Assembly (NCBI GenBank): GCA_026770025.1
Contig: JAMXDE010000023.1
Location: 1,031,472 to 1,095,471, forward strand
DNA length: 64,000 bases
Direction: 5' to 3'
Origin: Craspedostauros australis
Taxonomy: Eukaryota; Bacillariophyta; Bacillariophyceae; Mastogloiales; Achnanthaceae
The notes under the pieces were generated by a model. That model did no database searches, was not told the DNA's origin, and saw only the letters and a list, made by a program, of their open reading frames with translations. Shown in pieces: positions 1-64,000 of the stretch (the first letter of the stretch is position 1; every line of letters starts with the position of its first letter). The position numbers were made by a program, and so were the translations under genes.

Positions 1-321
1 GAGGTCACATCCAAGTTGCCCTTGCACCATTGCGAGAACAACGCGCTTGTCGCCAACTGGTGCAACGAAGGCCAGGCAGCCATAATCGACGACAGAAACA
101 AGCTGAAGCTGAAGGGGGAAAACAAAGACGGCAACTTGGACTGCCTCCTCCTTCCAGCACTGGATGAGTACGTTTGCACCTGCTACGGCAATCGTGCTGC
201 TTGCCCACAGGATTGCGTCAACGGCGAGAAGCCCGATCGCGTGTCGGCCCATGCCATCCGTTGCAGTGGCATTCCGCAAGACACGCCCAACTACGTGTTA
301 GTGGAATCGAAGCACAAGTAG
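1..321 (+). CDS. Cys-rich protein, 3' part only (5' end outside window)
   Basis: The reading frame is open from base 1 to the TAG at 319-321, so this is the C-terminal ~106 residues of a longer gene. Eight or more cysteines are spread over the fragment (HHCEN, NWCNE, LDCLL, VCTCYG, ACPQDC, IRCSG), in pairs typical of disulphide-bonded extracellular domains. No transmembrane segment or GPI-like tail follows; the end is basic (VESKHK). I recognise no family. The next gene on the right is on the opposite strand and is also a small cysteine-rich secreted protein, so the two end tail to tail and could be diverged relatives, although the cysteine spacing does not obviously match. The lack of stops and the cysteine density support coding. 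Upstream exons and a signal peptide cannot be seen. Confidence 0.55.
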   Translation, partial: EVTSKLPLHHCENNALVANWCNEGQAAIIDDRNKLKLKGENKDGNLDCLLLPALDEYVCTCYGNRAACPQDCVNGEKPDRVSAHAIRCSGIPQDTPNYVLVESKHK

Positions 322-879
322 GGCCGCAAGTCAACAGATCGCAGCGCAGAAGCAGTGGCGAAATCGTCTGTCCACACCTTGGTGACGACGAAGCAAACTA
401 AACGATTGCGTGGCGAGAGTTCATTTGAGCAGGACCGCGAACCAATCCAAATTACTTTACGAGCTACTACACTCCATTTTACCCTATTCTGCTCGACTCT
501 ACTCTACTCTGCACGACTCTCCACTGCTCTATGAGCACTCTCTCGTAACCAATCAACGAGCCAGTTATTCAACGATAGTTCTCTAATACGGGTACATCAA
601 CAACACTCTTATCAACCATACGTACTATACATTTCATTGCGATTTGGGTGCCACGGCAAACATCTACTCCACCCAGGCATGCCAAGCGCTGGAACAAACC
701 TGCAACAGCTGCGGCCGCTGCCCCTATCCTCTCGAAACATGGCTTGTATAGTACCATGAGCAGACTTGTGAAAGCAATTCACACGAGAGACCGGTATGTG
801 CATCACCCAATTCACTTATTCATTCATTCATTGATTTGCGTACGATGTCCAACATATTCTGATATCCATGCTACTCTGT
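322..879. other. Convergent intergenic region
   Basis: This lies between the two convergent cysteine-rich genes. It holds ACTCT/ACTCTG-rich stretches around 470-545 and no open frame I would call a gene. It presumably contains both 3' UTRs. Confidence 0.4.
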
Positions 880-1800
880 TTAAGCCGTACCAGCAAGCAG
901 CGCCGCCGTGGACCCAATTAGCATGCCGGCAATCGCGAGGCCGTGCGCAGAGGTAGAAGATGTTGTCGGCGCCATGGTTGGCGGGCCCGTCGGGGGCTTT
1001 GTCGTCACAGTAATGTTAGACTTTGGACAATCGGCATCTGTGAAGGTTGACGTGTACTTGAGATCCCAGATGCTTCCCTTCACCTGTTGGTGTCGGCATC
1101 GTTGGCAGTTATCAATATTGTTCGCACCACCACGGCATTCGTCATTTCCGGCGATTGCGCAAGTCATTGGACAGAAGAAAAGGAGACGCAGGGCGGAGGT
1201 GAGATCATGAATGACAAATCGCAGGCCGCCATGCACTCGTGCGCTGCTCGTGCGAGTCTGGCGATGGGAGTTTGATTCGAATCATTGTCTCCGTATTGCG
1301 TCGTCCTTCTGCTTTTTTGCATAATGGAGGCAGGTCTGGGACATCGTGCGATGGATTGCACGAGGAGGGCACCTTAGCGTAGCCGCCTTTGCCTTGGGCC
1401 ATTCCTCTTTGCAATCATCTTTCGATGGAATGCAGCATCGAGGAGCCACCTCTCCTTCATCCCTACCATCGCGCTGCTTCGTTCCTTTCGTCTCCAACGC
1501 TGTGAAAGCAAGTTTAGCCTTGACATCGTTGGACATGTCACTTACGATGCAATAGCCATTGGTCACATTGAGAAAGCAGCCACCATCCGGCGCATCAAAG
1601 AGGGAGCAACAGTCGCCTTCGAATTCATGCGTGTCGTTGATGTCTTCGCAAGAGACCTCGGCGTCGGTGTGCAGCTCGGCCTCCTCATCGCGCTCGCTCA
1701 GCGCCGCAAGGGAAGATCCCATGAGGACGGCAACTGCCATCATGGCCAAAAGGAACCGTTTGGAGTTCATCGCGCTCCTTCTCTGTGCTGATGTCTTCAT
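880..1800 (-). CDS. Small secreted six-cysteine protein with GPI-anchor-like tail
   Basis: Two exons are inferred: 1800-1546 and 1083-880, with a strong GTAAGTG donor and a CAG acceptor, phase 0. The join gives 152 residues. The start at 1800 puts a basic stretch and a hydrophobic core (LLAMMAVAVLMGSSLAAL) at the N-terminus, a good signal peptide. The mature part has six cysteines (VSCED, GDCCS, GGCFL, GYCIV, ADCPK), enough for three disulphides. It is followed by a Thr/Pro-rich stalk (about residues 112-130) and a C-terminal hydrophobic stretch ending LLAGTA, the layout of a GPI-anchored surface protein. If the intron were retained, the frame would instead run to 1282 without the stalk and tail. 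That version is less coherent but could be an alternative product. Family unknown; outer-surface location is inferred from topology. Confidence 0.6.
1084..1545 (-). other. Intron of the six-cysteine protein gene
   Basis: Donor GTAAGTG follows the Ile codon of GYCI; acceptor CAACAG precedes GTGAAGGG. Both exons stay in frame (phase 0). A pyrimidine-rich stretch lies upstream of the acceptor but is distant from it, so the acceptor is less certain than the donor. Confidence 0.5.
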
Positions 1801-3138
1801 CTTCGATATTTGTGGATTATAGTTCAATTCTGTGTGTTCGAGTAGTGTAATAGCACTCTGCAACCAAAGAGGAAAAGGTCGTTGGTGCTATTGCGATGCC
1901 AAAGGTACGAATAGTAGGTATGTGCGTATGTGCATGCGATTGTTGCGGTGAACTGATTTGGTTTGATGTTGTTGTCTTTTTTCTCACAGAATCCATTGCT
2001 TCTGTCTGCGGTGACAACACGAGAACGACGCACAAAATCGCCAATGAGGATCGCCGCGGAGAAAACCGCCGAAAAGTGACCATCATCGGTCATTCCATTT
2101 CAAATAAGCACTATACAAGTACTTCTTGTTCTCGTCAACACCCCCGACTCGACATCATTTGAGTCACGATGTCGGATTCAACCGAATGATTCAGTCGTGT
2201 ACCGCGCCAATCCGATCGACACGTCTGATTTCAAAACGGTCATCTTCCCTCCCCGTTCGCTGGCGTTGGTGGTACCAAAACGGACAAGGATGTCAACAAG
2301 GAATAGTCGTAGTACAGAATGTAAGCAGCTGCTCTTTGTGGACAGCCAACTCTCGCGACGCACCCCTGTCGCTCCGAAGGGTGAACGTGGCCTGAAATTC
2401 AAATTTCTGAGCCGTTGTTCTTGTCGTCCTTTGCGCGGCTATTCTCGCGCGAGCGTGAAGTTCATCTCCACCCAGCGCCCGTCCACGACTTGTCCACGGA
2501 GTTTCATCTGGATATGGACATGGGGCATCGCCACGCTGCAGGCAGCGGATATCAACGAATGATGATCGTCCTATCCAAGAGCTGGTTTGGACCTCAAAGG
2601 TTGGAAGAAGTTTGTTGTGGCCGGAATGTCCATATCTCCGTCCTTTGCGAGCTAGTTCGTTTTGATCGTAGTCTTTGTCGTGCCTGAGTCGTGATTGTAT
2701 TGTTGCAACAATCGAACTGGTCAAGTCGGGTGTTTCTGTTTGCATCACGACTGGATAACGGAAATTGTAACTGTTGGCTGTTTTGAACCAAACGCCTGGA
2801 GTAAGAAATAGTGACGACATCAGGCTGCGAGTATGGTATGTACACACGTACAAGAATGTATTCATACCTGCCGTTCACGTGATGTTCTGTCAGCACTCGT
2901 GCAGTTCAGCTCAGGTTTCCGTACGGCATGGTGCCATAGGTACGAGTACACAAGCACTGCACCAAACATGATTGCACTCACAGCTGCATCTGACCGGCTC
3001 ACGAAGTGCGCCATCTCGCGCCAATGCATGCGGATTCATGTAGTCCCATGTCAGCTTGTGTCTTCCCCTTCTTCCACTCACAATCTCAACAACAGCAAAA
3101 GCTGAAAGCAAGAGCAAGAGCAAACACAAACGCAATCG
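1801..3138. other. Divergent intergenic region, no gene recognised
   Basis: This separates the 5' ends of two divergently transcribed genes and should contain both promoters. Several open frames of 90-190 codons occur on both strands, but none has recognisable domains, a signal peptide or a consistent splice partner. Confidence 0.4.
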
Positions 3139-4522
3139 ATGCAAAGAGCAAGTGAAGATTACCACATCGACTCCGCAAACAGCGTCGATAGAGCAGGATT
3201 CATGATGTTGAAGCAAGAACAAGTCACCGCGGCAGCCTTGGGCGTCTACTTCGAACGACTTTCCGTCTTCGGCATCTTCGGCCGTGTCTGCCATATCTTT
3301 GGGCAACGTTGGCTGGCCTTCCTCGCCATCGCAACCTCAGTATACCTTGCTGGGCTGCTGTTTGCCACTCTCACAGCCTTGGTGATGGGACACGACACTG
3401 ACATCGATGGCTTCAGCGTTGACGTGTACGCCTTTGCCAACATCGTCCCAACGAAGAAAAATGTGATCATCTTTGTCATCGAGTCGTTCATCTTCTACTG
3501 CTTCGAATGCATCGCACAGGGCACCATCATTTGGCTCGTCATCCACCTCTACGTCGACCAACACCGCACCATAATGGAGGCATTCACTCAAGGTCTTCGT
3601 CGGTGCTTTGCATTGGTCATGGCCAATGCCATCATCTTCCTCATCTTGCTCGTCACCACATGGGTGGTACTGGCGATGACGGTGATGGGGTCAGTTTGGA
3701 TGCTTCATGGGTACGATGCCGATGATGACAATGGCAACGGCAACGGCAATGCCAATGGGAATGGGAACGAGAACAGCTACAGCTCCACCCGTTTCGTCGA
3801 ACTCGAGCTCTGCCTCTTCTTGGCCCTGTTCGCCTTCTACATCTACGTGCTTCTTGGTTCCTACGTGACGTTCCCCGCGATCATGACTGAAGACATGGGG
3901 CCCATTCAAGGCATCAAGCGCTCCTTCAACCTCTCCATCGGTCACAAGTGCTCCATCCTCGGTATCTTCCTCATGTGTTGTCTGATCAAATTCATCGTCG
4001 TCTTCATCCTCGCCGCTTTTGAGATGTATGAGTACGGCAATCCGTACGCTGATGATACAACTAACTTTTGGGTTTGTCGCGTCATCGATGCAATCTTGGC
4101 AATCCTGTACATGGCATTGGGAGGCATGTAAGTTGGACTTTGATCGGCTGTCGCCTGCTCATTCTTTGCAGTGGAATGCGACCGAGTACTCCATGTTGCA
4201 TGCATTGATCTTCATCCATTCTTACTTCGTTCATGCCCACGGCGCTCACTTCTCTCAACTTGCCTCTTCGCTCTCACAATTCCATATCTGCTGTTGAACA
4301 CGGTCCTGTCGTTCGACGAACTATGGATGGCAATGGTCACACCAACAACATCATCCATCGCGAATGCAACACATGCCCTCCGTCACCAATGATACACACA
4401 GCTTCCAAGCAGTTATCTACCTGAACTTGCGCGTGCACAATGAAAGCATGGACGCGGACAGGCTCTCCAGTGATCTTGGTTTGACGGACGCTTCGTACAT
4501 CACCATGAACGATGTCGTCTAG
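3139..4522 (+). CDS. Polytopic (six-helix) membrane protein, two exons
   Basis: Exons 3139-4127 and 4402-4522 (donor GTAAGT, acceptor ACACAG, phase 2) join to 369 residues. The splice turns an abrupt stop after ALGGM into ALGGIFQAVIYLNLRVHNES. Six hydrophobic segments are visible, at roughly residues 57-82, 112-140, 158-185, 215-242, 265-290 and 307-338. A loop between helices 3 and 4 carries an Asn/Gly repeat (NGNGNGNANGNGNEN). The 'YLNLRV..E' motif after the last helix, with an acidic tail, resembles the end of bacterial and eukaryotic membrane proteins of the glycerophosphodiester-phosphodiesterase membrane-domain type. That resemblance is from memory and weak. No catalytic motif is visible; a membrane structural or transport role is possible. 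Confidence 0.75.
4128..4401 (+). other. Intron of the six-helix membrane protein gene
   Basis: GTAAGT donor immediately after GGC-AT and an ACACAG acceptor, phase 2. The acceptor ten bases further on (GCAG) gives the wrong frame. The intron has a pyrimidine-rich stretch around 4215-4290. Confidence 0.7.
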
Positions 4523-5550
4523 AGAGAGAGAGAGAGAAGTACATGCAAGAGCGAACGTGCCACACGATCCGAAGATGTGGTGTAGGCGTATCCAACACCC
4601 AGTTACTCAGCAAGCAGCTCTCGCCTGTCCGTACTTGTATGGTATAACTCTATCAGTATCATTGCCCTCGGGAGTGTCTTCCGGCACAAATGGCCGCAAC
4701 CAGAATCTAGCTGAGTACGATTGTCAATAGATGTTGAACAGCAAGCAAGCTCAAGCACCAACGCACCCGAGGTAGATCATCACCACAATAGGAAGTCTGT
4801 TTCCACCATTTGCACAACAACATCGAATGGTGTGATATTGCGTCATCTGACAGTGGAGTATGTGTATATTGCATGCTGAAACTGACGCCAGTATCAATGC
4901 TCATGTCCGCACTATTAGTATTGTATAATTTGTACGATGTCCACACATCAAACGAGCGAGGACTCTGCTGAAGTGCCGCCTTGTCATCAGTGTGATGAAT
5001 CGATCTTGGCTCCCGCGTTCATGCAACAAAGCGTGTTACTTTCGTGTCGTCTCGCCACGAATCAAACAAGGACACGCTTGTACCCTAGCTACTTGTAAAA
5101 CAAGCACGACTCGCTTTCCTCTAAATGGAGGACTGTAGTCTGGCATGACGCCTATTTTGCTCCCTTTTAACACTTGTTTTCCGACTTCCGTATCTACAAA
5201 TGATGCTTTTGCCCAACAGAATCTTTTTGCCTGAGATTTTGACGAACCAGGCGCTTGCTTCGCCCAGAGATCGCCGTGGCAGTGGCAGCAACAGCGGTGG
5301 CAGCAGCAACAACAAGAGCAACGATGGCAAGGCTCGTACTCCAGTTGGTTCCACATTCGCACCATACTCGTGCTCGAACTACAGAGAGAGTGCCAACATT
5401 GAAAGTCATACTCGTGTAGTAATAATATAATATTCTATAACTGTACATACCGCTCTTTCAACGAAGAGAGTACGCAGAACAACGGAGCACGCTGTGGCAC
5501 ACTACCTCACTGCATTCGTGCGGCCTGCCTTGCCGTGAAAAGTCGGAACC
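4523..5550. other. Intergenic region with a short GA repeat
   Basis: A (GA)n tract of about 17 bp starts inside the stop codon of the upstream gene (4521-4537). A GCAGTGGCAGCAACAGC-type tract lies near 5276-5320. No convincing gene was found. It holds the 3' UTR of the membrane protein gene and the promoter of the next gene. Confidence 0.4.
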
Positions 5551-8500
5551 ATGAACTTCGGTTCGCGAAGGAGCCTGCGGGTGGATGCGCATGGCAAGGA
5601 CCGCCCATGGCAGTACGATTGGAAGAGCCCGCGGTGGCACATGGCTGTCAGCGCAGACACCATGAACAGCGGCGGCTCGGGCACCAATGTCGAACAGAAG
5701 AAGAGGAGCAGCAGCAAGATCCGTGCCAGAGCCAGCGCCGTCGCAGGAGCCGTGGCTGCGTTGGGCGTCATCCCAGACGAAGCTCCGCTGGACACGTTGG
5801 CGCCAATCACGAAGGAGGCATCGGCAGAGTCGACCTCCACGTGCACATTCTCGTGCTCATCCCTCGTGAACTACGCAGAGCTCCCGAATTCCATCAAGCA
5901 GCAGCTTGACGACGAGGACGTTTACAGCTTCCAGGCTGCGTCCACGAAAAAGCAGAGCGGCGAGAATGGGAGCGATCAAGCATACGACAACAACGATGAC
6001 TCCAAAACGAATGACGAGGATAGTGCGTACCACTTCGATGATGACTTCGGCAGTCCCGTCCGAATGCGTCTCCCGAGCACACGCAAGAGAGACTCGCATC
6101 ACATCCTGCTCAAGGTCTCTCTGCTGTCATCGCCAGCATCAACAGACAGCGGTGCAACACAATCACAACCGCATGCCAAGCCTTCCGCTTCGTCGGGCAA
6201 GCCTGATGCGTCGCCGCTGAACACATCTGTTCGTCTGGAAGTCTTCACGATCCCGACAGTCTCGGATCCGTCCTCGTCATCCATAGCTGCAGCGGCAGCC
6301 GCAGCATCAGCTGCGACACCACCACCGTATGCACTTTCGGATGCAGATGCTGCGCCCACGACGACGCTCACCCGGATCATTTCCAAAACGTTGCTCTGGC
6401 CCAGATCTGTCGACCCAGCTTCCGACAACGCTGCCAATCACAAGCATTCAAAAATCTATCAAAAGCAGAACATCTTCCAACGTCTGTTTCCTTGGCAGGC
6501 AGAGAAGAAGATCACGGAACTCGGCACCAATCCCAACCAAGCAGATGGCGAGAACAAGCCAGAGCACAGTCGCAACCGCAATCGTAATCGCAGCCGACAG
6601 AACGATTCGCGCGGTGCAAAGGAGAGCAGGGAAGGTATAGTGGGTGCCGCCTTGCTTCGTCTGCCGTCGCAGGGAGATGAGACAAAAGCACAACGAGACA
6701 CCGGATTCGACAAGATCGCAGCCGCACCAGGCGAGCCATCTCTCATGCACGGCGACTTGTCACCAGAACAAGCGTCTGCGATGGAGGTCCTGGAGTTCCT
6801 CTCGTTGGGCATGGCGACGCCCACCATGGTTCAAGCGCCCAAGTTGCCTGATGACGCAGCTCATTTGAAGGATGCCATTGGCGCATCCAACGATGGGAAC
6901 CATGAAACTCAAAGTCCGACCAGCAAAGGCGACGCACGAACAGCTGCACAGCAAAAGCCCTCACCCCAGTCCGGTGGCGTGAATACAAAGCCAGGGCTGG
7001 CCTCGGGAGAAGCCGCCACGCTGCCATTCCATCCAATATCACCAAAGACTACAGTGACAGGCACAGCTGCAGGCACTGTCCCATCCATGTCTGCAGCTGT
7101 GGATGCGGAACGTAAGGAGAACAGCAAACCAGACTCAATTGTTGCCACTCCCACGAACAACAACAACAACAACGCAGGCAAACCAGATGGTTCGTTGTCG
7201 CGCATGCCGCTTCGTTGCATGTGCATCGGTCAAGATGGGCAGATATACGTGTACGACCCTTGGCATTTGCTTTGTGCCGATGAACCTCGCCCTGTGGACA
7301 CATCCGAGAAGGGTGATGGCAAGAAGAGGGAACGCAACGATGACATGGGCGATGCCTTCGCCGCCCTTCTTTTCGGCATCGATCTCGACAAGCAGCTCAA
7401 GTCAACCATCCTGCCATTGAGTCAACCGCTCAAGACCATCTCGCTTGCGGCAGTTGATCGGAAAAGCGAGGCGAAGATGTCGGATCAGCCTGCTGCTAAG
7501 AAATCGATGGCTTCATCAGCAGCGTCAACATCGAACATGGGGCAGCAACGTGCAAATGATGACAGCACCAGCGCAAACGCCAACACCAGCAAGCGGAAAC
7601 CTCGAGCCAATGACAAATCCCTCATCGCATCTCTCATGGACTGGAATCCGTCTCTCGTCGAGCCATCGACCTTGATCTACTTGACCAAGCACAACAAACC
7701 GACGTCGATGATCCAGGTCGGAGACTACCTGGTTGTCATTGGTTGTGGTTTCAAGCAGCGTCCCGGAGAGATCGTGGATCAGATCCGCGCGAAAGAAATC
7801 GGCAAGCCCAAGCCTCATCACCGAGATGGCGAACCATCGCGCGATCAAGATGGGGCCACTGGTGGCGATAGCAACAGCAAGTGGTGGGACGACCATGGCG
7901 ACGGCGGCACCGGTCCCAGTTCCAGCCCCGATGCCGACGATCTGGCAACTGCGGAAGACACGAAGACGGAGTTGATGGAGAGCGACGATGTCCCTTCGCA
8001 ACACATGTCCAACGACAGATCCGATCGCTCTCGTAATGGCGGATTCGTCACATTCATCTCACTTCGGTTGATATCAGAGACCAGAACGGTCTACCTCCCA
8101 TTTAGACCGACGAAGATCTCCACCTTGCAAGCCGACGGGCATCTGTGTGCTCTCGTTACGGGCAAGGACTCCAGCATGGCAGTTGCGATACCCGTCAAAG
8201 CATTCTGGCTGGTCCTGCAGCAAGAGGTTGATGCAAAAAGCAGCAATGCAGCATCCACAGCACAACAGCAAATCGAAAACGATGATACGGGTTCCGAATC
8301 CGACTTCCAACATCAGTTGCAGCAAGAACAAGAGAATTCGGGTGCGTTTTCTCTCGAGGATGGCGATTCGCCGTCCGTAAAGGAGAAAAAGGCCAAGCGA
8401 TCGCTGCAAACCGCTATGGTTTACATCAAGCGGTTCCAATTGCTGCCATGCGACGTGCCTCTCACCGGGGTCGAAGGCACCATCCTGGGAGTGTCATCCT

Positions 8501-11500
8501 CCGCCCAAGCCAACCCTCCATCAATGGTCCTCGCGTATAGCGACACGACATCACCCAGCGATCTGTCATCCACGAAAGATGTTCTCATCATGCAACGTCA
8601 GATTGGGAACATCGCACCCATCGCGCGTGTCTCGACCGGAAAATTTGCAAACTACAAATCGCGCATGCAAACCGTCTTGGTCAATGTATCGCACTCGTCT
8701 TCCACATCGAATGCCAAATCTAAACACGCTTCTAATGGTCAGAGCACCAAGACCGCGAGTCCTGCCCTGGGTTCAACCTCGCGTGCTTCGTTCACGATGC
8801 CCGTGACGGATGGGCAGCTGATCGGCGTGGGCACTGGGCATCAGCACGGCCACATCGCTCGGTTGGTCTTGTCATCTGAGGAAACGGTCGATGAGCTGTG
8901 GTCACACGAAGGCCAAGGCTGGTGTTTGGTTGGCACGAAGCATCGCACCTTCTTCATTTTGTGGGAAGGATCCAATCCCTCACGTGGGGCGCAGGTGGTG
9001 AAGGAACTGGATCCCTCTATCACTGCCGTCAACGGCCAGAGCGTGTCACAGATCGATCCACTGCCGGCACCCCTACAGGGCACGGCAACAACAACGACGA
9101 CGGCGAAACTTGAGCCAGATGGCATGACGTATCGCAAAAGCAAGCGTGTGTCGGAAGAAAGCTTGGTCGGTCTCCCTTACATCCCAGATGCCGGTGGCCG
9201 AGATTCCATGTCGACAGCCCGAGATTCCATGGCGTATTCCGAACCATCCGATGCGGCAGCCCACTTTTATGCACAGGCCAACAAGAGCATAGGATACGAA
9301 AGATACGACGTCGATCGCGTCACCCACAACGGCAACGGCGATTTGGTGAACGACATCGTCTTTGATGCATTGGAGAGCATTTCTGGACTGAGTGTTCGGG
9401 GCGATTCCTACCGATCGCTCCCACCGCGCATGGTGGCCGCACCGAACCTTCCATCAAGCCAGCGCCGATTGTCGCATTCCGAAAAGAGCACGAGGCTTCT
9501 GTACCGCTGCACAAGTTGGACCGATTTGGACGGCAGCTTCGAGAACCAGTTGCATCTGATGGGACAGGGTGAGTCATCGACAATGTCGTCTTCGTGCAGG
9601 TGGACGTATGCGTTTGTATTCATGAGCGTGGCCCCATTGGACGTCATTCACAGATCTACGGCTTCGTTTGTCGTTGATGTTGGCACAGTATTGAGTATTG
9701 ATACCTGTCCTCGATGACTAACGTTCTGCTTCTTTGCCCGTGTTCCCTTCCTTCATCCATTCCTGCATGCTATGCCACTGGCCATGCCCAAATACGAACA
9801 CACGGATGCAGTTCCGATCGTCTGCCTGACTGCACAATCGCGGGGAAGTGATCAGTGCTACGTACTGACGCTGCGACAGTTGCTAGTGGACAATGGGGAG
9901 TCGTCTCCGTTCCAGCAAGTACTGTCGTGGTTGTGCGGTCAGAGGGACTACTTTACGGCAGCGAGCATCGCTCTCGATCTACTGAATGACGCTGACACTC
10001 TCTACAGTCTCTGGCAAAGCGCAGAAAGGATCGACGAGGAGAATGAGAGGGACAAGCTGCAGGGACTCCTTGACGGCATCTCAGCAATTCCGTCCTTCTC
10101 CGAAACTGCGCCCGCGTCTGAGCAACAACAGGACCAGCAGCCGCAGCCGCAGCCGCAACAGCAACAGATGGTTCCTCATCACGACGAGGATGGTGCACTG
10201 TCATCGGTGAGTGATGCGGCTCGCATTCAAGTTCAGCTTGCCGATATGACCGTGGCGTGCCTGGCCAAGGGCGGATACCCCATGTCGGACTCCCTCATGA
10301 GATTCCTCAAGCACAACAAGCTGTACGATGCCAGCAAAGCAAGCTTGATCCTTGTGTCGCGGACTGCAGGGGTCGTCTCCGGCGATGTGACTGCCATTCG
10401 AGAAATCATGCAGGTGGATCCTGATCGGTGCGATGAAGGGTTTATCAAGAACTACAAGATGTTGCTTTGGCCCGTGCGTTGTATGCTGGAAGTCGGTGCA
10501 TCGCGTGACTGTTTCCACACCACGATGATGCTGCTGAACGGAACGATCCCAGACGAACTGAGGAACCGCCCCACGACAAAGTCGTTCCTGCCACCTTCAT
10601 TCCCGTCCTCCGCACAGAAAGCACCAACACCACACAGCAATGCCATGCAACTCGCCAAGGAGCTAGTGAAGCTGATCGTTTCATCATCCACAGATGGTGC
10701 TGAAGAGCTGCTGAACTTACTGGACGAGGGTTCCCGCATTCGTTTCTGGCAATCATTGAACCGTGAAACGCAGCTGGAACTCGCTCTCATAGAAGTCGAC
10801 GGGAAACACCCAATGCTGCGCCAATGGGAGGTTCGTGAATGGTGCCGCGCCGAGTTGCATGCCATGTTGAAGGACTATCATGTGGCTGCTTCCAGCGCAT
10901 CATCCGAGGCCATGCCGACCACATGGCTCCAGCTGTTGTGCCAAGCCACCCTCCGCAACGCAGGCTGCGATTTGGAAGATATGACTGCAGGCAGCGGACA
11001 AAGGCAACATGTCGCTGATACCGACGCTGTCACTGATGCTGCTGGTGCTGGGGCTGAAGGCAGCAGCGACGGTGATAGCGGACGAAAGGAAGGGATTGAT
11101 GCCATGCAAGCAACCGACAAACTGCAAGATCCAACGCTCATCGACACCGACTCTCCAGCATCGACACCCGCGGCCGATGAAGCCTTGAGCAAGGGTGTTT
11201 CGGAGGATCAGGAAATCCGCACCGCTCTGATCGCCATGAGAGGATCTGGCGGCGTCGACTTCGACCTTGCCATTCCTTGTCTTTTGCTCCTCTCTGTTCG
11301 ACAGTCCAATTGGTGGAATGAAAGTCGTAAGGGAGGAGACATGCCGGCTTCTGTCGCCGCGGCTGCTGCGGTGGCAGCTGTTGGCAGTAGCAACAGCAGC
11401 AAGAACAGCAACAGCGACAACAACAACGCAACCACCCGTGCCAGTGTGGTGGTTGACGACAGTGAAACGTCGAAGGAGTACATTGCGACACAGAGGCTCC

Positions 11501-12369
11501 TGGAAGGCCTGTGCGACCTTGCTGGACGTTATCAGATGGAGCCACCGATGTTTGACTTTGACGAAGTCGCAGCCATGAGACAGTGTGCTTTGGCCAGCAA
11601 CGTCCGAGCCGGAAGCTTCCTGGTTGGCGGCCGAAATGGTTTCGTCCTGCTGTGCTGTGATATCCTCATGAAGAACAACGGCATGGACATGGAGAGTGCC
11701 GAATCGTTCTTGCTCCACGATCAACTCCAGCTGGATGTGCTGGATCGATGGACCTCCACCGGCATATCATCTTCTCAATCCAGGGTCGAAACTGAACCTG
11801 GCAGCAGTAGTCCCAGCAGGAGCATTAGCAACAGCAGCCATCATAGACGCATAAGCAACGCCAACGGCATGGAGGTCAACGGGCACAACTCCACGGAAGA
11901 CTTCGTGCTCGAACCCTATCATCTGGAGCTACTCAAGTTGCTGAATCAGCACGTTCTGAGCATTCGCACTTTCGGACAATTCGAGGCCATCCATCTGCGT
12001 GGCAGAGTGGATCCTGTGTTTGCGGCCACATGCATCTTCAGATGCTGGCTGCTGCTGACTGCGTCCAAAAAGACGAAGCGGCCGGCCACAACGTGGCTGG
12101 TTGGGTGGTTGCGCAGTCGCCTTGAGATCAGCGATGAGGACATGGAAAGCAAGCGGCGTTTGGTGTCCGCTGCGCTGGTCCGAGCCTTGGTTTGGGCATC
12201 GCCGTCCACCAAGGAGCGCCCGGGGTTCGCAGCACCCGAAGACCCAGCCTACCTCCTGGCATACGCCATGGGCATGGAATCCAAGTTCGTTTCCGAGCTG
12301 GCGATCTCCTGCAACGGCCTGGTGGAATCCATTCCTTACCCCATCGCCAAAGACATGATGATGGCATAA
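5551..12369 (+). CDS. Very large protein of unknown function (beta-propeller-like N half, helical C half)
   Basis: Exons 5551-9568 and 9812-12369 join in phase 1 to give 2191 residues. The N-terminal ~550 residues are low-complexity (Ser, Ala, Asn, Lys). From about residue 550 short hydrophobic strand-like blocks recur (RCMCIGQDGQIYVYDP, MIQVGDYLVVIGCG, TRTVYLPFRPTKISTL), interrupted by charged insertions, as in divergent WD/beta-propeller proteins. The second exon is mostly helical, with a well-conserved-looking block around VLSWLCGQRDYFTAASIALD, then a Gln/Pro run and amphipathic helices. A propeller followed by an alpha-solenoid is the plan of coat and tethering proteins, so a trafficking or scaffolding role is possible, but I do not recognise the family. 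I saw no signal peptide or membrane helix. The start is the first Met of a long open frame; two nearby Met codons downstream could be used instead. Confidence 0.75.
9569..9811 (+). other. Intron in the large unknown protein gene
   Basis: Donor CAGG|GTGAGT, acceptor GATGCAG. Phase 1 on both sides restores G|TT (Val) in the downstream frame. A long pyrimidine-rich tract spans about 9722-9770. Stops close the upstream frame at 9715-9717, so the intron is needed. Confidence 0.8.
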
Positions 12370-12812
12370 TCCAAAACCAAGACCACTGCATGGCATGAGC
12401 ATGTTCACGTAGGATAAGGGAGGCAGAGGATGGGACGAATGAGTGAGAACGGGCACGGACACTCGTAGTTGTATGTGAACTCGACTTGCCATGCAAGGCA
12501 GCCACCCGTCCACCACAACGGGCAGTGCCTGAAAATGATAATGACCTCAGCATTTCTTGACGAGCTGCCTTCTCCTTCGTGTAGGTACACTGCAACAAAT
12601 CTGATTTACGATCTATTCCATTCGTAAGCATAGCACTGATCAAGATTACTGTGCTCCGCCATGAATTGCAGTGTGATTGGGTCTATTATGCGCTACGAAT
12701 AGTATGGTAGGGTGGTTGTACGGTAGTTGTACGGTGGTTGCACGGTGTCTGTACTGAAAATTGCTCAATGATTTCGCGCCTCTGAGACCCTCCCTGCCAT
12801 GATGTTCCTCTC
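12370..12812. other. Convergent intergenic region with short tandem repeat
   Basis: Contains three or four imperfect copies of a ~10-bp GGTTGTACGG-like unit at about 12705-12745. No gene seen. Both neighbours end here. Confidence 0.45.
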
Positions 12813-15017
12813 TTATGGTTCCTCCCGCGTCTCTTCAAAGTCCACCGTGTTGCTGTACGCCTCAACCACGAAGGCCATCGCGAATGCAAGGCCAATGAAG
12901 AAAAGGAGGAGGTAATACGCGGGGTGTACCCTGGACATGCGTCGGTTGAAGGCCATCAGGCATTGATCGCACCTTCCCGGCGGATTGGCAGCGATGACGA
13001 TCCCCATGTTTGGCGACGCCTTGGCAATCAACATGCACGTCTGGCGGTCGACCCCAATCAATTGGCCAGCATGCGTGGCGGTCACGTCCGCAGTGATCTG
13101 CTTGCCGTTGACATGCACCAGCTCATTGCCTTCATTAAGCAAAGAGTGCGCCAAGAGGTTGTCGCTGTGTATCTCGGACACGATGAGCCCGTTGCCCTGC
13201 GGGTGGTTCGGTGAGCGATGTCGTTTCAACGTCAACCGCAGGAGGCGTGATGGGTACAGCCGACGGATGACGGACCCGATGAGTTTGGGATCGCCGTGCG
13301 GATTGTGGAACACCAATGTCAGGGAATCAGTGTTTTCAATCTCCGACTGTGATTCCTGACTGCGGTTGGATCTGGACCTCGGCTGGTCCTTCGCAGCGGC
13401 GGGGCTGTGGATCTTCTTTCTGCATTTATGCAACGACCAGCCTTTGCAGTTTTCATGGTTGATGCTGACGAGGTAGTCACCTGTCGAGATGGAAACATTT
13501 CGTAAGAAGTCGTCCTCGAACACAGTATCAACGACCACCTGATAGCCGTGAGTATCCAACACCGTGCCGTTGGCTCGTTTGGCGAGATGATTGCTGGGTG
13601 CATTGCTTGAATCGACTTCCGCACCTTCGTTGGTGTAGCGCGGCAACGTATCGTCAGTGTTTGTGGCAGCGGACGTGTTGCGACGCATAGATTGTGATTC
13701 CTCGTATCCGTGCGCAGGTGGAGATTCGATGTCGATGTGCTGCTCTGTTGTTGGCAGTGAATTGCAGTGTTCGTGCTGGTGTTGGTTCTGGTTGGGATCA
13801 GTGTCGATGGTTCTACTCGTGGCATCTTCCGTATGGACATCATCGTTATCTGCAGATCCCATGTCGATACCAATGGTGCTGCGTTGCTGGACTGGTTGCC
13901 CAGAGTCGGATGTGCCGAGCGACTGAACTTCCAGCGGAGCCAAGTCATCTGGATGCTGAAGAAGATCCAGATCTTGCACAGCCATCAGCGACAAGCCCAG
14001 GCTTCTGTGCGGGGCCGGCCAGGGCCAAAAGGTCACGCTTGTGAACTTGGGAACTGGCGGGCATTCATCGAAGGACATGACGCGGGTCGTTTGTGCCGCA
14101 TGCGTGATGGAATCCTCGCTGCAAAGGGTATGGGCATCATCGTTCGCGCAGAGCTCGGTGGGCGTGGTGGATGGTGCTGTGGTCTCGATGTGCGTTGGGA
14201 TGGCTGCTTCGGTTGATACGGCAAGATCTGGCACGAGTTCGAACCTTCGCATCTCCATCTCCGGTCCCGGTGCCAGGGATAGCGATGAGGATGTGCTCCG
14301 CAGCGAACGGCAGTGTTCAGATGCTGCATCAACATCCTCGCAGTTTGATGATATCTGCGAGGATGATCCCGACGAGCACGACGCTGACGAGCAGGATGAC
14401 GACGAAGATGATGATTCGACAAGGCACGTTCTGTATAACCGCGCGTATAAGGCTGCATCTGCGTGATCCTGTTCTGCGGATCGAGGCTTGCCAACTGCGC
14501 GTGCCTGAACGAGGTTCACAATGCCTGATGCAGGACTGCCACTTGGCGGCGCTGTTGGTGCTGCTGTTGGTGCCGACGAAGTTGATGATACCGATGACTC
14601 CGATGACAATGATGAAGAGGAGACGGGTCCATTCGAATGAAAGACCGGGTGAATCGATTCTTCCACTGTTTGGTCGGGTGTTCGATCAAGAGCGTTGTTG
14701 GTACAGCGAGGGGGGACTTCTTGGGCAGGCTCGAGAACAACAGCATCGACATGGTTCGATTCGGCATGGTGAAGTCGATGGATGTTGCCATCGTCCTTGT
14801 GGTGTTTGCGGTGGTGGTGGTGCTTGTGCTTGATGACAACCTGACCTTCCAGGATGTCAATCGGGATTGCTTCTGCGATTGGGGCCATCTTGTTGGCATT
14901 GACATCGTGCGCCGACATTGGCGCAGGAGGTGGAGCGTTGGCTGCGGGACCTCTCCATCGCCTTGCCGATGTTCTGCCATGGTTGGTATTGGTGGTCGTG
15001 TCTGTCATGGCTGGCAT
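12813..15017 (-). CDS. Two-PDZ-domain protein with C-terminal membrane anchor
   Basis: A single open frame of 734 residues. The first ~480 residues are low-complexity (Ser, His, Asp, Thr) with acidic clusters. Two PDZ-like domains follow. The first is at about 485-575 (GYQVVVDTVFEDDFLRNVSI, then GDYLVSINHENCKGWSLHKC) and is split by a basic Ser/Arg insertion. The second is at about 583-670 (GLIVSEIHSDNLLAHSLLNEGNELVHVNGKQI). A CDQC pair precedes a single hydrophobic helix at ~698-720 (YYLLLFFIGLAFAMAFVVEAY) and a 14-residue acidic tail. With no signal peptide, this is the topology of a tail-anchored protein with the PDZ domains facing the cytosol. PDZ domains bind C-terminal or internal peptide motifs, so a membrane-attached scaffold is the natural guess. 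The membrane it inserts into cannot be told from sequence. The transposon at 15928 lies upstream of its start. Confidence 0.75.
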   Translation of the reverse strand: MPAMTDTTTNTNHGRTSARRWRGPAANAPPPAPMSAHDVNANKMAPIAEAIPIDILEGQVVIKHKHHHHRKHHKDDGNIHRLHHAESNHVDAVVLEPAQEVPPRCTNNALDRTPDQTVEESIHPVFHSNGPVSSSSLSSESSVSSTSSAPTAAPTAPPSGSPASGIVNLVQARAVGKPRSAEQDHADAALYARLYRTCLVESSSSSSSCSSASCSSGSSSQISSNCEDVDAASEHCRSLRSTSSSLSLAPGPEMEMRRFELVPDLAVSTEAAIPTHIETTAPSTTPTELCANDDAHTLCSEDSITHAAQTTRVMSFDECPPVPKFTSVTFWPWPAPHRSLGLSLMAVQDLDLLQHPDDLAPLEVQSLGTSDSGQPVQQRSTIGIDMGSADNDDVHTEDATSRTIDTDPNQNQHQHEHCNSLPTTEQHIDIESPPAHGYEESQSMRRNTSAATNTDDTLPRYTNEGAEVDSSNAPSNHLAKRANGTVLDTHGYQVVVDTVFEDDFLRNVSISTGDYLVSINHENCKGWSLHKCRKKIHSPAAAKDQPRSRSNRSQESQSEIENTDSLTLVFHNPHGDPKLIGSVIRRLYPSRLLRLTLKRHRSPNHPQGNGLIVSEIHSDNLLAHSLLNEGNELVHVNGKQITADVTATHAGQLIGVDRQTCMLIAKASPNMGIVIAANPPGRCDQCLMAFNRRMSRVHPAYYLLLFFIGLAFAMAFVVEAYSNTVDFEETREEP

Positions 15018-15923
15018 GCTGCGAAGTGTTGTGATGTGCTATGCTGCGTTGAGTTGAGAGTGTATTGTATTGTATTGTATAATACGTATTGGATGTTGTA
15101 CCGCACGTATTGTGTTTGTGTGTGTGTTCTGTTGTATTCCTTTGCACTGTCTCTCTCTCTCTCTTCTCTTCTCTTTGGTTGGAGGCGTCGCAAGGCCACA
15201 GCTCCTCCCAAAAGTTCCTCCAATGTTCTGTCGCACCGGAGGTTGAAGGCATCGGAGCTGCGGCTCCCACGAACATTCTCCACGGAGTGGAAGAACAGAA
15301 TCTCCAAACCCCGCTCCGTATTTGCGGCGATGATGGATGAATGTCGGCGATGATTCCACCGTTTTCATCCCGAAGGCTGCTTACCCGAACACATCTTCGA
15401 GACACACCCACCACGCCAGCGAGAATCACTGGACGCCAGCGCATGTGTGGACTGGAGAGGTTGAACACATGAAGGTGAGCGCAGCAAAGCGAATCGTCGC
15501 CAATCCATGTCATCGGAGTGCTCCCGACACTCGATTACATTGTGTCATGTCATGGTTGGATGCGGAGGCTTCGCGTTTTGGTCGGGTGTTGCAGCTGTTG
15601 TGCATCGTACTGGTACGTGTTCCCACGCCCCCATCACCAGCTTCTGATGACGCGACATCGCCAACCCTTCGCAAATGTGGATCTGCCTCAACGAAATTGG
15701 CGACATCGGCAGCGATGCTGATGTCGATTTCGTGGGTTGTTCTGATTGGTGTCATGATCACGATCCCTGTTTGGCTCCGTTCGCTCCAGTCCGGTTCGGT
15801 TCATTTTGTTAAGTGTGGCGCAGTGAAGGAACCAACTCGTGGCCCTTGCGACCACAAGATTCTGTATTCTCTTCGGGCGAGGCAGTAGCGTTCGTTTTGG
15901 TTGCTCGTGTGAGAATCGCACGA
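15018..15923. other. Promoter-side region of the PDZ gene
   Basis: Microsatellite-like stretches are present: TATTG/GTATT repeats near 15060-15095, a GT-rich run near 15110-15130 and a CT/TTC run near 15148-15178. A 183-codon open frame at 15337-15888 has no recognisable features and I do not call it. Confidence 0.4.
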
Positions 15924-15927
15924 CTAT
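15924..15927. repeat. Target-site duplication, left copy (CTAT)
   Basis: CTAT directly precedes the left inverted repeat. The same four bases directly follow the right one at 21995-21998. Confidence 0.75.
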
Positions 15928-16080
15928 GAGCCCGATCAGTGAGTCGACCTGCACTCCGTTATTGGCCTCCAGAAATTTTAGCTTGGATATCCCAACCAAG
16001 CACATATTCGTAATCCCTGTAGGTCTAATACAAATAATTAACCATTACATTTTTGAGTTAGATCCTATTTTAAGTTTTAC
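15928..16080 (+). repeat. Left terminal inverted repeat of the transposon
   Basis: About 153 bp, nearly the reverse complement of 21843-21994. The outer 39 bp are identical; then short blocks of mismatch alternate with matching blocks such as ATATCCCAACCAAGCACATA and GATCCTATTTTAAGTTTTA. Confidence 0.85.
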
Positions 16081-17780
16081 GGACCGATGGATATGGGCAA
16101 TTTTCGATCTCTCTCGGGTTTCAGCCTTTCGCCTACGACTACATCGATCAAACTTAACCCTTTGCTGTTCTTCGTTTCAGCAAGGTTGTTCCCATTTTGA
16201 ATTGTTTAGTCTCTTTTTGAGGTGTCCCGATCAGACCATCCAACACCCCGTCCACGATAGCGCTAGTTGTAGAGTTTGGGGAGAAGCGGCGAGTGCGCGT
16301 TTGCATTCATTCTACCCTATGTTTGCCTGATCCGTCATCTACGTCACCAGACTGGGTGCTGCGTCATGAACCACCAATCATAGCACGATGTGAAGCAGCA
16401 TCAGCTACGTTTCGTCGTGACGGAATGGTCGAGTTGCATTGGTACTCCGGAAGTGCTTAGTGTCATGCTTCTTTCGTGCATTTGGCTAGATGTTTGCAAT
16501 TACCTTATCCCCCAGTATGTGCAACTGGTCAAGAGTGCCAAACTCCAAAAACGAACAACATGACAATGGCAAAACACCAAAAAACACCACAATGGCCGTC
16601 CAACGGCAATCAATGCGCCGCACCAACCAGCGGTCCTATGACAAATCCAAGCACATCGCCGTCACCGCGATGCATCCGTTGGTGGGTGGACGAGAGGGGG
16701 TCGCGAGAGCGCTTGATTTGGGGCCGTCGCAGGCCCCAGATCAAACGTCACAATTTCGCGCCAGATTGCCTCGTTGCATATGGCCGGTGTACTCCGTCCA
16801 CAGCCCACCCCAACGCCTATGGATGGGCAGGATGGCTCCAGGAGGCCAAGACCAAGATTACCACGAAGTTTCAGGCTCGGGGAGGACTGGGAAGTCCTCC
16901 GCGCAGAGGAAAAGGTGGAGGGCAAACAATTTTCGCGGTGTGTCGTGGGGGTTTCCATCATGTGGCTTTGGCTGTGCAGGGCACCATCGCCAACTCACAC
17001 CATCGCCAAGCCACCCATACAAGATGCGTGCGGAATCAATGGGAGATTCACCTCGCGAAGTTTGCGCCGCGGAGACGGTCTACAAGAGGCGGCACCCCAC
17101 CATATCCGACGAATGGTCGTTGTTGGTGGGTGCCCCCCAAAAACCAATGGCATCACCAAATGGAGCTGTATCTTTGGGTCAACACATGTCCAGCCCATTC
17201 TGGATGCATCAACATGTCGCCAGGGCGTATGAGAATGCACGAGGACCACGTGGAGGGGATGCATGGATTGTATGGATGAGGTATGGATCCGTATCCATAC
17301 CGCATCCGGATTGCAATCGTTTTTTTGACAACGCTCTTTTTCACTGCAGGGACACTTTGGGCCATGTCATGTGGGTATCTGTGGCCCATCTTCATGGAGT
17401 GGATAGATGGGGAGTATACCAAGCCATTGTGGTGCGCAGTTTTCCAAAATACCAGGATGATGATGATGATCATGGGTGCTGAGAGGAGGGCAACATTGCT
17501 TGATCGAGAATTTTTTGAATCCACCACACAATTGTGTGGTGGATCAACATGAAAATAAAAGCAGCTTCAATATCAATTAAACTTCAATATTCTGATTAAC
17601 AGATAGTCAGGCGTCTGAACGCGATTATTAGCTTCAATTGTAAGTGATGTCTTGTTGAGATATAGCATGGTAAGCAGATATTTGGATGTGTTTTTTGGAT
17701 GGACTCTAGACTCGATTTAGTAGCATGATCTGTCGCCCACAAAACTCCACAACTCGTGTTATCGCGGCGAAGCACACCCC
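16081..17780. other. Transposon interior left of the transposase; palindrome and hairpin; possible second ORF
   Basis: This 1.7-kb stretch follows the transposase stop. It contains a perfect 26-bp palindrome at 17519-17544 (centre AATT, arms ATCCACCACACAA), a perfect hairpin at 17280-17301 (9-bp arms GGTATGGAT, 4-base loop) and a near-perfect hairpin around 16719-16746 (GGGGCC arms). A plus-strand frame at 16490-17482 (330 codons) overlaps another at 16476-17279. Neither product has a domain, motif or composition I recognise, so coding is uncertain. The hairpins may be structural transposon sequences or remains of a nested element. Confidence 0.35.
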
Positions 17781-20700
17781 TCACAAAATTTCCGTCTCAT
17801 CACCCAACACAGCCTCACTTTCTGCATGGACCTTCATTGTGTGAGCATCACACCACCTCTGATTCTCCCATTCCTCTTCCTCTCTCTGCAACTCTTCTTC
17901 TCTTCGTTCCTCCTCTGTTGCAGCTGGCGTATTGTGGGTCGCCACGATTGCAGGTGCAGGTGCTGTTGCTGTTGCTTTGCTTGTTGTGTTGGTTTTTGTC
18001 TTGACGAGGGCAGCCTCCTTCTTTTGTTTGCGTTGCTTGGCGTTGTACGCTGCAGACAGCGACGCTTTGACGCGCATGGGATTTGCGTGCAGTTGCACGT
18101 ACCAGTCAGTTTTTGCTTTTTCGTCCGCCATCAATTGTTCGTGTGCTTCGTGTTCGGATGGCCTGTTTTTTGGGTCCTTCGCGGACGCTTCGCAGATGCC
18201 TTTCAATTTGTCCGTGATGTAGTCTGGCAGATCCGCTGGTTTGCGCGTTGTTTTGCTCGCCCAGCCTTGGACTGCGAGTGGTGGGTGTTCGGTTTCTGCG
18301 GTCTGGTCGCGCAACTTCGCGGTGTGATCGGATGGCAGGTGTTGTTGTCCGTCTTGGATGGCCTTGTCGAACACCAGCGCCTTGCTCTCTACCGCGGTGC
18401 GCCCGAGTTTTCGCGTCTTGTCCGTCTTCCTGAACGATTCGGACGTGATCGGCAGCTTGTCGGACTTGTGTGTGTGAACATCGGCAACGCCCAGCTGGTT
18501 GATGATCCACCCTTCCCATTCAGCGCTCTTCACCACAACGTCTTCGGTGATGCCAGATGCAGCCACCAACCGCGCCTGGTCATCGTCATACTTCACCTCG
18601 TGAGTCTGACGTACCTGTTGCCCGTTCGCGCGGAATCGTCGTTTTGGTGCGCCAGGAAGCGTCGTGATGTTGCCTTCGAGGGTCTCTGCGTTGACCAGTA
18701 CCGTTGTCGTACCTGCGATGTTACCGGCTTGGAGCGCGAGGAAGACTTGGAAAGGGGTCTTGATGTCCTTGCCACTTTGCACATATTTTCGCAGTACACG
18801 GGTGATGTACGCGAAGTGGGTGTCCAGCATGCTCTTACCGGTTTGGGCCTCTGTGTAGATCCACACGATGATTTTAGCTGCTTTTCGTGTCGCAAGGTTC
18901 TTGTTGAGTACCGATGTGATGAGCGCGATGTGCTCGTGACTGGCAAAGCAACACGCGTTATCGCTCTGTAGGATGATTTCAGTCACAGATGGGAGAATGT
19001 CTTTGACCTTTTTTTGCACAATGTCAAGTAGTCCACCAACTTGAAGAGTGTCTTGTGTCGGTCTTCCATCGACCACAATGTCGATGAAGCGATAAGTAAA
19101 AATGTCGTTGCGACACGTGATGACCATTGCCCCAAGCAGTGACATTCCCTTCTTCCCCCAATATTCTTGTTGGGCTTCGCCTTGGCCTGTTGGTAGAATT
19201 TTTTGCTTATGGTCAAGTACCACATAGGCTCTTTCAGGCTTATTGTTGAGTTCGGATTGATAAAAGGAGATTTGTCCGAATTGAACTTTTGCACGCACTT
19301 TGTGAGCCATGTAATTAATGATTTCATCGGCGAATCCCGGCGCCGCCGCAAGCATTGATTGCAATTCGTCCTTGTGTTCTGCGAGTTCGTTGTCCTTAAG
19401 CATTTCGACAAAAGGGACAAAACGATCGTTCACAAATCGCATTGCTGCGCCACAACGGTTGCATACTTTACGTGGTTGTTCGGTTGTGGTGGTGGGAGGA
19501 ATGTCAATTGTGATGGTTGGCGTGTCGCTTTTGAGAGTGGTCTTCTTGCGCTTGTGCTTGTTGGTGCGTGGTTTGCGTTGGTTGGTTGGTGTGGATGTTG
19601 CCTTCTTCTTCTCCTTTTTGGTGGTGAGAGCGAACGCGGCCGAGTGCATTGGATCGTCACACTGAAGCTGCATGTGGGAGGCGGTGAACTCCCATTTGAG
19701 GAACACAACAAGCAGTTCGAGTGCATGCAAGAGAGAATCGGCTGTGCACACATGTGGAGAGATGACGTCATCTGGCTCGTCTTTGTCGCTGTCGCTGTCG
19801 CTCTCGTCATTGGCATTGTTTTGTTCCTCCTTGTCTGCTTCATACTTAGCCTTCAGCAGGTCTACTAGGCGCGAAATTGCCTGTTTGAGTTTCTCCGTGG
19901 CCATCCAGAAGTAACTCTCGAAGGAAGAAAGGCCCGTCTTGATCTTGCTTTTGCGTGTGAGTAGGTTAGTAATGGTGGTGAAGGCAGGCCTTCCCACTGC
20001 CTTGTTGGTAGTGGACAAGTACATGCCGAATAAGTCTCGGATGGTGGTGCTTCCACGATCGAACACCGGAACATTTTCAAAATTGACACCGCCATACTGT
20101 ACTGTGTGACTCAACCCTGCCTTATATGTTGTTGTTGTCATGAGGAAGGACACCACGCCAGACAGGTCGCAAGCACGCACACGGTATTGGAGAACTCGTG
20201 GTGGGATGAGTCTGCCACAGCTGAACATGTCAAAGGCGTGGCGCAAGGTTGTTAGTTGACTCCGGGTCATTGTAGCGCGTCCGGGCTCGACACGAATACG
20301 CTGTTCCTCCAGCAAACTGTCCATGTGACGAGACAGGATTGCAGAGCTATTAGCGAATGACGTAGATGTAGCGAGCACAGCTCTAGCAGCATTGGCCAGT
20401 GTCTTTTCTCCCCTCACACATAGGGTGTATAGATTCGGACCCAGGCTAGGCGGTGGCAGGTCCACGCGAGCACGAACAAACGCCACCACCTGTTCCATCT
20501 GGCGAGTTGGCAGAGCCTCCTGAGGGAGCAACACACCCCAGAGCGCGGAAGCCACGTTGACCCACACACGTGTTACATTCCACCATGTGTGCCTGTCGCA
20601 ATTGCAGCCAAGCACGAATCCCTTGGGAGGCATGGAAGTAAACGTGTTGACATCGAAGTGATCCGTGAGCTCCTCCATCACACGAATCACAGCAGGCCGC

Positions 20701-21308
20701 CTCCAGTTTCCCGCCTCTTCCAGATCGTACCCGAACTGACCTCCTCTCCTGTTCCTGCTGGCACGCGCTCGTTCCTTCTTGCCGTTGTCGTTGTATGTGC
20801 TGTCGCTATCGCCAGAGGCATCTGCATAGCCACCAGCAACAACAGTATTGCAGCGCCGGGGAAGCCTCGCTGGCGGGGTAGGCTCGACAGGCGGAGCAAC
20901 ATCAGGCACAGCAGGGGGTGGCACGTTCACGATAACGCTCACCAACGTGCCATCCCCGACACCTCGTCCCTCCGAACGCACCCTGACATTGGAGTCGTCG
21001 AAGACGCCTCCGTTGTCATCGAGGATGTGTACGAACACGTGCAGCTCGCGAGCATGCGCATGCGTACTGTTCGGGACGAGGCCGCCATCCGCTGCATGCA
21101 TCGGCTTCACATCGATCACTTGCGTGATGGTGGTTGGCTTCCTCAACACAGCGGATGGCTTGTCAGGCAACAGTTGCTCCGCGGTAGGGAGCAAGTTTCC
21201 CTTGGAGTCAACAGGAGGAACAGATACAGGGTAAGTAGAACGCGGTTTCTTACAGGGGGAGGGGTTGGCATCCTTGGAGAGGGCCTTGGTGGTGGTGGAG
21301 AGAGGCAT
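17781..21308 (-). CDS. DDD-type transposase (Sola-like)
   Basis: 1175 residues, uninterrupted. The N-terminal ~220 residues are Pro/Val/Thr-rich and probably disordered. The middle has a helical region with GLSSFESYFWMATEKLKQAI at about 465-485, then an acidic stretch and a basic stretch rich in Lys and Thr. A CNRC pair at 616/619 may be part of a zinc-binding site. The catalytic-like core follows: Asp699 in VVLDHKQKI after a beta-strand-like block, Asp783 in IILQSDNACC, and Asp829 in TEAQTGKSMLDTHFAYITR, spaced 84 and 46 residues apart. The core is preceded by EYWGKKGMSLLGAMV, a block I associate with this transposase type in oomycetes and metazoans. The C-terminus is Ala/Thr-rich and ends in a highly charged Glu/Arg helix. 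It would bind the inverted repeats and catalyse cut-and-paste transposition in the nucleus. The role is inferred from the element's ends and the DDD pattern. Confidence 0.75.
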   Translation of the reverse strand: MPLSTTTKALSKDANPSPCKKPRSTYPVSVPPVDSKGNLLPTAEQLLPDKPSAVLRKPTTITQVIDVKPMHAADGGLVPNSTHAHARELHVFVHILDDNGGVFDDSNVRVRSEGRGVGDGTLVSVIVNVPPPAVPDVAPPVEPTPPARLPRRCNTVVAGGYADASGDSDSTYNDNGKKERARASRNRRGGQFGYDLEEAGNWRRPAVIRVMEELTDHFDVNTFTSMPPKGFVLGCNCDRHTWWNVTRVWVNVASALWGVLLPQEALPTRQMEQVVAFVRARVDLPPPSLGPNLYTLCVRGEKTLANAARAVLATSTSFANSSAILSRHMDSLLEEQRIRVEPGRATMTRSQLTTLRHAFDMFSCGRLIPPRVLQYRVRACDLSGVVSFLMTTTTYKAGLSHTVQYGGVNFENVPVFDRGSTTIRDLFGMYLSTTNKAVGRPAFTTITNLLTRKSKIKTGLSSFESYFWMATEKLKQAISRLVDLLKAKYEADKEEQNNANDESDSDSDKDEPDDVISPHVCTADSLLHALELLVVFLKWEFTASHMQLQCDDPMHSAAFALTTKKEKKKATSTPTNQRKPRTNKHKRKKTTLKSDTPTITIDIPPTTTTEQPRKVCNRCGAAMRFVNDRFVPFVEMLKDNELAEHKDELQSMLAAAPGFADEIINYMAHKVRAKVQFGQISFYQSELNNKPERAYVVLDHKQKILPTGQGEAQQEYWGKKGMSLLGAMVITCRNDIFTYRFIDIVVDGRPTQDTLQVGGLLDIVQKKVKDILPSVTEIILQSDNACCFASHEHIALITSVLNKNLATRKAAKIIVWIYTEAQTGKSMLDTHFAYITRVLRKYVQSGKDIKTPFQVFLALQAGNIAGTTTVLVNAETLEGNITTLPGAPKRRFRANGQQVRQTHEVKYDDDQARLVAASGITEDVVVKSAEWEGWIINQLGVADVHTHKSDKLPITSESFRKTDKTRKLGRTAVESKALVFDKAIQDGQQHLPSDHTAKLRDQTAETEHPPLAVQGWASKTTRKPADLPDYITDKLKGICEASAKDPKNRPSEHEAHEQLMADEKAKTDWYVQLHANPMRVKASLSAAYNAKQRKQKKEAALVKTKTNTTSKATATAPAPAIVATHNTPAATEEERREEELQREEEEWENQRWCDAHTMKVHAESEAVLGDETEIL

Positions 21309-21842
21309 GATGTAGATGTTTCTGGAGAGTATAGTTGTTAGCTAGTTGGATGTGTTGAACTGGTCTGAGACGAAGTGAGGAAAGGAGAGCATGGGATGAA
21401 GGTCGACCATTTGTTGACAACAACAACAACAACTGCTGCTACTACTACTACTACTACACTACTAGAGCGAGCACAAGCATGGAACACAACAGCGAGTGCG
21501 CATGGCATTGGCGAGGAAAGTTGTGAAATGGAGCGAAAGAGTGGCGATGATTTCCGAAGTTGTGAGCGGATGGCGATGATGTTGGATGTGTGATGTGTTT
21601 TGTGTGATGTGTTTTGTGTGATGTGTTTTGTGTCATGTGTGTTGTGACGAGCAAAATGTGAGATCATGTCGCAGATGCTAACGTGTATTTAACGCGTACC
21701 AAACGAACGACAATCCCGGCGTCTATTCCGTGACTGGATGACATAGGGTAAATGCACGAGAACATAATCGAACTTTCTGCGAAACAACTAGGAAGTTCAC
21801 GGGGGTCGACCCATACGACTTCACAAAACATTTGAATATGTA
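21309..21842. repeat. Transposon subterminal region with microsatellites
   Basis: Upstream of the transposase start. It holds an ACA/CTACTA trinucleotide run at about 21416-21465 and three to four tandem copies of a ~14-bp TGATGTGTTTTGTG unit at about 21588-21650. It presumably includes the transposase promoter. Confidence 0.55.
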
Positions 21843-21994
21843 TAAAACTTAAAATAGGATCTAACTAAAAAATCCATCGGTTAATTATTTGTATTAGACC
21901 TGCAAGGATTACGAATATGTGCTTGGTTGGGATATTCAAGATAAATTTTATAGACGCCAATAACGGAGTGCAGGTCGACTCACTGATCGGGCTC
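21843..21994 (-). repeat. Right terminal inverted repeat of the transposon
   Basis: Reverse complement partner of 15928-16080. Differences are clustered (for example around 21938-21955), while the outer 39 bp are identical. Confidence 0.85.
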
Positions 21995-21998
21995 CTAT
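21995..21998. repeat. Target-site duplication, right copy (CTAT)
   Basis: CTAT immediately outside the right inverted repeat, matching 15924-15927. Confidence 0.75.
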
Positions 21999-22316
21999 GT
22001 GTTCTTCCTGTGTTGTGTCAAAAGGTGTCGAGCATGCGAACTTTCTTTTTTGTTCTTTGTTGATAATCGAGTCAGTCGCACGTTTGAGCGTGGGAGCCGT
22101 TCGAGGCCATTCGGACGGACAAAATGGCGCCAAAAGAAGAGCCTCTCAGATACTCCGGGGAGGCGCACGAACGTGTCCGTGCTCCGCAACACTCCACAAA
22201 TCCGACGACACGAGGAATCTTCAAGGGGCAAAGTACATCATAAAATCAGAACAACTGCAAACATCATCATCGCATTGTATTATTGTACGATCTATTCTAT
22301 ACATCCACATCCACCC
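21999..22316. other. Promoter/5' leader of the small rhodanese gene
   Basis: 318 bp between the transposon's right target duplication and the rhodanese start codon. The rhodanese frame happens to be open across it, but the sequence looks non-coding (poor composition, no motif). Confidence 0.4.
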
Positions 22317-22769
22317 ATGACTATGTTGGTCCGCACCCTCGTCTCTCAACTCTCCCGCAACACCGCGGTCCTCACCAAGAGCTTGCCAGCACGGTGCCTG
22401 CTGTCATCGATGCCAGACTATGACACTCGGGCGACGAAGTACGGGTTCCTCCGTCCGCCCGAATTGAAGGAGCTGCTGAATACCCAACCGACGGCCGTGC
22501 TGCTGGATGTGCGCACTCAGGAGGAGATCGACGACTCGGGGCGATTCACGTGGAAAGATCTGCGTTGGGTACACCAGTCCTGCACTGGGGAGGATGCCAC
22601 GGAGTTGGCACAAAAGGCAGATGAGCTGTTTCCCGATGAGACGACCCCCATCGTCGTGTACTGCAAGAGCGGGCATCGGGCCAACAAGGCGCAAGAGGTG
22701 CTGACGGCCGGAGGCCATGCATCCGTGTACAATGCCGGCGGGTACGATGACATCAAGGGACTGGATTAA
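22317..22769 (+). CDS. Single-domain rhodanese (sulfurtransferase), probably mitochondrial
   Basis: 150 residues starting MTMLVRTLVS. The first ~32 residues are rich in Arg, Ser and Leu with no acidic residue, like a mitochondrial presequence. The rest is one rhodanese domain: VLLDVRTQEEIDDSG at ~61-74, and the active-site loop VYCKSGHRANKA with the persulphide-forming Cys116, then a C-terminal GGYDDIKGLD. The length is normal for single-domain rhodaneses. These proteins move sulphur as a Cys-persulphide; the acceptor cannot be told from sequence. The first in-frame Met after the transposon end region that gives a presequence was chosen. It is convergent with the kinase gene 199 bp downstream. 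The insertion ending 318 bp upstream may affect its expression. Confidence 0.85.
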   Translation: MTMLVRTLVSQLSRNTAVLTKSLPARCLLSSMPDYDTRATKYGFLRPPELKELLNTQPTAVLLDVRTQEEIDDSGRFTWKDLRWVHQSCTGEDATELAQKADELFPDETTPIVVYCKSGHRANKAQEVLTAGGHASVYNAGGYDDIKGLD

Positions 22770-22968
22770 GCTTGTTTCGAAGCAACGGTCACAGCAACAG
22801 CCATGCACACGGAGAGGACTCTGCACGAAATACAGCGCCATGAACGCACATTAGCAAACAGGCGTCGACTATAAGCGCAACCCCATCTTCTATTATTCGT
22901 TTGTTGTCGTGTCCTGATTCAGTCCGTGCATACTATAACTTTACCCATATCCGAGCCATGATACGCAT

Positions 22969-25900
22969 TCAAACCCCATCAACCTTGGATCTCAGCGATT
23001 GGTTCATCAGGAATTTGGTACGGTTCGAATCCAACGACGATGCCGTGCCTCTGCGTTCGTTGGCCAGCATCACGAGCGACGACAGGATCTCGCAGATGGA
23101 TTTGAAGGTCGGACGATCGGCGGGATTGGCAGACCACATGCGTTCCAGCAATACCAGCAGCTGCTGGGAGTACTTGCGTTTCATCTTGTTCCCGATCTTC
23201 GGCCGCTTGCTTTTCATGACGGCGAATTCGAAATGCTGATCGGCGTTCATGGATTCGTACGCGGCCTTGCATGTCAACACCTCCCACGCAACGATGCTAA
23301 ACGAGTACACATCCACGGACAGCCCGTAATCCTTGGACAGCACCACCTCCGGGGCCATGTAGCGACGGCTGCCCGTCAGCCCGGTCGCTTCGTATTGGTC
23401 TGGAGCATTGCGTAAGTCCGCCTTCTTCAATTCCTTCGCCAAACCGAAATCGAACAGCCGGATGTCCCCCCGAAAGTCGAACGCAGCATTATCGGGCTTC
23501 AAGTCACGGAACACAATCCTGACGGAATCGGCGACAGAAACACCAACCGGCCATAGATTTTACGTAGTGAGATGTGCAGAGCGTTGATGGAGTGAGTATG
23601 TCTTGTATTGATGCTCTGGCACCATTCCAAATCACATTCCAAATCTTATCGAGTAAATGTGCGAGAATACTCTTGTAGTGCACGCGCCTCCAAAGCAAAA
23701 CACACAGCAACTTACTTGTTCTTGTGCAGATACCTCATGGCGCGCGCAATGTCGAATATGGCCAACATCTTGTCCGCGATGATGTCGGCGCTGACGGCAT
23801 CCTGCTTGGAACCTTTCCCTGTTTGCTTGGCATTCGTGGCATTCGTGGCATTCGTCTTGGCCTTGACCTTCTGCATGGACCGCAGCAAACCCGACAGTAC
23901 GCCGCCGCCGATCTTCTTCGTGCCGCCGGCCTCTTCGACTTCCCATTCTTCGATCTTGTCTGCGAGCGTCATTTGCAGACAGTCCATGATGATTCCAAAA
24001 TGGAATGCGCCAGGTTCGCCGACCACCCCGCGGATTCGGACGATGTTGGGATGCACGATGCTGGAAAGGAACTTGGCTTCGCAAGCCAAATCCACGCTGG
24101 CTTCCAACCTCATCTCCTTTTGCCGTCTGTTGTTGCCTTCGAATAAGGCCGGACGTATCTTCTTGATGGCATACCGCGCGCGTCCCAGGCGCCAGCAGTG
24201 CGTTGCCATGTAGTCTCTGAACCCGGCTTCCTCGCCATCCACATCATCGTGCAAGTTATCGTGCAAGTTATCGTGCTCGTCGTCGTGCTCGCTGTCCATA
24301 TCCAGCGAGAATAACCCGTTCTGCGCGTCTTCCACGTCATTCGCCGTGGAGATGGTGGAGGACTCGCAACACTCTGACTCGACTTGCAAGCTCGCAGTCG
24401 GACTTGCGCTTGTGTGTTGATGTGGTGTTTGTCTGTTGGCTTCCTCTTCTATCGATTTGGATGCTCCACCGTTCTCGAGCTCGTTGATGCCGGCGAATGA
24501 TACTCGGGTCGCCACAGACATGGACCCACGACCCACTCGCTCCGAACTTTTTTGCAGCAGAATCGATTTGGGTTTTGGAAGTGGAACAGCCGACGACACG
24601 CTTCTGGCCACTGCAGATGGTTTTGCCCCTGGTGGTGGTGGGGCTGCTGCTGCTGCTGCTGCTTTTGGAGAAGCTGCGGTTGTGACGGGGGCACTTTCAA
24701 TATCGCTATATCGCTGGTATAACATGTTGTGAATGTGTGATGCATCGGGAGGCCCACCCTTCTGCACCGTTGGTGATAGAGAAGAGATTGCTTTGGGTCC
24801 TCCGCAACCAGCACCGCTGCACATGGGCGCCGTGGCTCCGACCGATAAGGCATCGCCGGCATCATACTCTGCGGGAGAATCGATGTTGGTCATTTGGTTG
24901 CCGTCCTGCGGATTCTCCGTGGGTTGTTGGTTCGGCTGGGTGTTGGCATTCGCAATTGCATTCTCATTGCAGCCGCACGCATTGCGTTGTTCAGCCTGCT
25001 GATTTGGATCATGCTGACCGTTAGATGATGTGTTATGCTGGGATTTGATCAGCAGCCTGTGCATTCCTTCGATGACGGGCACGTTTGGTGTTGCATTCAA
25101 GCCACTGCCTGTGATTCCTCCATTCCCTCTATCAGATTCTGTCGGTGTTTGCTGATCACTCGCCGGCATCTTTTGCTCCCGTCTGGTCCGGCATTCTCCG
25201 CAGGTGCAGTATTCGATCGCATGCAACGCCTCGATGGATGAAACGAGACCGAATTCACCTTCCCCCAGCGTCTTCGCCAATTCGATTTCTGAGGTTTCGT
25301 GAATATAACCATGGCAGAAGTGGATCCAATGTGATGCGATGTGATACATCGATAGTTGTAGTCGAGCGGTGCGTCACCAAGCGAAGTATTATACGTAAGT
25401 GTGAGTGTGAGGATGAGCGTGGATGTAGATGTAATTGAACTCGTTTGTCGTCGTTGCCTTTGCCACCCGCATCGGCGAAGGACGTCAAAGTGGTGCTGCC
25501 TTCCTTCCGTGGTGCCATTTCCTTTCAGCGCTCTGGCCATCATTCTCAACATCGTTCTCAATATCATGCTGCTGAATGCCACACAACCACGTCGCACGCC
25601 ACAACACCACACACCACAAGACGCAAGACCAACCAAATGGCCAAAATAACGAAGCAAGGAATCGATGATGCAGCATTGTCCATCGACGGATGCCTCCCTC
25701 CGTGGTTCCACCCATACATCGCAAGAGTCTCGCACTCCATCTTTCTCCACTCATCGACCAGCGCAGGTCGCAGATTCTCGTACCATCGTTGAGAAAGTGC
25801 GGCAGATTGGTTGCAGAAGGGTTGTGCATGAAAAAGTCCGATTGTTCTTCCAAATCCTCCAGCACTTGCTGCGATGCCCTGCGAATCTCCCTGCCTTCCT

Positions 25901-26006
25901 TGTCGGTAGTAGGGCTCTTGCCGATGTTGTTGCTGCTGCCGCTGCCGCTGCTTCTGATGGTGCGCCGTTGGCGTTTGCCAATGGACGAGACGGCCAAGGA
26001 CGACAT
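22969..26006 (-). CDS. Protein kinase with a long insertion in the N-lobe
   Basis: Three exons, 26006-25784, 25288-23716 and 23518-22969, join in frame to 781 residues. The first join gives PHFLNDEIELAKTLGEGEFG and the second HKNKIVFRDLKPDN. The glycine loop is at 83-88 (GEGEFG), but the ATP-anchoring Lys (AIKK) is only at ~450. About 340 residues of Asn/Ala/Ser-rich, acidic, low-complexity sequence, with a CTCGEC cysteine pair near its start, are inserted where ~20 residues are usual. After the insert the domain is ordinary: SIVHPNIVRIRGV, catalytic loop RDLKPDN with Asp604, DFG at 622, and YMAPEV. All core catalytic residues are present, so it should be active as a Ser/Thr kinase (TKL-like appearance). 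A second smaller insert (GGTKKIGGG...) lies in the region leading into the C-lobe. The start at 26006 is a choice; Met at 26036 is in frame. No membrane segment. Substrate unknown. Confidence 0.8.
23519..23715 (-). other. Kinase gene intron 2
   Basis: Donor AACAA|GTAAGT, acceptor CCGTCAG, phase 2. The join restores N-K-I-V-F-R-D, the approach to the catalytic loop, so it is well supported by the kinase fold. Confidence 0.85.
25289..25783 (-). other. Kinase gene intron 1
   Basis: Donor GATG|GTACGA, acceptor CCTCAG, phase 1. It joins FLND to EIELAKTLGEGEFG. The donor is weaker than the others in this window. Confidence 0.6.
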
Positions 26007-26629
26007 GATGCAATGCAATACAGTGGATGAGTACACTTCGTTGCGATTCTGTGTTTTTGGAATTTATGAAACGTGTCACATGTGTGTTGTCGTGAAGCGT
26101 GATTCTTCGACGCTTGTGAAGTTCGTGGAAACGCTGATTTGATCCATTCATTGGTGTCAGGCATTCCACCTGGAAGATGTTGATTGGTGTCACGCTTCAA
26201 TCGTCAGCCATCTGTTCGCATCAAATTCAAACTAGTGATAATTCCTCACAACTCCAACTCCGACTCCGACTCCAACCCGAACAACGCGAAAACAGATTCG
26301 GGGCGAAAATCGAAGAGGCGGTGTCAAGGGTTCTCTGCCCACTTCGACCCATTTTGGTCCAGTCCAGCGGCGCAGCAGTAACGGGCACCTTTCGAAGAGT
26401 AGCAGCGACACCCCATACATTCTTGCCATTGCGAGTATTCTATTCACCTTGAGCAACAATCGACTGTCCTGGTGTGACGGAATACATATAATATAATATA
26501 ATATTATGCTTGTGTGTGAAAACGCTATTTCTCTGCGAGCTATTACCCCTGTCGTCGGTGATGGTCTTGGGGTGACACATCTGTGCTGGACCTCCCGGAC
26601 GTAGCAAACTCCGAGCAAATCAGCAGCAG
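26007..26629. other. Intergenic region between two same-strand genes
   Basis: The 3' flank of the TrhO-like gene and the promoter of the kinase gene. A short AT-rich tract (ATAATATAATATAATATTAT) lies near 26487-26507. No gene seen. Confidence 0.4.
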
Positions 26630-28753
26630 CTACGCCACTCTGCTATTGGGTGGAGGCCACACGTCCTTGCCACCGGGCGCTTGGAAACTCATGTAAAGCG
26701 GCCGACCGAACAGATTGAGGGTGCCGCTGCGCGCGACCGCCCGCGCTGCGTCATCCGGCGACGCCATCTCGATCCACCCTTGGCCCATGAATCGCCCCGT
26801 GCGGCCATCCTTGCGCCACACGAGGTGCGTGATGCCGGGAATGGAATCCACCAGCGTGGCCTCGTCCATTTTCTTGCGGCACATATTCTTGAGCAGGAGG
26901 CGCGTGATGTTATCGGGATTGGCGACCTTCGTGCTGCCCTCCTCGGGTCGCAGCAGTCCCTTGGCATCCAGCTCGCGTTCGTAGGCCTTGATCTCTTGCT
27001 GTTCCTGTTCGCGCCATTCTCGCTTGGATTTGATGTTCTGTTCCACGCACAGGTCGCATCGCACCTCCCTCCCCAGTTTGCGGCGGCCCTCCTTGTCGGC
27101 CAGGAAGCACTCCTTGCAGATGAGAGACGGAACGCCGCAGGTGGGACATCGTCGCTTGCCACGGTACATGTCCCATGGTTTGCGACAGGCCTCGCATTTG
27201 CCCATGATCTTGTTGCTGTCGGGGACCGCGCCGGTCTTCTTGGAGTGATTCTCGCCGTCCACCTTCGGCGGAGCGTGCGCAAAGCGCTTGTCGAAGACGT
27301 AGTTCTTGCCCTTCCAGTAGCCGCCTTCGGGGAACTCCTTGAAGTACTTGTCAATCCCGCCCTGCAGCTGGAAGACGCCCTTGATGTCGAGGTTCTTGAT
27401 GTCAGGATCGTTGTCCATCTTGTACTTGAGCAGCGCCGAGGCACGTTCGCATCGGATGCCGCCGGTGCAGTACATGAGCACCTGTTTGCCCTTCAGCTTC
27501 TCCTTCGTCTCCGCCTTGTTGAGCCATGCTGGGAACTCGGTGGATTTCCTCATCTTGGGATCCACCCATTCCGGCGGCGGTGCGTCCTTGCCGCCATCGC
27601 CATCGTTGGTACCGCTGCTACTTCCATTGCTGTTCTCCGGCACCGCCACCTTCTCGGATTCGTTCTGCGGCGGGCAGAAATGACCGATGGCGGCCTCGTA
27701 ATGATTGCGCACGTCGATAATCACGGTGTTGCTCTCGCCTAACTTCTGATGATAATCCTTGGGTTCCAGATGCGTGCCTTGGTACCTGGCGATGGGCGGC
27801 GCCTTCTTGCCTTCCAACCCGTAGTGCACCAGCTCGACGACCGGGAAGACCTTGAGGTTGGGAAATCGCTGGGCGCGCGGCAGATCGTGCGTCAATTTGA
27901 ACTCCGTCGACTCGAAGTACTGCGGGTAGAGCTTGTTGCGCAACGTGCCGCAGTAGTCCATGATGGAGTCGTACGTCCCCGTGAGCGTGCAGTTCAGTCC
28001 CTCACGCGCGACGCGCATGCGGCCAGTGAGTTCGAGGTCCTTGCCCAGTTGGGTGAGCTTTTGCAGTATGGCGTTGTACGTTTGCTCGTCCCATTGCGGC
28101 TCGACGTACTGGTAGAACAGCAGCAGCGAGATGTTGTGAGGCTGGTGCTGAATCTGCTTCTCGATGATCTGCTCATCGTGAAAGTCCAACGCCGAACTGG
28201 AGACGATCTTTTCGTCTTTCGACTGCGGCGATGTTGGATCGCTGCTCGAACTGTCGCTTTTGCGCTTCTTCTTTTCCTTCTTCTTCTCTTTCTTGAGCTT
28301 CTTCTTCTTTGCTTTTTCAGTGGTAGTCGTAGCTAGTCCATCTGCCTCTTCCGTCTCCTTCAGACGATCCTCTGCATCCAGGTTCTTCTCCCTTGCTTTC
28401 TTTTCTTTCCTTTCCCTTTTCTTCTGCTTCTTCCTTTCCTTCTTGCTGATGGCACTGTTGCCATTATTGTGATTGCTGCCATTATCGTCGTCATCATTAT
28501 CGGCATCATCGCTCTTTCCATTGGCAGATGGAGGAGGTGAGGCATCGCTCACAACGGAAGTCGCGGTGCATACCTCTGCGTGCTGCGTCGCCTCTATCTG
28601 TTGGTCACAGCTGGAACGCTTCACCTCAGTCAGCGACGACGCCTCAGTCAGCGACGCGTCCGCACCATTGCTGTCGCTGACTTTCTCCTTCTTGGACTTC
28701 TTGCGCTCCTTCGACGACTCGCGCTTGCGCTTCTTCTCCTTCGATTTGCCCAT
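26630..28753 (-). CDS. TrhO/TSTD2-type rhodanese fused to an RRM-like domain
   Basis: 707 residues, one exon. Residues 1-210 are a Lys/Glu/Ser-rich tract with many KKKK/KRKR clusters, probably disordered and possibly nuclear or nucleolar. From ~212 to 320 comes the N-terminal domain of the UPF0176/TrhO family (LLLFYQYVE, REGLNCTLTGTYDSI). The rhodanese domain follows, with VIIDVRNHYEAAIGHF at ~345 and the family signature MYCTGGIRCERAS, containing Cys429 and Cys435. A cysteine-rich zinc-type region (CEAC, CPTC, CKEC, CDLC) spans ~515-570. The last ~75 residues look like an RRM: a strand LLLKNM, GRFMGQGWIEM as an RNP1-like strand, and a final GRPLYMSF. Bacterial TrhO hydroxylates U34 of tRNAs to 5-hydroxyuridine, and eukaryotic TSTD2 is the counterpart. 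The RRM would suit an RNA substrate. Function by homology; the RRM is my reading. Confidence 0.8.
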   Translation of the reverse strand: MGKSKEKKRKRESSKERKKSKKEKVSDSNGADASLTEASSLTEVKRSSCDQQIEATQHAEVCTATSVVSDASPPPSANGKSDDADNDDDDNGSNHNNGNSAISKKERKKQKKRERKEKKAREKNLDAEDRLKETEEADGLATTTTEKAKKKKLKKEKKKEKKKRKSDSSSSDPTSPQSKDEKIVSSSALDFHDEQIIEKQIQHQPHNISLLLFYQYVEPQWDEQTYNAILQKLTQLGKDLELTGRMRVAREGLNCTLTGTYDSIMDYCGTLRNKLYPQYFESTEFKLTHDLPRAQRFPNLKVFPVVELVHYGLEGKKAPPIARYQGTHLEPKDYHQKLGESNTVIIDVRNHYEAAIGHFCPPQNESEKVAVPENSNGSSSGTNDGDGGKDAPPPEWVDPKMRKSTEFPAWLNKAETKEKLKGKQVLMYCTGGIRCERASALLKYKMDNDPDIKNLDIKGVFQLQGGIDKYFKEFPEGGYWKGKNYVFDKRFAHAPPKVDGENHSKKTGAVPDSNKIMGKCEACRKPWDMYRGKRRCPTCGVPSLICKECFLADKEGRRKLGREVRCDLCVEQNIKSKREWREQEQQEIKAYERELDAKGLLRPEEGSTKVANPDNITRLLLKNMCRKKMDEATLVDSIPGITHLVWRKDGRTGRFMGQGWIEMASPDDAARAVARSGTLNLFGRPLYMSFQAPGGKDVWPPPNSRVA

Positions 28754-29465
28754 CGTGACGGTCTTGTGTCTCCAATCAGTTGCTTCGCCGCTCTTGCGTA
28801 TTGTCCGAACGTATAGTAGTATTGGTACAAGCTACGCTATGGAGTATTGTATTGTATGGTATCATAGGTCGTATTGCTACAGCTTCGTCCTTGTGGGGCA
28901 ATGCAGATCCATCACAGCTCTCCTTGCTCTCCTCTTTGGCAGACACCGAAGTGCATCACAACACACAACACCACACACCATGTGGAGGCAAGAGAACGGC
29001 AGAAATTCGCATCAGCAGATCAACTTGGATGGATCTCGTTGATGGTTTGGGTTCGTGTTTTCAGATCCAGTCTGTCCATGTGTCCTGCAGTCGACACAGC
29101 GTTGGTTCCATCGAGTCGGTTTTGGCTCAACGGTAGCGTGTCGTGTGCGACATGTGACTCCCACAATCTAGCCGTTGAGAATCTTCACACTCACCCAAAA
29201 AGTGAGCTTGCGGACGTTCTCCATCCACACCACACACCCAAGGCAGTATCATTTTGCTCTTCCATCAGGAGACCAACAACAACTTCGTCTGTCTCTTCGT
29301 ATTCTTTCAAAACACAATCAAACCCGCTGGCGGCCCCTATTGCATTCAATACCATCGTCTTCGTCGCCGCCATTGGATTGGATTGTATTGGATTGCAGCG
29401 TCCGTGTTACATCCTCTACACGTTCGTCGCCACCCAACAAGCCAGCAGCGACCGTACCGCCGTCC
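28754..29465. other. Divergent promoter region
   Basis: Lies between the starts of the TrhO-like gene (-) and the SET fusion gene (+). It contains CACACAACACCACACACCA-like repeats near 28960-28980. A tRNA-like stretch near 29115 was examined and rejected. Confidence 0.4.
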
Positions 29466-32400
29466 ATGAAGAGACTGATCATGAAGGTTTCTTCCCTTGC
29501 GATCCTGGCGACCCTCTCCGTGCTTTGCACCAGCGTGAACGGGGCGCAGGAAATCAACATTCCCAAGGTGCACCACAAGGAACTCGTGGAATGGATCCAA
29601 GCCAACGGCGGATACGTCAACCCAAACCAGGAACTGCGTGACGATGGCCGCATGTACGCGCTCGAGGACATCGAGGAAGGCGACGTCTTGCTGCATCTGC
29701 CAGTCGAGACCATCATCGATGGCGACGCGCAAATGGATTATGCCACCTACAAGAACAACACCGACGACAAGGCCCTGATCCGCTGCGGCCTCATCCACTA
29801 CCTGCTGCGACAGAAGAATGCCATCGACAAGATCTACGACGACAGGTTCGATCAGGTCCGACAAGATCACAACCTCGAGCTCGACATTGAGGACATCGTG
29901 TTCGGTCCGTACGTGCAGTACGTCTTCACCAACGCCAAGGAGCATGCCATCCCAAGCCTCTGGAGCCGGGGTGGCAGAGCTCTCTTCGACTCCGTCATCG
30001 GACACAAGCTCAAATACATGCCCAAGGAATACCGCCTGCCACCCGTCGATGCAACATCGTGGTTCGTCGAGGACTTCCTGCAGCATTGCGAGCAAATCCC
30101 ATACGCGGACATTACCATGTCCGACATTCGTCAGGCCGTGGCGTGGGTCGTAGCCCATGGTCAGATCAACGAGCTGCGACCAGGTACCGAATGGTACCGT
30201 CATCAGAACGGATACGCCACCAATGTCGAGATCGATTTTGTTCTGGACGAAAATAATACCGATAGCGGCACGGACGTCGATCCCATCAAGGTCGTCGCCA
30301 TGCAGGACATTTCCAAGGGCGAGGAGCTCATTCAGTCCTACAATCTGTGCCACACCTGCGGTCTGAAGCGGGAGACCTACGGTATGCCAGGTGAGTGATG
30401 GACGCATGCGTACCTGTGCATGTCCTATGTTTGATGCTGTCTCATGAGTGTTAACGTCATTTCTCCGTGTCACATGCACCATGAACATGCTTCTTCTGAC
30501 CGTACTGCGTGATACTCTGCCATCTCTCTCCACGCTTGTTTCCCACCATGTTGCCATGAGATGCATTCACCACTCCATCCATTGTGAACGATTTATTCAG
30601 AGATATTCCGTGATCACGGATTCATCGAGGAGTACCCACGTCGGTTCATTTTCATGGAGGAGGAGTACGGCTTCGTCGTGCGCAAGGACGAAGATGGGAT
30701 CATCGACTTTCAATGGATCGAAATCGACGATCCGGATGACGAGGATCTGCAGGATGACGAGCCCGACGTCAATAGCGGCGAGGAGTATGAACCTACCAGA
30801 AAGCAATTCCAAGGTGCGCTGGAGAATTTCTACCGCCTCAACCGATTGCAGCTCTTTGATTTCGACGATGGCAAGGAGGCGTGGGAGGAGAGCCACGACA
30901 TGGTAGTCGCGGATGCAGAATGGAATAGTACCATGCAATACGTCAGCGCCACCGTCGAAGGACTCAAGCTCGCCATCGAGAACATTAAGTCCACAACCAT
31001 CAAGTGCTACAATGTGGGGGCAGACGATGACGAGAGTGACGACGATGACGATGACGATGGCGATGTCACATGCATCTACACGGGTCTGTACCACCCACAG
31101 ACCAAGCCACACGGCTTCCAGAAGCAAGGTAAATCGTGCGACGTGGATGCACAATTGGGATTTGAGGACTACAAAATCACGGAGGACTTCGCCACCGAGT
31201 ACCAAGCCATCTGCTATCAGGTGGAAAAGAACGAGGACGGGACCGAAAAGAAGGATGGCAACATCTGCATGGATCTGGATGACACAGTCCAGATCTGCAG
31301 CAATTACCGTCCGCACTACCACGAGTACAGCGTTCACTACGCCGCACGCTACATCGACTCCGTCAAGCGAGTCATGTTCATCGGTGGTGGAGATGCGATG
31401 ATCCTGCACGAGGTGCTCAAGTATCCCGAACTGGAAGTGGTGGTGGGACTGGAGCTGGACCAGCAGGTGGTGCGAACCTCCTTCAAATGGTTCCAGAGCC
31501 AGCCACATTTCGATGACGAGCGCGTGCAATGGTGGTTCGGCGATGCCACCAAATCGTTGCTCCTTCTTCCCAAGGACTGGGCCAACTCGTTCGATCTCAT
31601 CGTCGTGGACCTGTCCGAGACAGTGGCCAGCCTGACCGTGACGGATCATCTTGATGTTCTTGAGGCGCTCTCCATGTACCTCAAGCCGGATGGTGTCATG
31701 CTCAAGAACGAGCTGTACTTCGAAAAGATGTCCCGCACCTTCGACTACTCCCTCGAGTTCCAGTACTACGACTGCCCCATGATCTGCGACCAAACCATGG
31801 TGATCGGCAGCAACGGCATCGACCTGTTCCACAAGGAATTGGTGAACCACCAGCTCGATGGTGATCTGCTCATCCTACCAGAGTACGACGATCTCCCAGA
31901 CCATTTCTACCTCGTCCACGACTTCGGCATCAACAATGCCACGGAGGAAGGCAAGTGCCGTGCCTACGAACAGGCCGTCGAGGAGTCGAAGAAGACCAAA
32001 TCATCCCTGACGTCGAGAAGCAAGGGCATCCTGCTGGTGCTGGACATGGAGAAATGTGACTCCATCCCAACGCTCGCAATCACAACCGCCCTCGAGAGCG
32101 TCGGCCTCACCATTCAAAACACGGTGGAACACGATGCCGACGGCGTGACCATCATCATGAAGGAAGGATACGCAAACATTCGACACTGGCCTGAGCAAAA
32201 GTACGCCGCCGTCGATGTCATGCTCTGGAAATCGTTCAACCAGCTCCTCGATCTTGAGAATCGTGCCACCCAGATCACCAAGGCCACCAACGCGCAGCTG
32301 GCAGTCGCAAGCTACCGCGTCATCGTGTCTGGCATCTACGGTGCCGACGAAGGCGAAGAGATTGGCATCGACCTCACCAAGCACACCCGCAACTGCGAGG

Positions 32401-33692
32401 TGGCACAACTACCGCAAGCGAAGGAGGAGCTGAACGCCACGACCATCCGCAACTCGTTCCTCCAGGTGATGGTGGATGACCTGAACAGCGAAGACGTTGA
32501 TGAGGATGAAGACGGAGAAGACGAGAACATCGTGCTGATCTTGTGCGGGTCATCAACGACGCCGTGCGAAGCACAAGCGGGGTTCCATGAAACCGAGACC
32601 AAAGTCAAGTCCGTCTTGTTCTTTTGCGACGTGCCCACCAATTCTGTGGGAGAGAAACTGTACAGAGAGCTGTACGGGTGCGAGTACGACTTGTTCCAAC
32701 TCGTCGACGAACGGCTGGAGGATGGCGAATACATCGCCGCTATCGTTCTGGATGTGAACGCTGACAAGCACACGGGCATGATCTTCCGCAGCTTCCTCTC
32801 CAACCAGAAGGCCTTGACGCATTTCATGGCGCCCCAGTACACCATCCTGATGCCGGGGCAAGAAACCAAGCAAGAGAAGTGGCGCGATGCTCTGCTCACA
32901 AACCACTTCCGCTTCCTCAAGATGGATCCTCTCTTCCGCGTTGATTTTCAACTGCAGGACACGAACCGTGCCATGAAGATGGAGATGATCGTGTCGGGAA
33001 ATGCGCGTGCGCTGAATGAAGTTTATGAGGCCGAAAGTAACTTGCGTGAGCTTCTGCCATCCATGTCCGTCAACGTGCGCAACATCCAAGGCGGCATGGC
33101 TCGTGCGAAGGAGCGTGGTGAGTACCAGCCCCACAACTTCCCACCATCCGCGTACGACGCCACCGATTCCAACACGCAGTTCATGACGCAGCAGCCGCTC
33201 GGTCGACAGACGATCCTGCAGCTGAATTTGGGATCGGCCGACCAAACCCATGCCGCTGTGCAGAAGACCTTCGTGGATGCACTCGAAAAGAAGTATACCG
33301 GCGCCACCGTGAAGCAAACCATGCCAATGGGCAGTGCCCTGTTCGTCGTGGCCAAGCATGCCAGCGGCACCGCCATGCTGCTGTGGGATGGAAAGACGCA
33401 CGCCACCGTCAACGTTTGGTCGACGCTGGAGAGGAAGAAACTGGCGGATTCGTTCCTGAAGGAGCTGACCAAGGCCAAGTGGGTTCGCGAATTGCGGGAT
33501 GACATGCCACGGGGCATCAACCGCGTCGTGAACTTTGAAAGCGACTGGACCGCCAACCGTATAGAAGATCCCGACGCCGTTGATAACGCCGACGGCGACG
33601 ATGCTGGCGACACCGGAAAAGAGAAGAGCGCCGAGAAGGGCAAACCGGAGGCGGCCGATGAACCTGATGATGCCATCAAGCAGGAGCTGTAA
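29466..33692 (+). CDS. Secretory SET / aminopropyltransferase-like / degenerate AdoMetDC-like fusion protein
   Basis: Exons 29466-30390 and 30601-33692 join in phase 1 to 1338 residues. Start MKRLIMKVSSLAILATLSVL gives a clear signal peptide with cleavage near VNGA-QE. Residues ~30-345 form a SET domain of the Rubisco-LSMT type (GRMYALEDIEEGDVLLHLP; GEELIQSYNLCHTCG; then FRDHGFIEEYPRRFIF). Residues ~520-760 resemble spermidine synthase: DDTVQICSNYRPHYHEYSVH, then IGGGD at 569-573, GLELDQQVV, FDDERVQWWFGDA, and VVDLSE where the family usually has DSSD. At ~790-880 comes an AdoMet-decarboxylase (SpeD)-like stretch, IRHWPEQKYAAVDV (Trp838), with the self-cleaving Ser replaced by Gly831 and the downstream Cys missing. 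A further SpeD-like block (MLLWDGKTHATVNVW) is near 1240. The protein ends KQEL, a KDEL-like ER-retention signal. Inferred role: protein-lysine or polyamine modification in the ER lumen. Confidence 0.8.
30391..30600 (+). other. Intron in the SET fusion gene
   Basis: Donor CCAG|GTGAGT, acceptor ATTCAG, phase 1. The join reads YGMPEIFRDHGFIEEYP, matching the usual continuation of this SET family, so the placement is firm. Confidence 0.85.
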
Positions 33693-34235
33693 ATATTCGT
33701 GAAAAGTAGTGGTAACAGAGCAGTCCAAACTTTAGGATGGGTTGGTCCAAAGTTGTGCATGGTTACAGTTCAGATGCCATCCACCACGCCAGCGCGATTT
33801 CTCGTTTTCCGCAATGTGCAATAGTCCAGAAATCCTTCCCGTTTGAGTGAGTCAAGTCAAACGTAGGTTGTTGAGTCGCCATTTCCATTGTAATGCGGAA
33901 CTCGTAGGCCATCTTGTCACAACACTCGGTGACTCGCAGCACATGTTTTGTCCACATCGGAACCCACTTTTGGTCTTATTTCTTGTTTTGCATCTTTTGG
34001 TCCTTCATACGAGCGCGCATACTCCATTGCCTCGGAATCACGCCCTCATCGCATGCGGCATTATTCACCGCCACGAGTAGTGCCAGCAATGAGCACGAAC
34101 TCGTCAGGCGTCGATCTCCATTTATTTGTTTTCTGCGGCCTTTTGTGCACTTCTGTTCTATTCCAAAGTCCAAATCAATAGAGTGCGGGTACAGCACTGC
34201 GTACGTAGTCCTACTCTCGGCCACGCGCTTTTTCT
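33693..34235. other. Convergent intergenic region
   Basis: 3' flanks of the SET fusion gene and the glycosyltransferase-like gene. No gene or notable repeat seen. Confidence 0.4.
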
Positions 34236-36827
34236 TCAATCATCCAGAACCGGATAGCATTGCGCGGGTTCCGTAGGCTTCGCATGTCTCCAATGATGAA
34301 TCGCATCGTCGACCGTGGACAATGGATTGCCGTAGTGAATCTGCGACTGCGTCATGACCCACTGTTGCACGAGGAAGGACGATGCCCAGGAATTATTGAA
34401 GGCGATCGCAAAGGTGTCGTCATACTCTGGTCGCTGGCCGTCCGTGAACAGGATGATGGGAAGGCTGTCGGGATTGTGGATGTCCGGTTGCACGACTTTG
34501 CACATCTTTTGGACGGTTGTCGTGGAACAGGGATGGTCGTCTGGTCGGCGCTCCTGGCATGCCTTGGAGCGATACTCGAGACAGCCAGCGCGGCGCAAAC
34601 ACGTCCCTTCCAGGTCTCTGCGATGCACGGAGATGAAGCGGCCAGTCTCTTGCGATGATGATGACGCTGCTGACGATTGTTCCCGCGTGCCGAAAGTAGA
34701 TGCGATCCGCTGCAGAATGCCTTCCGCTTCCTCGCGGATCGACCGTTTCGGTATCAGCGAGCGCAGTTCTGGCAACGGATTGGGGAGTTTGGTGAAGTAC
34801 ATGCGTATCCCCCGCAGCACCCTGCCGCATTTACCGTACGGATGATATCCATGGAAAATATCGTCACGGGGATCAAAGACTTGCGAATACCATTCCGACC
34901 ATTCATCCGTGAGGGCCAGGGTCGTGTTGTATCGATTGGCGAAGTGAATGGCCTTCGCAAGGGTGATGATGCGATTGTTCGATCTGCCGTAGAAGGCCTC
35001 CAGGCAGAACGGCAACGTACGAGTAGCCTGTTTGTGCTGCGGATGGGCTTGACTTTGGTAGTCGTTCAGGCGCGACTTGGTCTGAAGCATTCTACCCTTT
35101 GCCTTCGTTTCGAAGGTAGTTCGTCTTGATGGCGAATTGATCAAATTGGATTCGAAATGCGAGATGCTGCGGATCATGAAGTTCTCGTACCAATCCGATA
35201 CTCTCTTTTGATATCGATCCATCTGTTCCGCATCCTGCAAGAGCCCTCGCACTTGAGTTTGCAGCTCATTGACTGACCGAACTTCGAGAATGATGGATCG
35301 TCGTTGCATGCCATCGCTGTCACTGCCACCAACTGTCCCGTGGATCCCTTGTTGCGTTGGGTCATCGGACCGTATTGCAGCTGGTTTTGGCCCATTCTGT
35401 TGACAAACATCGGTGTTCCCACCCAGACAAAACAACGTTGGAAATGACTGGCAACGCATCGATTGAGGAGACATGTTGAAGATGATTGGCAGCGATCCGG
35501 CCTCCAGGATCTCTTGGATGTGCACCGCCAGCGGCAGTCCGTTGGTGTCCTGTACATTCGACGCAGGTTCGGCAGCGGCATCTCCAACGACGATGACGGA
35601 GATAGTGGTATTCAGCAGAAATTTGACATAGTCGAAATCAAGTCGCGTCGTCGGCAGATTGTTTGCTTCATCTTCCGTCAAGGTGAATACCACGTCATTC
35701 GATTGCACGTACGCGATGCTCAGTTCCCGTTCGGCGGGCTGTGTTGTTGTCGCTTGAGGTTCTGCCAGAGTGGCTTGTATTTGTTGGCGGATATCGGAAG
35801 CCGCGTCGGTAGATGGCAGATAGATCGTGATGCGCTGTTGCCTTTGGGATGATGGTCGATTTGTCCAATAGCCTGCACAGTTGAAACGATGGATGGCGTT
35901 GGCGATCGGTGATCTCGCCGTGTCCGCGAACCAGAATGATTGCTGTTGCCACGGATGTTGCTGGTTTCCACGCAAGAGACACGCTACTTGCTGCTCCTGC
36001 AAATGCTGCCCTTGTGGATGTTGGTTTACAGTGCCATCAGAGCGAGGTCGCGGTGCAACGATCTCATAGGCAACGCCCCCTGACGCAACCGGCACTACCG
36101 ATAAGAAATGACAGTGCGGTGCGTGGTCATACTGGTGCTGAGCCATCTCGTGTGCATCCGTAATGTAAGAACTCGCCAGGAGGCAGCCGGAGTTCGCACT
36201 GCCCGCGACCATGGCTAGTCTGTCCACCTTGACGAAATTGACCCGCTGAGCAAATCGGTAGTGAACGAGACCTGATCTGTACTTGTCGAATGCCCCGAAT
36301 GGCACTTTGGTGTTGTGGCTGCTTGCGCTTCCTGCATCATCATCATCATCATCGTGCAAATTTCTGAAGGTGGAGAGGAACTCATCCAGCTTGCGAATGC
36401 TCGCCTGCTGCGCTGCGTTCGATGCACCACGCGATCGATGATCCAACAGAATGGTGACTATGGTCGGTACCATCGCATTGTCTTGCAGATTCACATCAGC
36501 ATTCGCAAGTGAGAAGTCCGATGATTCTAATGCTTCCAATGAACTCTCTGGCGCAGCGGATTCAGACGAATGGAGGTTGGACTGGCCATGCGGCTGCTGC
36601 TGCTCCTGTTGCTGCCATCGATTGAATGCCTCTTTCGAATTCGTCACAATCCGAAGGTTCGTGGTTGCTGTGAAGACTATTAGAGCCAAACCAAAGATGG
36701 CGTAAACCGTGAATCGTTTGAAGCCCCTTCCGTTGCGACTGGCGGTGATAGTACCAACATCTTCCGCTGCCGCTGGCATGGACATTGGCATGACGGTGAC
36801 ACCTTCGCCCCAGAGCGATTGTAGCAA
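34236..36827 (-). CDS. Type II membrane protein with two glycosyltransferase-like regions
   Basis: 863 residues, one exon. A short basic N-tail, a single hydrophobic helix at ~39-57 (TVYAIFGLALIVFTATTN) and a Gln-rich stem give the topology of a Golgi glycosyltransferase. The first lumenal region (to ~560) ends with AVHIQEILEAGSLPIIFNMSP, then a helix RVSDWYENFMIRSI. This resembles the 'R..E.l.aG.iPvi' end of exostosin/GT47-type folds. The second region (~600-850) has CLEAFYGRSNNRIITLAKAIHFANRYNTTLALTDEW, similar to the start of protein O-fucosyltransferase-like domains (G..N....l..A...A...n.tL.l), and later SVHRRDLEGTC and ILFTDGQRPEYDD. Many cysteines lie near the end. Both assignments rest on short motifs. 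Donor sugar and acceptor are unknown. The gene is convergent with the SET fusion gene and same-strand with the actin-modifier gene. Confidence 0.65.
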   Translation of the reverse strand: MLQSLWGEGVTVMPMSMPAAAEDVGTITASRNGRGFKRFTVYAIFGLALIVFTATTNLRIVTNSKEAFNRWQQQEQQQPHGQSNLHSSESAAPESSLEALESSDFSLANADVNLQDNAMVPTIVTILLDHRSRGASNAAQQASIRKLDEFLSTFRNLHDDDDDDAGSASSHNTKVPFGAFDKYRSGLVHYRFAQRVNFVKVDRLAMVAGSANSGCLLASSYITDAHEMAQHQYDHAPHCHFLSVVPVASGGVAYEIVAPRPRSDGTVNQHPQGQHLQEQQVACLLRGNQQHPWQQQSFWFADTARSPIANAIHRFNCAGYWTNRPSSQRQQRITIYLPSTDAASDIRQQIQATLAEPQATTTQPAERELSIAYVQSNDVVFTLTEDEANNLPTTRLDFDYVKFLLNTTISVIVVGDAAAEPASNVQDTNGLPLAVHIQEILEAGSLPIIFNMSPQSMRCQSFPTLFCLGGNTDVCQQNGPKPAAIRSDDPTQQGIHGTVGGSDSDGMQRRSIILEVRSVNELQTQVRGLLQDAEQMDRYQKRVSDWYENFMIRSISHFESNLINSPSRRTTFETKAKGRMLQTKSRLNDYQSQAHPQHKQATRTLPFCLEAFYGRSNNRIITLAKAIHFANRYNTTLALTDEWSEWYSQVFDPRDDIFHGYHPYGKCGRVLRGIRMYFTKLPNPLPELRSLIPKRSIREEAEGILQRIASTFGTREQSSAASSSSQETGRFISVHRRDLEGTCLRRAGCLEYRSKACQERRPDDHPCSTTTVQKMCKVVQPDIHNPDSLPIILFTDGQRPEYDDTFAIAFNNSWASSFLVQQWVMTQSQIHYGNPLSTVDDAIHHWRHAKPTEPAQCYPVLDD

Positions 36828-37297
36828 GGCTGGGTTTGATGATGATGATGATGATGTCGGATAGTTCTCAAGCGTCGCATCACATCACCTCATCATGTCC
36901 TCGATGTTGCGCAAGCTCGATGGCATACGAGTATGGCGTACGAGCATGGCGTACGAGTATGGTGTCTGAGTCTGAGTCTGAGTGTGTCCATCATCACATG
37001 GGTCATGGGAGAATGGAGCTACTGCTGTCGGAGACTCGTCCATCACCAATCCGTCACAATCGAGGCCTGCCACCGAGTCGTGAGCATTCGCCGAAATGGG
37101 AGAACGAAAAGATGCCAGTCACGTATCCAGGTTAGTCCTGTGTGCTCAAATGTACTTCCTTAGTGTCGACATAATTTAGACTTTTGTTCGTAGATCATCG
37201 TTGTCAACACAACATACCCAGCAGAGAACCTCAATCTCCCAGAGCATCTCCCTACCCACCCACTCTACTCTATTATGCTTTATCAAAGAGGCACGCT
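36828..37297. other. Intergenic region with short repeats
   Basis: Promoter side of the glycosyltransferase-like gene. It has a GAT trinucleotide run at 36838-36857, three imperfect copies of an AC/GAGTATGGCGT-type unit at about 36928-36964 and GTCTGA repeats at about 36963-36983. No gene seen. Confidence 0.45.
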
Positions 37298-39439
37298 CTA
37301 TTGAATGATTCCGCGGCAATGCATGTACCTGTTGCGCAGATCCAATCGCTTGACACCGGAGAACTTGCAACTATCGACTTCGTTCAATTGCGCGTTGCTG
37401 TCGAGGAATGTGCCCAACGGAGCGATGGAGAACTGCTGCGAGAGGGAATGCTGCACAAGCAAATGGATATTCGTTTGGATGCATGGTGCGCCGTTGTCGT
37501 CACGAATGCAGTCGGCTTTCGTGTGTGATGCCGGCAGGAGGTCTTGTGCAGTCAGCGCTTTGAAGGGCGCCATGTCGTTCTCGTCTTCGATGACGAGCGC
37601 ACATTTGGATGCCTCGTCATTCACACCGTCACTTTCAATCTCAACCGTTCCTTTGTTTCTTTCGCGCAAGATCATTCCCACCACGATGCCGTAATGGGCA
37701 CCGAATCCATGCAAGTTGCACGGCGCCCGCGTGCGCGAGTTGGAATCGTAAGGAAGGATAACGAGACCATCCTGCTGCAGCGTCCTTAGCATATCAGCAG
37801 CGACGGCCAACGCCGACGATTGCGTATCCGTCTCGTCCAATTTCGTGATGGCTTTCATCTCGCAGTCAATGCCGCAGATTTCTTCGGCCAGCGTGCGCAG
37901 ATTGTTCATGTCAAAGATTTCGCCATCCGACGAAAAGCCACGCGATTGAGCAGCATCCAGCAACGATGGCATAGCCGTGGGTGTTGTTGTTGTTGTTGCT
38001 CCTGCCTTGCTGTCATCCTGCGTCGACGGTGATCTCTCGTGCAAGTAGTCCCGGACCATCCGCAATGCTGCCAATCCGCAGGAAGGTCCGATCTGCTGCT
38101 GCCATGGGACGGAATTGAGCCAGACCTTGAACGACGCAGGTATCACCGGTGGTTTGTCGGCCACTGTTGTCTCCTTTTCTGACGGATAGTTCTGCAGATA
38201 TTTTGTCAATTGATCTTTCCGTTGTATCAGCGGTATGCTCTGTGCACCCACCCTTTCCACCAATCGCTTCTTGAGCCACACATCTTCCACGGGAGCGGCT
38301 TCTTGCGATGCGGACTGATCGGGCGCATCATCTGGCAGCAACGTGATGGTCTCCGCCTTCGCGCTTGCCGCGGCCGACGCACTCTTGCCGTTCTTTGATT
38401 GCATCCGCAGCAGCATGCCTTCCAACGAGGAAATTTGTGTGACATCCAACGATTTTAAGCATGCGCGGTAGAGCGACACGCGGTGCGTGTGCTGATACCC
38501 AAGCCTTTCGTAAAAGCCGATCGCCGTCTGCGTCCACAGGTAGATGTAGTGATACCCCAATCGCACGGCTTCCGCTTCCAGCATGCGCATGAGCATCCTG
38601 CCGTACCCGGACTTTCGGTTTTCGGGATGGATCATGAGGTACGTGACGGCGGCAGCGTTGCCGCCTGCGCCTTCGAAGCAATCCGTGAGTCTGCCATGCC
38701 TGCGGGGCGCCACGTGAAAAAGTTGAGTGCGAAACACGTGGAGCATGTTGCATGCGATGAGATACGAGTACAACAGCATGGCTGTCGCTGTGGCAGCTAC
38801 ATGGGTATATGCAATACCTTCCTTGGCTCTGAAACCCTCAAATAGCCAGCAGAAACACGATGTGCAAGCATCACGCGAAATCATGACCTACCCAATACAT
38901 TCTTCTCCATTTCGAATCATCAAGTAGCTGCATGGCAGGGCATACTGCGCATCGCAGCAGTGAAGTGGTTCGGCATGCATCGAATTGCTTCCAGTGTCCG
39001 AGTGCGACGACGACGGGCCATGTGTGCCTCCTCCTTGTTCCGACGCGGTCGCGGTGGATGGCAACGGCGGTGACAGCAGCTTGTCTCGGTACACAGCAAT
39101 CGGACCCCCGCGAGGCCATTGCTGATTCAGGATGCCGGATCCTTGTCCCAACCACAGTTGCGCCAACGCGGATTCCTCATCCTGCGCGCAAGCATTCGAT
39201 GGATTGGCACCGTCTGATTTCCTCGCGCCGCGCTGTCGCGACAATGATGACAGACGGATGAGCGTGAACGTCTCGCTGCGATCGCATGATGTGGAGCCGT
39301 CGGCGATCACCTCGCAGTCGCCATGCTTGGCCATGCGATCACTGCCATCCACGCGCAGGATGACATCGAAGCCGATCGTCGGTGTGGCAGTCGCACATCC
39401 ATTCTCGCAGTCTTCGTTTTCAGCGGAGGCTGTCGTCAT
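37298..39439 (-). CDS. Fusion of NAA80-type actin N-acetyltransferase and ACTMAP-type actin maturation protease
   Basis: Exons 39439-38892 and 38699-37298 join in phase 2 to 649 residues. The N-terminal half is a GNAT acetyltransferase with NAA80 features: LNQQWPR at ~104-110, CIGHGRLTDC across the splice junction, VTYLMIHPENRKSGYGRMLM with the acetyl-CoA loop at 211-216, and YLWTQTAIGFYERLGYQ at 237-252. A charged linker (~275-370) follows. The C-terminal part matches ACTMAP/C19orf54: VPWQQQIGPSCGLAALRM with candidate nucleophile Cys390, SLLDAAQSRGFSSDGEIFD, LVILPYDSNSRTRAPC, and GFGAHYGIVVGM with candidate catalytic His518. In animals ACTMAP removes the acetylated first residue of actin and NAA80 acetylates the newly exposed acidic N-terminus. 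One polypeptide here would carry both activities, in the cytosol. No signal peptide. The family calls are from remembered motifs, but they agree along the whole length. Confidence 0.82.
38700..38891 (-). other. Intron in the NAA80-ACTMAP fusion gene
   Basis: Donor ATTGG|GTAGGT, acceptor CCCCGCAG, phase 2. Splicing reconstitutes the GNAT beta-strand CIGHGRL; without it the upstream frame stops at once (CIG-stop). Confidence 0.85.
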
Positions 39440-40122
39440 GACTGATGCTTGTGCCTTGCGCAGTGTTGTGGTACATCCGGCAAGAGGACTACAATATGCT
39501 GCGATGTTGCTATGCTACAATGTTGCTGTGTCACATGCCACTCTGCTCGACTGCTTCGTCCACTCTCACTCCTGCATCCACGATGCGCAAGGGAGTGGTC
39601 ATCGGCGACGATGGGATCGGTCATTGTCACCAGTATCTTTGGTCTTTGATGCAGAAGATTGGAACAGAAAGGGTTCTCATGGCGCCAAAACTATAACCGT
39701 CCAATAACGCATAACTCACTCATGACTGATTTCGATTTCATGACTGAATGGTGTCAATCGGTGTTCGGTTCGAAACGGAAAACGCGGAGAACAAAGAACA
39801 CGAAGAACAGAGCGGGTGGCTGAAGAGTGCGCGCAGTGATGTTTGTGCGAGTGGATGTGATGGGCGATTCGCCGAGAAATTCGTTGGTTGGTTGTGTGCG
39901 ATGGCGCAGAGAGAGGAGGAATCAGAAGCAGCCGACCACAGCAGGAGGTGTTCAGCAGGTGTTCGGACCTTCTGCATCTTCTTTGTGCGCAGACAAGTCA
40001 ACCAGGAGAGGGACCGCCAAGCCCCACCTCCATACATCTCCATACATCTCCATACATCTCCATAGTCGTACATCTCAACGCAACACGAACGACACAAACA
40101 CAACACATCTCAAAGCAACACG
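39440..40122. other. Divergent promoter region with 10-bp repeat
   Basis: Between the actin-modifier fusion (-) and the plastid-type gene (+). Three to four tandem copies of a 10-bp CATACATCTC unit lie at about 40028-40063, just upstream of the + gene. Confidence 0.5.
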
Positions 40123-40662
40123 ATGATGACAAAGCAACAACGATCCGTCCTCGTGCAGCGGCTGTCTTCCGCTTCGGTCTTTCTGCTCCTCTTCGTCCTC
40201 GCGAGTTCCGGCGCAGCGCCGCAGGTCGATGCCTTCCAACATGCAGCGATGCCGCAACGCAACCATGCGCCGTCGCGCCGCTTCGGCCGCACCACGGCAC
40301 GCATGCACTTCACGCTGATGGACGGATTGTCGAAGGATGACCTCTTCTGCCTTTCGCGTGCCGAACATACCGACGACAACAAGGACGCGCCATTGCGACG
40401 CTTGGACTCCAGCCAGCCGCGACAAGGAGGGGGAGAAGCACGCCAACACAGCCCATGCCTGTTCCGGGCCGAAGATCGATTCCTGCTGCCCCATGCATAC
40501 ACCAACTGGACGCCCAGACGTGAGCAGGAGACACGATCGTCCGAATGCGTTTCGGCGAAGCGATTGTTTTCGAATCTGTTGCGTCGATTCCGATCGCCGG
40601 TCATGATGCTCACCATGTTCCTTCTCAGCATCAGAGTGGCCCTGGCATCGTTCTGGGATTGA
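40123..40662 (+). CDS. Small plastid-type precursor with C-terminal membrane helix
   Basis: 179 residues. The N-terminus is a signal peptide (hydrophobic core ASVFLLLFVLASSGAA) that ends at VDA-FQ. A basic, Ser/Arg/Ala-rich, acid-poor stretch with many hydroxyl residues (HAPSRRFGRTTARM) follows. A signal peptide with Phe at the first position after cleavage, then a transit-peptide-like region, is the bipartite plastid presequence of algae with secondary red plastids. The mature part (from about residue 62) is hydrophilic with three cysteines and ends in one hydrophobic helix (SPVMMLTMFLLSIRVALASF, ~157-176). This suggests a small single-span thylakoid or plastid-envelope protein. I do not recognise the mature sequence. 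Plastid targeting is inferred from the N-terminus only. Confidence 0.65.
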   Translation: MMTKQQRSVLVQRLSSASVFLLLFVLASSGAAPQVDAFQHAAMPQRNHAPSRRFGRTTARMHFTLMDGLSKDDLFCLSRAEHTDDNKDAPLRRLDSSQPRQGGGEARQHSPCLFRAEDRFLLPHAYTNWTPRREQETRSSECVSAKRLFSNLLRRFRSPVMMLTMFLLSIRVALASFWD

Positions 40663-40995
40663 TGGACATTGGTTGATGCGATGGATGGCTTCTGACTGCA
40701 CAACACAACGCGGAACTCGGTCGCATTGACGAAGTCGACGATTGCATGGAGCGGACGGAGCACCGAATGCGATTGCATGGTACTACTACTCGTATTAGTA
40801 CGTACTCGCAGGGCCGAAGACGTTCACCCACAATGAACGCGGCGCAATAGTAAACACCTAGCAAACTACAATCGCTTTTTACTCTCCATCCTTTTCTCTG
40901 ACCGTACTAATAGGACAATCCTCTGTGTTATCCGCCAATCATCCTGAACTATTATATTACATTACATGCTGTGCAATGGATTGCGAGGGATGGAA
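40663..40995. other. Convergent intergenic region
   Basis: 3' flanks of the plastid-type gene and the RBR ligase gene. No gene or clear motif seen. Confidence 0.4.
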
Positions 40996-43900
40996 TCATC
41001 GCTTGGGCAAAGGCGGCTGGGCAGACCCTGACGAGAATGCCTCCTCGCACACTCGATTGGCGATGCTGAAAACCTCTTGCCGCATCCTGGATTGGTCTCT
41101 TGCCAAGTCGATGTCATCGTCCGTCCACAGAGGGCACAGCTTGAGATCCTTCTTGTCATAATACCGCAGATTGGTGAAATGATTGTATCCGTCCTTTGAC
41201 ACGACTTTGCGACAGCAGAAACACGACGCTGTCTGGCACATGGGGCAGATCATCTTGTTGCATCCGCCGCCTTCCTTCACGAACGATTGCTGGCAGGATG
41301 GGCATGTCCGGACCCTCACCTGCGTCATCGCTTCCTTCATGGCGTGCTGCATCTGCTGGATCGCGCTGGACATGGGATTGGGGGTCCGGCGGTTCGTATC
41401 AACTCCTGCACCGCCTTGGCTATCATCATCTTCATGGTGCCGCAACTGCGTAGACTGACGCCGCTCGGTCTGATCAACACGAGCCAACCCGCCGGAGATG
41501 GCATTGTCGCGGGCGTTGATCATGGACACGATGTGTTCCATCTGGGTTCGGTCGAACAGCTTCGCCAGATGGACCTGGATCTTCCCAGGACACGGTTTCT
41601 TCGGGTCACCGTGATGGTACTGGAAACAGCCAATCTGGCAGATTGGATCCCATTGGTGGTTCTGGTCGGAACCCGCGGCTTGCGACGACCGCATTCCATC
41701 CTCATTCGTCTGAAGTAGCTTCACCTTGCGGAATGCGGTCGTCTCCCTCGAGTTCCAAATGAAGTTTTGGATGCACTTGCGGCAGAATACGTGCGGTTGG
41801 CACTGGATGTTGTCACAGGCTATTCCGTTGGGTCTGACGGGATACGTGTCGAAGCAACAGCGGCATTGGAAGGTCGCGTCCAAGCCTGCAGTGCTCATGG
41901 CATCGCTGCTCGATGAAATCTGCTGATGTAGCTTTGGCATCAACGTGGCCCGTTGCAGCAACGAAGAGTCCGCTTGGCTTGAACTTGACTCCTCCGTCAG
42001 TGCGATCTCCGGTCGCGGGTCGTCCTCGAGCCCCATCGTCCTTCTGCGGCGTCGATGAGTAGACTGCCGCTGGCGGTGGTGGGAGTTCTGTTGTGACCGA
42101 TGCCCAGTGGATGCAGTCCCCTCCATCCCGCTGTGCCAAGACCTTTGCACTGTGGTGTGCATCGACGTCGACGTCGACATCGACTGCGAGATGGACGATC
42201 TGCCCTGTCCTGTTTCAGAGCTGTTGTACAGCATCGCCAGGTCGACGTTCCCGATGCTGCTGGTCACGGATTCGTCGATCTGCACAGAATTCACCTCTTC
42301 CTCGGTCGAATCTGGGCCATTCATTGGCACTGGAACCGACTCTTGGACGACAGCAGAGTGCGGAACAAGTACTTCACTCGTCACGTTTTCGGTGGAGAAG
42401 TTTTGCCCAATCCCTTCCACTGGCTCGCCCTGTTGTCCAAGCCGCGCCAAGAGTAGCTCGATCTCGTCGTCCCTCAGAAAATCACCAGACGTAATGGTGT
42501 TTGCATCCCTCGCTTCCACATCACCCTCACGGCGTCGACCAGGGAGTTTCGGCTGAGCAGATTCTTGATCGTCTGCTTGATTGCGTCCGCCAAGAGCGAC
42601 ATGATGTGGATCCTCAAGCGTCGACGAAGTTGAGGACGACGAGAAGGTGTCCGACAACGGGTCAGATGCGATGGACAAATGGATGGAGCCACTTTCATGA
42701 CTGACTGCGGATGTAGAGCCCGATGACAGAGAGACAGTCGACGTACTCGTAGGCAGCATGGCCCGATCGCCTGCTTGTGTCTGCGTTCCTGCCTGCGTCT
42801 GAAGCAACGATTGGTGATGTTGCTCGTACGACGATCCTTTGCGAAGATCCATGCTATCACTGTGATCATCCATGTCGCTATCTTCGTTATCTTCGATTCC
42901 TGACGCATCGGGCGTTTCGTTCAACTCCCATGGCAAGGTCACGCCAGACATGGGTGCAGGCGGAGTCAACCCTGATAGGTATGGACCCTCCATGAATCCT
43001 GCATGCAGAAATCGCTGACGAATAGGCGAGGAGCCTTCATCCGGATTCATCTGCAACGTGGACGGCATACGCATCTTCACTGGCGAGTGGTGGGCGGATG
43101 GATGATGCAACTGGCTGTGATCATTTTCGGTAACTGTGTTTGGGCGGTCAAAATCATGCTGCACATGATATTCGGAGAGTTCGGCGGCACGAGGTGCTGC
43201 CTTCGTTGATTGCACATGCTCAGCGTTTGTTCCGTCTCTGTCTTCTGTAGTGTTATCGGACGAATTTTGCGAATTGTTGTCGTCAACGACCATGCTAATC
43301 GATCGCAGTTGTGTGTGCGTTTGTGTTTGTGTCTGCGTTTGCATCTTCGTCTCAGTGAGGGTTTCGGTTGCTGGCGTTGTCGTTGTGCCCCTGGTGAGAG
43401 TTATGGTCGTCGTCGTCGTGGTTGTCTGTGTTGTTGCTTTGACAAATGCGTTGGGTGCTTGGAGAACTCGGTCATGTTCATTTCCCACAGTAGTCGCAGT
43501 GGCAGTAGCAGAAATGGCGCGAGTGTCGCCAACACGACGTTCCAAACGTTTTGGTGATTGGGGAGGACTGACAGCATCTCCCGACATCGTTCTGACTGGC
43601 ACACCACGCCGAAAGGATGCCGAAGTCCGACCATGGATTGATTGCTGGCTTGCGGCGGCTCCACGTCCATCACGTGAGTCATTTCCCATGTGATAGCCTT
43701 CGTACACACCCGCGCTGGACTGGCGCGCTTCACCATGCGGCGTTTGGCTTTCAGGAGGTGCAAATGTCGTGGATTGTTGTTTGATATTCGACGCATACGG
43801 AGAAGCGAGCATCTTGCGGTCCTTCTCTGGTTGCTGCGAACTGTGACTGGATGACCGCTGTGCAGCGTGCATCGCATCGGCATTCGCATCGTTCGTCTCC

Positions 43901-45314
43901 ATCGCATCGTTCTCTTGGATACCAGGAAGGTTGTTTGCTTGCGACGATGGATTCAATCGTCGACGTTCGCCACGCCCATTCAAATTGTTGGTCCGTCGCT
44001 CGCGTGCCGCAGCAAGCCGTTCAACCTCGCCCTCCAAGAACTGTCGGTGCGGCGTGGCTTCGGAAGTCCCGTGCAGAGCCTGTCGCAGCCGGTATTCAAC
44101 CAAGGCATGGCGGTAGTGACGCCTGTACCACCACCAATCCAGAAGGGCCTGCTGCAACCGCGGATGCATCTCAGCCGCGTACCACAGATCTCTCTCTTCC
44201 TCGGATGCCACCGTGCGACCAGTGGTTGATATGCCATCGCCGTGATCCAAACTCCTCGCTTCATTTCGCGAAGAAGCATAGGGTGCGGATGCATTCTGCC
44301 CATGTCGGAGCACTCCGGCGCTACAAATCATGCTCGTGTTGTCATCGTCCACCCTGCTGCTTCTGCTGGTTCCCATTGCCGCCAACGATGACATCAGCGC
44401 CTGAAGGCTCATGTTGGAACAGTCCGAGTTAGGCGCTGCATCAGCTGAGGATTGCTCTCTTCGCCGTGTCACACTGTTGTCTCCATTCGGAGCATTGGAT
44501 CCGACCGCATTGACATTGCCGGTCGTCTTCGCGGGCTTGTTTCTGTTGCTGTTCGTGGGTTTGTTCTTGTTCTTTCTTTTCTTGATCAACTTCATCTTCG
44601 CCCACGGCCGGTACTGTCGTTTCGAAGGCGTGGTCGTTGTTTGTTGCGTGGGATGCAGGGCTTCGGATTCCATCATCGTCTGGTTCAATTCTGTCGCAAC
44701 CGGTGACGTTGCCGCGGGTGGTGGGGGGATCTCGTTCCGCGGTGAGCTCCGAGTGCGAGGGTCATCTACATGCACATGCTCAGGGACGCCTCTCGGTCTA
44801 TTCGTATCGTCGGAGGCACGCTGGCGTGCGGTTGACTGTGACCGAATCCCTCCCATCATGCGCAATCGAGCCTCCGAGGATACTTCGGTATTGTTGCTCT
44901 CATCGCCCGCGTGATTGGACAGACGTTGGACGGGGATACCAATTCCGATATCTCGCTTATTGATCCCAGCGTTGGATGATGCTCGAGCAACCGCTGGCGG
45001 TGGAGCTTCTGATGATGCTTGACTGATACGATTGTGCGACTCATTTGTTGACCGCGACGGACGATTTTCGGATGTGGTCGGTGCTGCTGCTGTGCTTGAT
45101 TGCGGGAGCGCTCGTGCATTCGTATGGGATTGCTGTGCGATTGGATGGCGATTGCTTCTCGGCGACTGTTGGCCTCTGCGTCTCGCGATATCGTTGCCAG
45201 GTGCAGGAGCAACAACGGGAACGGCAATGGCCGCAGTTGGAGCGCCCGTGGTGCCGCTGTTCCGCGTTCTCTTGGGACGCCGAATCCAGCGCTGGAGGAA
45301 CTGATACTGTGGGC

Positions 45315-45345
<31 letters not shown>

Positions 45346-45816
45346 ACTCCTCTGCCGGCCTTGGGAACTTCTTGGGCGAACATTTTGATGTGGAGGTGCG
45401 CTCGCTGATGGATCTACTAGAACACCAACAGTACCAACAGTAGCAATAGTACTCGCAGTATTACTGCGGTCCGGTTCACACACCGCAAACATTTGATTGG
45501 CTCGGCGTATCTCCGTGGAGTCCTGAGAATCATTGAAATGGGGCATGCCGTCGTAGTACTGCCTTGGTTGCGACATGGCGGGTTGCTGCAGATGATGATG
45601 CTGCTGCTGCTGACGCTGTCGTTGCCTCTGCTGCTGCTGAAACTGCTCCAGCAGCCGTCGCTGTTCCTCGACCTGGCTCTCGGTCATCAGCAGCTCCTGC
45701 ATATCCCATGACATCTCGCTGGCGCTGTCACCGCAGGCACTACCCGTGCCAATATTCAGGCCATCCCCGCCATCACTGTGACGGCCGCTATCGACCACAG
45801 CAGACGCCATGCTCAT
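40996..45816 (-). CDS. RBR E3 ubiquitin ligase, RNF216-like, with a very long disordered N-terminus
   Basis: 1606 residues, one exon. The first ~1300 residues are low-complexity (Gln, Asn, Ser, Thr; a Gln/Arg run at ~38-58, an Asn run at ~155-165), with scattered helices. The C-terminal ~290 residues are a RING1-IBR-RING2 unit. RING1 starts FQCRCCFDTYPV at ~1320, with FCRKCI and later CQIGCFQYHHGDPKKPCPG (IBR-like). RING2 reads TCPSCQQSFVKEGGGCNKM, then CPMCQTASCFCC. The active-site Cys is expected to be Cys1519, in GGGCNKMICP. The order and spacing are closest in my memory to RNF216/TRIAD3. RBR ligases carry ubiquitin as a thioester on RING2 before passing it to the substrate. Substrate and location cannot be told. 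The last ~70 residues (YDKKDLKLCPLWTDDD...) form a helical tail. Confidence 0.85.
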
Positions 45817-47439
45817 TGATGTGGCGCGTCTTCGCTTTGAAGTTGATTGTTAATGTGATTGTTAATGTGATTGTGAATGTGACTGTGGATGTGATTGTGG
45901 ATGTTGGTATGCAGAGAGATTGATGCTCTCAAACTCTGTGCTGCCTGGAATGATCGTCTTTGCTTGGTGAGTGACAGTGTCGTTTGTAGAGAGAGAGAGA
46001 GAGAGCTTCTATTGGAGCATACTCGTGGTTGTTGCTCTGTGGCGGCGCAGTTCCCAATGTTGTGCGAGTTTGTGCGATGTGTGGTACCAGTATGTGGCTC
46101 GTAATCATAGTCATAGTCGTACGCTACTATTCTGTGTGTTTCGTGCACATCGACAACGCATCACACAAACCACACAAACTCAGAGGAGGAAGGTGAAGGG
46201 CATCAACCGACCGGTGAATTGACGGATTCGCGTTTCTTCTGAGTCCTGGTGTCCTTCTTGTTGCTGTCGCCCTAGTCTTCTTCTGTGTAGAATATGGTGC
46301 ATACTCTGCGTGGGCGGTGCGAGCTCCTATACCTTGGAGTCTCAGTGATGGTTGTTGGTATCAATTGTTGCAGTTCCTTTGTTGCGTTGCGTTGCTTTCC
46401 TCTTTCTGTTCGCCAAAACGGATAGCCAAAGTGGCAAACAAGGGCCATGAGATCAATGAAAAAGATTGCTAATCTTATTACTCTCTCCAGAAAAGAAAGT
46501 AGAGCACCCTACCAGACGAGGGCACGATCTATACTACTCATGATTAGACGGCTCCACGTCGCGAACGGAAGCAGAGAGGTGATCGCATGATGCTGATCGA
46601 GATGGTGATGATGATGGTTCAACGAGGATGACGCTTCCGCATCAACACCTGCCCGCCATCACGAGCCGCCACCAATCGTGCATTTTGCAGCGACCACGAA
46701 CAAACTTTGGCGCCAAATGATTTCTCGCGTTTCCCACTTCCAACCTCTTATCGCAACTGTGAATGTGGAAACTCCGACACGAACAGTTCGGTCCCGTTTA
46801 ATCGAAATCATTTATCATCCGGATACTGGTGACACATTATCATTTCTTATGACATCATGTCCGATTTCTGTCGTTTCGCAGCGAACAATGACTCTTCCGT
46901 CGTTGACGTTGGCATTACATGCACGACTCAACTGGATAGAGTTCGTGACGTTCGTGGCCAGTTTACGTCTGCCTGTCAACCGGCGGCGAATGGTCGAACG
47001 AGCCCATCGAATTTCTGTCTGATACGATGGAGCTAGAGACACTCAACGATGCCCGCAAACACCAACTCTGTTCGACTCTTACTCTGCTCTAAGAATGCAC
47101 GAAATCACTTATTGGGAACGCAATGAACACGATCATCGCTCGACCAGGACAGAGCATTGTACTCTCTTCAAATGATCTGGCGACGGGCGTGGACTCTCTG
47201 ATTCATGATGATCGCAACGAGTTGAAGGATCTGCAGGGCCGGAATACACGTGGCGCAGACCTTCGTGAAAGTGTAACACTCAAGTACTATACTATATTTG
47301 GAGCTATCGCTGAAGATGATCAGGTCATGCATGCCCTACTTCTATGGTTCCGTACATCTGTCTCCGTTTCTCTCGTTGCAGCGTGTACTGAAGCAACAGT
47401 GGCGAGCTTGGCGTCGAGTGCTTGCGATGGAGTCTATTT
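45817..47439. other. 1.6-kb intergenic region with 12-bp tandem repeat
   Basis: Promoter side of the RBR gene and 3' flank of the giant repeat gene. It has five imperfect tandem copies of a 12-bp GATTGTTAATGT-like unit at about 45844-45906 and a (GA)n tract at about 45990-46006. A 114-codon frame at 46678-47022 has no recognisable features and I do not call it. No tRNA found. Confidence 0.45.
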
Positions 47440-50400
47440 TCACTGTCTGGTGTAGTCGATGGAGACTTCCACAGAATCTTCCTGACCTTCTTCACTGCAG
47501 AAGGATCCCACGGCTTCTGAGTGGTCAACCCGAACAGTCAGCTGTGAACCCATCAGATTCGAGTTGAAGACCGCCGCTGTCACGACGAAATCTGTCTGGT
47601 ATGGTACCATATTGCAATCCCCGGAGTGATCATTGGAGCCGGCGTTGGGAACGAAGGTGCCAATTACGGAATCGGATCCATCGAAAACGACAACCGAAAA
47701 TTCGATCTCGTGGCCAAAGTCGCCCCTCAAACTCAGGGTGACCGTGACGACGGTATTTAGCGCTGCTGCAGGCATTCCATTGAACACAATCGTGTTTGGA
47801 GTGTCTCTGAGAATTTCATGTTCTCCGCTTGACACAGAAACGAGTGGATCGGCTGACGGTGTCAACGAAGGTGCGCTCGAAGGTGCGCTAGTTGGTGCTG
47901 CTGTCGCAACTGTTGGCGCCGATGTTGGGTTGCTTGTCGGCGTTGCTGTTGTCACGGTTGGCGCCGATGTTGGGTTCGAAGTGGGTGAATCAGTCGCGAT
48001 ACTTGGAGTTGCTGATGGTGCGACTGACGGTGATTCGCTGTGCTTCTCTGTTGGAACCGATGTTGGATTGCTTGTCGGCGTTGCTGTTGTCACGGTTGGC
48101 GCCGATGTTGGGTTGGAAGTGGGTGAATCAGTCGCGATACTTGGCTTCGATGACGGAGCAGCAGAAGGCGAGTCGCTGTGCTTCTCTGTTGGAACCGATG
48201 TTGGGTTGCTTGTCGGCGTTGCTGTTGTCACAGTTGGCGCCGATGTTGGGTTCGAAGTGGGTGAATCAGTCGCGATACTTGGCTTCGATGACGGAGCAGC
48301 AGAAGGCGAGTCGCTGTGCTTCTCTGTTGGAACCGATGTTGGATTGCTTGTCGGCGTTGCTGTTGTCACGGTTGGCGCCGATGTTGGGTTCGAAGTGGGT
48401 GAATCAGTCGCGATACTTGGAGTTGCTGATGGTGCGACTGACGGTGATTCGCTGTGCTTCTCTGTTGGAGCCGATGTTGGGTTGCTTGTCGGCGTTGCTG
48501 TTGTCACGGTTGGCGCCGATGTTGGGTTCGAAGTGGGTGAATCAGTCGCGATACTTGGCTTCGATGACGGAGCAGCAGAAGGCGAGTCGCTGTGCCTCTC
48601 TGTTGGTGTAGATGTTGGATTTGAAGTGGGTGAATCCGTCGCAGCACTTGGAGTTGCTGAGGGTGCGACAGACGGTGATTCGCTGTGCTTATCTGTTGGT
48701 GCTGATGTTGGAGTTTCTGTCGGAGATTCCGTCGCAGCACTTGGAGATGACGATGGAGCTCTTGATGGTGACTCGCTGTGCTTCTTTGTCGGTGCTGATG
48801 TCGGATTTGCTGTCGGAGATTCCGTCGCAGCACTTGGAGATGACGATGGTGTGGTCGAAGGCGATTCGCTGTGCTTCTCTGTTGGCGCTGAAGTTGGGCT
48901 ACTCGTCGGCGTCGCAGTTGTTACGGTTGGCGCCGATGTTGGATTTGCTGTCGGAGATTCCGTCGTAGCACTTGGAGATGACGATGGAGCTCTTGATGGT
49001 GACTCGCTGTGCTTATCTGTCGGCGCTGATGTCGGATTCGAAGTAGGCGAATCCGTCGCAACACTTGGAGTTGCTGATGGTGTGACTGACGGTGATTCGC
49101 TGTGCTTCTCTGTTGGAGCCGATGTTGGGTTGCTTGTCGGCGTTGCTGTTGTCACAGTTGGCGCCGATGTTGGGTTCGAAGTGGGTGAATCAGTCGCGAT
49201 ACTTGGGGTTGCTGATGGTGTGACTGACGGTGATTCGCTGTGCTTCTCTGTTGGAGCCGATGTTGGGGTACTCGTTGGTGTTGCTGTTGTCACAGTTGGC
49301 GCCGATGTTGGGTTCGAAGTGGGTGAATCAGTCGCGATACTTGGCTTCGATGACGGAGCAGCAGAAGGCGAGTCGCTGTGCCTCTCTGTTGGTGTAGATG
49401 TTGGATTTGAAGTGGGCGAATCCGTCGCAGCACTTGGAGTTGCTGAGGGTGCGACAGACGGTGATTCGCTGTGCTTATCTGTTGGTGCTGATGTTGGAGT
49501 TTCTGTCGGAGATTCCGTCGCAGCACTTGGAGATGACGATGGAGCTCTTGATGGTGACTCGCTGTGCTTCTTTGTCGGTGCTGATGTCGGATTTGCTGTC
49601 GGAGATTCCGTCGCAGCACTTGGAGATGACGATGGTGTGGTCGAAGGCGATTCGCTGTGCTTCTCTGTTGGCGCTGAAGTTGGGCTACTCGTCGGCGTCG
49701 CAGTTGTTACGGTTGGTGCAGATGTTGGATTTGCTGTTGGAGATTCCGTCGTAGCACTTGGAGATGACGATGGAGCTCTTGATGGTGACTCGCTGTGCTT
49801 CTCTGTCGGCGTTGATGTCGGATTCGAAGTAGGCGAATCCGTCGCAACGCTTGGCGCTGACGAAGGCTTTGCTGACGGCGATTCACTTCCCCTTCTTGTC
49901 GGTGCTGATGTTGGATTTGCTGTCGGTGATTCCGTCGCAACACTTGGAGACAACGATGGTGCGGTCGAAGGCGATTCGCTGTGTTTTTCAGTTGGCGCAG
50001 ATGTTGGATTGGAAGTAGGCGAATCCATCGCAACACTTGGAGTTGCTGATGGTGTGACAGACGGTGATACGCTGTTCTTCTTTGTTGGAGCCGATGTTGG
50101 GCTACTCGTCGGCGTCGCAGTTATCACGGTGGGTGCCGATGTTGGGTCGGAAGTTGGCGATTCTGATGCAACACTTGGCGCTGACGTTGGAGCGCTGGTC
50201 GGCATCACCGTTGCGTCGCTTGGTGCTGATGATGGCTCTTCCGATGGAGATCCGCTATCTTCTTGCGTCGGGGTTGACGAAAGATCTTGTGACGGAATGA
50301 ACGAAGGTGACACTGATTCAGAACTTGGTGCGTCTGACTCTGACGAAGGCTCGACACTGGACATCGTGGGAAGTTCGCTTGTCTCGCTTGGCGTCAACGA

Positions 50401-53400
50401 GGGGACAGATGATGGAGAAGCACTTGACAGAGTCGGTATCTCTGACGGGAATCCGCTTCCTGCGGTCGGTTTGTTACTGGTTGGAAGCGACGCTGATTCA
50501 TTTCCATCGGTCGGTACCGTGGACGGTGTCGCGCTTGGAGAATCACTTGACGCACTGGGTGTCAATGACGGGGTTGGCGATGGCATCTCGCTACCTGATG
50601 GAACCTCGCTGGACTCTGTTGGTGCTGCACTTGGTACCTCAGTCTGCAGCGACGGCATCGCAGAAGGCACGGACGAAGGCGACCTACTCGGGACATCACT
50701 GGATGCACTCGGTGTTGATGATGGTGCTGAGGATGGTGCTGATGATGGAGACTCACCGTTTGATGGCAAGCTGCTCGGCACATCACTCGACGCACTGGGT
50801 GTCGATGACGGGGTTGACGATGGCATCTCGCTACCTGATGGAACCTCGCTGGACTTTGTCGGTGCTGCACTTGGTACCTCAGTCTGCAGCGACGGCATCG
50901 CAGAAGGCACGGACGAAGGCGACCTACTCGGGACATCACTGGATGCACTCGGTGTTGATGATGGTGCTGAGGATGGTGCTGATGATGGAGACTCACCGTT
51001 TGATGGCAAGCTGCTCGGCACATCACTCGACGCACTGGGTGTCGATGATGGGGTTGGCGATGGCATCTCGCTACCTGATGGAACCTCGCTGGACTCTGTT
51101 GGTGCTGCACTTGGTACCTCAGTCTGCAGCGACGGCATCGCAGAAGGCACGGACGAAGGCGACCTACTCGGGACATCACTGGATGCACTCGGTGTTGATG
51201 ATGGTGCTGATGATGGAGACTCACCGTTTGATGGCAAGCTGCTCGGCACATCACTCGACGCACTGGGTGTCGATGACGGGGTTGACGATGGCATCTCGCT
51301 ACCTGATGGAACCTCGCTGGACTTTGTCGGTGCTGCACTTGGTACCTCAGTCTGTAGCGACGGCATTGCAGAAGGCGCGAACGAAGGCGACCTACTCGGG
51401 ACATCACTGGATGCACTCGGTGTTGATGATGGTGCTGAGGATGGTGCTGATGATGGAGACTCACCGTTTGATGGCAAGCTGCTCGGCACATCACTCGACG
51501 CACTGGGTGTCGATGACGGGGTTGGCGATGGCATCTCGCTACCTGATGGAACCTCGCTGGACTTTGTCGGTGCTGCACTTGGTACCTCAGTCTGTAGCGA
51601 CGGCATTGCAGAAGGCGCGGACGAAGGCGACCTACTCGGGACATCACTGGATGCACTCGGTGTTGATGATGGTGCTGATGATGGTGCTGAGGATGGTGCT
51701 GATGATGGAGACTCGCCGTTTGATGGCAAGCTGCTCGGCACATCACTCGACGCACTGGGTGTCGATGATGGGGTTGGCGATGGCATCTCGCTACCTGATG
51801 GAACCTCGCTGGACTTTGTCGGTGCTGCACTTGGTACCTCAGTCTGTAGCGACGGCATTGCAGAAGGCGCGGACGAAGGCGACCTACTCGGGACATCACT
51901 GGATGCACTCGGTGTTGATGATGGTGCTGAGGATGGTGCTGATGATGGAGACTCACCGTTTGATGGCAAGCTGCTCGGCACATCACTTGACGCACTGGGT
52001 GTCGATGACGGCGCCGCAGATGGCGACTCACTGCCAGACGGATTTCCGCTCGGAGCTCGACTGTTCGAAGAGGTACTGCTCGGAACATTACTTGACGCAC
52101 TCGGCTGTGTTGATGGTGCCGATGATGGTGTTTCACTGCTCGATGGTTGGGCACTTGGAATCTCACTGGATGCACTGGGCTGTGCTGACGGTGCAGAGGA
52201 TGGAGACTCACTTCCGGATGGCCGTGCACTTGGAACATCACTCGATGTGCTCGGGATGGATGATGGTGTCAGTGACGGATTTCCACTTGGGACATCACTG
52301 GATGCGCTCGGCGTCAATGTAGGCATCGTTGATGGCATCTGACTGGTTGAAGGTGCGCTACTCGGCACATTACTTGATGTGCTCGGCTGTGTTGATGGCG
52401 CTGACGAGGGTGATTCACTGCTCGATGGTTGAGAGCTTGGAACAGCACTCGTCGAACTTGGCTGTGTTGATGGTGCTGACGAGGGTGATTCACTGCTCGA
52501 TGGTTGAGCACTTGGCACGCCACTGGAGGTGCTTGGCTGTGTTGATGGTGTTGCTGACGGTGATGCACTGGTATCAGCAACACTGCTTGGGTTGTTGCTT
52601 GGCGAAGCACTTGGCGACTTGCTTGGTGCACTGGAATCAGCGACACTGCTTGGGTTGTTGCTGGGTGCGGATGATGGCGAAGTACTTGGTGCGTTGGTAT
52701 CAGCGACACTGCTTGGGTTGTTGCTTGGCGATGTGCTTGGCGAAGTACTTGGTGCACTGGAATCAGCGACACTGCTTGGGTTGTTGCTTGGCGATGTGCT
52801 TGGCGACTTGCTTGGTGCACTGGAATCAGCGACACTGCTTGGGTTGTTGCTGGGTGCGGATGATGGCGAAGTACTTGGTGCACTGGAATCAGCGACACTG
52901 CTTGGGTTGTTGCTTGGCGATGTGCTTGGCGAAGTACTTGGTGCACTGGAATCAGCGACACTGCTTGGGTTGTTGCTTGGCGATGTGCTTGGCGAAGTAC
53001 TTGGTGCACTGGAATCAGCGACACTGCTTGGGTTGTTGCTTGGCGATGTGCTTGGCGACTTGCTTGGTGCACTGGAATCAGCGACACTGCTTGGGTTGTT
53101 GCTGGGTGCGGATGATGGCGAAGTACTTGGTGCACTGGAATCAGCGACACTGCTTGGGTTGTTGCTTGGCGATGTGCTTGGCGAAGTACTTGGTGCACTG
53201 GAATCAGCGACACTGCTTGGGTTGTTGCTTGGCGATGTGCTTGGCGACTTGCTTGGTGCACTGGAATCAGCGACACTGCTTGGGTTGTTGCTGGGTGCGG
53301 ATGATGGCGAAGTACTTGGTGCACTGGAATCAGCGACACTGCTTGGGTTGTTGCTTGGCGATGTGCTTGGCGAAGTACTTGGTGCACTGGAATCAGCGAC

Positions 53401-56400
53401 ACTGCTTGGGTTGTTGCTTGGCGATGTGCTTGGCGAAGTACTTGGTGCACTGGAATCAGCGACACTGCTTGGGTTGTTGCTTGGCGATGTGCTTGGCGAC
53501 TTGCTTGGTGCACTGGAATCAGCGACACTGCTTGGGTTGTTGCTGGGTGCGGATGATGGCGAAGTACTTGGTGCACTGGAATCAGCGACACTGCTTGGGT
53601 TGTTGCTTGGCGATGTGCTTGGCGAAGTACTTGGTGCACTGGAATCAGCGACACTGCTTGGGTTGTTGCTTGGCGATGTGCTTGGCGACTTGCTTGGTGC
53701 ACTGGAATCAGCGACACTGCTTGGGTTGTTGCTGGGTGCGGATGATGGCGAAGTACTTGGTGCACTGGAATCAGCGACACTGCTTGGGTTGTTGCTTGGC
53801 GATGTGCTTGGCGAAGTACTTGGTGCACTGGAATCAGCGACACTGCTTGGGTTGTTGCTTGGCGATGTGCTTGGCGACTTGCTTGGTGCACTGGAATCAG
53901 CGACACTGCTTGGGTTGTTGCTGGGTGCGGATGATGGCGAAGTACTTGGTGCACTGGAATCAGCGACACTGCTTGGGTTGTTGCTTGGCGATGTGCTTGG
54001 CGAAGTACTTGGTGCACTGGAATCAGCGACACTGCTTGGGTTGTTGCTTGGCGATGTGCTTGGCGACTTGCTTGGTGCACTGGAATCAGCGACACTGCTT
54101 GGGTTGTTGCTGGGTGCGGATGATGGCGAAGTACTTGGTGCACTGGAATCAGCGACACTGCTTGGGTTGTTGCTGGGTGCGGATGATGGCGAAGTACTTG
54201 GTGCGTTGGTATCAGCGACACTGCTTGGGTTGTTGCTTGGCGATGTGCTTGGCGAAGTACTTGGTGCACTGGAATCAGCGACACTGCTTGGGTTGTTGCT
54301 GGGTGCGGATGATGGCGAAGTACTTGGTGCACTGGAATCAGCGACACTGCTTGGGTTGTTGCTTGGCGATGTGCTTGGCGAAGTACTTGGTGCACTGGAA
54401 TCAGCGACACTGCTTGGGTTGTTGCTTGGCGATGTGCTTGGCGAAGTACTTGGTGCACTGGAATCAGCGACACTGCTTGGGTTGTTGCTTGGCGATGTGC
54501 TTGGCGAAGTACTTGGTGCACTGGAATCAGCGACACTGCTTGGGTTGTTGCTTGGCGATGTGCTTGGCGAAGTACTTGGTGCACTGGAATCAGCGACACT
54601 GCTTGGGTTGTTGCTTGGCGATGTGCTTGGCGAAGTACTTGGTGCACTGGAATCAGCGACACTGCTTGGGTTGTTGCTTGGCGATGTGCTTGGCGAAGTG
54701 CTTGGTGCACTGGTATCACCGACACTGCTTGGGTTGTTGCTGGGTGCGGATGATGGCGAAGTACTTGGTGCACTGGAATCAGCGACACTGCTTGGGTTGT
54801 TGCTTGGCGATGTGCTTGGCGAAGTGCTTGGTGCACTGGAATCAGCGACACTGCTTGGGTTGTTGCTTGGCGATGTGCTTGGCGAAGTACTTGGTGCACT
54901 GGTATCAGCGACACTGCTTGGGTTGTTGCTTGGCGATGTGCTTGGCGAAGTACTTGGTGCACTGGAATCACCGACACTGCTTGGGTTGTTGCTTGGCGAT
55001 GTGCTTGGCGAAGTACTTGGTGCACTGGAATCAGCGACACTGCTTGGGTTGTTGCTTGGCGATGTGCTTGGCGAAGTACTTGGTGCACTGGAATCAGCGA
55101 CACTGCTTGGGTTGTTGCTTGGCGATGTGCTTGGCGACTTGCTTGGTGCACTGGAATCAGCGACACTGCTTGGGTTGTTGCTGGGTGCGGATGATGGCGA
55201 AGTACTTGGTGCACTGGAATCAGCGACACTGCTTGGGTTGTTGCTTGGCGATGTGCTTGGCGACTTGCTTGGTGCACTGGAATCAGCGACACTGCTTGGG
55301 TTGTTGCTGGGTGCGGATGATGGCGAAGTACTTGGTGCACTGGAATCAGCGACACTGCTTGGGTTGTTGCTTGGCGATGTGCTTGGCGAAGTACTTGGTG
55401 CACTGGAATCAGCGACACTGCTTGGGTTGTTGCTTGGCGATGTGCTTGGCGAAGTACTTGGTGCACTGGAATCAGCGACACTGCTTGGGTTGTTGCTTGG
55501 CGATGTGCTTGGCGACTTGCTTGGTGCACTGGAATCAGCGACACTGCTTGGGTTGTTGCTGGGTGCGGATGATGGCGAAGTACTTGGTGCACTGGAATCA
55601 GCGACACTGCTTGGGTTGTTGCTTGGCGATGTGCTTGGCGAAGTACTTGGTGCACTGGAATCAGCGACACTGCTTGGGTTGTTGCTTGGCGATGTGCTTG
55701 GCGACTTGCTTGGTGCACTGGAATCAGCGACACTGCTTGGGTTGTTGCTGGGTGCGGATGATGGCGAAGTACTTGGTGCACTGGAATCAGCGACACTGCT
55801 TGGGTTGTTGCTTGGCGATGTGCTTGGCGAAGTACTTGGTGCACTGGAATCAGCGACACTGCTTGGGTTGTTGCTTGGCGATGTGCTTGGCGACTTGCTT
55901 GGTGCACTGGAATCAGCGACACTGCTTGGGTTGTTGCTGGGTGCGGATGATGGCGAAGTACTTGGTGCACTGGAATCAGCGACACTGCTTGGGTTGTTGC
56001 TTGGCGATGTGCTTGGCGAAGTACTTGGTGCGTTGGTATCACCGACACTGCTTGGGTTGTTGCTTGGCGATGTGCTTGGCGATGTGCTTGGCGAAGTACT
56101 TGGTGCACTGGTATCACCGACACTGCTTGGGTTGTTGCTTGGCGATGTGCTTGGCGATGTGCTTGGCGAAGTACTTGGTGCACTGGTATCACCGACACTG
56201 CTTGGGTTGTTGCTTGGCGATGTGCTTGGCGATGTGCTTGGCGAAGTACTTGGTGCACTGGAATCAGCGACACTGCTTGGGTTGTTGCTGGGTGCGGATG
56301 ATGGTGCGGTAGTTGGTGCGTTGGTATCACCCACGCTGCTTGGGTTGTTGCTTGGCGATGTGCTTGGTGACTTGCTTGGCGACGTGCTTGGCGAAGTACT

Positions 56401-59400
56401 TGGTGCACTGGTATCACCGACACTGCTTGGGTTGTTGCTGGGTGCGGATGATGGTGCGGTAGTTGGTGCGTTGGTATCACCCACGCTGCTTGGGTTGTTG
56501 CTTGGCGATGTGCTTGGTGACTTGCTTGGCGACGTGCTTGGCGAAGTACTTGGTGCACTGGTATCACCGACACTGCTTGGGTTGTTGCTGGGTGCGGATG
56601 ATGGTGCGGTAGTTGGTGCGTTGGTATCACCCACGCTGCTTGGGTTGTTGCTTGGCGACGTGCTTGGCGACTTGCTTGGCGACGTGCTTGGCGAAGTGCT
56701 TGGTGCACTGGTATCACCGACACTGCTTGGGTTGTTGCTGGGTGCGGATGATGGTGCGGTAGTTGGTGCGTTGGTATCACCCACGCTGCTTGGGTTGTTG
56801 CTTGGCGATGTGCTTGGTGACTTGCTTGGCGACGTGCTTGGCGAAGTACTTGGTGCACTGGTATCACCGACACTGCTTGGGTTGTTGCTGGGTGCGGATG
56901 ATGGTGCGGTAGTTGGTGCGTTGGTATCACCCACGCTGCTTGGGTTGTTGCTTGGCGATGTGCTTGGTGAAGCACTTGGCGACGTGCTTGGCGAAGTACT
57001 TGGTGCACTGGTATCACCGACACTGCTTGGGTTGTTGCTGGGTGCGGATGATGGTGCGGTAGTTGGTGCGTTGGTATCACCCACGCTGCTTGGGTTGTTG
57101 CTTGGCGATGTGCTTGGCGATGTGCTTGGTGAAGCACTTGGCGATGCACTTGGCGAAGTGCTTGGTGCACTGGTATCACCGACACTGCTTGGGTTGTTGC
57201 TGGGTGCGGATGATGGTGCGGTAGTTGGTGCGTTGGTATCACCCACGCTGCTTGGGTTGTTGCTTGGCGATGTGCTTGGTGACTTGCTTGGCGACGTGCT
57301 TGGCGAAGTACTTGGTGCACTGGAATCAGCGACACTGCTTGGGTTGTTGCTGGGTGCGGATGATGGTGCGGTAGTTGGTGCGTTGGTATCACCCACGCTG
57401 CTTGGGTTGTTGCTTGGCGATGTGCTTGGTGACTTGCTTGGCGACGTGCTTGGCGAAGTACTTGGTGCACTGGTATCACCGACACTGCTTGGGTTGTTGC
57501 TGGGTGCGGATGATGGTGCGGTAGTTGGTGCGTTGGTATCACCCACGCTGCTTGGGTTGTTGCTTGGCGATGTGCTTGGTGACTTGCTTGGCGACGTGCT
57601 TGGCGAAGTACTTGGTGCACTGGTATCACCGACACTGCTTGGGTTGTTGCTGGGTGCGGATGATGGTGCGGTAGTTGGTGCGTTGGTATCACCCACGCTG
57701 CTTGGGTTGTTGCTTGGCGACGTGCTTGGCGATGTGCTTGGTGAAGCACTTGGCGACGTGCTTGGCGAAGTACTTGGTGCACTGGTATCACCGACACTGC
57801 TTGGGTTGTTGCTGGGTGCGGATGATGGTGCGGTAGTTGGTGCGTTGGTATCACCCACGCTGCTTGGGTTGTTGCTTGGCGACGTGCTTGGCGATGTGCT
57901 TGGTGAAGCACTTGGCGACGTGCTTGGCGAAGTACTTGGTGCACTGGTATCACCGACACTGCTTGGGTTGTTGCTGGGTGCGGATGATGGTGCGGTAGTT
58001 GGTGCGTTGGTATCACCCACGCTGCTTGGGTTGTTGCTTGGCGACGTGCTTGGCGATGTGCTTGGTGAAGCACTTGGCGACGTGCTTGGCGAAGTACTTG
58101 GTGCACTGGTATCACCGACACTGCTTGGGTTGTTGCTGGGTGCGGATGATGGTGCGGTAGTTGGTGCGTTGGTATCACCCACGCTGCTTGGGTTGTTGCT
58201 TGGCGACGTGCTTGGCGATGTGCTTGGTGAAGCACTTGGCGACGTGCTTGGCGAAGTACTTGGTGCACTGGTATCACCGACACTGCTTGGGTTGTTGCTG
58301 GGTGCGGATGATGGTGCGGTAGTTGGTGCGTTGGTATCACCCACGCTGCTTGGGTTGTTGCTTGGCGACGTGCTTGGCGATGTGCTTGGCGACGTGCTTG
58401 GTGAAGCACTTGGCGACGTGCTTGGCGAAGTACTTGGTGCACTGGTATCACCGACACTGCTTGGGTTGTTGCTGGGTGCGGATGATGGTGCGGTAGTTGG
58501 TGCGTTGGTATCACCCACGCTGCTTGGGTTGTTGCTTGGCGACGTGCTTGGCGATGTGCTTGGCGACGTGCTTGGTGAAGCACTTGGCGACGTGCTTGGC
58601 GAAGTACTTGGTGCACTGGTATCACCGACACTGCTTGGGTTGTTGCTGGGTGCGGATGATGGTGCGGTAGTTGGTGCGTTGGTATCACCCACGCTGCTTG
58701 GGTTGTTGCTTGGCGACGTGCTTGGCGATGTGCTTGGTGAAGCACTTGGCGACGTGCTTGGCGAAGTACTTGGTGCACTGGTATCACCGACACTGCTTGG
58801 GTTGTTGCTGGGTGCGGATGATGGTGCGGTAGTTGGTGCGTTGGTATCACCCACGCTGCTTGGGTTGTTGCTTGGCGACGTGCTTGGCGATGTGCTTGGT
58901 GAAGCACTTGGCGACGTGCTTGGCGAAGTACTTGGTGCACTGGTATCACCGACACTGCTTGGGTTGTTGCTGGGTGCGGATGATGGTGCGGTAGTTGGTG
59001 CGTTGGTATCACCCACGCTGCTTGGGTTGTTGCTTGGCGACGTGCTTGGCGATGTGCTTGGCGACGTGCTTGGTGAAGCACTTGGCGACGTGCTTGGCGA
59101 AGTACTTGGTGCACTGGTATCACCGACACTGCTTGGGTTGTTGCTGGGTGCGGATGATGGTGCGGTAGTTGGTGCGTTGGTATCACCCACGCTGCTTGGG
59201 TTGTTGCTTGGCGACGTGCTTGGCGATGTGCTTGGTGAAGCACTTGGCGACGTGCTTGGCGAAGTACTTGGTGCACTGGTATCACCGACACTGCTTGGGT
59301 TGTTGCTGGGTGCGGATGATGGTGCGGTAGTTGGTGCGTTGGTATCACCCACGCTGCTTGGGTTGTTGCTTGGCGACGTGCTTGGCGATGTGCTTGGTGA

Positions 59401-62400
59401 AGCACTTGGCGACGTGCTTGGCGAAGTACTTGGTGCACTGGTATCACCGACACTGCTTGGGTTGTTGCTGGGTGCGGATGATGGTGCGGTAGTTGGTGCG
59501 TTGGTATCACCCACGCTGCTTGGGTTGTTGCTTGGCGACGTGCTTGGCGATGTGCTTGGCGACGTGCTTGGTGAAGCACTTGGCGACGTGCTTGGCGAAG
59601 TACTTGGTGCACTTGGCGACGTGCTTGGTGACGTGCTTGGCGATGCACTTGGCGACGTGCTTGGCGAAGTACTTGGTGCACTGGTATCACCGACACTGCT
59701 TGGGTTGTTGCTGGGTGCGGATGATGGTGCGGTAGTTGGTGCGTTGGTATCACCCACGCTGCTTGGGTTGTTGCTTGGCGACGTGCTTGGCGATGTGCTT
59801 GGTGAAGCACTTGGCGACGTGCTTGGCGAAGTACTTGGTGCACTGGTATCACCGACACTGCTTGGGTTGTTGCTGGGTGCGGATGATGGTGCGGTAGTTG
59901 GTGCGTTGGTATCACCCACGCTGCTTGGGTTGTTGCTTGGCGACGTGCTTGGCGATGTGCTTGGTGAAGCACTTGGCGACGTGCTTGGCGAAGTACTTGG
60001 TGCACTGGTATCACCGACACTGCTTGGGTTGTTGCTGGGTGCGGATGATGGTGCGGTAGTTGGTGCGTTGGTATCACCCACGCTGCTTGGGTTGTTGCTT
60101 GGCGACGTGCTTGGCGATGTGCTTGGCGACGTGCTTGGTGAAGCACTTGGCGACGTGCTTGGCGAAGTACTTGGTGCACTGGTATCACCGACACTGCTTG
60201 GGTTGTTGCTGGGTGCGGATGATGGTGCGGTAGTTGGTGCGTTGGTATCACCCACGCTGCTTGGGTTGTTGCTTGGCGACGTGCTTGGCGATGTGCTTGG
60301 CGACGTGCTTGGTGAAGCACTTGGCGACGTGCTTGGCGAAGTACTTGGTGCACTGGTATCACCGACACTGCTTGGGTTGTTGCTGGGTGCGGATGATGGT
60401 GCGGTAGTTGGTGCGTTGGTATCACCCACGCTGCTTGGGTTGTTGCTTGGCGACGTGCTTGGCGATGTGCTTGGTGAAGCACTTGGCGACGTGCTTGGCG
60501 AAGTACTTGGTGCACTGGTATCACCGACACTGCTTGGGTTGTTGCTGGGTGCGGATGATGGTGCGGTAGTTGGTGCGTTGGTATCACCCACGCTGCTTGG
60601 GTTGTTGCTTGGCGACGTGCTTGGCGATGTGACGTGCTTGGCGATGTGCTTGGCGAAGTACTTGGTGCTTGGGTTGTTGCTGGGTGCGGATGATGGTGCG
60701 GTAGTTGGTGCGTTGGTATCACCCACGCTGCTTGGGTTGTTGCTTGGCGACGTGCTTGGCGATGTGCTTGGTGAAGCACTTGGCGACGTGCTTGGCGAAG
60801 TACTTGGTGCACTGGTATCACCGACACTGCTTGGGTTGTTGCTGGGTGCGGATGATGGTGCGGTAGTTGGTGCGTTGGTATCACCCACGCTGCTTGGGTT
60901 GTTGCTTGGCGACGTGCTTGGCGATGTGCTTGGTGAAGCACTTGGCGACGTGCTTGGCGAAGTACTTGGTGCACTGGTATCACCGACACTGCTTGGGTTG
61001 TTGCTGGGTGCGGATGATGGTGCGGTAGTTGGTGCGTTGGTATCACCCACGCTGCTTGGGTTGTTGCTTGGCGACGTGCTTGGCGATGTGCTTGGCGATG
61101 TGCTTGGTGAAGCACTTGGCGACGTGCTTGGCGAAGTACTTGGTGCACTGGTATCACCGACACTGCTTGGGTTGTTGCTGGGTGCGGATGATGGTGCGGT
61201 AGTTGGTGCGTTGGTATCACCCACGCTGCTTGGGTTGTTGCTTGGCGACGTGCTTGGCGATGTGCTTGGTGAAGCACTTGGCGACGTGCTTGGCGAAGTA
61301 CTTGGTGCACTGGTATCACCGACACTGCTTGGGTTGTTGCTGGGTGCGGATGATGGTGCGGTAGTTGGTGCGTTGGTATCACCCACGCTGCTTGGGTTGT
61401 TGCTTGGCGACGTGCTTGGCGATGTGCTTGGTGAAGCACTTGGCGACGTGCTTGGCGAAGTACTTGGTGCACTGGTATCACCGACACTGCTTGGGTTGTT
61501 GCTGGGTGCGGATGATGGTGCGGTAGTTGGTGCGTTGGTATCACCCACGCTGCTTGGGTTGTTGCTTGGCGACGTGCTTGGCGATGTGCTTGGTGAAGCA
61601 CTTGGCGACGTGCTTGGTGAAGCACTTGGCGACGTGCTTGGCGACGTGCTTGGCGATGTGCTTGGTGAAGCACTTGGCGACGTGCTTGGCGAAGTACTTG
61701 GTGCACTGGTATCACCGACACTGCTTGGGTTGTTGCTGGGTGCGGATGATGGTGCGGTAGTTGGTGCGTTGGTATCACCCACGCTGCTTGGGTTGTTGCT
61801 TGGCGACGTGCTTGGCGATGTGCTTGGTGAAGCACTTGGCGACGTGCTTGGCGAAGTACTTGGTGCACTGGTATCACCGACACTGCTTGGGTTGTTGCTG
61901 GGTGCGGATGATGGTGCGGTAGTTGGTGCGTTGGTATCACCCACGCTGCTTGGGTTGTTGCTTGGCGACGTGCTTGGCGATGTGCTTGGTGAAGCACTTG
62001 GCGACGTGCTTGGCGAAGTACTTGGTGCACTGGTATCACCGACACTGCTTGGGTTGTTGCTGGGTGCGGATGATGGTGCGGTAGTTGGTGCGTTGGTATC
62101 ACCCACGCTGCTTGGGTTGTTGCTTGGCGACGTGCTTGGCGATGTGCTTGGTGAAGCACTTGGCGACGTGCTTGGCGAAGTACTTGGTGCACTGGTATCA
62201 CCGACACTGCTTGGGTTGTTGCTGGGTGCGGATGATGGTGCGGTAGTTGGTGCGTTGGTATCACCCACGCTGCTTGGGTTGTTGCTTGGCGACGTGCTTG
62301 GCGATGTGCTTGGTGAAGCACTTGGCGACGTGCTTGGCGAAGTACTTGGTGCACTGGTATCACCGACACTGCTTGGGTTGTTGCTGGGTGCGGATGATGG

Positions 62401-64000
62401 TGCGGTAGTTGGTGCGTTGGTATCACCCACGCTGCTTGGGTTGTTGCTTGGCGACGTGCTTGGCGATGTGCTTGGTGAAGCACTTGGCGACGTGCTTGGC
62501 GAAGTACTTGGTGCACTGGTATCACCGACACTGCTTGGGTTGTTGCTGGGTGCGGATGATGGTGCGGTAGTTGGTGCGTTGGTATCACCCACGCTGCTTG
62601 GGTTGTTGCTTGGCGACGTGCTTGGCGATGTGCTTGGTGAAGCACTTGGCGACGTGCTTGGCGAAGTACTTGGTGCACTGGTATCACCGACACTGCTTGG
62701 GTTGTTGCTGGGTGCGGATGATGGTGCGGTAGTTGGTGCGTTGGTATCACCCACGCTGCTTGGGTTGTTGCTTGGCGACGTGCTTGGCGATGTGCTTGGT
62801 GAAGCACTTGGCGACGTGCTTGGCGAAGTACTTGGTGCACTGGTATCACCGACACTGCTTGGGTTGTTGCTGGGTGCGGATGATGGTGCGGTAGTTGGTG
62901 CGTTGGTATCACCCACGCTGCTTGGGTTGTTGCTTGGCGACGTGCTTGGCGATGTGCTTGGTGAAGCACTTGGCGACGTGCTTGGCGAAGTACTTGGTGC
63001 ACTGGTATCACCGACACTGCTTGGGTTGTTGCTGGGTGCGGATGATGGTGCGGTAGTTGGTGCGTTGGTATCACCCACGCTGCTTGGGTTGTTGCTTGGC
63101 GACGTGCTTGGCGATGTGCTTGGTGAAGCACTTGGCGACGTGCTTGGCGAAGTACTTGGTGCACTGGTATCACCGACACTGCTTGGGTTGTTGCTGGGTG
63201 CGGATGATGGTGCGGTAGTTGGTGCGTTGGTATCACCCACGCTGCTTGGGTTGTTGCTTGGCGACGTGCTTGGCGATGTGCTTGGTGAAGCACTTGGCGA
63301 CGTGCTTGGCGAAGTACTTGGTGCACTGGTATCACCGACACTGCTTGGGTTGTTGCTGGGTGCGGATGATGGTGCGGTAGTTGGTGCGTTGGTATCACCC
63401 ACGCTGCTTGGGTTGTTGCTTGGCGACGTGCTTGGCGATGTGCTTGGTGAAGCACTTGGCGACGTGCTTGGCGAAGTACTTGGTGCACTGGTATCACCGA
63501 CACTGCTTGGGTTGTTGCTGGGTGCGGATGATGGTGCGGTAGTTGGTGCGTTGGTATCACCCACGCTGCTTGGGTTGTTGCTTGGCGACGTGCTTGGCGA
63601 TGTGCTTGGTGAAGCACTTGGCGACGTGCTTGGCGAAGTACTTGGTGCACTGGTATCACCGACACTGCTTGGGTTGTTGCTGGGTGCGGATGATGGTGCG
63701 GTAGTTGGTGCGTTGGTATCACCCACGCTGCTTGGGTTGTTGCTTGGCGACGTGCTTGGCGATGTGCTTGGTGAAGCACTTGGCGACGTGCTTGGCGAAG
63801 TACTTGGTGCACTGGTATCACCGACACTGCTTGGGTTGTTGCTGGGTGCGGATGATGGTGCGGTAGTTGGTGCGTTGGTATCACCCACGCTGCTTGGGTT
63901 GTTGCTTGGCGACGTGCTTGGCGATGTGCTTGGTGAAGCACTTGGCGACGTGCTTGGCGAAGTACTTGGTGCACTGGTATCACCGGCATGCTGGTGTTGT
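47440..64000 (-). CDS. Giant Ser/Thr/Pro repeat protein, C-terminal ~5500 residues (N-terminus beyond window)
   Basis: One uninterrupted minus-strand frame from the right edge to the stop at 47440-47442. No signal peptide or start is in view. The C-terminal ~145 residues (47442-47870) are unique and strand-rich, with alternating hydrophobics (NTVVTVTLSLRGDFGHEIEFSVVVFDGSDSVIGTF) and two cysteines near the end, like a beta-sandwich. Upstream, everything is Ser/Thr/Pro repeats in five blocks: modules of SPTSNPTSAPT with TEKHSESPS (to ~50300), an irregular block, an 80-residue unit, a 21-residue unit (NNPSSVADSSAPSTSPSTSPS) and a 50-58-residue unit. Such sequences are usually extended and heavily O-glycosylated, as in cell-wall, mucilage or adhesion proteins of stramenopiles. 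The end domain may anchor the chain. Function is inferred from composition; no homolog was checked. Confidence 0.85.
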   Translation of the reverse strand, partial: QHQHAGDTSAPSTSPSTSPSASPSTSPSTSPSNNPSSVGDTNAPTTAPSSAPSNNPSSVGDTSAPSTSPSTSPSASPSTSPSTSPSNNPSSVGDTNAPTTAPSSAPSNNPSSVGDTSAPSTSPSTSPSASPSTSPSTSPSNNPSSVGDTNAPTTAPSSAPSNNPSSVGDTSAPSTSPSTSPSASPSTSPSTSPSNNPSSVGDTNAPTTAPSSAPSNNPSSVGDTSAPSTSPSTSPSASPSTSPSTSPSNNPSSVGDTNAPTTAPSSAPSNNPSSVGDTSAPSTSPSTSPSASPSTSPSTSPSNNPSSVGDTNAPTTAPSSAPSNNPSSVGDTSAPSTSPSTSPSASPSTSPSTSPSNNPSSVGDTNAPTTAPSSAPSNNPSSVGDTSAPSTSPSTSPSASPSTSPSTSPSNNPSSVGDTNAPTTAPSSAPSNNPSSVGDTSAPSTSPSTSPSASPSTSPSTSPSNNPSSVGDTNAPTTAPSSAPSNNPSSVGDTSAPSTSPSTSPSASPSTSPSTSPSNNPSSVGDTNAPTTAPSSAPSNNPSSVGDTSAPSTSPSTSPSASPSTSPSTSPSNNPSSVGDTNAPTTAPSSAPSNNPSSVGDTSAPSTSPSTSPSASPSTSPSTSPSNNPSSVGDTNAPTTAPSSAPSNNPSSVGDTSAPSTSPSTSPSASPSTSPSTSPSNNPSSVGDTNAPTTAPSSAPSNNPSSVGDTSAPSTSPSTSPSASPSTSPSTSPSNNPSSVGDTNAPTTAPSSAPSNNPSSVGDTSAPSTSPSTSPSASPSTSPSTSPSTSPSASPSTSPSASPSTSPSTSPSNNPSSVGDTNAPTTAPSSAPSNNPSSVGDTSAPSTSPSTSPSASPSTSPSTSPSNNPSSVGDTNAPTTAPSSAPSNNPSSVGDTSAPSTSPSTSPSASPSTSPSTSPSNNPSSVGDTNAPTTAPSSAPSNNPSSVGDTSAPSTSPSTSPSASPSTSPSTSPSTSPSNNPSSVGDTNAPTTAPSSAPSNNPSSVGDTSAPSTSPSTSPSASPSTSPSTSPSNNPSSVGDTNAPTTAPSSAPSNNPSSVGDTSAPSTSPSTSPSASPSTSPSTSPSNNPSSVGDTNAPTTAPSSAPSNNPSTKYFAKHIAKHVTSPSTSPSNNPSSVGDTNAPTTAPSSAPSNNPSSVGDTSAPSTSPSTSPSASPSTSPSTSPSNNPSSVGDTNAPTTAPSSAPSNNPSSVGDTSAPSTSPSTSPSASPSTSPSTSPSTSPSNNPSSVGDTNAPTTAPSSAPSNNPSSVGDTSAPSTSPSTSPSASPSTSPSTSPSTSPSNNPSSVGDTNAPTTAPSSAPSNNPSSVGDTSAPSTSPSTSPSASPSTSPSTSPSNNPSSVGDTNAPTTAPSSAPSNNPSSVGDTSAPSTSPSTSPSASPSTSPSTSPSNNPSSVGDTNAPTTAPSSAPSNNPSSVGDTSAPSTSPSTSPSASPSTSPSTSPSAPSTSPSTSPSASPSTSPSTSPSTSPSNNPSSVGDTNAPTTAPSSAPSNNPSSVGDTSAPSTSPSTSPSASPSTSPSTSPSNNPSSVGDTNAPTTAPSSAPSNNPSSVGDTSAPSTSPSTSPSASPSTSPSTSPSNNPSSVGDTNAPTTAPSSAPSNNPSSVGDTSAPSTSPSTSPSASPSTSPSTSPSTSPSNNPSSVGDTNAPTTAPSSAPSNNPSSVGDTSAPSTSPSTSPSASPSTSPSTSPSNNPSSVGDTNAPTTAPSSAPSNNPSSVGDTSAPSTSPSTSPSASPSTSPSTSPSNNPSSVGDTNAPTTAPSSAPSNNPSSVGDTSAPSTSPSTSPSASPSTSPSTSPSTSPSNNPSSVGDTNAPTTAPSSAPSNNPSSVGDTSAPSTSPSTSPSASPSTSPSTSPSTSPSNNPSSVGDTNAPTTAPSSAPSNNPSSVGDTSAPSTSPSTSPSASPSTSPSTSPSNNPSSVGDTNAPTTAPSSAPSNNPSSVGDTSAPSTSPSTSPSASPSTSPSTSPSNNPSSVGDTNAPTTAPSSAPSNNPSSVGDTSAPSTSPSTSPSASPSTSPSTSPSNNPSSVGDTNAPTTAPSSAPSNNPSSVGDTSAPSTSPSTSPSASPSTSPSTSPSNNPSSVGDTNAPTTAPSSAPSNNPSSVGDTSAPSTSPSTSPSKSPSTSPSNNPSSVGDTNAPTTAPSSAPSNNPSSVGDTSAPSTSPSTSPSKSPSTSPSNNPSSVGDTNAPTTAPSSAPSNNPSSVADSSAPSTSPSTSPSKSPSTSPSNNPSSVGDTNAPTTAPSSAPSNNPSSVGDTSAPSTSPSASPSASPSTSPSTSPSNNPSSVGDTNAPTTAPSSAPSNNPSSVGDTSAPSTSPSTSPSASPSTSPSNNPSSVGDTNAPTTAPSSAPSNNPSSVGDTSAPSTSPSTSPSKSPSTSPSNNPSSVGDTNAPTTAPSSAPSNNPSSVGDTSAPSTSPSTSPSKSPSTSPSNNPSSVGDTNAPTTAPSSAPSNNPSSVGDTSAPSTSPSTSPSKSPSTSPSNNPSSVGDTNAPTTAPSSAPSNNPSSVGDTSAPSTSPSTSPSKSPSTSPSNNPSSVGDTNAPTTAPSSAPSNNPSSVADSSAPSTSPSTSPSTSPSNNPSSVGDTSAPSTSPSTSPSTSPSNNPSSVGDTSAPSTSPSTSPSTSPSNNPSSVGDTNAPSTSPSTSPSNNPSSVADSSAPSTSPSSAPSNNPSSVADSSAPSKSPSTSPSNNPSSVADSSAPSTSPSTSPSNNPSSVADSSAPSTSPSSAPSNNPSSVADSSAPSKSPSTSPSNNPSSVADSSAPSTSPSTSPSNNPSSVADSSAPSTSPSSAPSNNPSSVADSSAPSKSPSTSPSNNPSSVADSSAPSTSPSTSPSNNPSSVADSSAPSTSPSTSPSNNPSSVADSSAPSTSPSSAPSNNPSSVADSSAPSKSPSTSPSNNPSSVADSSAPSTSPSSAPSNNPSSVADSSAPSKSPSTSPSNNPSSVADSSAPSTSPSTSPSNNPSSVADSSAPSTSPSTSPSNNPSSVGDSSAPSTSPSTSPSNNPSSVADTSAPSTSPSTSPSNNPSSVADSSAPSTSPSTSPSNNPSSVADSSAPSTSPSSAPSNNPSSVGDTSAPSTSPSTSPSNNPSSVADSSAPSTSPSTSPSNNPSSVADSSAPSTSPSTSPSNNPSSVADSSAPSTSPSTSPSNNPSSVADSSAPSTSPSTSPSNNPSSVADSSAPSTSPSTSPSNNPSSVADSSAPSTSPSSAPSNNPSSVADSSAPSTSPSTSPSNNPSSVADTNAPSTSPSSAPSNNPSSVADSSAPSTSPSSAPSNNPSSVADSSAPSKSPSTSPSNNPSSVADSSAPSTSPSTSPSNNPSSVADSSAPSTSPSSAPSNNPSSVADSSAPSKSPSTSPSNNPSSVADSSAPSTSPSTSPSNNPSSVADSSAPSTSPSSAPSNNPSSVADSSAPSKSPSTSPSNNPSSVADSSAPSTSPSTSPSNNPSSVADSSAPSTSPSSAPSNNPSSVADSSAPSKSPSTSPSNNPSSVADSSAPSTSPSTSPSNNPSSVADSSAPSTSPSTSPSNNPSSVADSSAPSTSPSSAPSNNPSSVADSSAPSKSPSTSPSNNPSSVADSSAPSTSPSTSPSNNPSSVADSSAPSTSPSSAPSNNPSSVADSSAPSKSPSTSPSNNPSSVADSSAPSTSPSTSPSNNPSSVADSSAPSTSPSTSPSNNPSSVADSSAPSTSPSSAPSNNPSSVADSSAPSKSPSTSPSNNPSSVADSSAPSTSPSTSPSNNPSSVADTNAPSTSPSSAPSNNPSSVADSSAPSKSPSASPSNNPSSVADTSASPSATPSTQPSTSSGVPSAQPSSSESPSSAPSTQPSSTSAVPSSQPSSSESPSSAPSTQPSTSSNVPSSAPSTSQMPSTMPTLTPSASSDVPSGNPSLTPSSIPSTSSDVPSARPSGSESPSSAPSAQPSASSEIPSAQPSSSETPSSAPSTQPSASSNVPSSTSSNSRAPSGNPSGSESPSAAPSSTPSASSDVPSSLPSNGESPSSAPSSAPSSTPSASSDVPSRSPSSAPSAMPSLQTEVPSAAPTKSSEVPSGSEMPSPTPSSTPSASSDVPSSLPSNGESPSSAPSSAPSSAPSSTPSASSDVPSRSPSSAPSAMPSLQTEVPSAAPTKSSEVPSGSEMPSPTPSSTPSASSDVPSSLPSNGESPSSAPSSAPSSTPSASSDVPSRSPSFAPSAMPSLQTEVPSAAPTKSSEVPSGSEMPSSTPSSTPSASSDVPSSLPSNGESPSSAPSSTPSASSDVPSRSPSSVPSAMPSLQTEVPSAAPTESSEVPSGSEMPSPTPSSTPSASSDVPSSLPSNGESPSSAPSSAPSSTPSASSDVPSRSPSSVPSAMPSLQTEVPSAAPTKSSEVPSGSEMPSSTPSSTPSASSDVPSSLPSNGESPSSAPSSAPSSTPSASSDVPSRSPSSVPSAMPSLQTEVPSAAPTESSEVPSGSEMPSPTPSLTPSASSDSPSATPSTVPTDGNESASLPTSNKPTAGSGFPSEIPTLSSASPSSVPSLTPSETSELPTMSSVEPSSESDAPSSESVSPSFIPSQDLSSTPTQEDSGSPSEEPSSAPSDATVMPTSAPTSAPSVASESPTSDPTSAPTVITATPTSSPTSAPTKKNSVSPSVTPSATPSVAMDSPTSNPTSAPTEKHSESPSTAPSLSPSVATESPTANPTSAPTRRGSESPSAKPSSAPSVATDSPTSNPTSTPTEKHSESPSRAPSSSPSATTESPTANPTSAPTVTTATPTSSPTSAPTEKHSESPSTTPSSSPSAATESPTANPTSAPTKKHSESPSRAPSSSPSAATESPTETPTSAPTDKHSESPSVAPSATPSAATDSPTSNPTSTPTERHSDSPSAAPSSKPSIATDSPTSNPTSAPTVTTATPTSTPTSAPTEKHSESPSVTPSATPSIATDSPTSNPTSAPTVTTATPTSNPTSAPTEKHSESPSVTPSATPSVATDSPTSNPTSAPTDKHSESPSRAPSSSPSATTESPTANPTSAPTVTTATPTSSPTSAPTEKHSESPSTTPSSSPSAATESPTANPTSAPTKKHSESPSRAPSSSPSAATESPTETPTSAPTDKHSESPSVAPSATPSAATDSPTSNPTSTPTERHSDSPSAAPSSKPSIATDSPTSNPTSAPTVTTATPTSNPTSAPTEKHSESPSVAPSATPSIATDSPTSNPTSAPTVTTATPTSNPTSVPTEKHSDSPSAAPSSKPSIATDSPTSNPTSAPTVTTATPTSNPTSVPTEKHSDSPSAAPSSKPSIATDSPTSNPTSAPTVTTATPTSNPTSVPTEKHSESPSVAPSATPSIATDSPTSNPTSAPTVTTATPTSNPTSAPTVATAAPTSAPSSAPSLTPSADPLVSVSSGEHEILRDTPNTIVFNGMPAAALNTVVTVTLSLRGDFGHEIEFSVVVFDGSDSVIGTFVPNAGSNDHSGDCNMVPYQTDFVVTAAVFNSNLMGSQLTVRVDHSEAVGSFCSEEGQEDSVEVSIDYTRQ
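47871..50300 (-). repeat. Degenerate Thr/Ser/Pro modules with a 786-bp segmental duplication
   Basis: Imperfect repeats encoding SPTSNPTSAPTVTTATPTS and SESPS-type modules. A block of ~500 bp at about 48490-48990 recurs nearly unchanged 786 bp away at about 49276-49776, in frame (262 codons). Sequence divergence between other modules is clearly higher than in the arrays to the right. Confidence 0.75.
50560..52010 (-). repeat. 240-bp (80-codon) tandem repeat, about six copies
   Basis: The marker GGCATCTCGCTACCTGATGG recurs at about 50582, 50822, 51062, 51290, 51530 and 51782. Spacings are 240, 240, 228, 240 and 252 bp, so lengths change in 12-bp steps. It encodes SSTPSASSDVPS and SEVPSGSEMPS-type segments. 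Confidence 0.85.
52011..52565 (-). repeat. Irregular Ser/Pro modules linking two arrays
   Basis: Encodes SSSESPSSAPSTQPSTSS-type modules of roughly 63-75 bp with moderate divergence, placed between the 240-bp and the 63-bp arrays. Confidence 0.7.
52566..56330 (-). repeat. 63-bp (21-codon) tandem array, about 60 copies
   Basis: The unit spans one CTGGAATCAGCGACACTGC to the next, 63 bp apart, and encodes NNPSSVADSSAPSTSPSTSPS. Three variants (TSPSTSPS, TSPSSAPS, KSPSTSPS) alternate in a recurring order, so a 189-bp or longer higher-order repeat is superimposed. Confidence 0.9.
56331..64000 (-). repeat. 150/162/174-bp higher-order array, about 47 copies, continuing past the window
   Basis: Each unit pairs NNPSSVGDTNAPTTAPSSAPS with NNPSSVGDTSAPSTSPS plus a variable number of SPST steps. 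Units near 56330-57690 are mostly 150 bp, later ones mostly 162 bp (54 codons), with some of 174 bp or longer. From about 61760 to the right edge the copies look essentially identical and all 162 bp long. Confidence 0.9.

Follow-up and report, generated by a model that had tools for sequence, protein, structure and literature searches.

The analyzed window comprises 64,000 nucleotides of a contig of the diatom Craspedostauros australis, and all positions of the locus given below refer to this window. Its minus strand contains a gene of two exons (39439..37298), the spliced product of which has a length of 649 amino acids and consists of an N-terminal GNAT domain resembling the actin N-acetyltransferase NAA80 and a C-terminal cysteine protease domain resembling the actin maturation protease ACTMAP. 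Exon 1 (38892..39439, minus strand; 548 bp) encodes the N-terminus and the first part of the GNAT domain, including strand beta1 (ETFTLIRL; 39277..39254, minus strand) and the alpha1-alpha2 loop motif WPR (39118..39110, minus strand). The following intron (38700..38891, minus strand; 192 bp) is of the GT-AG type, contains stop codons in three frames and, given the length of exon 1, is a phase 2 intron, located inside the codon of the first Gly in CIGHGRL. On exon 2 (37298..38699, minus strand), the GNAT portion that binds acetyl-CoA is followed by the entire protease up to and including the stop codon, and the unspliced reading frame of this exon is open over 528 codons. This exon alone contains the acetyl-CoA motif RKSGYG (38617..38600, minus strand), YLWTQTAIGFYERLGY, the GNAT motif FYERLGY and the joining motif ETITLLPDD...DVWLKKRL, as well as the protease motifs that include Cys390 and His518. 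The intron thus divides the GNAT domain and not the two enzymes. Since the acetyl-CoA-binding part and the protease are located in a single open exon, the fusion could not have been created by intron modelling, and such an artefact was ruled out.

The intron is also supported by homologous sequences. Five of 76 homologs (P0007, P0012, P0017, P0028, and P0037) are apparently unspliced gene calls, in which the transition into the conserved frame reads ...RHGRL. An AG|G acceptor located as in C. australis would yield the first R of this motif. An earlier note on this DNA, made from the sequence alone, had proposed that one gene carries both halves and that a 192-bp intron has to be removed. The first proposal is confirmed by the gene structure, the single exon and the presence of both domains in most homologs (see below), and the second is supported by the GT-AG borders, the stop codons in all frames and the acceptor implied by the five homologs. 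The motifs on which the note had relied, namely LNQQWPR (with W108), CIGHGRL (across the splice site), and FYERLGYQ in the GNAT half and IGPSCGL (with C390), ILPYD, and GAHYGIVVG (with H518) in the protease half, were all found in the spliced protein.

Two other regions of the window contain long open frames. Positions 47440-63989 (minus strand) harbor an open frame of 5482 codons and an overlapping one of 3891 codons, which span long tandem repeats with periods of 63, 138, 162, 240, and others, and which possibly represent a giant repetitive protein. A frame of 1012 codons at positions 30654-33692 (plus strand) harbors a domain of the spermine/spermidine synthase type (E 1.4e-17) and, below threshold, resembles S-adenosylmethionine decarboxylase (E 0.00042; 21.1 bits vs. 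a cut-off of 25), so that a fusion of two polyamine steps is possible.

Within the GNAT half, residues 169-251 matched Pfam Acetyltransf_1 with 50.7 bits (cut-off 20.7); this stretch (38495..38935, minus strand) includes the intron. A profile of the GNAT half, built from 12 rows including the C. australis protein itself, was searched against 177,635 PDB sequences and retrieved NAA80 of the fly at rank 1 (1.2e-23) and of human at rank 2 (1.9e-18), whereas rank 3 reached only 5.5e-10. Consistent with this result, NAA80 structures occupied ranks 1-5 in a Foldseek search with the predicted structure of the homologous fusion P0006, a fold match that concerns the model of a homolog and not the spliced C. 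australis protein. When used alone, the C. australis protein had only a weak similarity to human NAA80 (E 0.003), and the strong family results stem from profiles. The claim of the earlier note that the GNAT domain is NAA80-like is nevertheless borne out, as NAA80 ranked first both by sequence profile and by the fold of the homolog model. In the NCBIfam library, which covers prokaryotic genomes, the GNAT half resembled ArsN2 and other families far under their cut-offs (at best 40 vs. 125 bits). A GNAT classification (PMC7790372) describes NAA80 as acting on folded actin and its alpha1-alpha2 substrate loop as well conserved and distinct in type. Trp108 of the WPR motif, which our own motif comparison assigns to this loop, is matched in the alignment by the Trp with chain index 32 in human NAA80 (6nas), and 61 of 62 aligned rows have Trp at this position. 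The acetyl-CoA loop R/Q-x-x-G-x-G is similarly conserved, with Arg or Gln at residue 211 in 71 of 73 rows and Gly216 in all 73. In the host genome, a 93-residue piece of the GNAT half found a sole other match (E 0.026).

The ACTMAP-like cysteine protease domain comprises residues 321-649 (37301..38287, minus strand), of which residues 383-526 (37670..38101, minus strand) matched the Pfam family PF21646, ACTMAP-like_C, with an E-value of 1.7e-18 and 67.6 bits (cut-off 27). This was the only PF21646 match in the host genome (74.8 Mb in 90 contigs), and none of 14 control genomes contained one. The predicted nucleophile Cys390 (codon at 38078..38080, minus strand) aligns with Cys132 of human ACTMAP, which is described as the catalytic nucleophile in PMC13367750, and the predicted catalytic histidine is His518 in the motif GAHYG (codon at 37694..37696, minus strand). 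Both residues are conserved in 77 of 77 aligned rows. The C-terminal half aligned to a provisional human ACTMAP sequence over 212 columns with a probability of 99.5%, and the C. australis protein alone showed modest similarity to the same provisional sequence. Together with the PF21646 match, this alignment upholds the earlier assignment of the C-terminal half to the ACTMAP type. Because the fold comparison with P0006 covered the GNAT part only, the protease part was modelled and searched separately, and a papain-type fold was predicted. A sequence search of the PDB for a solved relative of the protease half yielded three rows, none of them convincing (best E 0.16), and a match to Peptidase_C39 was weak and under its cut-off (E 0.1). 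Two homologs, P0062 and P0108, carry PF17820, a PDZ-type domain, inside the protease region. In P0062 it lies between the GPSCGL and PSLL stretches, and PF00595 and GNAT are listed as well; P0108 starts at the end of the GNAT domain.

Between the two domains, the sequence ETITLL (38336..38353, minus strand), a conserved motif of the type ETxxLPP, corresponds to the last GNAT strand in the P0006 model. In this model, a stretch of low confidence (about residues 171-230) precedes strand 234-239, which bears the ETxLLPP motif. The aligned GNAT range of P0006 (12..240) includes this strand, and the protease sequence DVWLRKRL follows close behind, which argues that the two domains abut and that the flexible stretch is part of the GNAT domain. 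Their placement relative to each other is a tentative prediction of the model. The joining region is itself conserved: 70 of 73 rows have Glu299, and Lys327-Arg328 occurs in all of 77 rows.

A search with the full-length protein recovered at least 76 homologs. According to precomputed Pfam lists, 72 of the 76 listed contain both domains, the others being P0052, P0053, P0066, and P0071. With two further profile searches, each search scoring at most about 8000 candidates, the set grew to at least 134 proteins; 120 of the 134 possess both domains with the GNAT domain first, as judged by local profiles that were built partly from these proteins themselves. The remaining 14 proteins (130-401 amino acids) begin at the end of the GNAT domain, within the joining region, or only in the protease; these late starts indicate that they are probably truncated gene calls, and some may be true stand-alone proteins. 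The fusion is thus the usual form among the homologs found, a point on which the earlier note had suggested a survey of stramenopile genomes. Its sources include Cylindrotheca closterium, C. fusiformis, Epithemia, Nitzschia Nitz4, Pseudo-nitzschia multistriata, and Bacillariaceae MAGs, all of them diatoms. The fusion was also found in the haptophyte Chrysotila carterae (P0120). Two of the sequences, P0003 and P0133, are open reading frames of MMETSP transcripts, and both halves therefore reside on one mRNA in other species. Two diatom fusions (P0002 and P0134) bear the UniRef name “Actin maturation protease”. Relatives of the protease half were also sought with two peptide patterns in one genome each of 84,980 prokaryotic species, where tblastn confirmed none of 25 pattern matches, and in viral contigs, where none of the 11 and 26 pattern matches from two scans was confirmed.

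The host genome contains 13 matches to the actin family, the four best of which are located on contig C6. N-termini were read in these four; the other nine matches are lower scoring, and some are pieces of exons. The first exon of the four best genes reads MSDDEDIAALVIDNGSGMCK, and their products start with M-S-D-D-E-D, a form that would need both activities. These near-identical genes lie within approximately 14 kb (C6:1241609-1255120) on alternating strands (+ - + -), and share an intron right before AGFAGDD and an identical MSDDEDI start. An auxiliary subunit of NatA was matched in the host with 247 bits; since this family also matched four control prokaryotes, three of them above the cut-off, the host match is supportive only. 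NAA80 of animals works together with profilin. The profilin family PF00235 had no match in the host, in a search that matched none of the control genomes either. A side observation in the same genome concerns 88 matches to silicon transporters (PF03842), an unusually large number for this family; 27 of them score above 800 bits, two of which contain one internal TGA, and many others are pieces. Together with the diatom homologs of the fusion, these transporters indicate a diatom host, which bears on the photosynthetic stramenopile named in the earlier note.

The gene most probably encodes a bifunctional enzyme that would remove acetyl-Ser from actin and then acetylate the exposed Asp. The gene structure, the two domain families, the conservation of the fusion and of its catalytic residues, and the acidic start of actin were observed, whereas we infer both activities, the substrate, their order, and any hand-over between them. 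Host actin is synthesized as M-S-D-D-E-D-I..., and the general machinery would remove the Met and acetylate the Ser. MetAP and NatA, which constitute the established pathway of Met removal and acetylation, are the presumed agents in the host. Next, the papain-fold protease at the C-terminus would use Cys390 and His518 to remove the acetylated Ser and expose Asp, in analogy to ACTMAP, the presumed enzyme for removal of acetyl-Cys from class II actins of animals. Finally, the N-terminal NAA80-like GNAT domain would acetylate the exposed Asp from acetyl-CoA, and with both active sites in one protein actin could be processed in a single encounter. For animal class II actins (Met-Cys-acidic), PMC11465159 presumes a loss of Met and, potentially, an acetylation of Cys, whereupon acetyl-Cys is removed by the actin maturation protease and the acidic residue is acetylated by NAA80. 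The actin start of C. australis follows this pattern, except that Ser replaces Cys, and the protease would therefore have to accept acetyl-Ser. The earlier note had taken the fusion for direct evidence, provided by evolution, of a coupling between the two steps; this view holds as a gene-fusion inference, but not as proof of a hand-over from site to site.

Among the alternatives, the one to be taken most seriously, although unlikely, is that the fusion is real but that actin is not its (main) substrate, and that, as a general or a different post-translational enzyme, it trims and acetylates other proteins with acidic second residues. As is generally known, the substrate specificity of GNATs can shift; moreover, the stretch preceding the last GNAT strand is of low confidence in the model, and profilin, the co-factor in animals, was not matched in the aforementioned search that lacked control matches too. 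However, the four best actin genes of the host start with M-S-DDED, and the Trp of WPR is kept in 61 of 62 rows of a family whose substrate loop, according to PMC7790372, is of its own type and serves an enzyme acting on folded actin. That one half is inactive, for example that a working ACTMAP domain is joined to a GNAT domain that merely binds actin, or the reverse, is very improbable. The conservation of the acetyl-CoA loop (Gly216 in 73/73 rows, Arg or Gln at residue 211 in 71/73) and of Cys390 and His518 (77/77) makes both sites appear constrained.

An origin from the fusions of GNAT and papain-like DUF3335 domains, which would be unrelated to actin maturation, has even less to recommend it and is most improbable. 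DUF3335 (PF11814) proteins are often fused to GNAT domains (PMC10318531), and the sub-threshold Peptidase_C39 match (E 0.1) would agree with such an origin. Yet PF11814 was absent from the Pfam matches of the protein up to E 1, in a list that HMMER filters thin above approximately 0.1, and likewise had no match in the host genome; relatives of the protease half remained unconfirmed across the 84,980 prokaryotic species searched with the two peptide patterns, the GNAT half is nearest to NAA80, and PF21646 occurred in none of the 14 control genomes. This origin was set aside because PF11814 was found neither in the protein nor in the host and prokaryotic relatives were not confirmed. A misreading of two adjacent genes as one was conceivable as long as only the sequence-based earlier note was at hand, but its probability is now close to nil: FYERLGY and the protease Cys and His lie within one open exon, 120 of 134 homologs have the same domain order, Lys327-Arg328 is found in 77 of 77 rows, and the MMETSP transcript P0003 contains both halves.

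How the predicted bifunctional actin-processing enzyme evolved can be addressed only tentatively. A GNAT tree calculated from 36 chosen rows grouped NAA80 of fly and human with the fused protein P0076 (87/89); the unrelated GNAT row 9y12 was also placed in this group, on a very long branch, and support for the deeper fork was weak (61/82). A protease tree (31 chosen rows) joined the provisional human ACTMAP to P0076 (96/88) and placed this pair next to the group that contains P0120 from Chrysotila (82/69), with a warning by the program that long branches meet. The labels “hapto” and “diatom_like” in this tree were assigned by ourselves, P0120 being the only named source among the hapto rows, and animals were represented in the trees by one provisional ACTMAP sequence and two NAA80 fragments. 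The position of the animal enzymes next to P0076, on the side of the haptophyte fusions, in both halves would fit one old fused gene. In plain phmmer scores, P0076 was the best match of fly NAA80, but it was outside the best eight printed for human NAA80 and for the provisional human ACTMAP, so that the trees should be interpreted with restraint. It is possible, though doubtful, that the fused gene is the ancestral form, present as one bifunctional enzyme in an early eukaryote, kept by diatoms, haptophytes, and other algae, split in animals and lost in plants and fungi; a split in animals in particular is weakly supported.

Both steps of actin processing have been called animal-specific (PMC10318143), whereas another source describes N-terminal processing of actin as widespread but not universal (PMC11853071), and actin processing in Dictyostelium had already been described in 1981. 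In the main text of PMC7790372, which places NAA80 in a GNAT classification, no words beginning with diatom, stramenopile, alveolat, or haptophyt occur. Our literature search found no mention of the fusion; an earlier remark in the primary NAA80 and ACTMAP papers is possible. Actin processing outside animals is therefore not new, nor is the annotation of the protease half in UniRef; new as far as the literature was searched are an algal enzyme for actin processing and its fused form. The presence of the fusion in other diatoms and a haptophyte suggests that this processing route, known chiefly from animals, is probably far more ancient and widespread. If conserved in major marine algae, a one-protein version would supply a processing enzyme far outside animals, and conservation of the fusion would argue that both steps were selected to act together. 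It would furthermore offer a single protein for testing both steps, their order and any hand-over, and half-annotated diatom genes would gain a full functional prediction.

Compared to known systems, the GNAT half is most similar to NAA80/NatH (PDB 5wjd, 5wje, 6nas, 6nbe, and 6nbw), its best match by profile and by homolog structure. If chain 6nas_N represents residues 74-308, the WPR Trp and the Arg of the acetyl-CoA loop correspond to residues 105 and 170 of the human enzyme. It differs from NAA80 in the stretch preceding the last GNAT strand, in an identity of only 26-27% in the structure alignment, and in being part of a larger protein outside animals. The protease half shares with human ACTMAP (C19orf54) the family PF21646, a nucleophile aligned with Cys132 and, over residues 107-324 of the provisional human sequence, the motifs GPxCGL, GE-F, PYD, AH(Y/W), and SNxQL. 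In contrast to ACTMAP it is fused behind a GNAT domain, its likely substrate is acetyl-Ser instead of acetyl-Met or acetyl-Cys, and the proline-rich N-terminus of the provisional human sequence has no counterpart in the fusion. The fusions of GNAT with DUF3335 (PF11814) combine a GNAT with a papain-like domain as well, as stated in PMC10318531, but belong to a different protease family by Pfam, and a prokaryotic relative of the protease half was not confirmed in the pattern scan. Further counterparts are the other GNAT-PF21646 fusions of diatoms, such as the “Actin maturation protease” of Cylindrotheca closterium in UniRef, and of Chrysotila carterae. They agree with the C. australis fusion in the order of the domains, in the joining motif and in the catalytic residues, and are 25-44% identical to the C. 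australis protein, whereas the database names encountered for them cover one half only.
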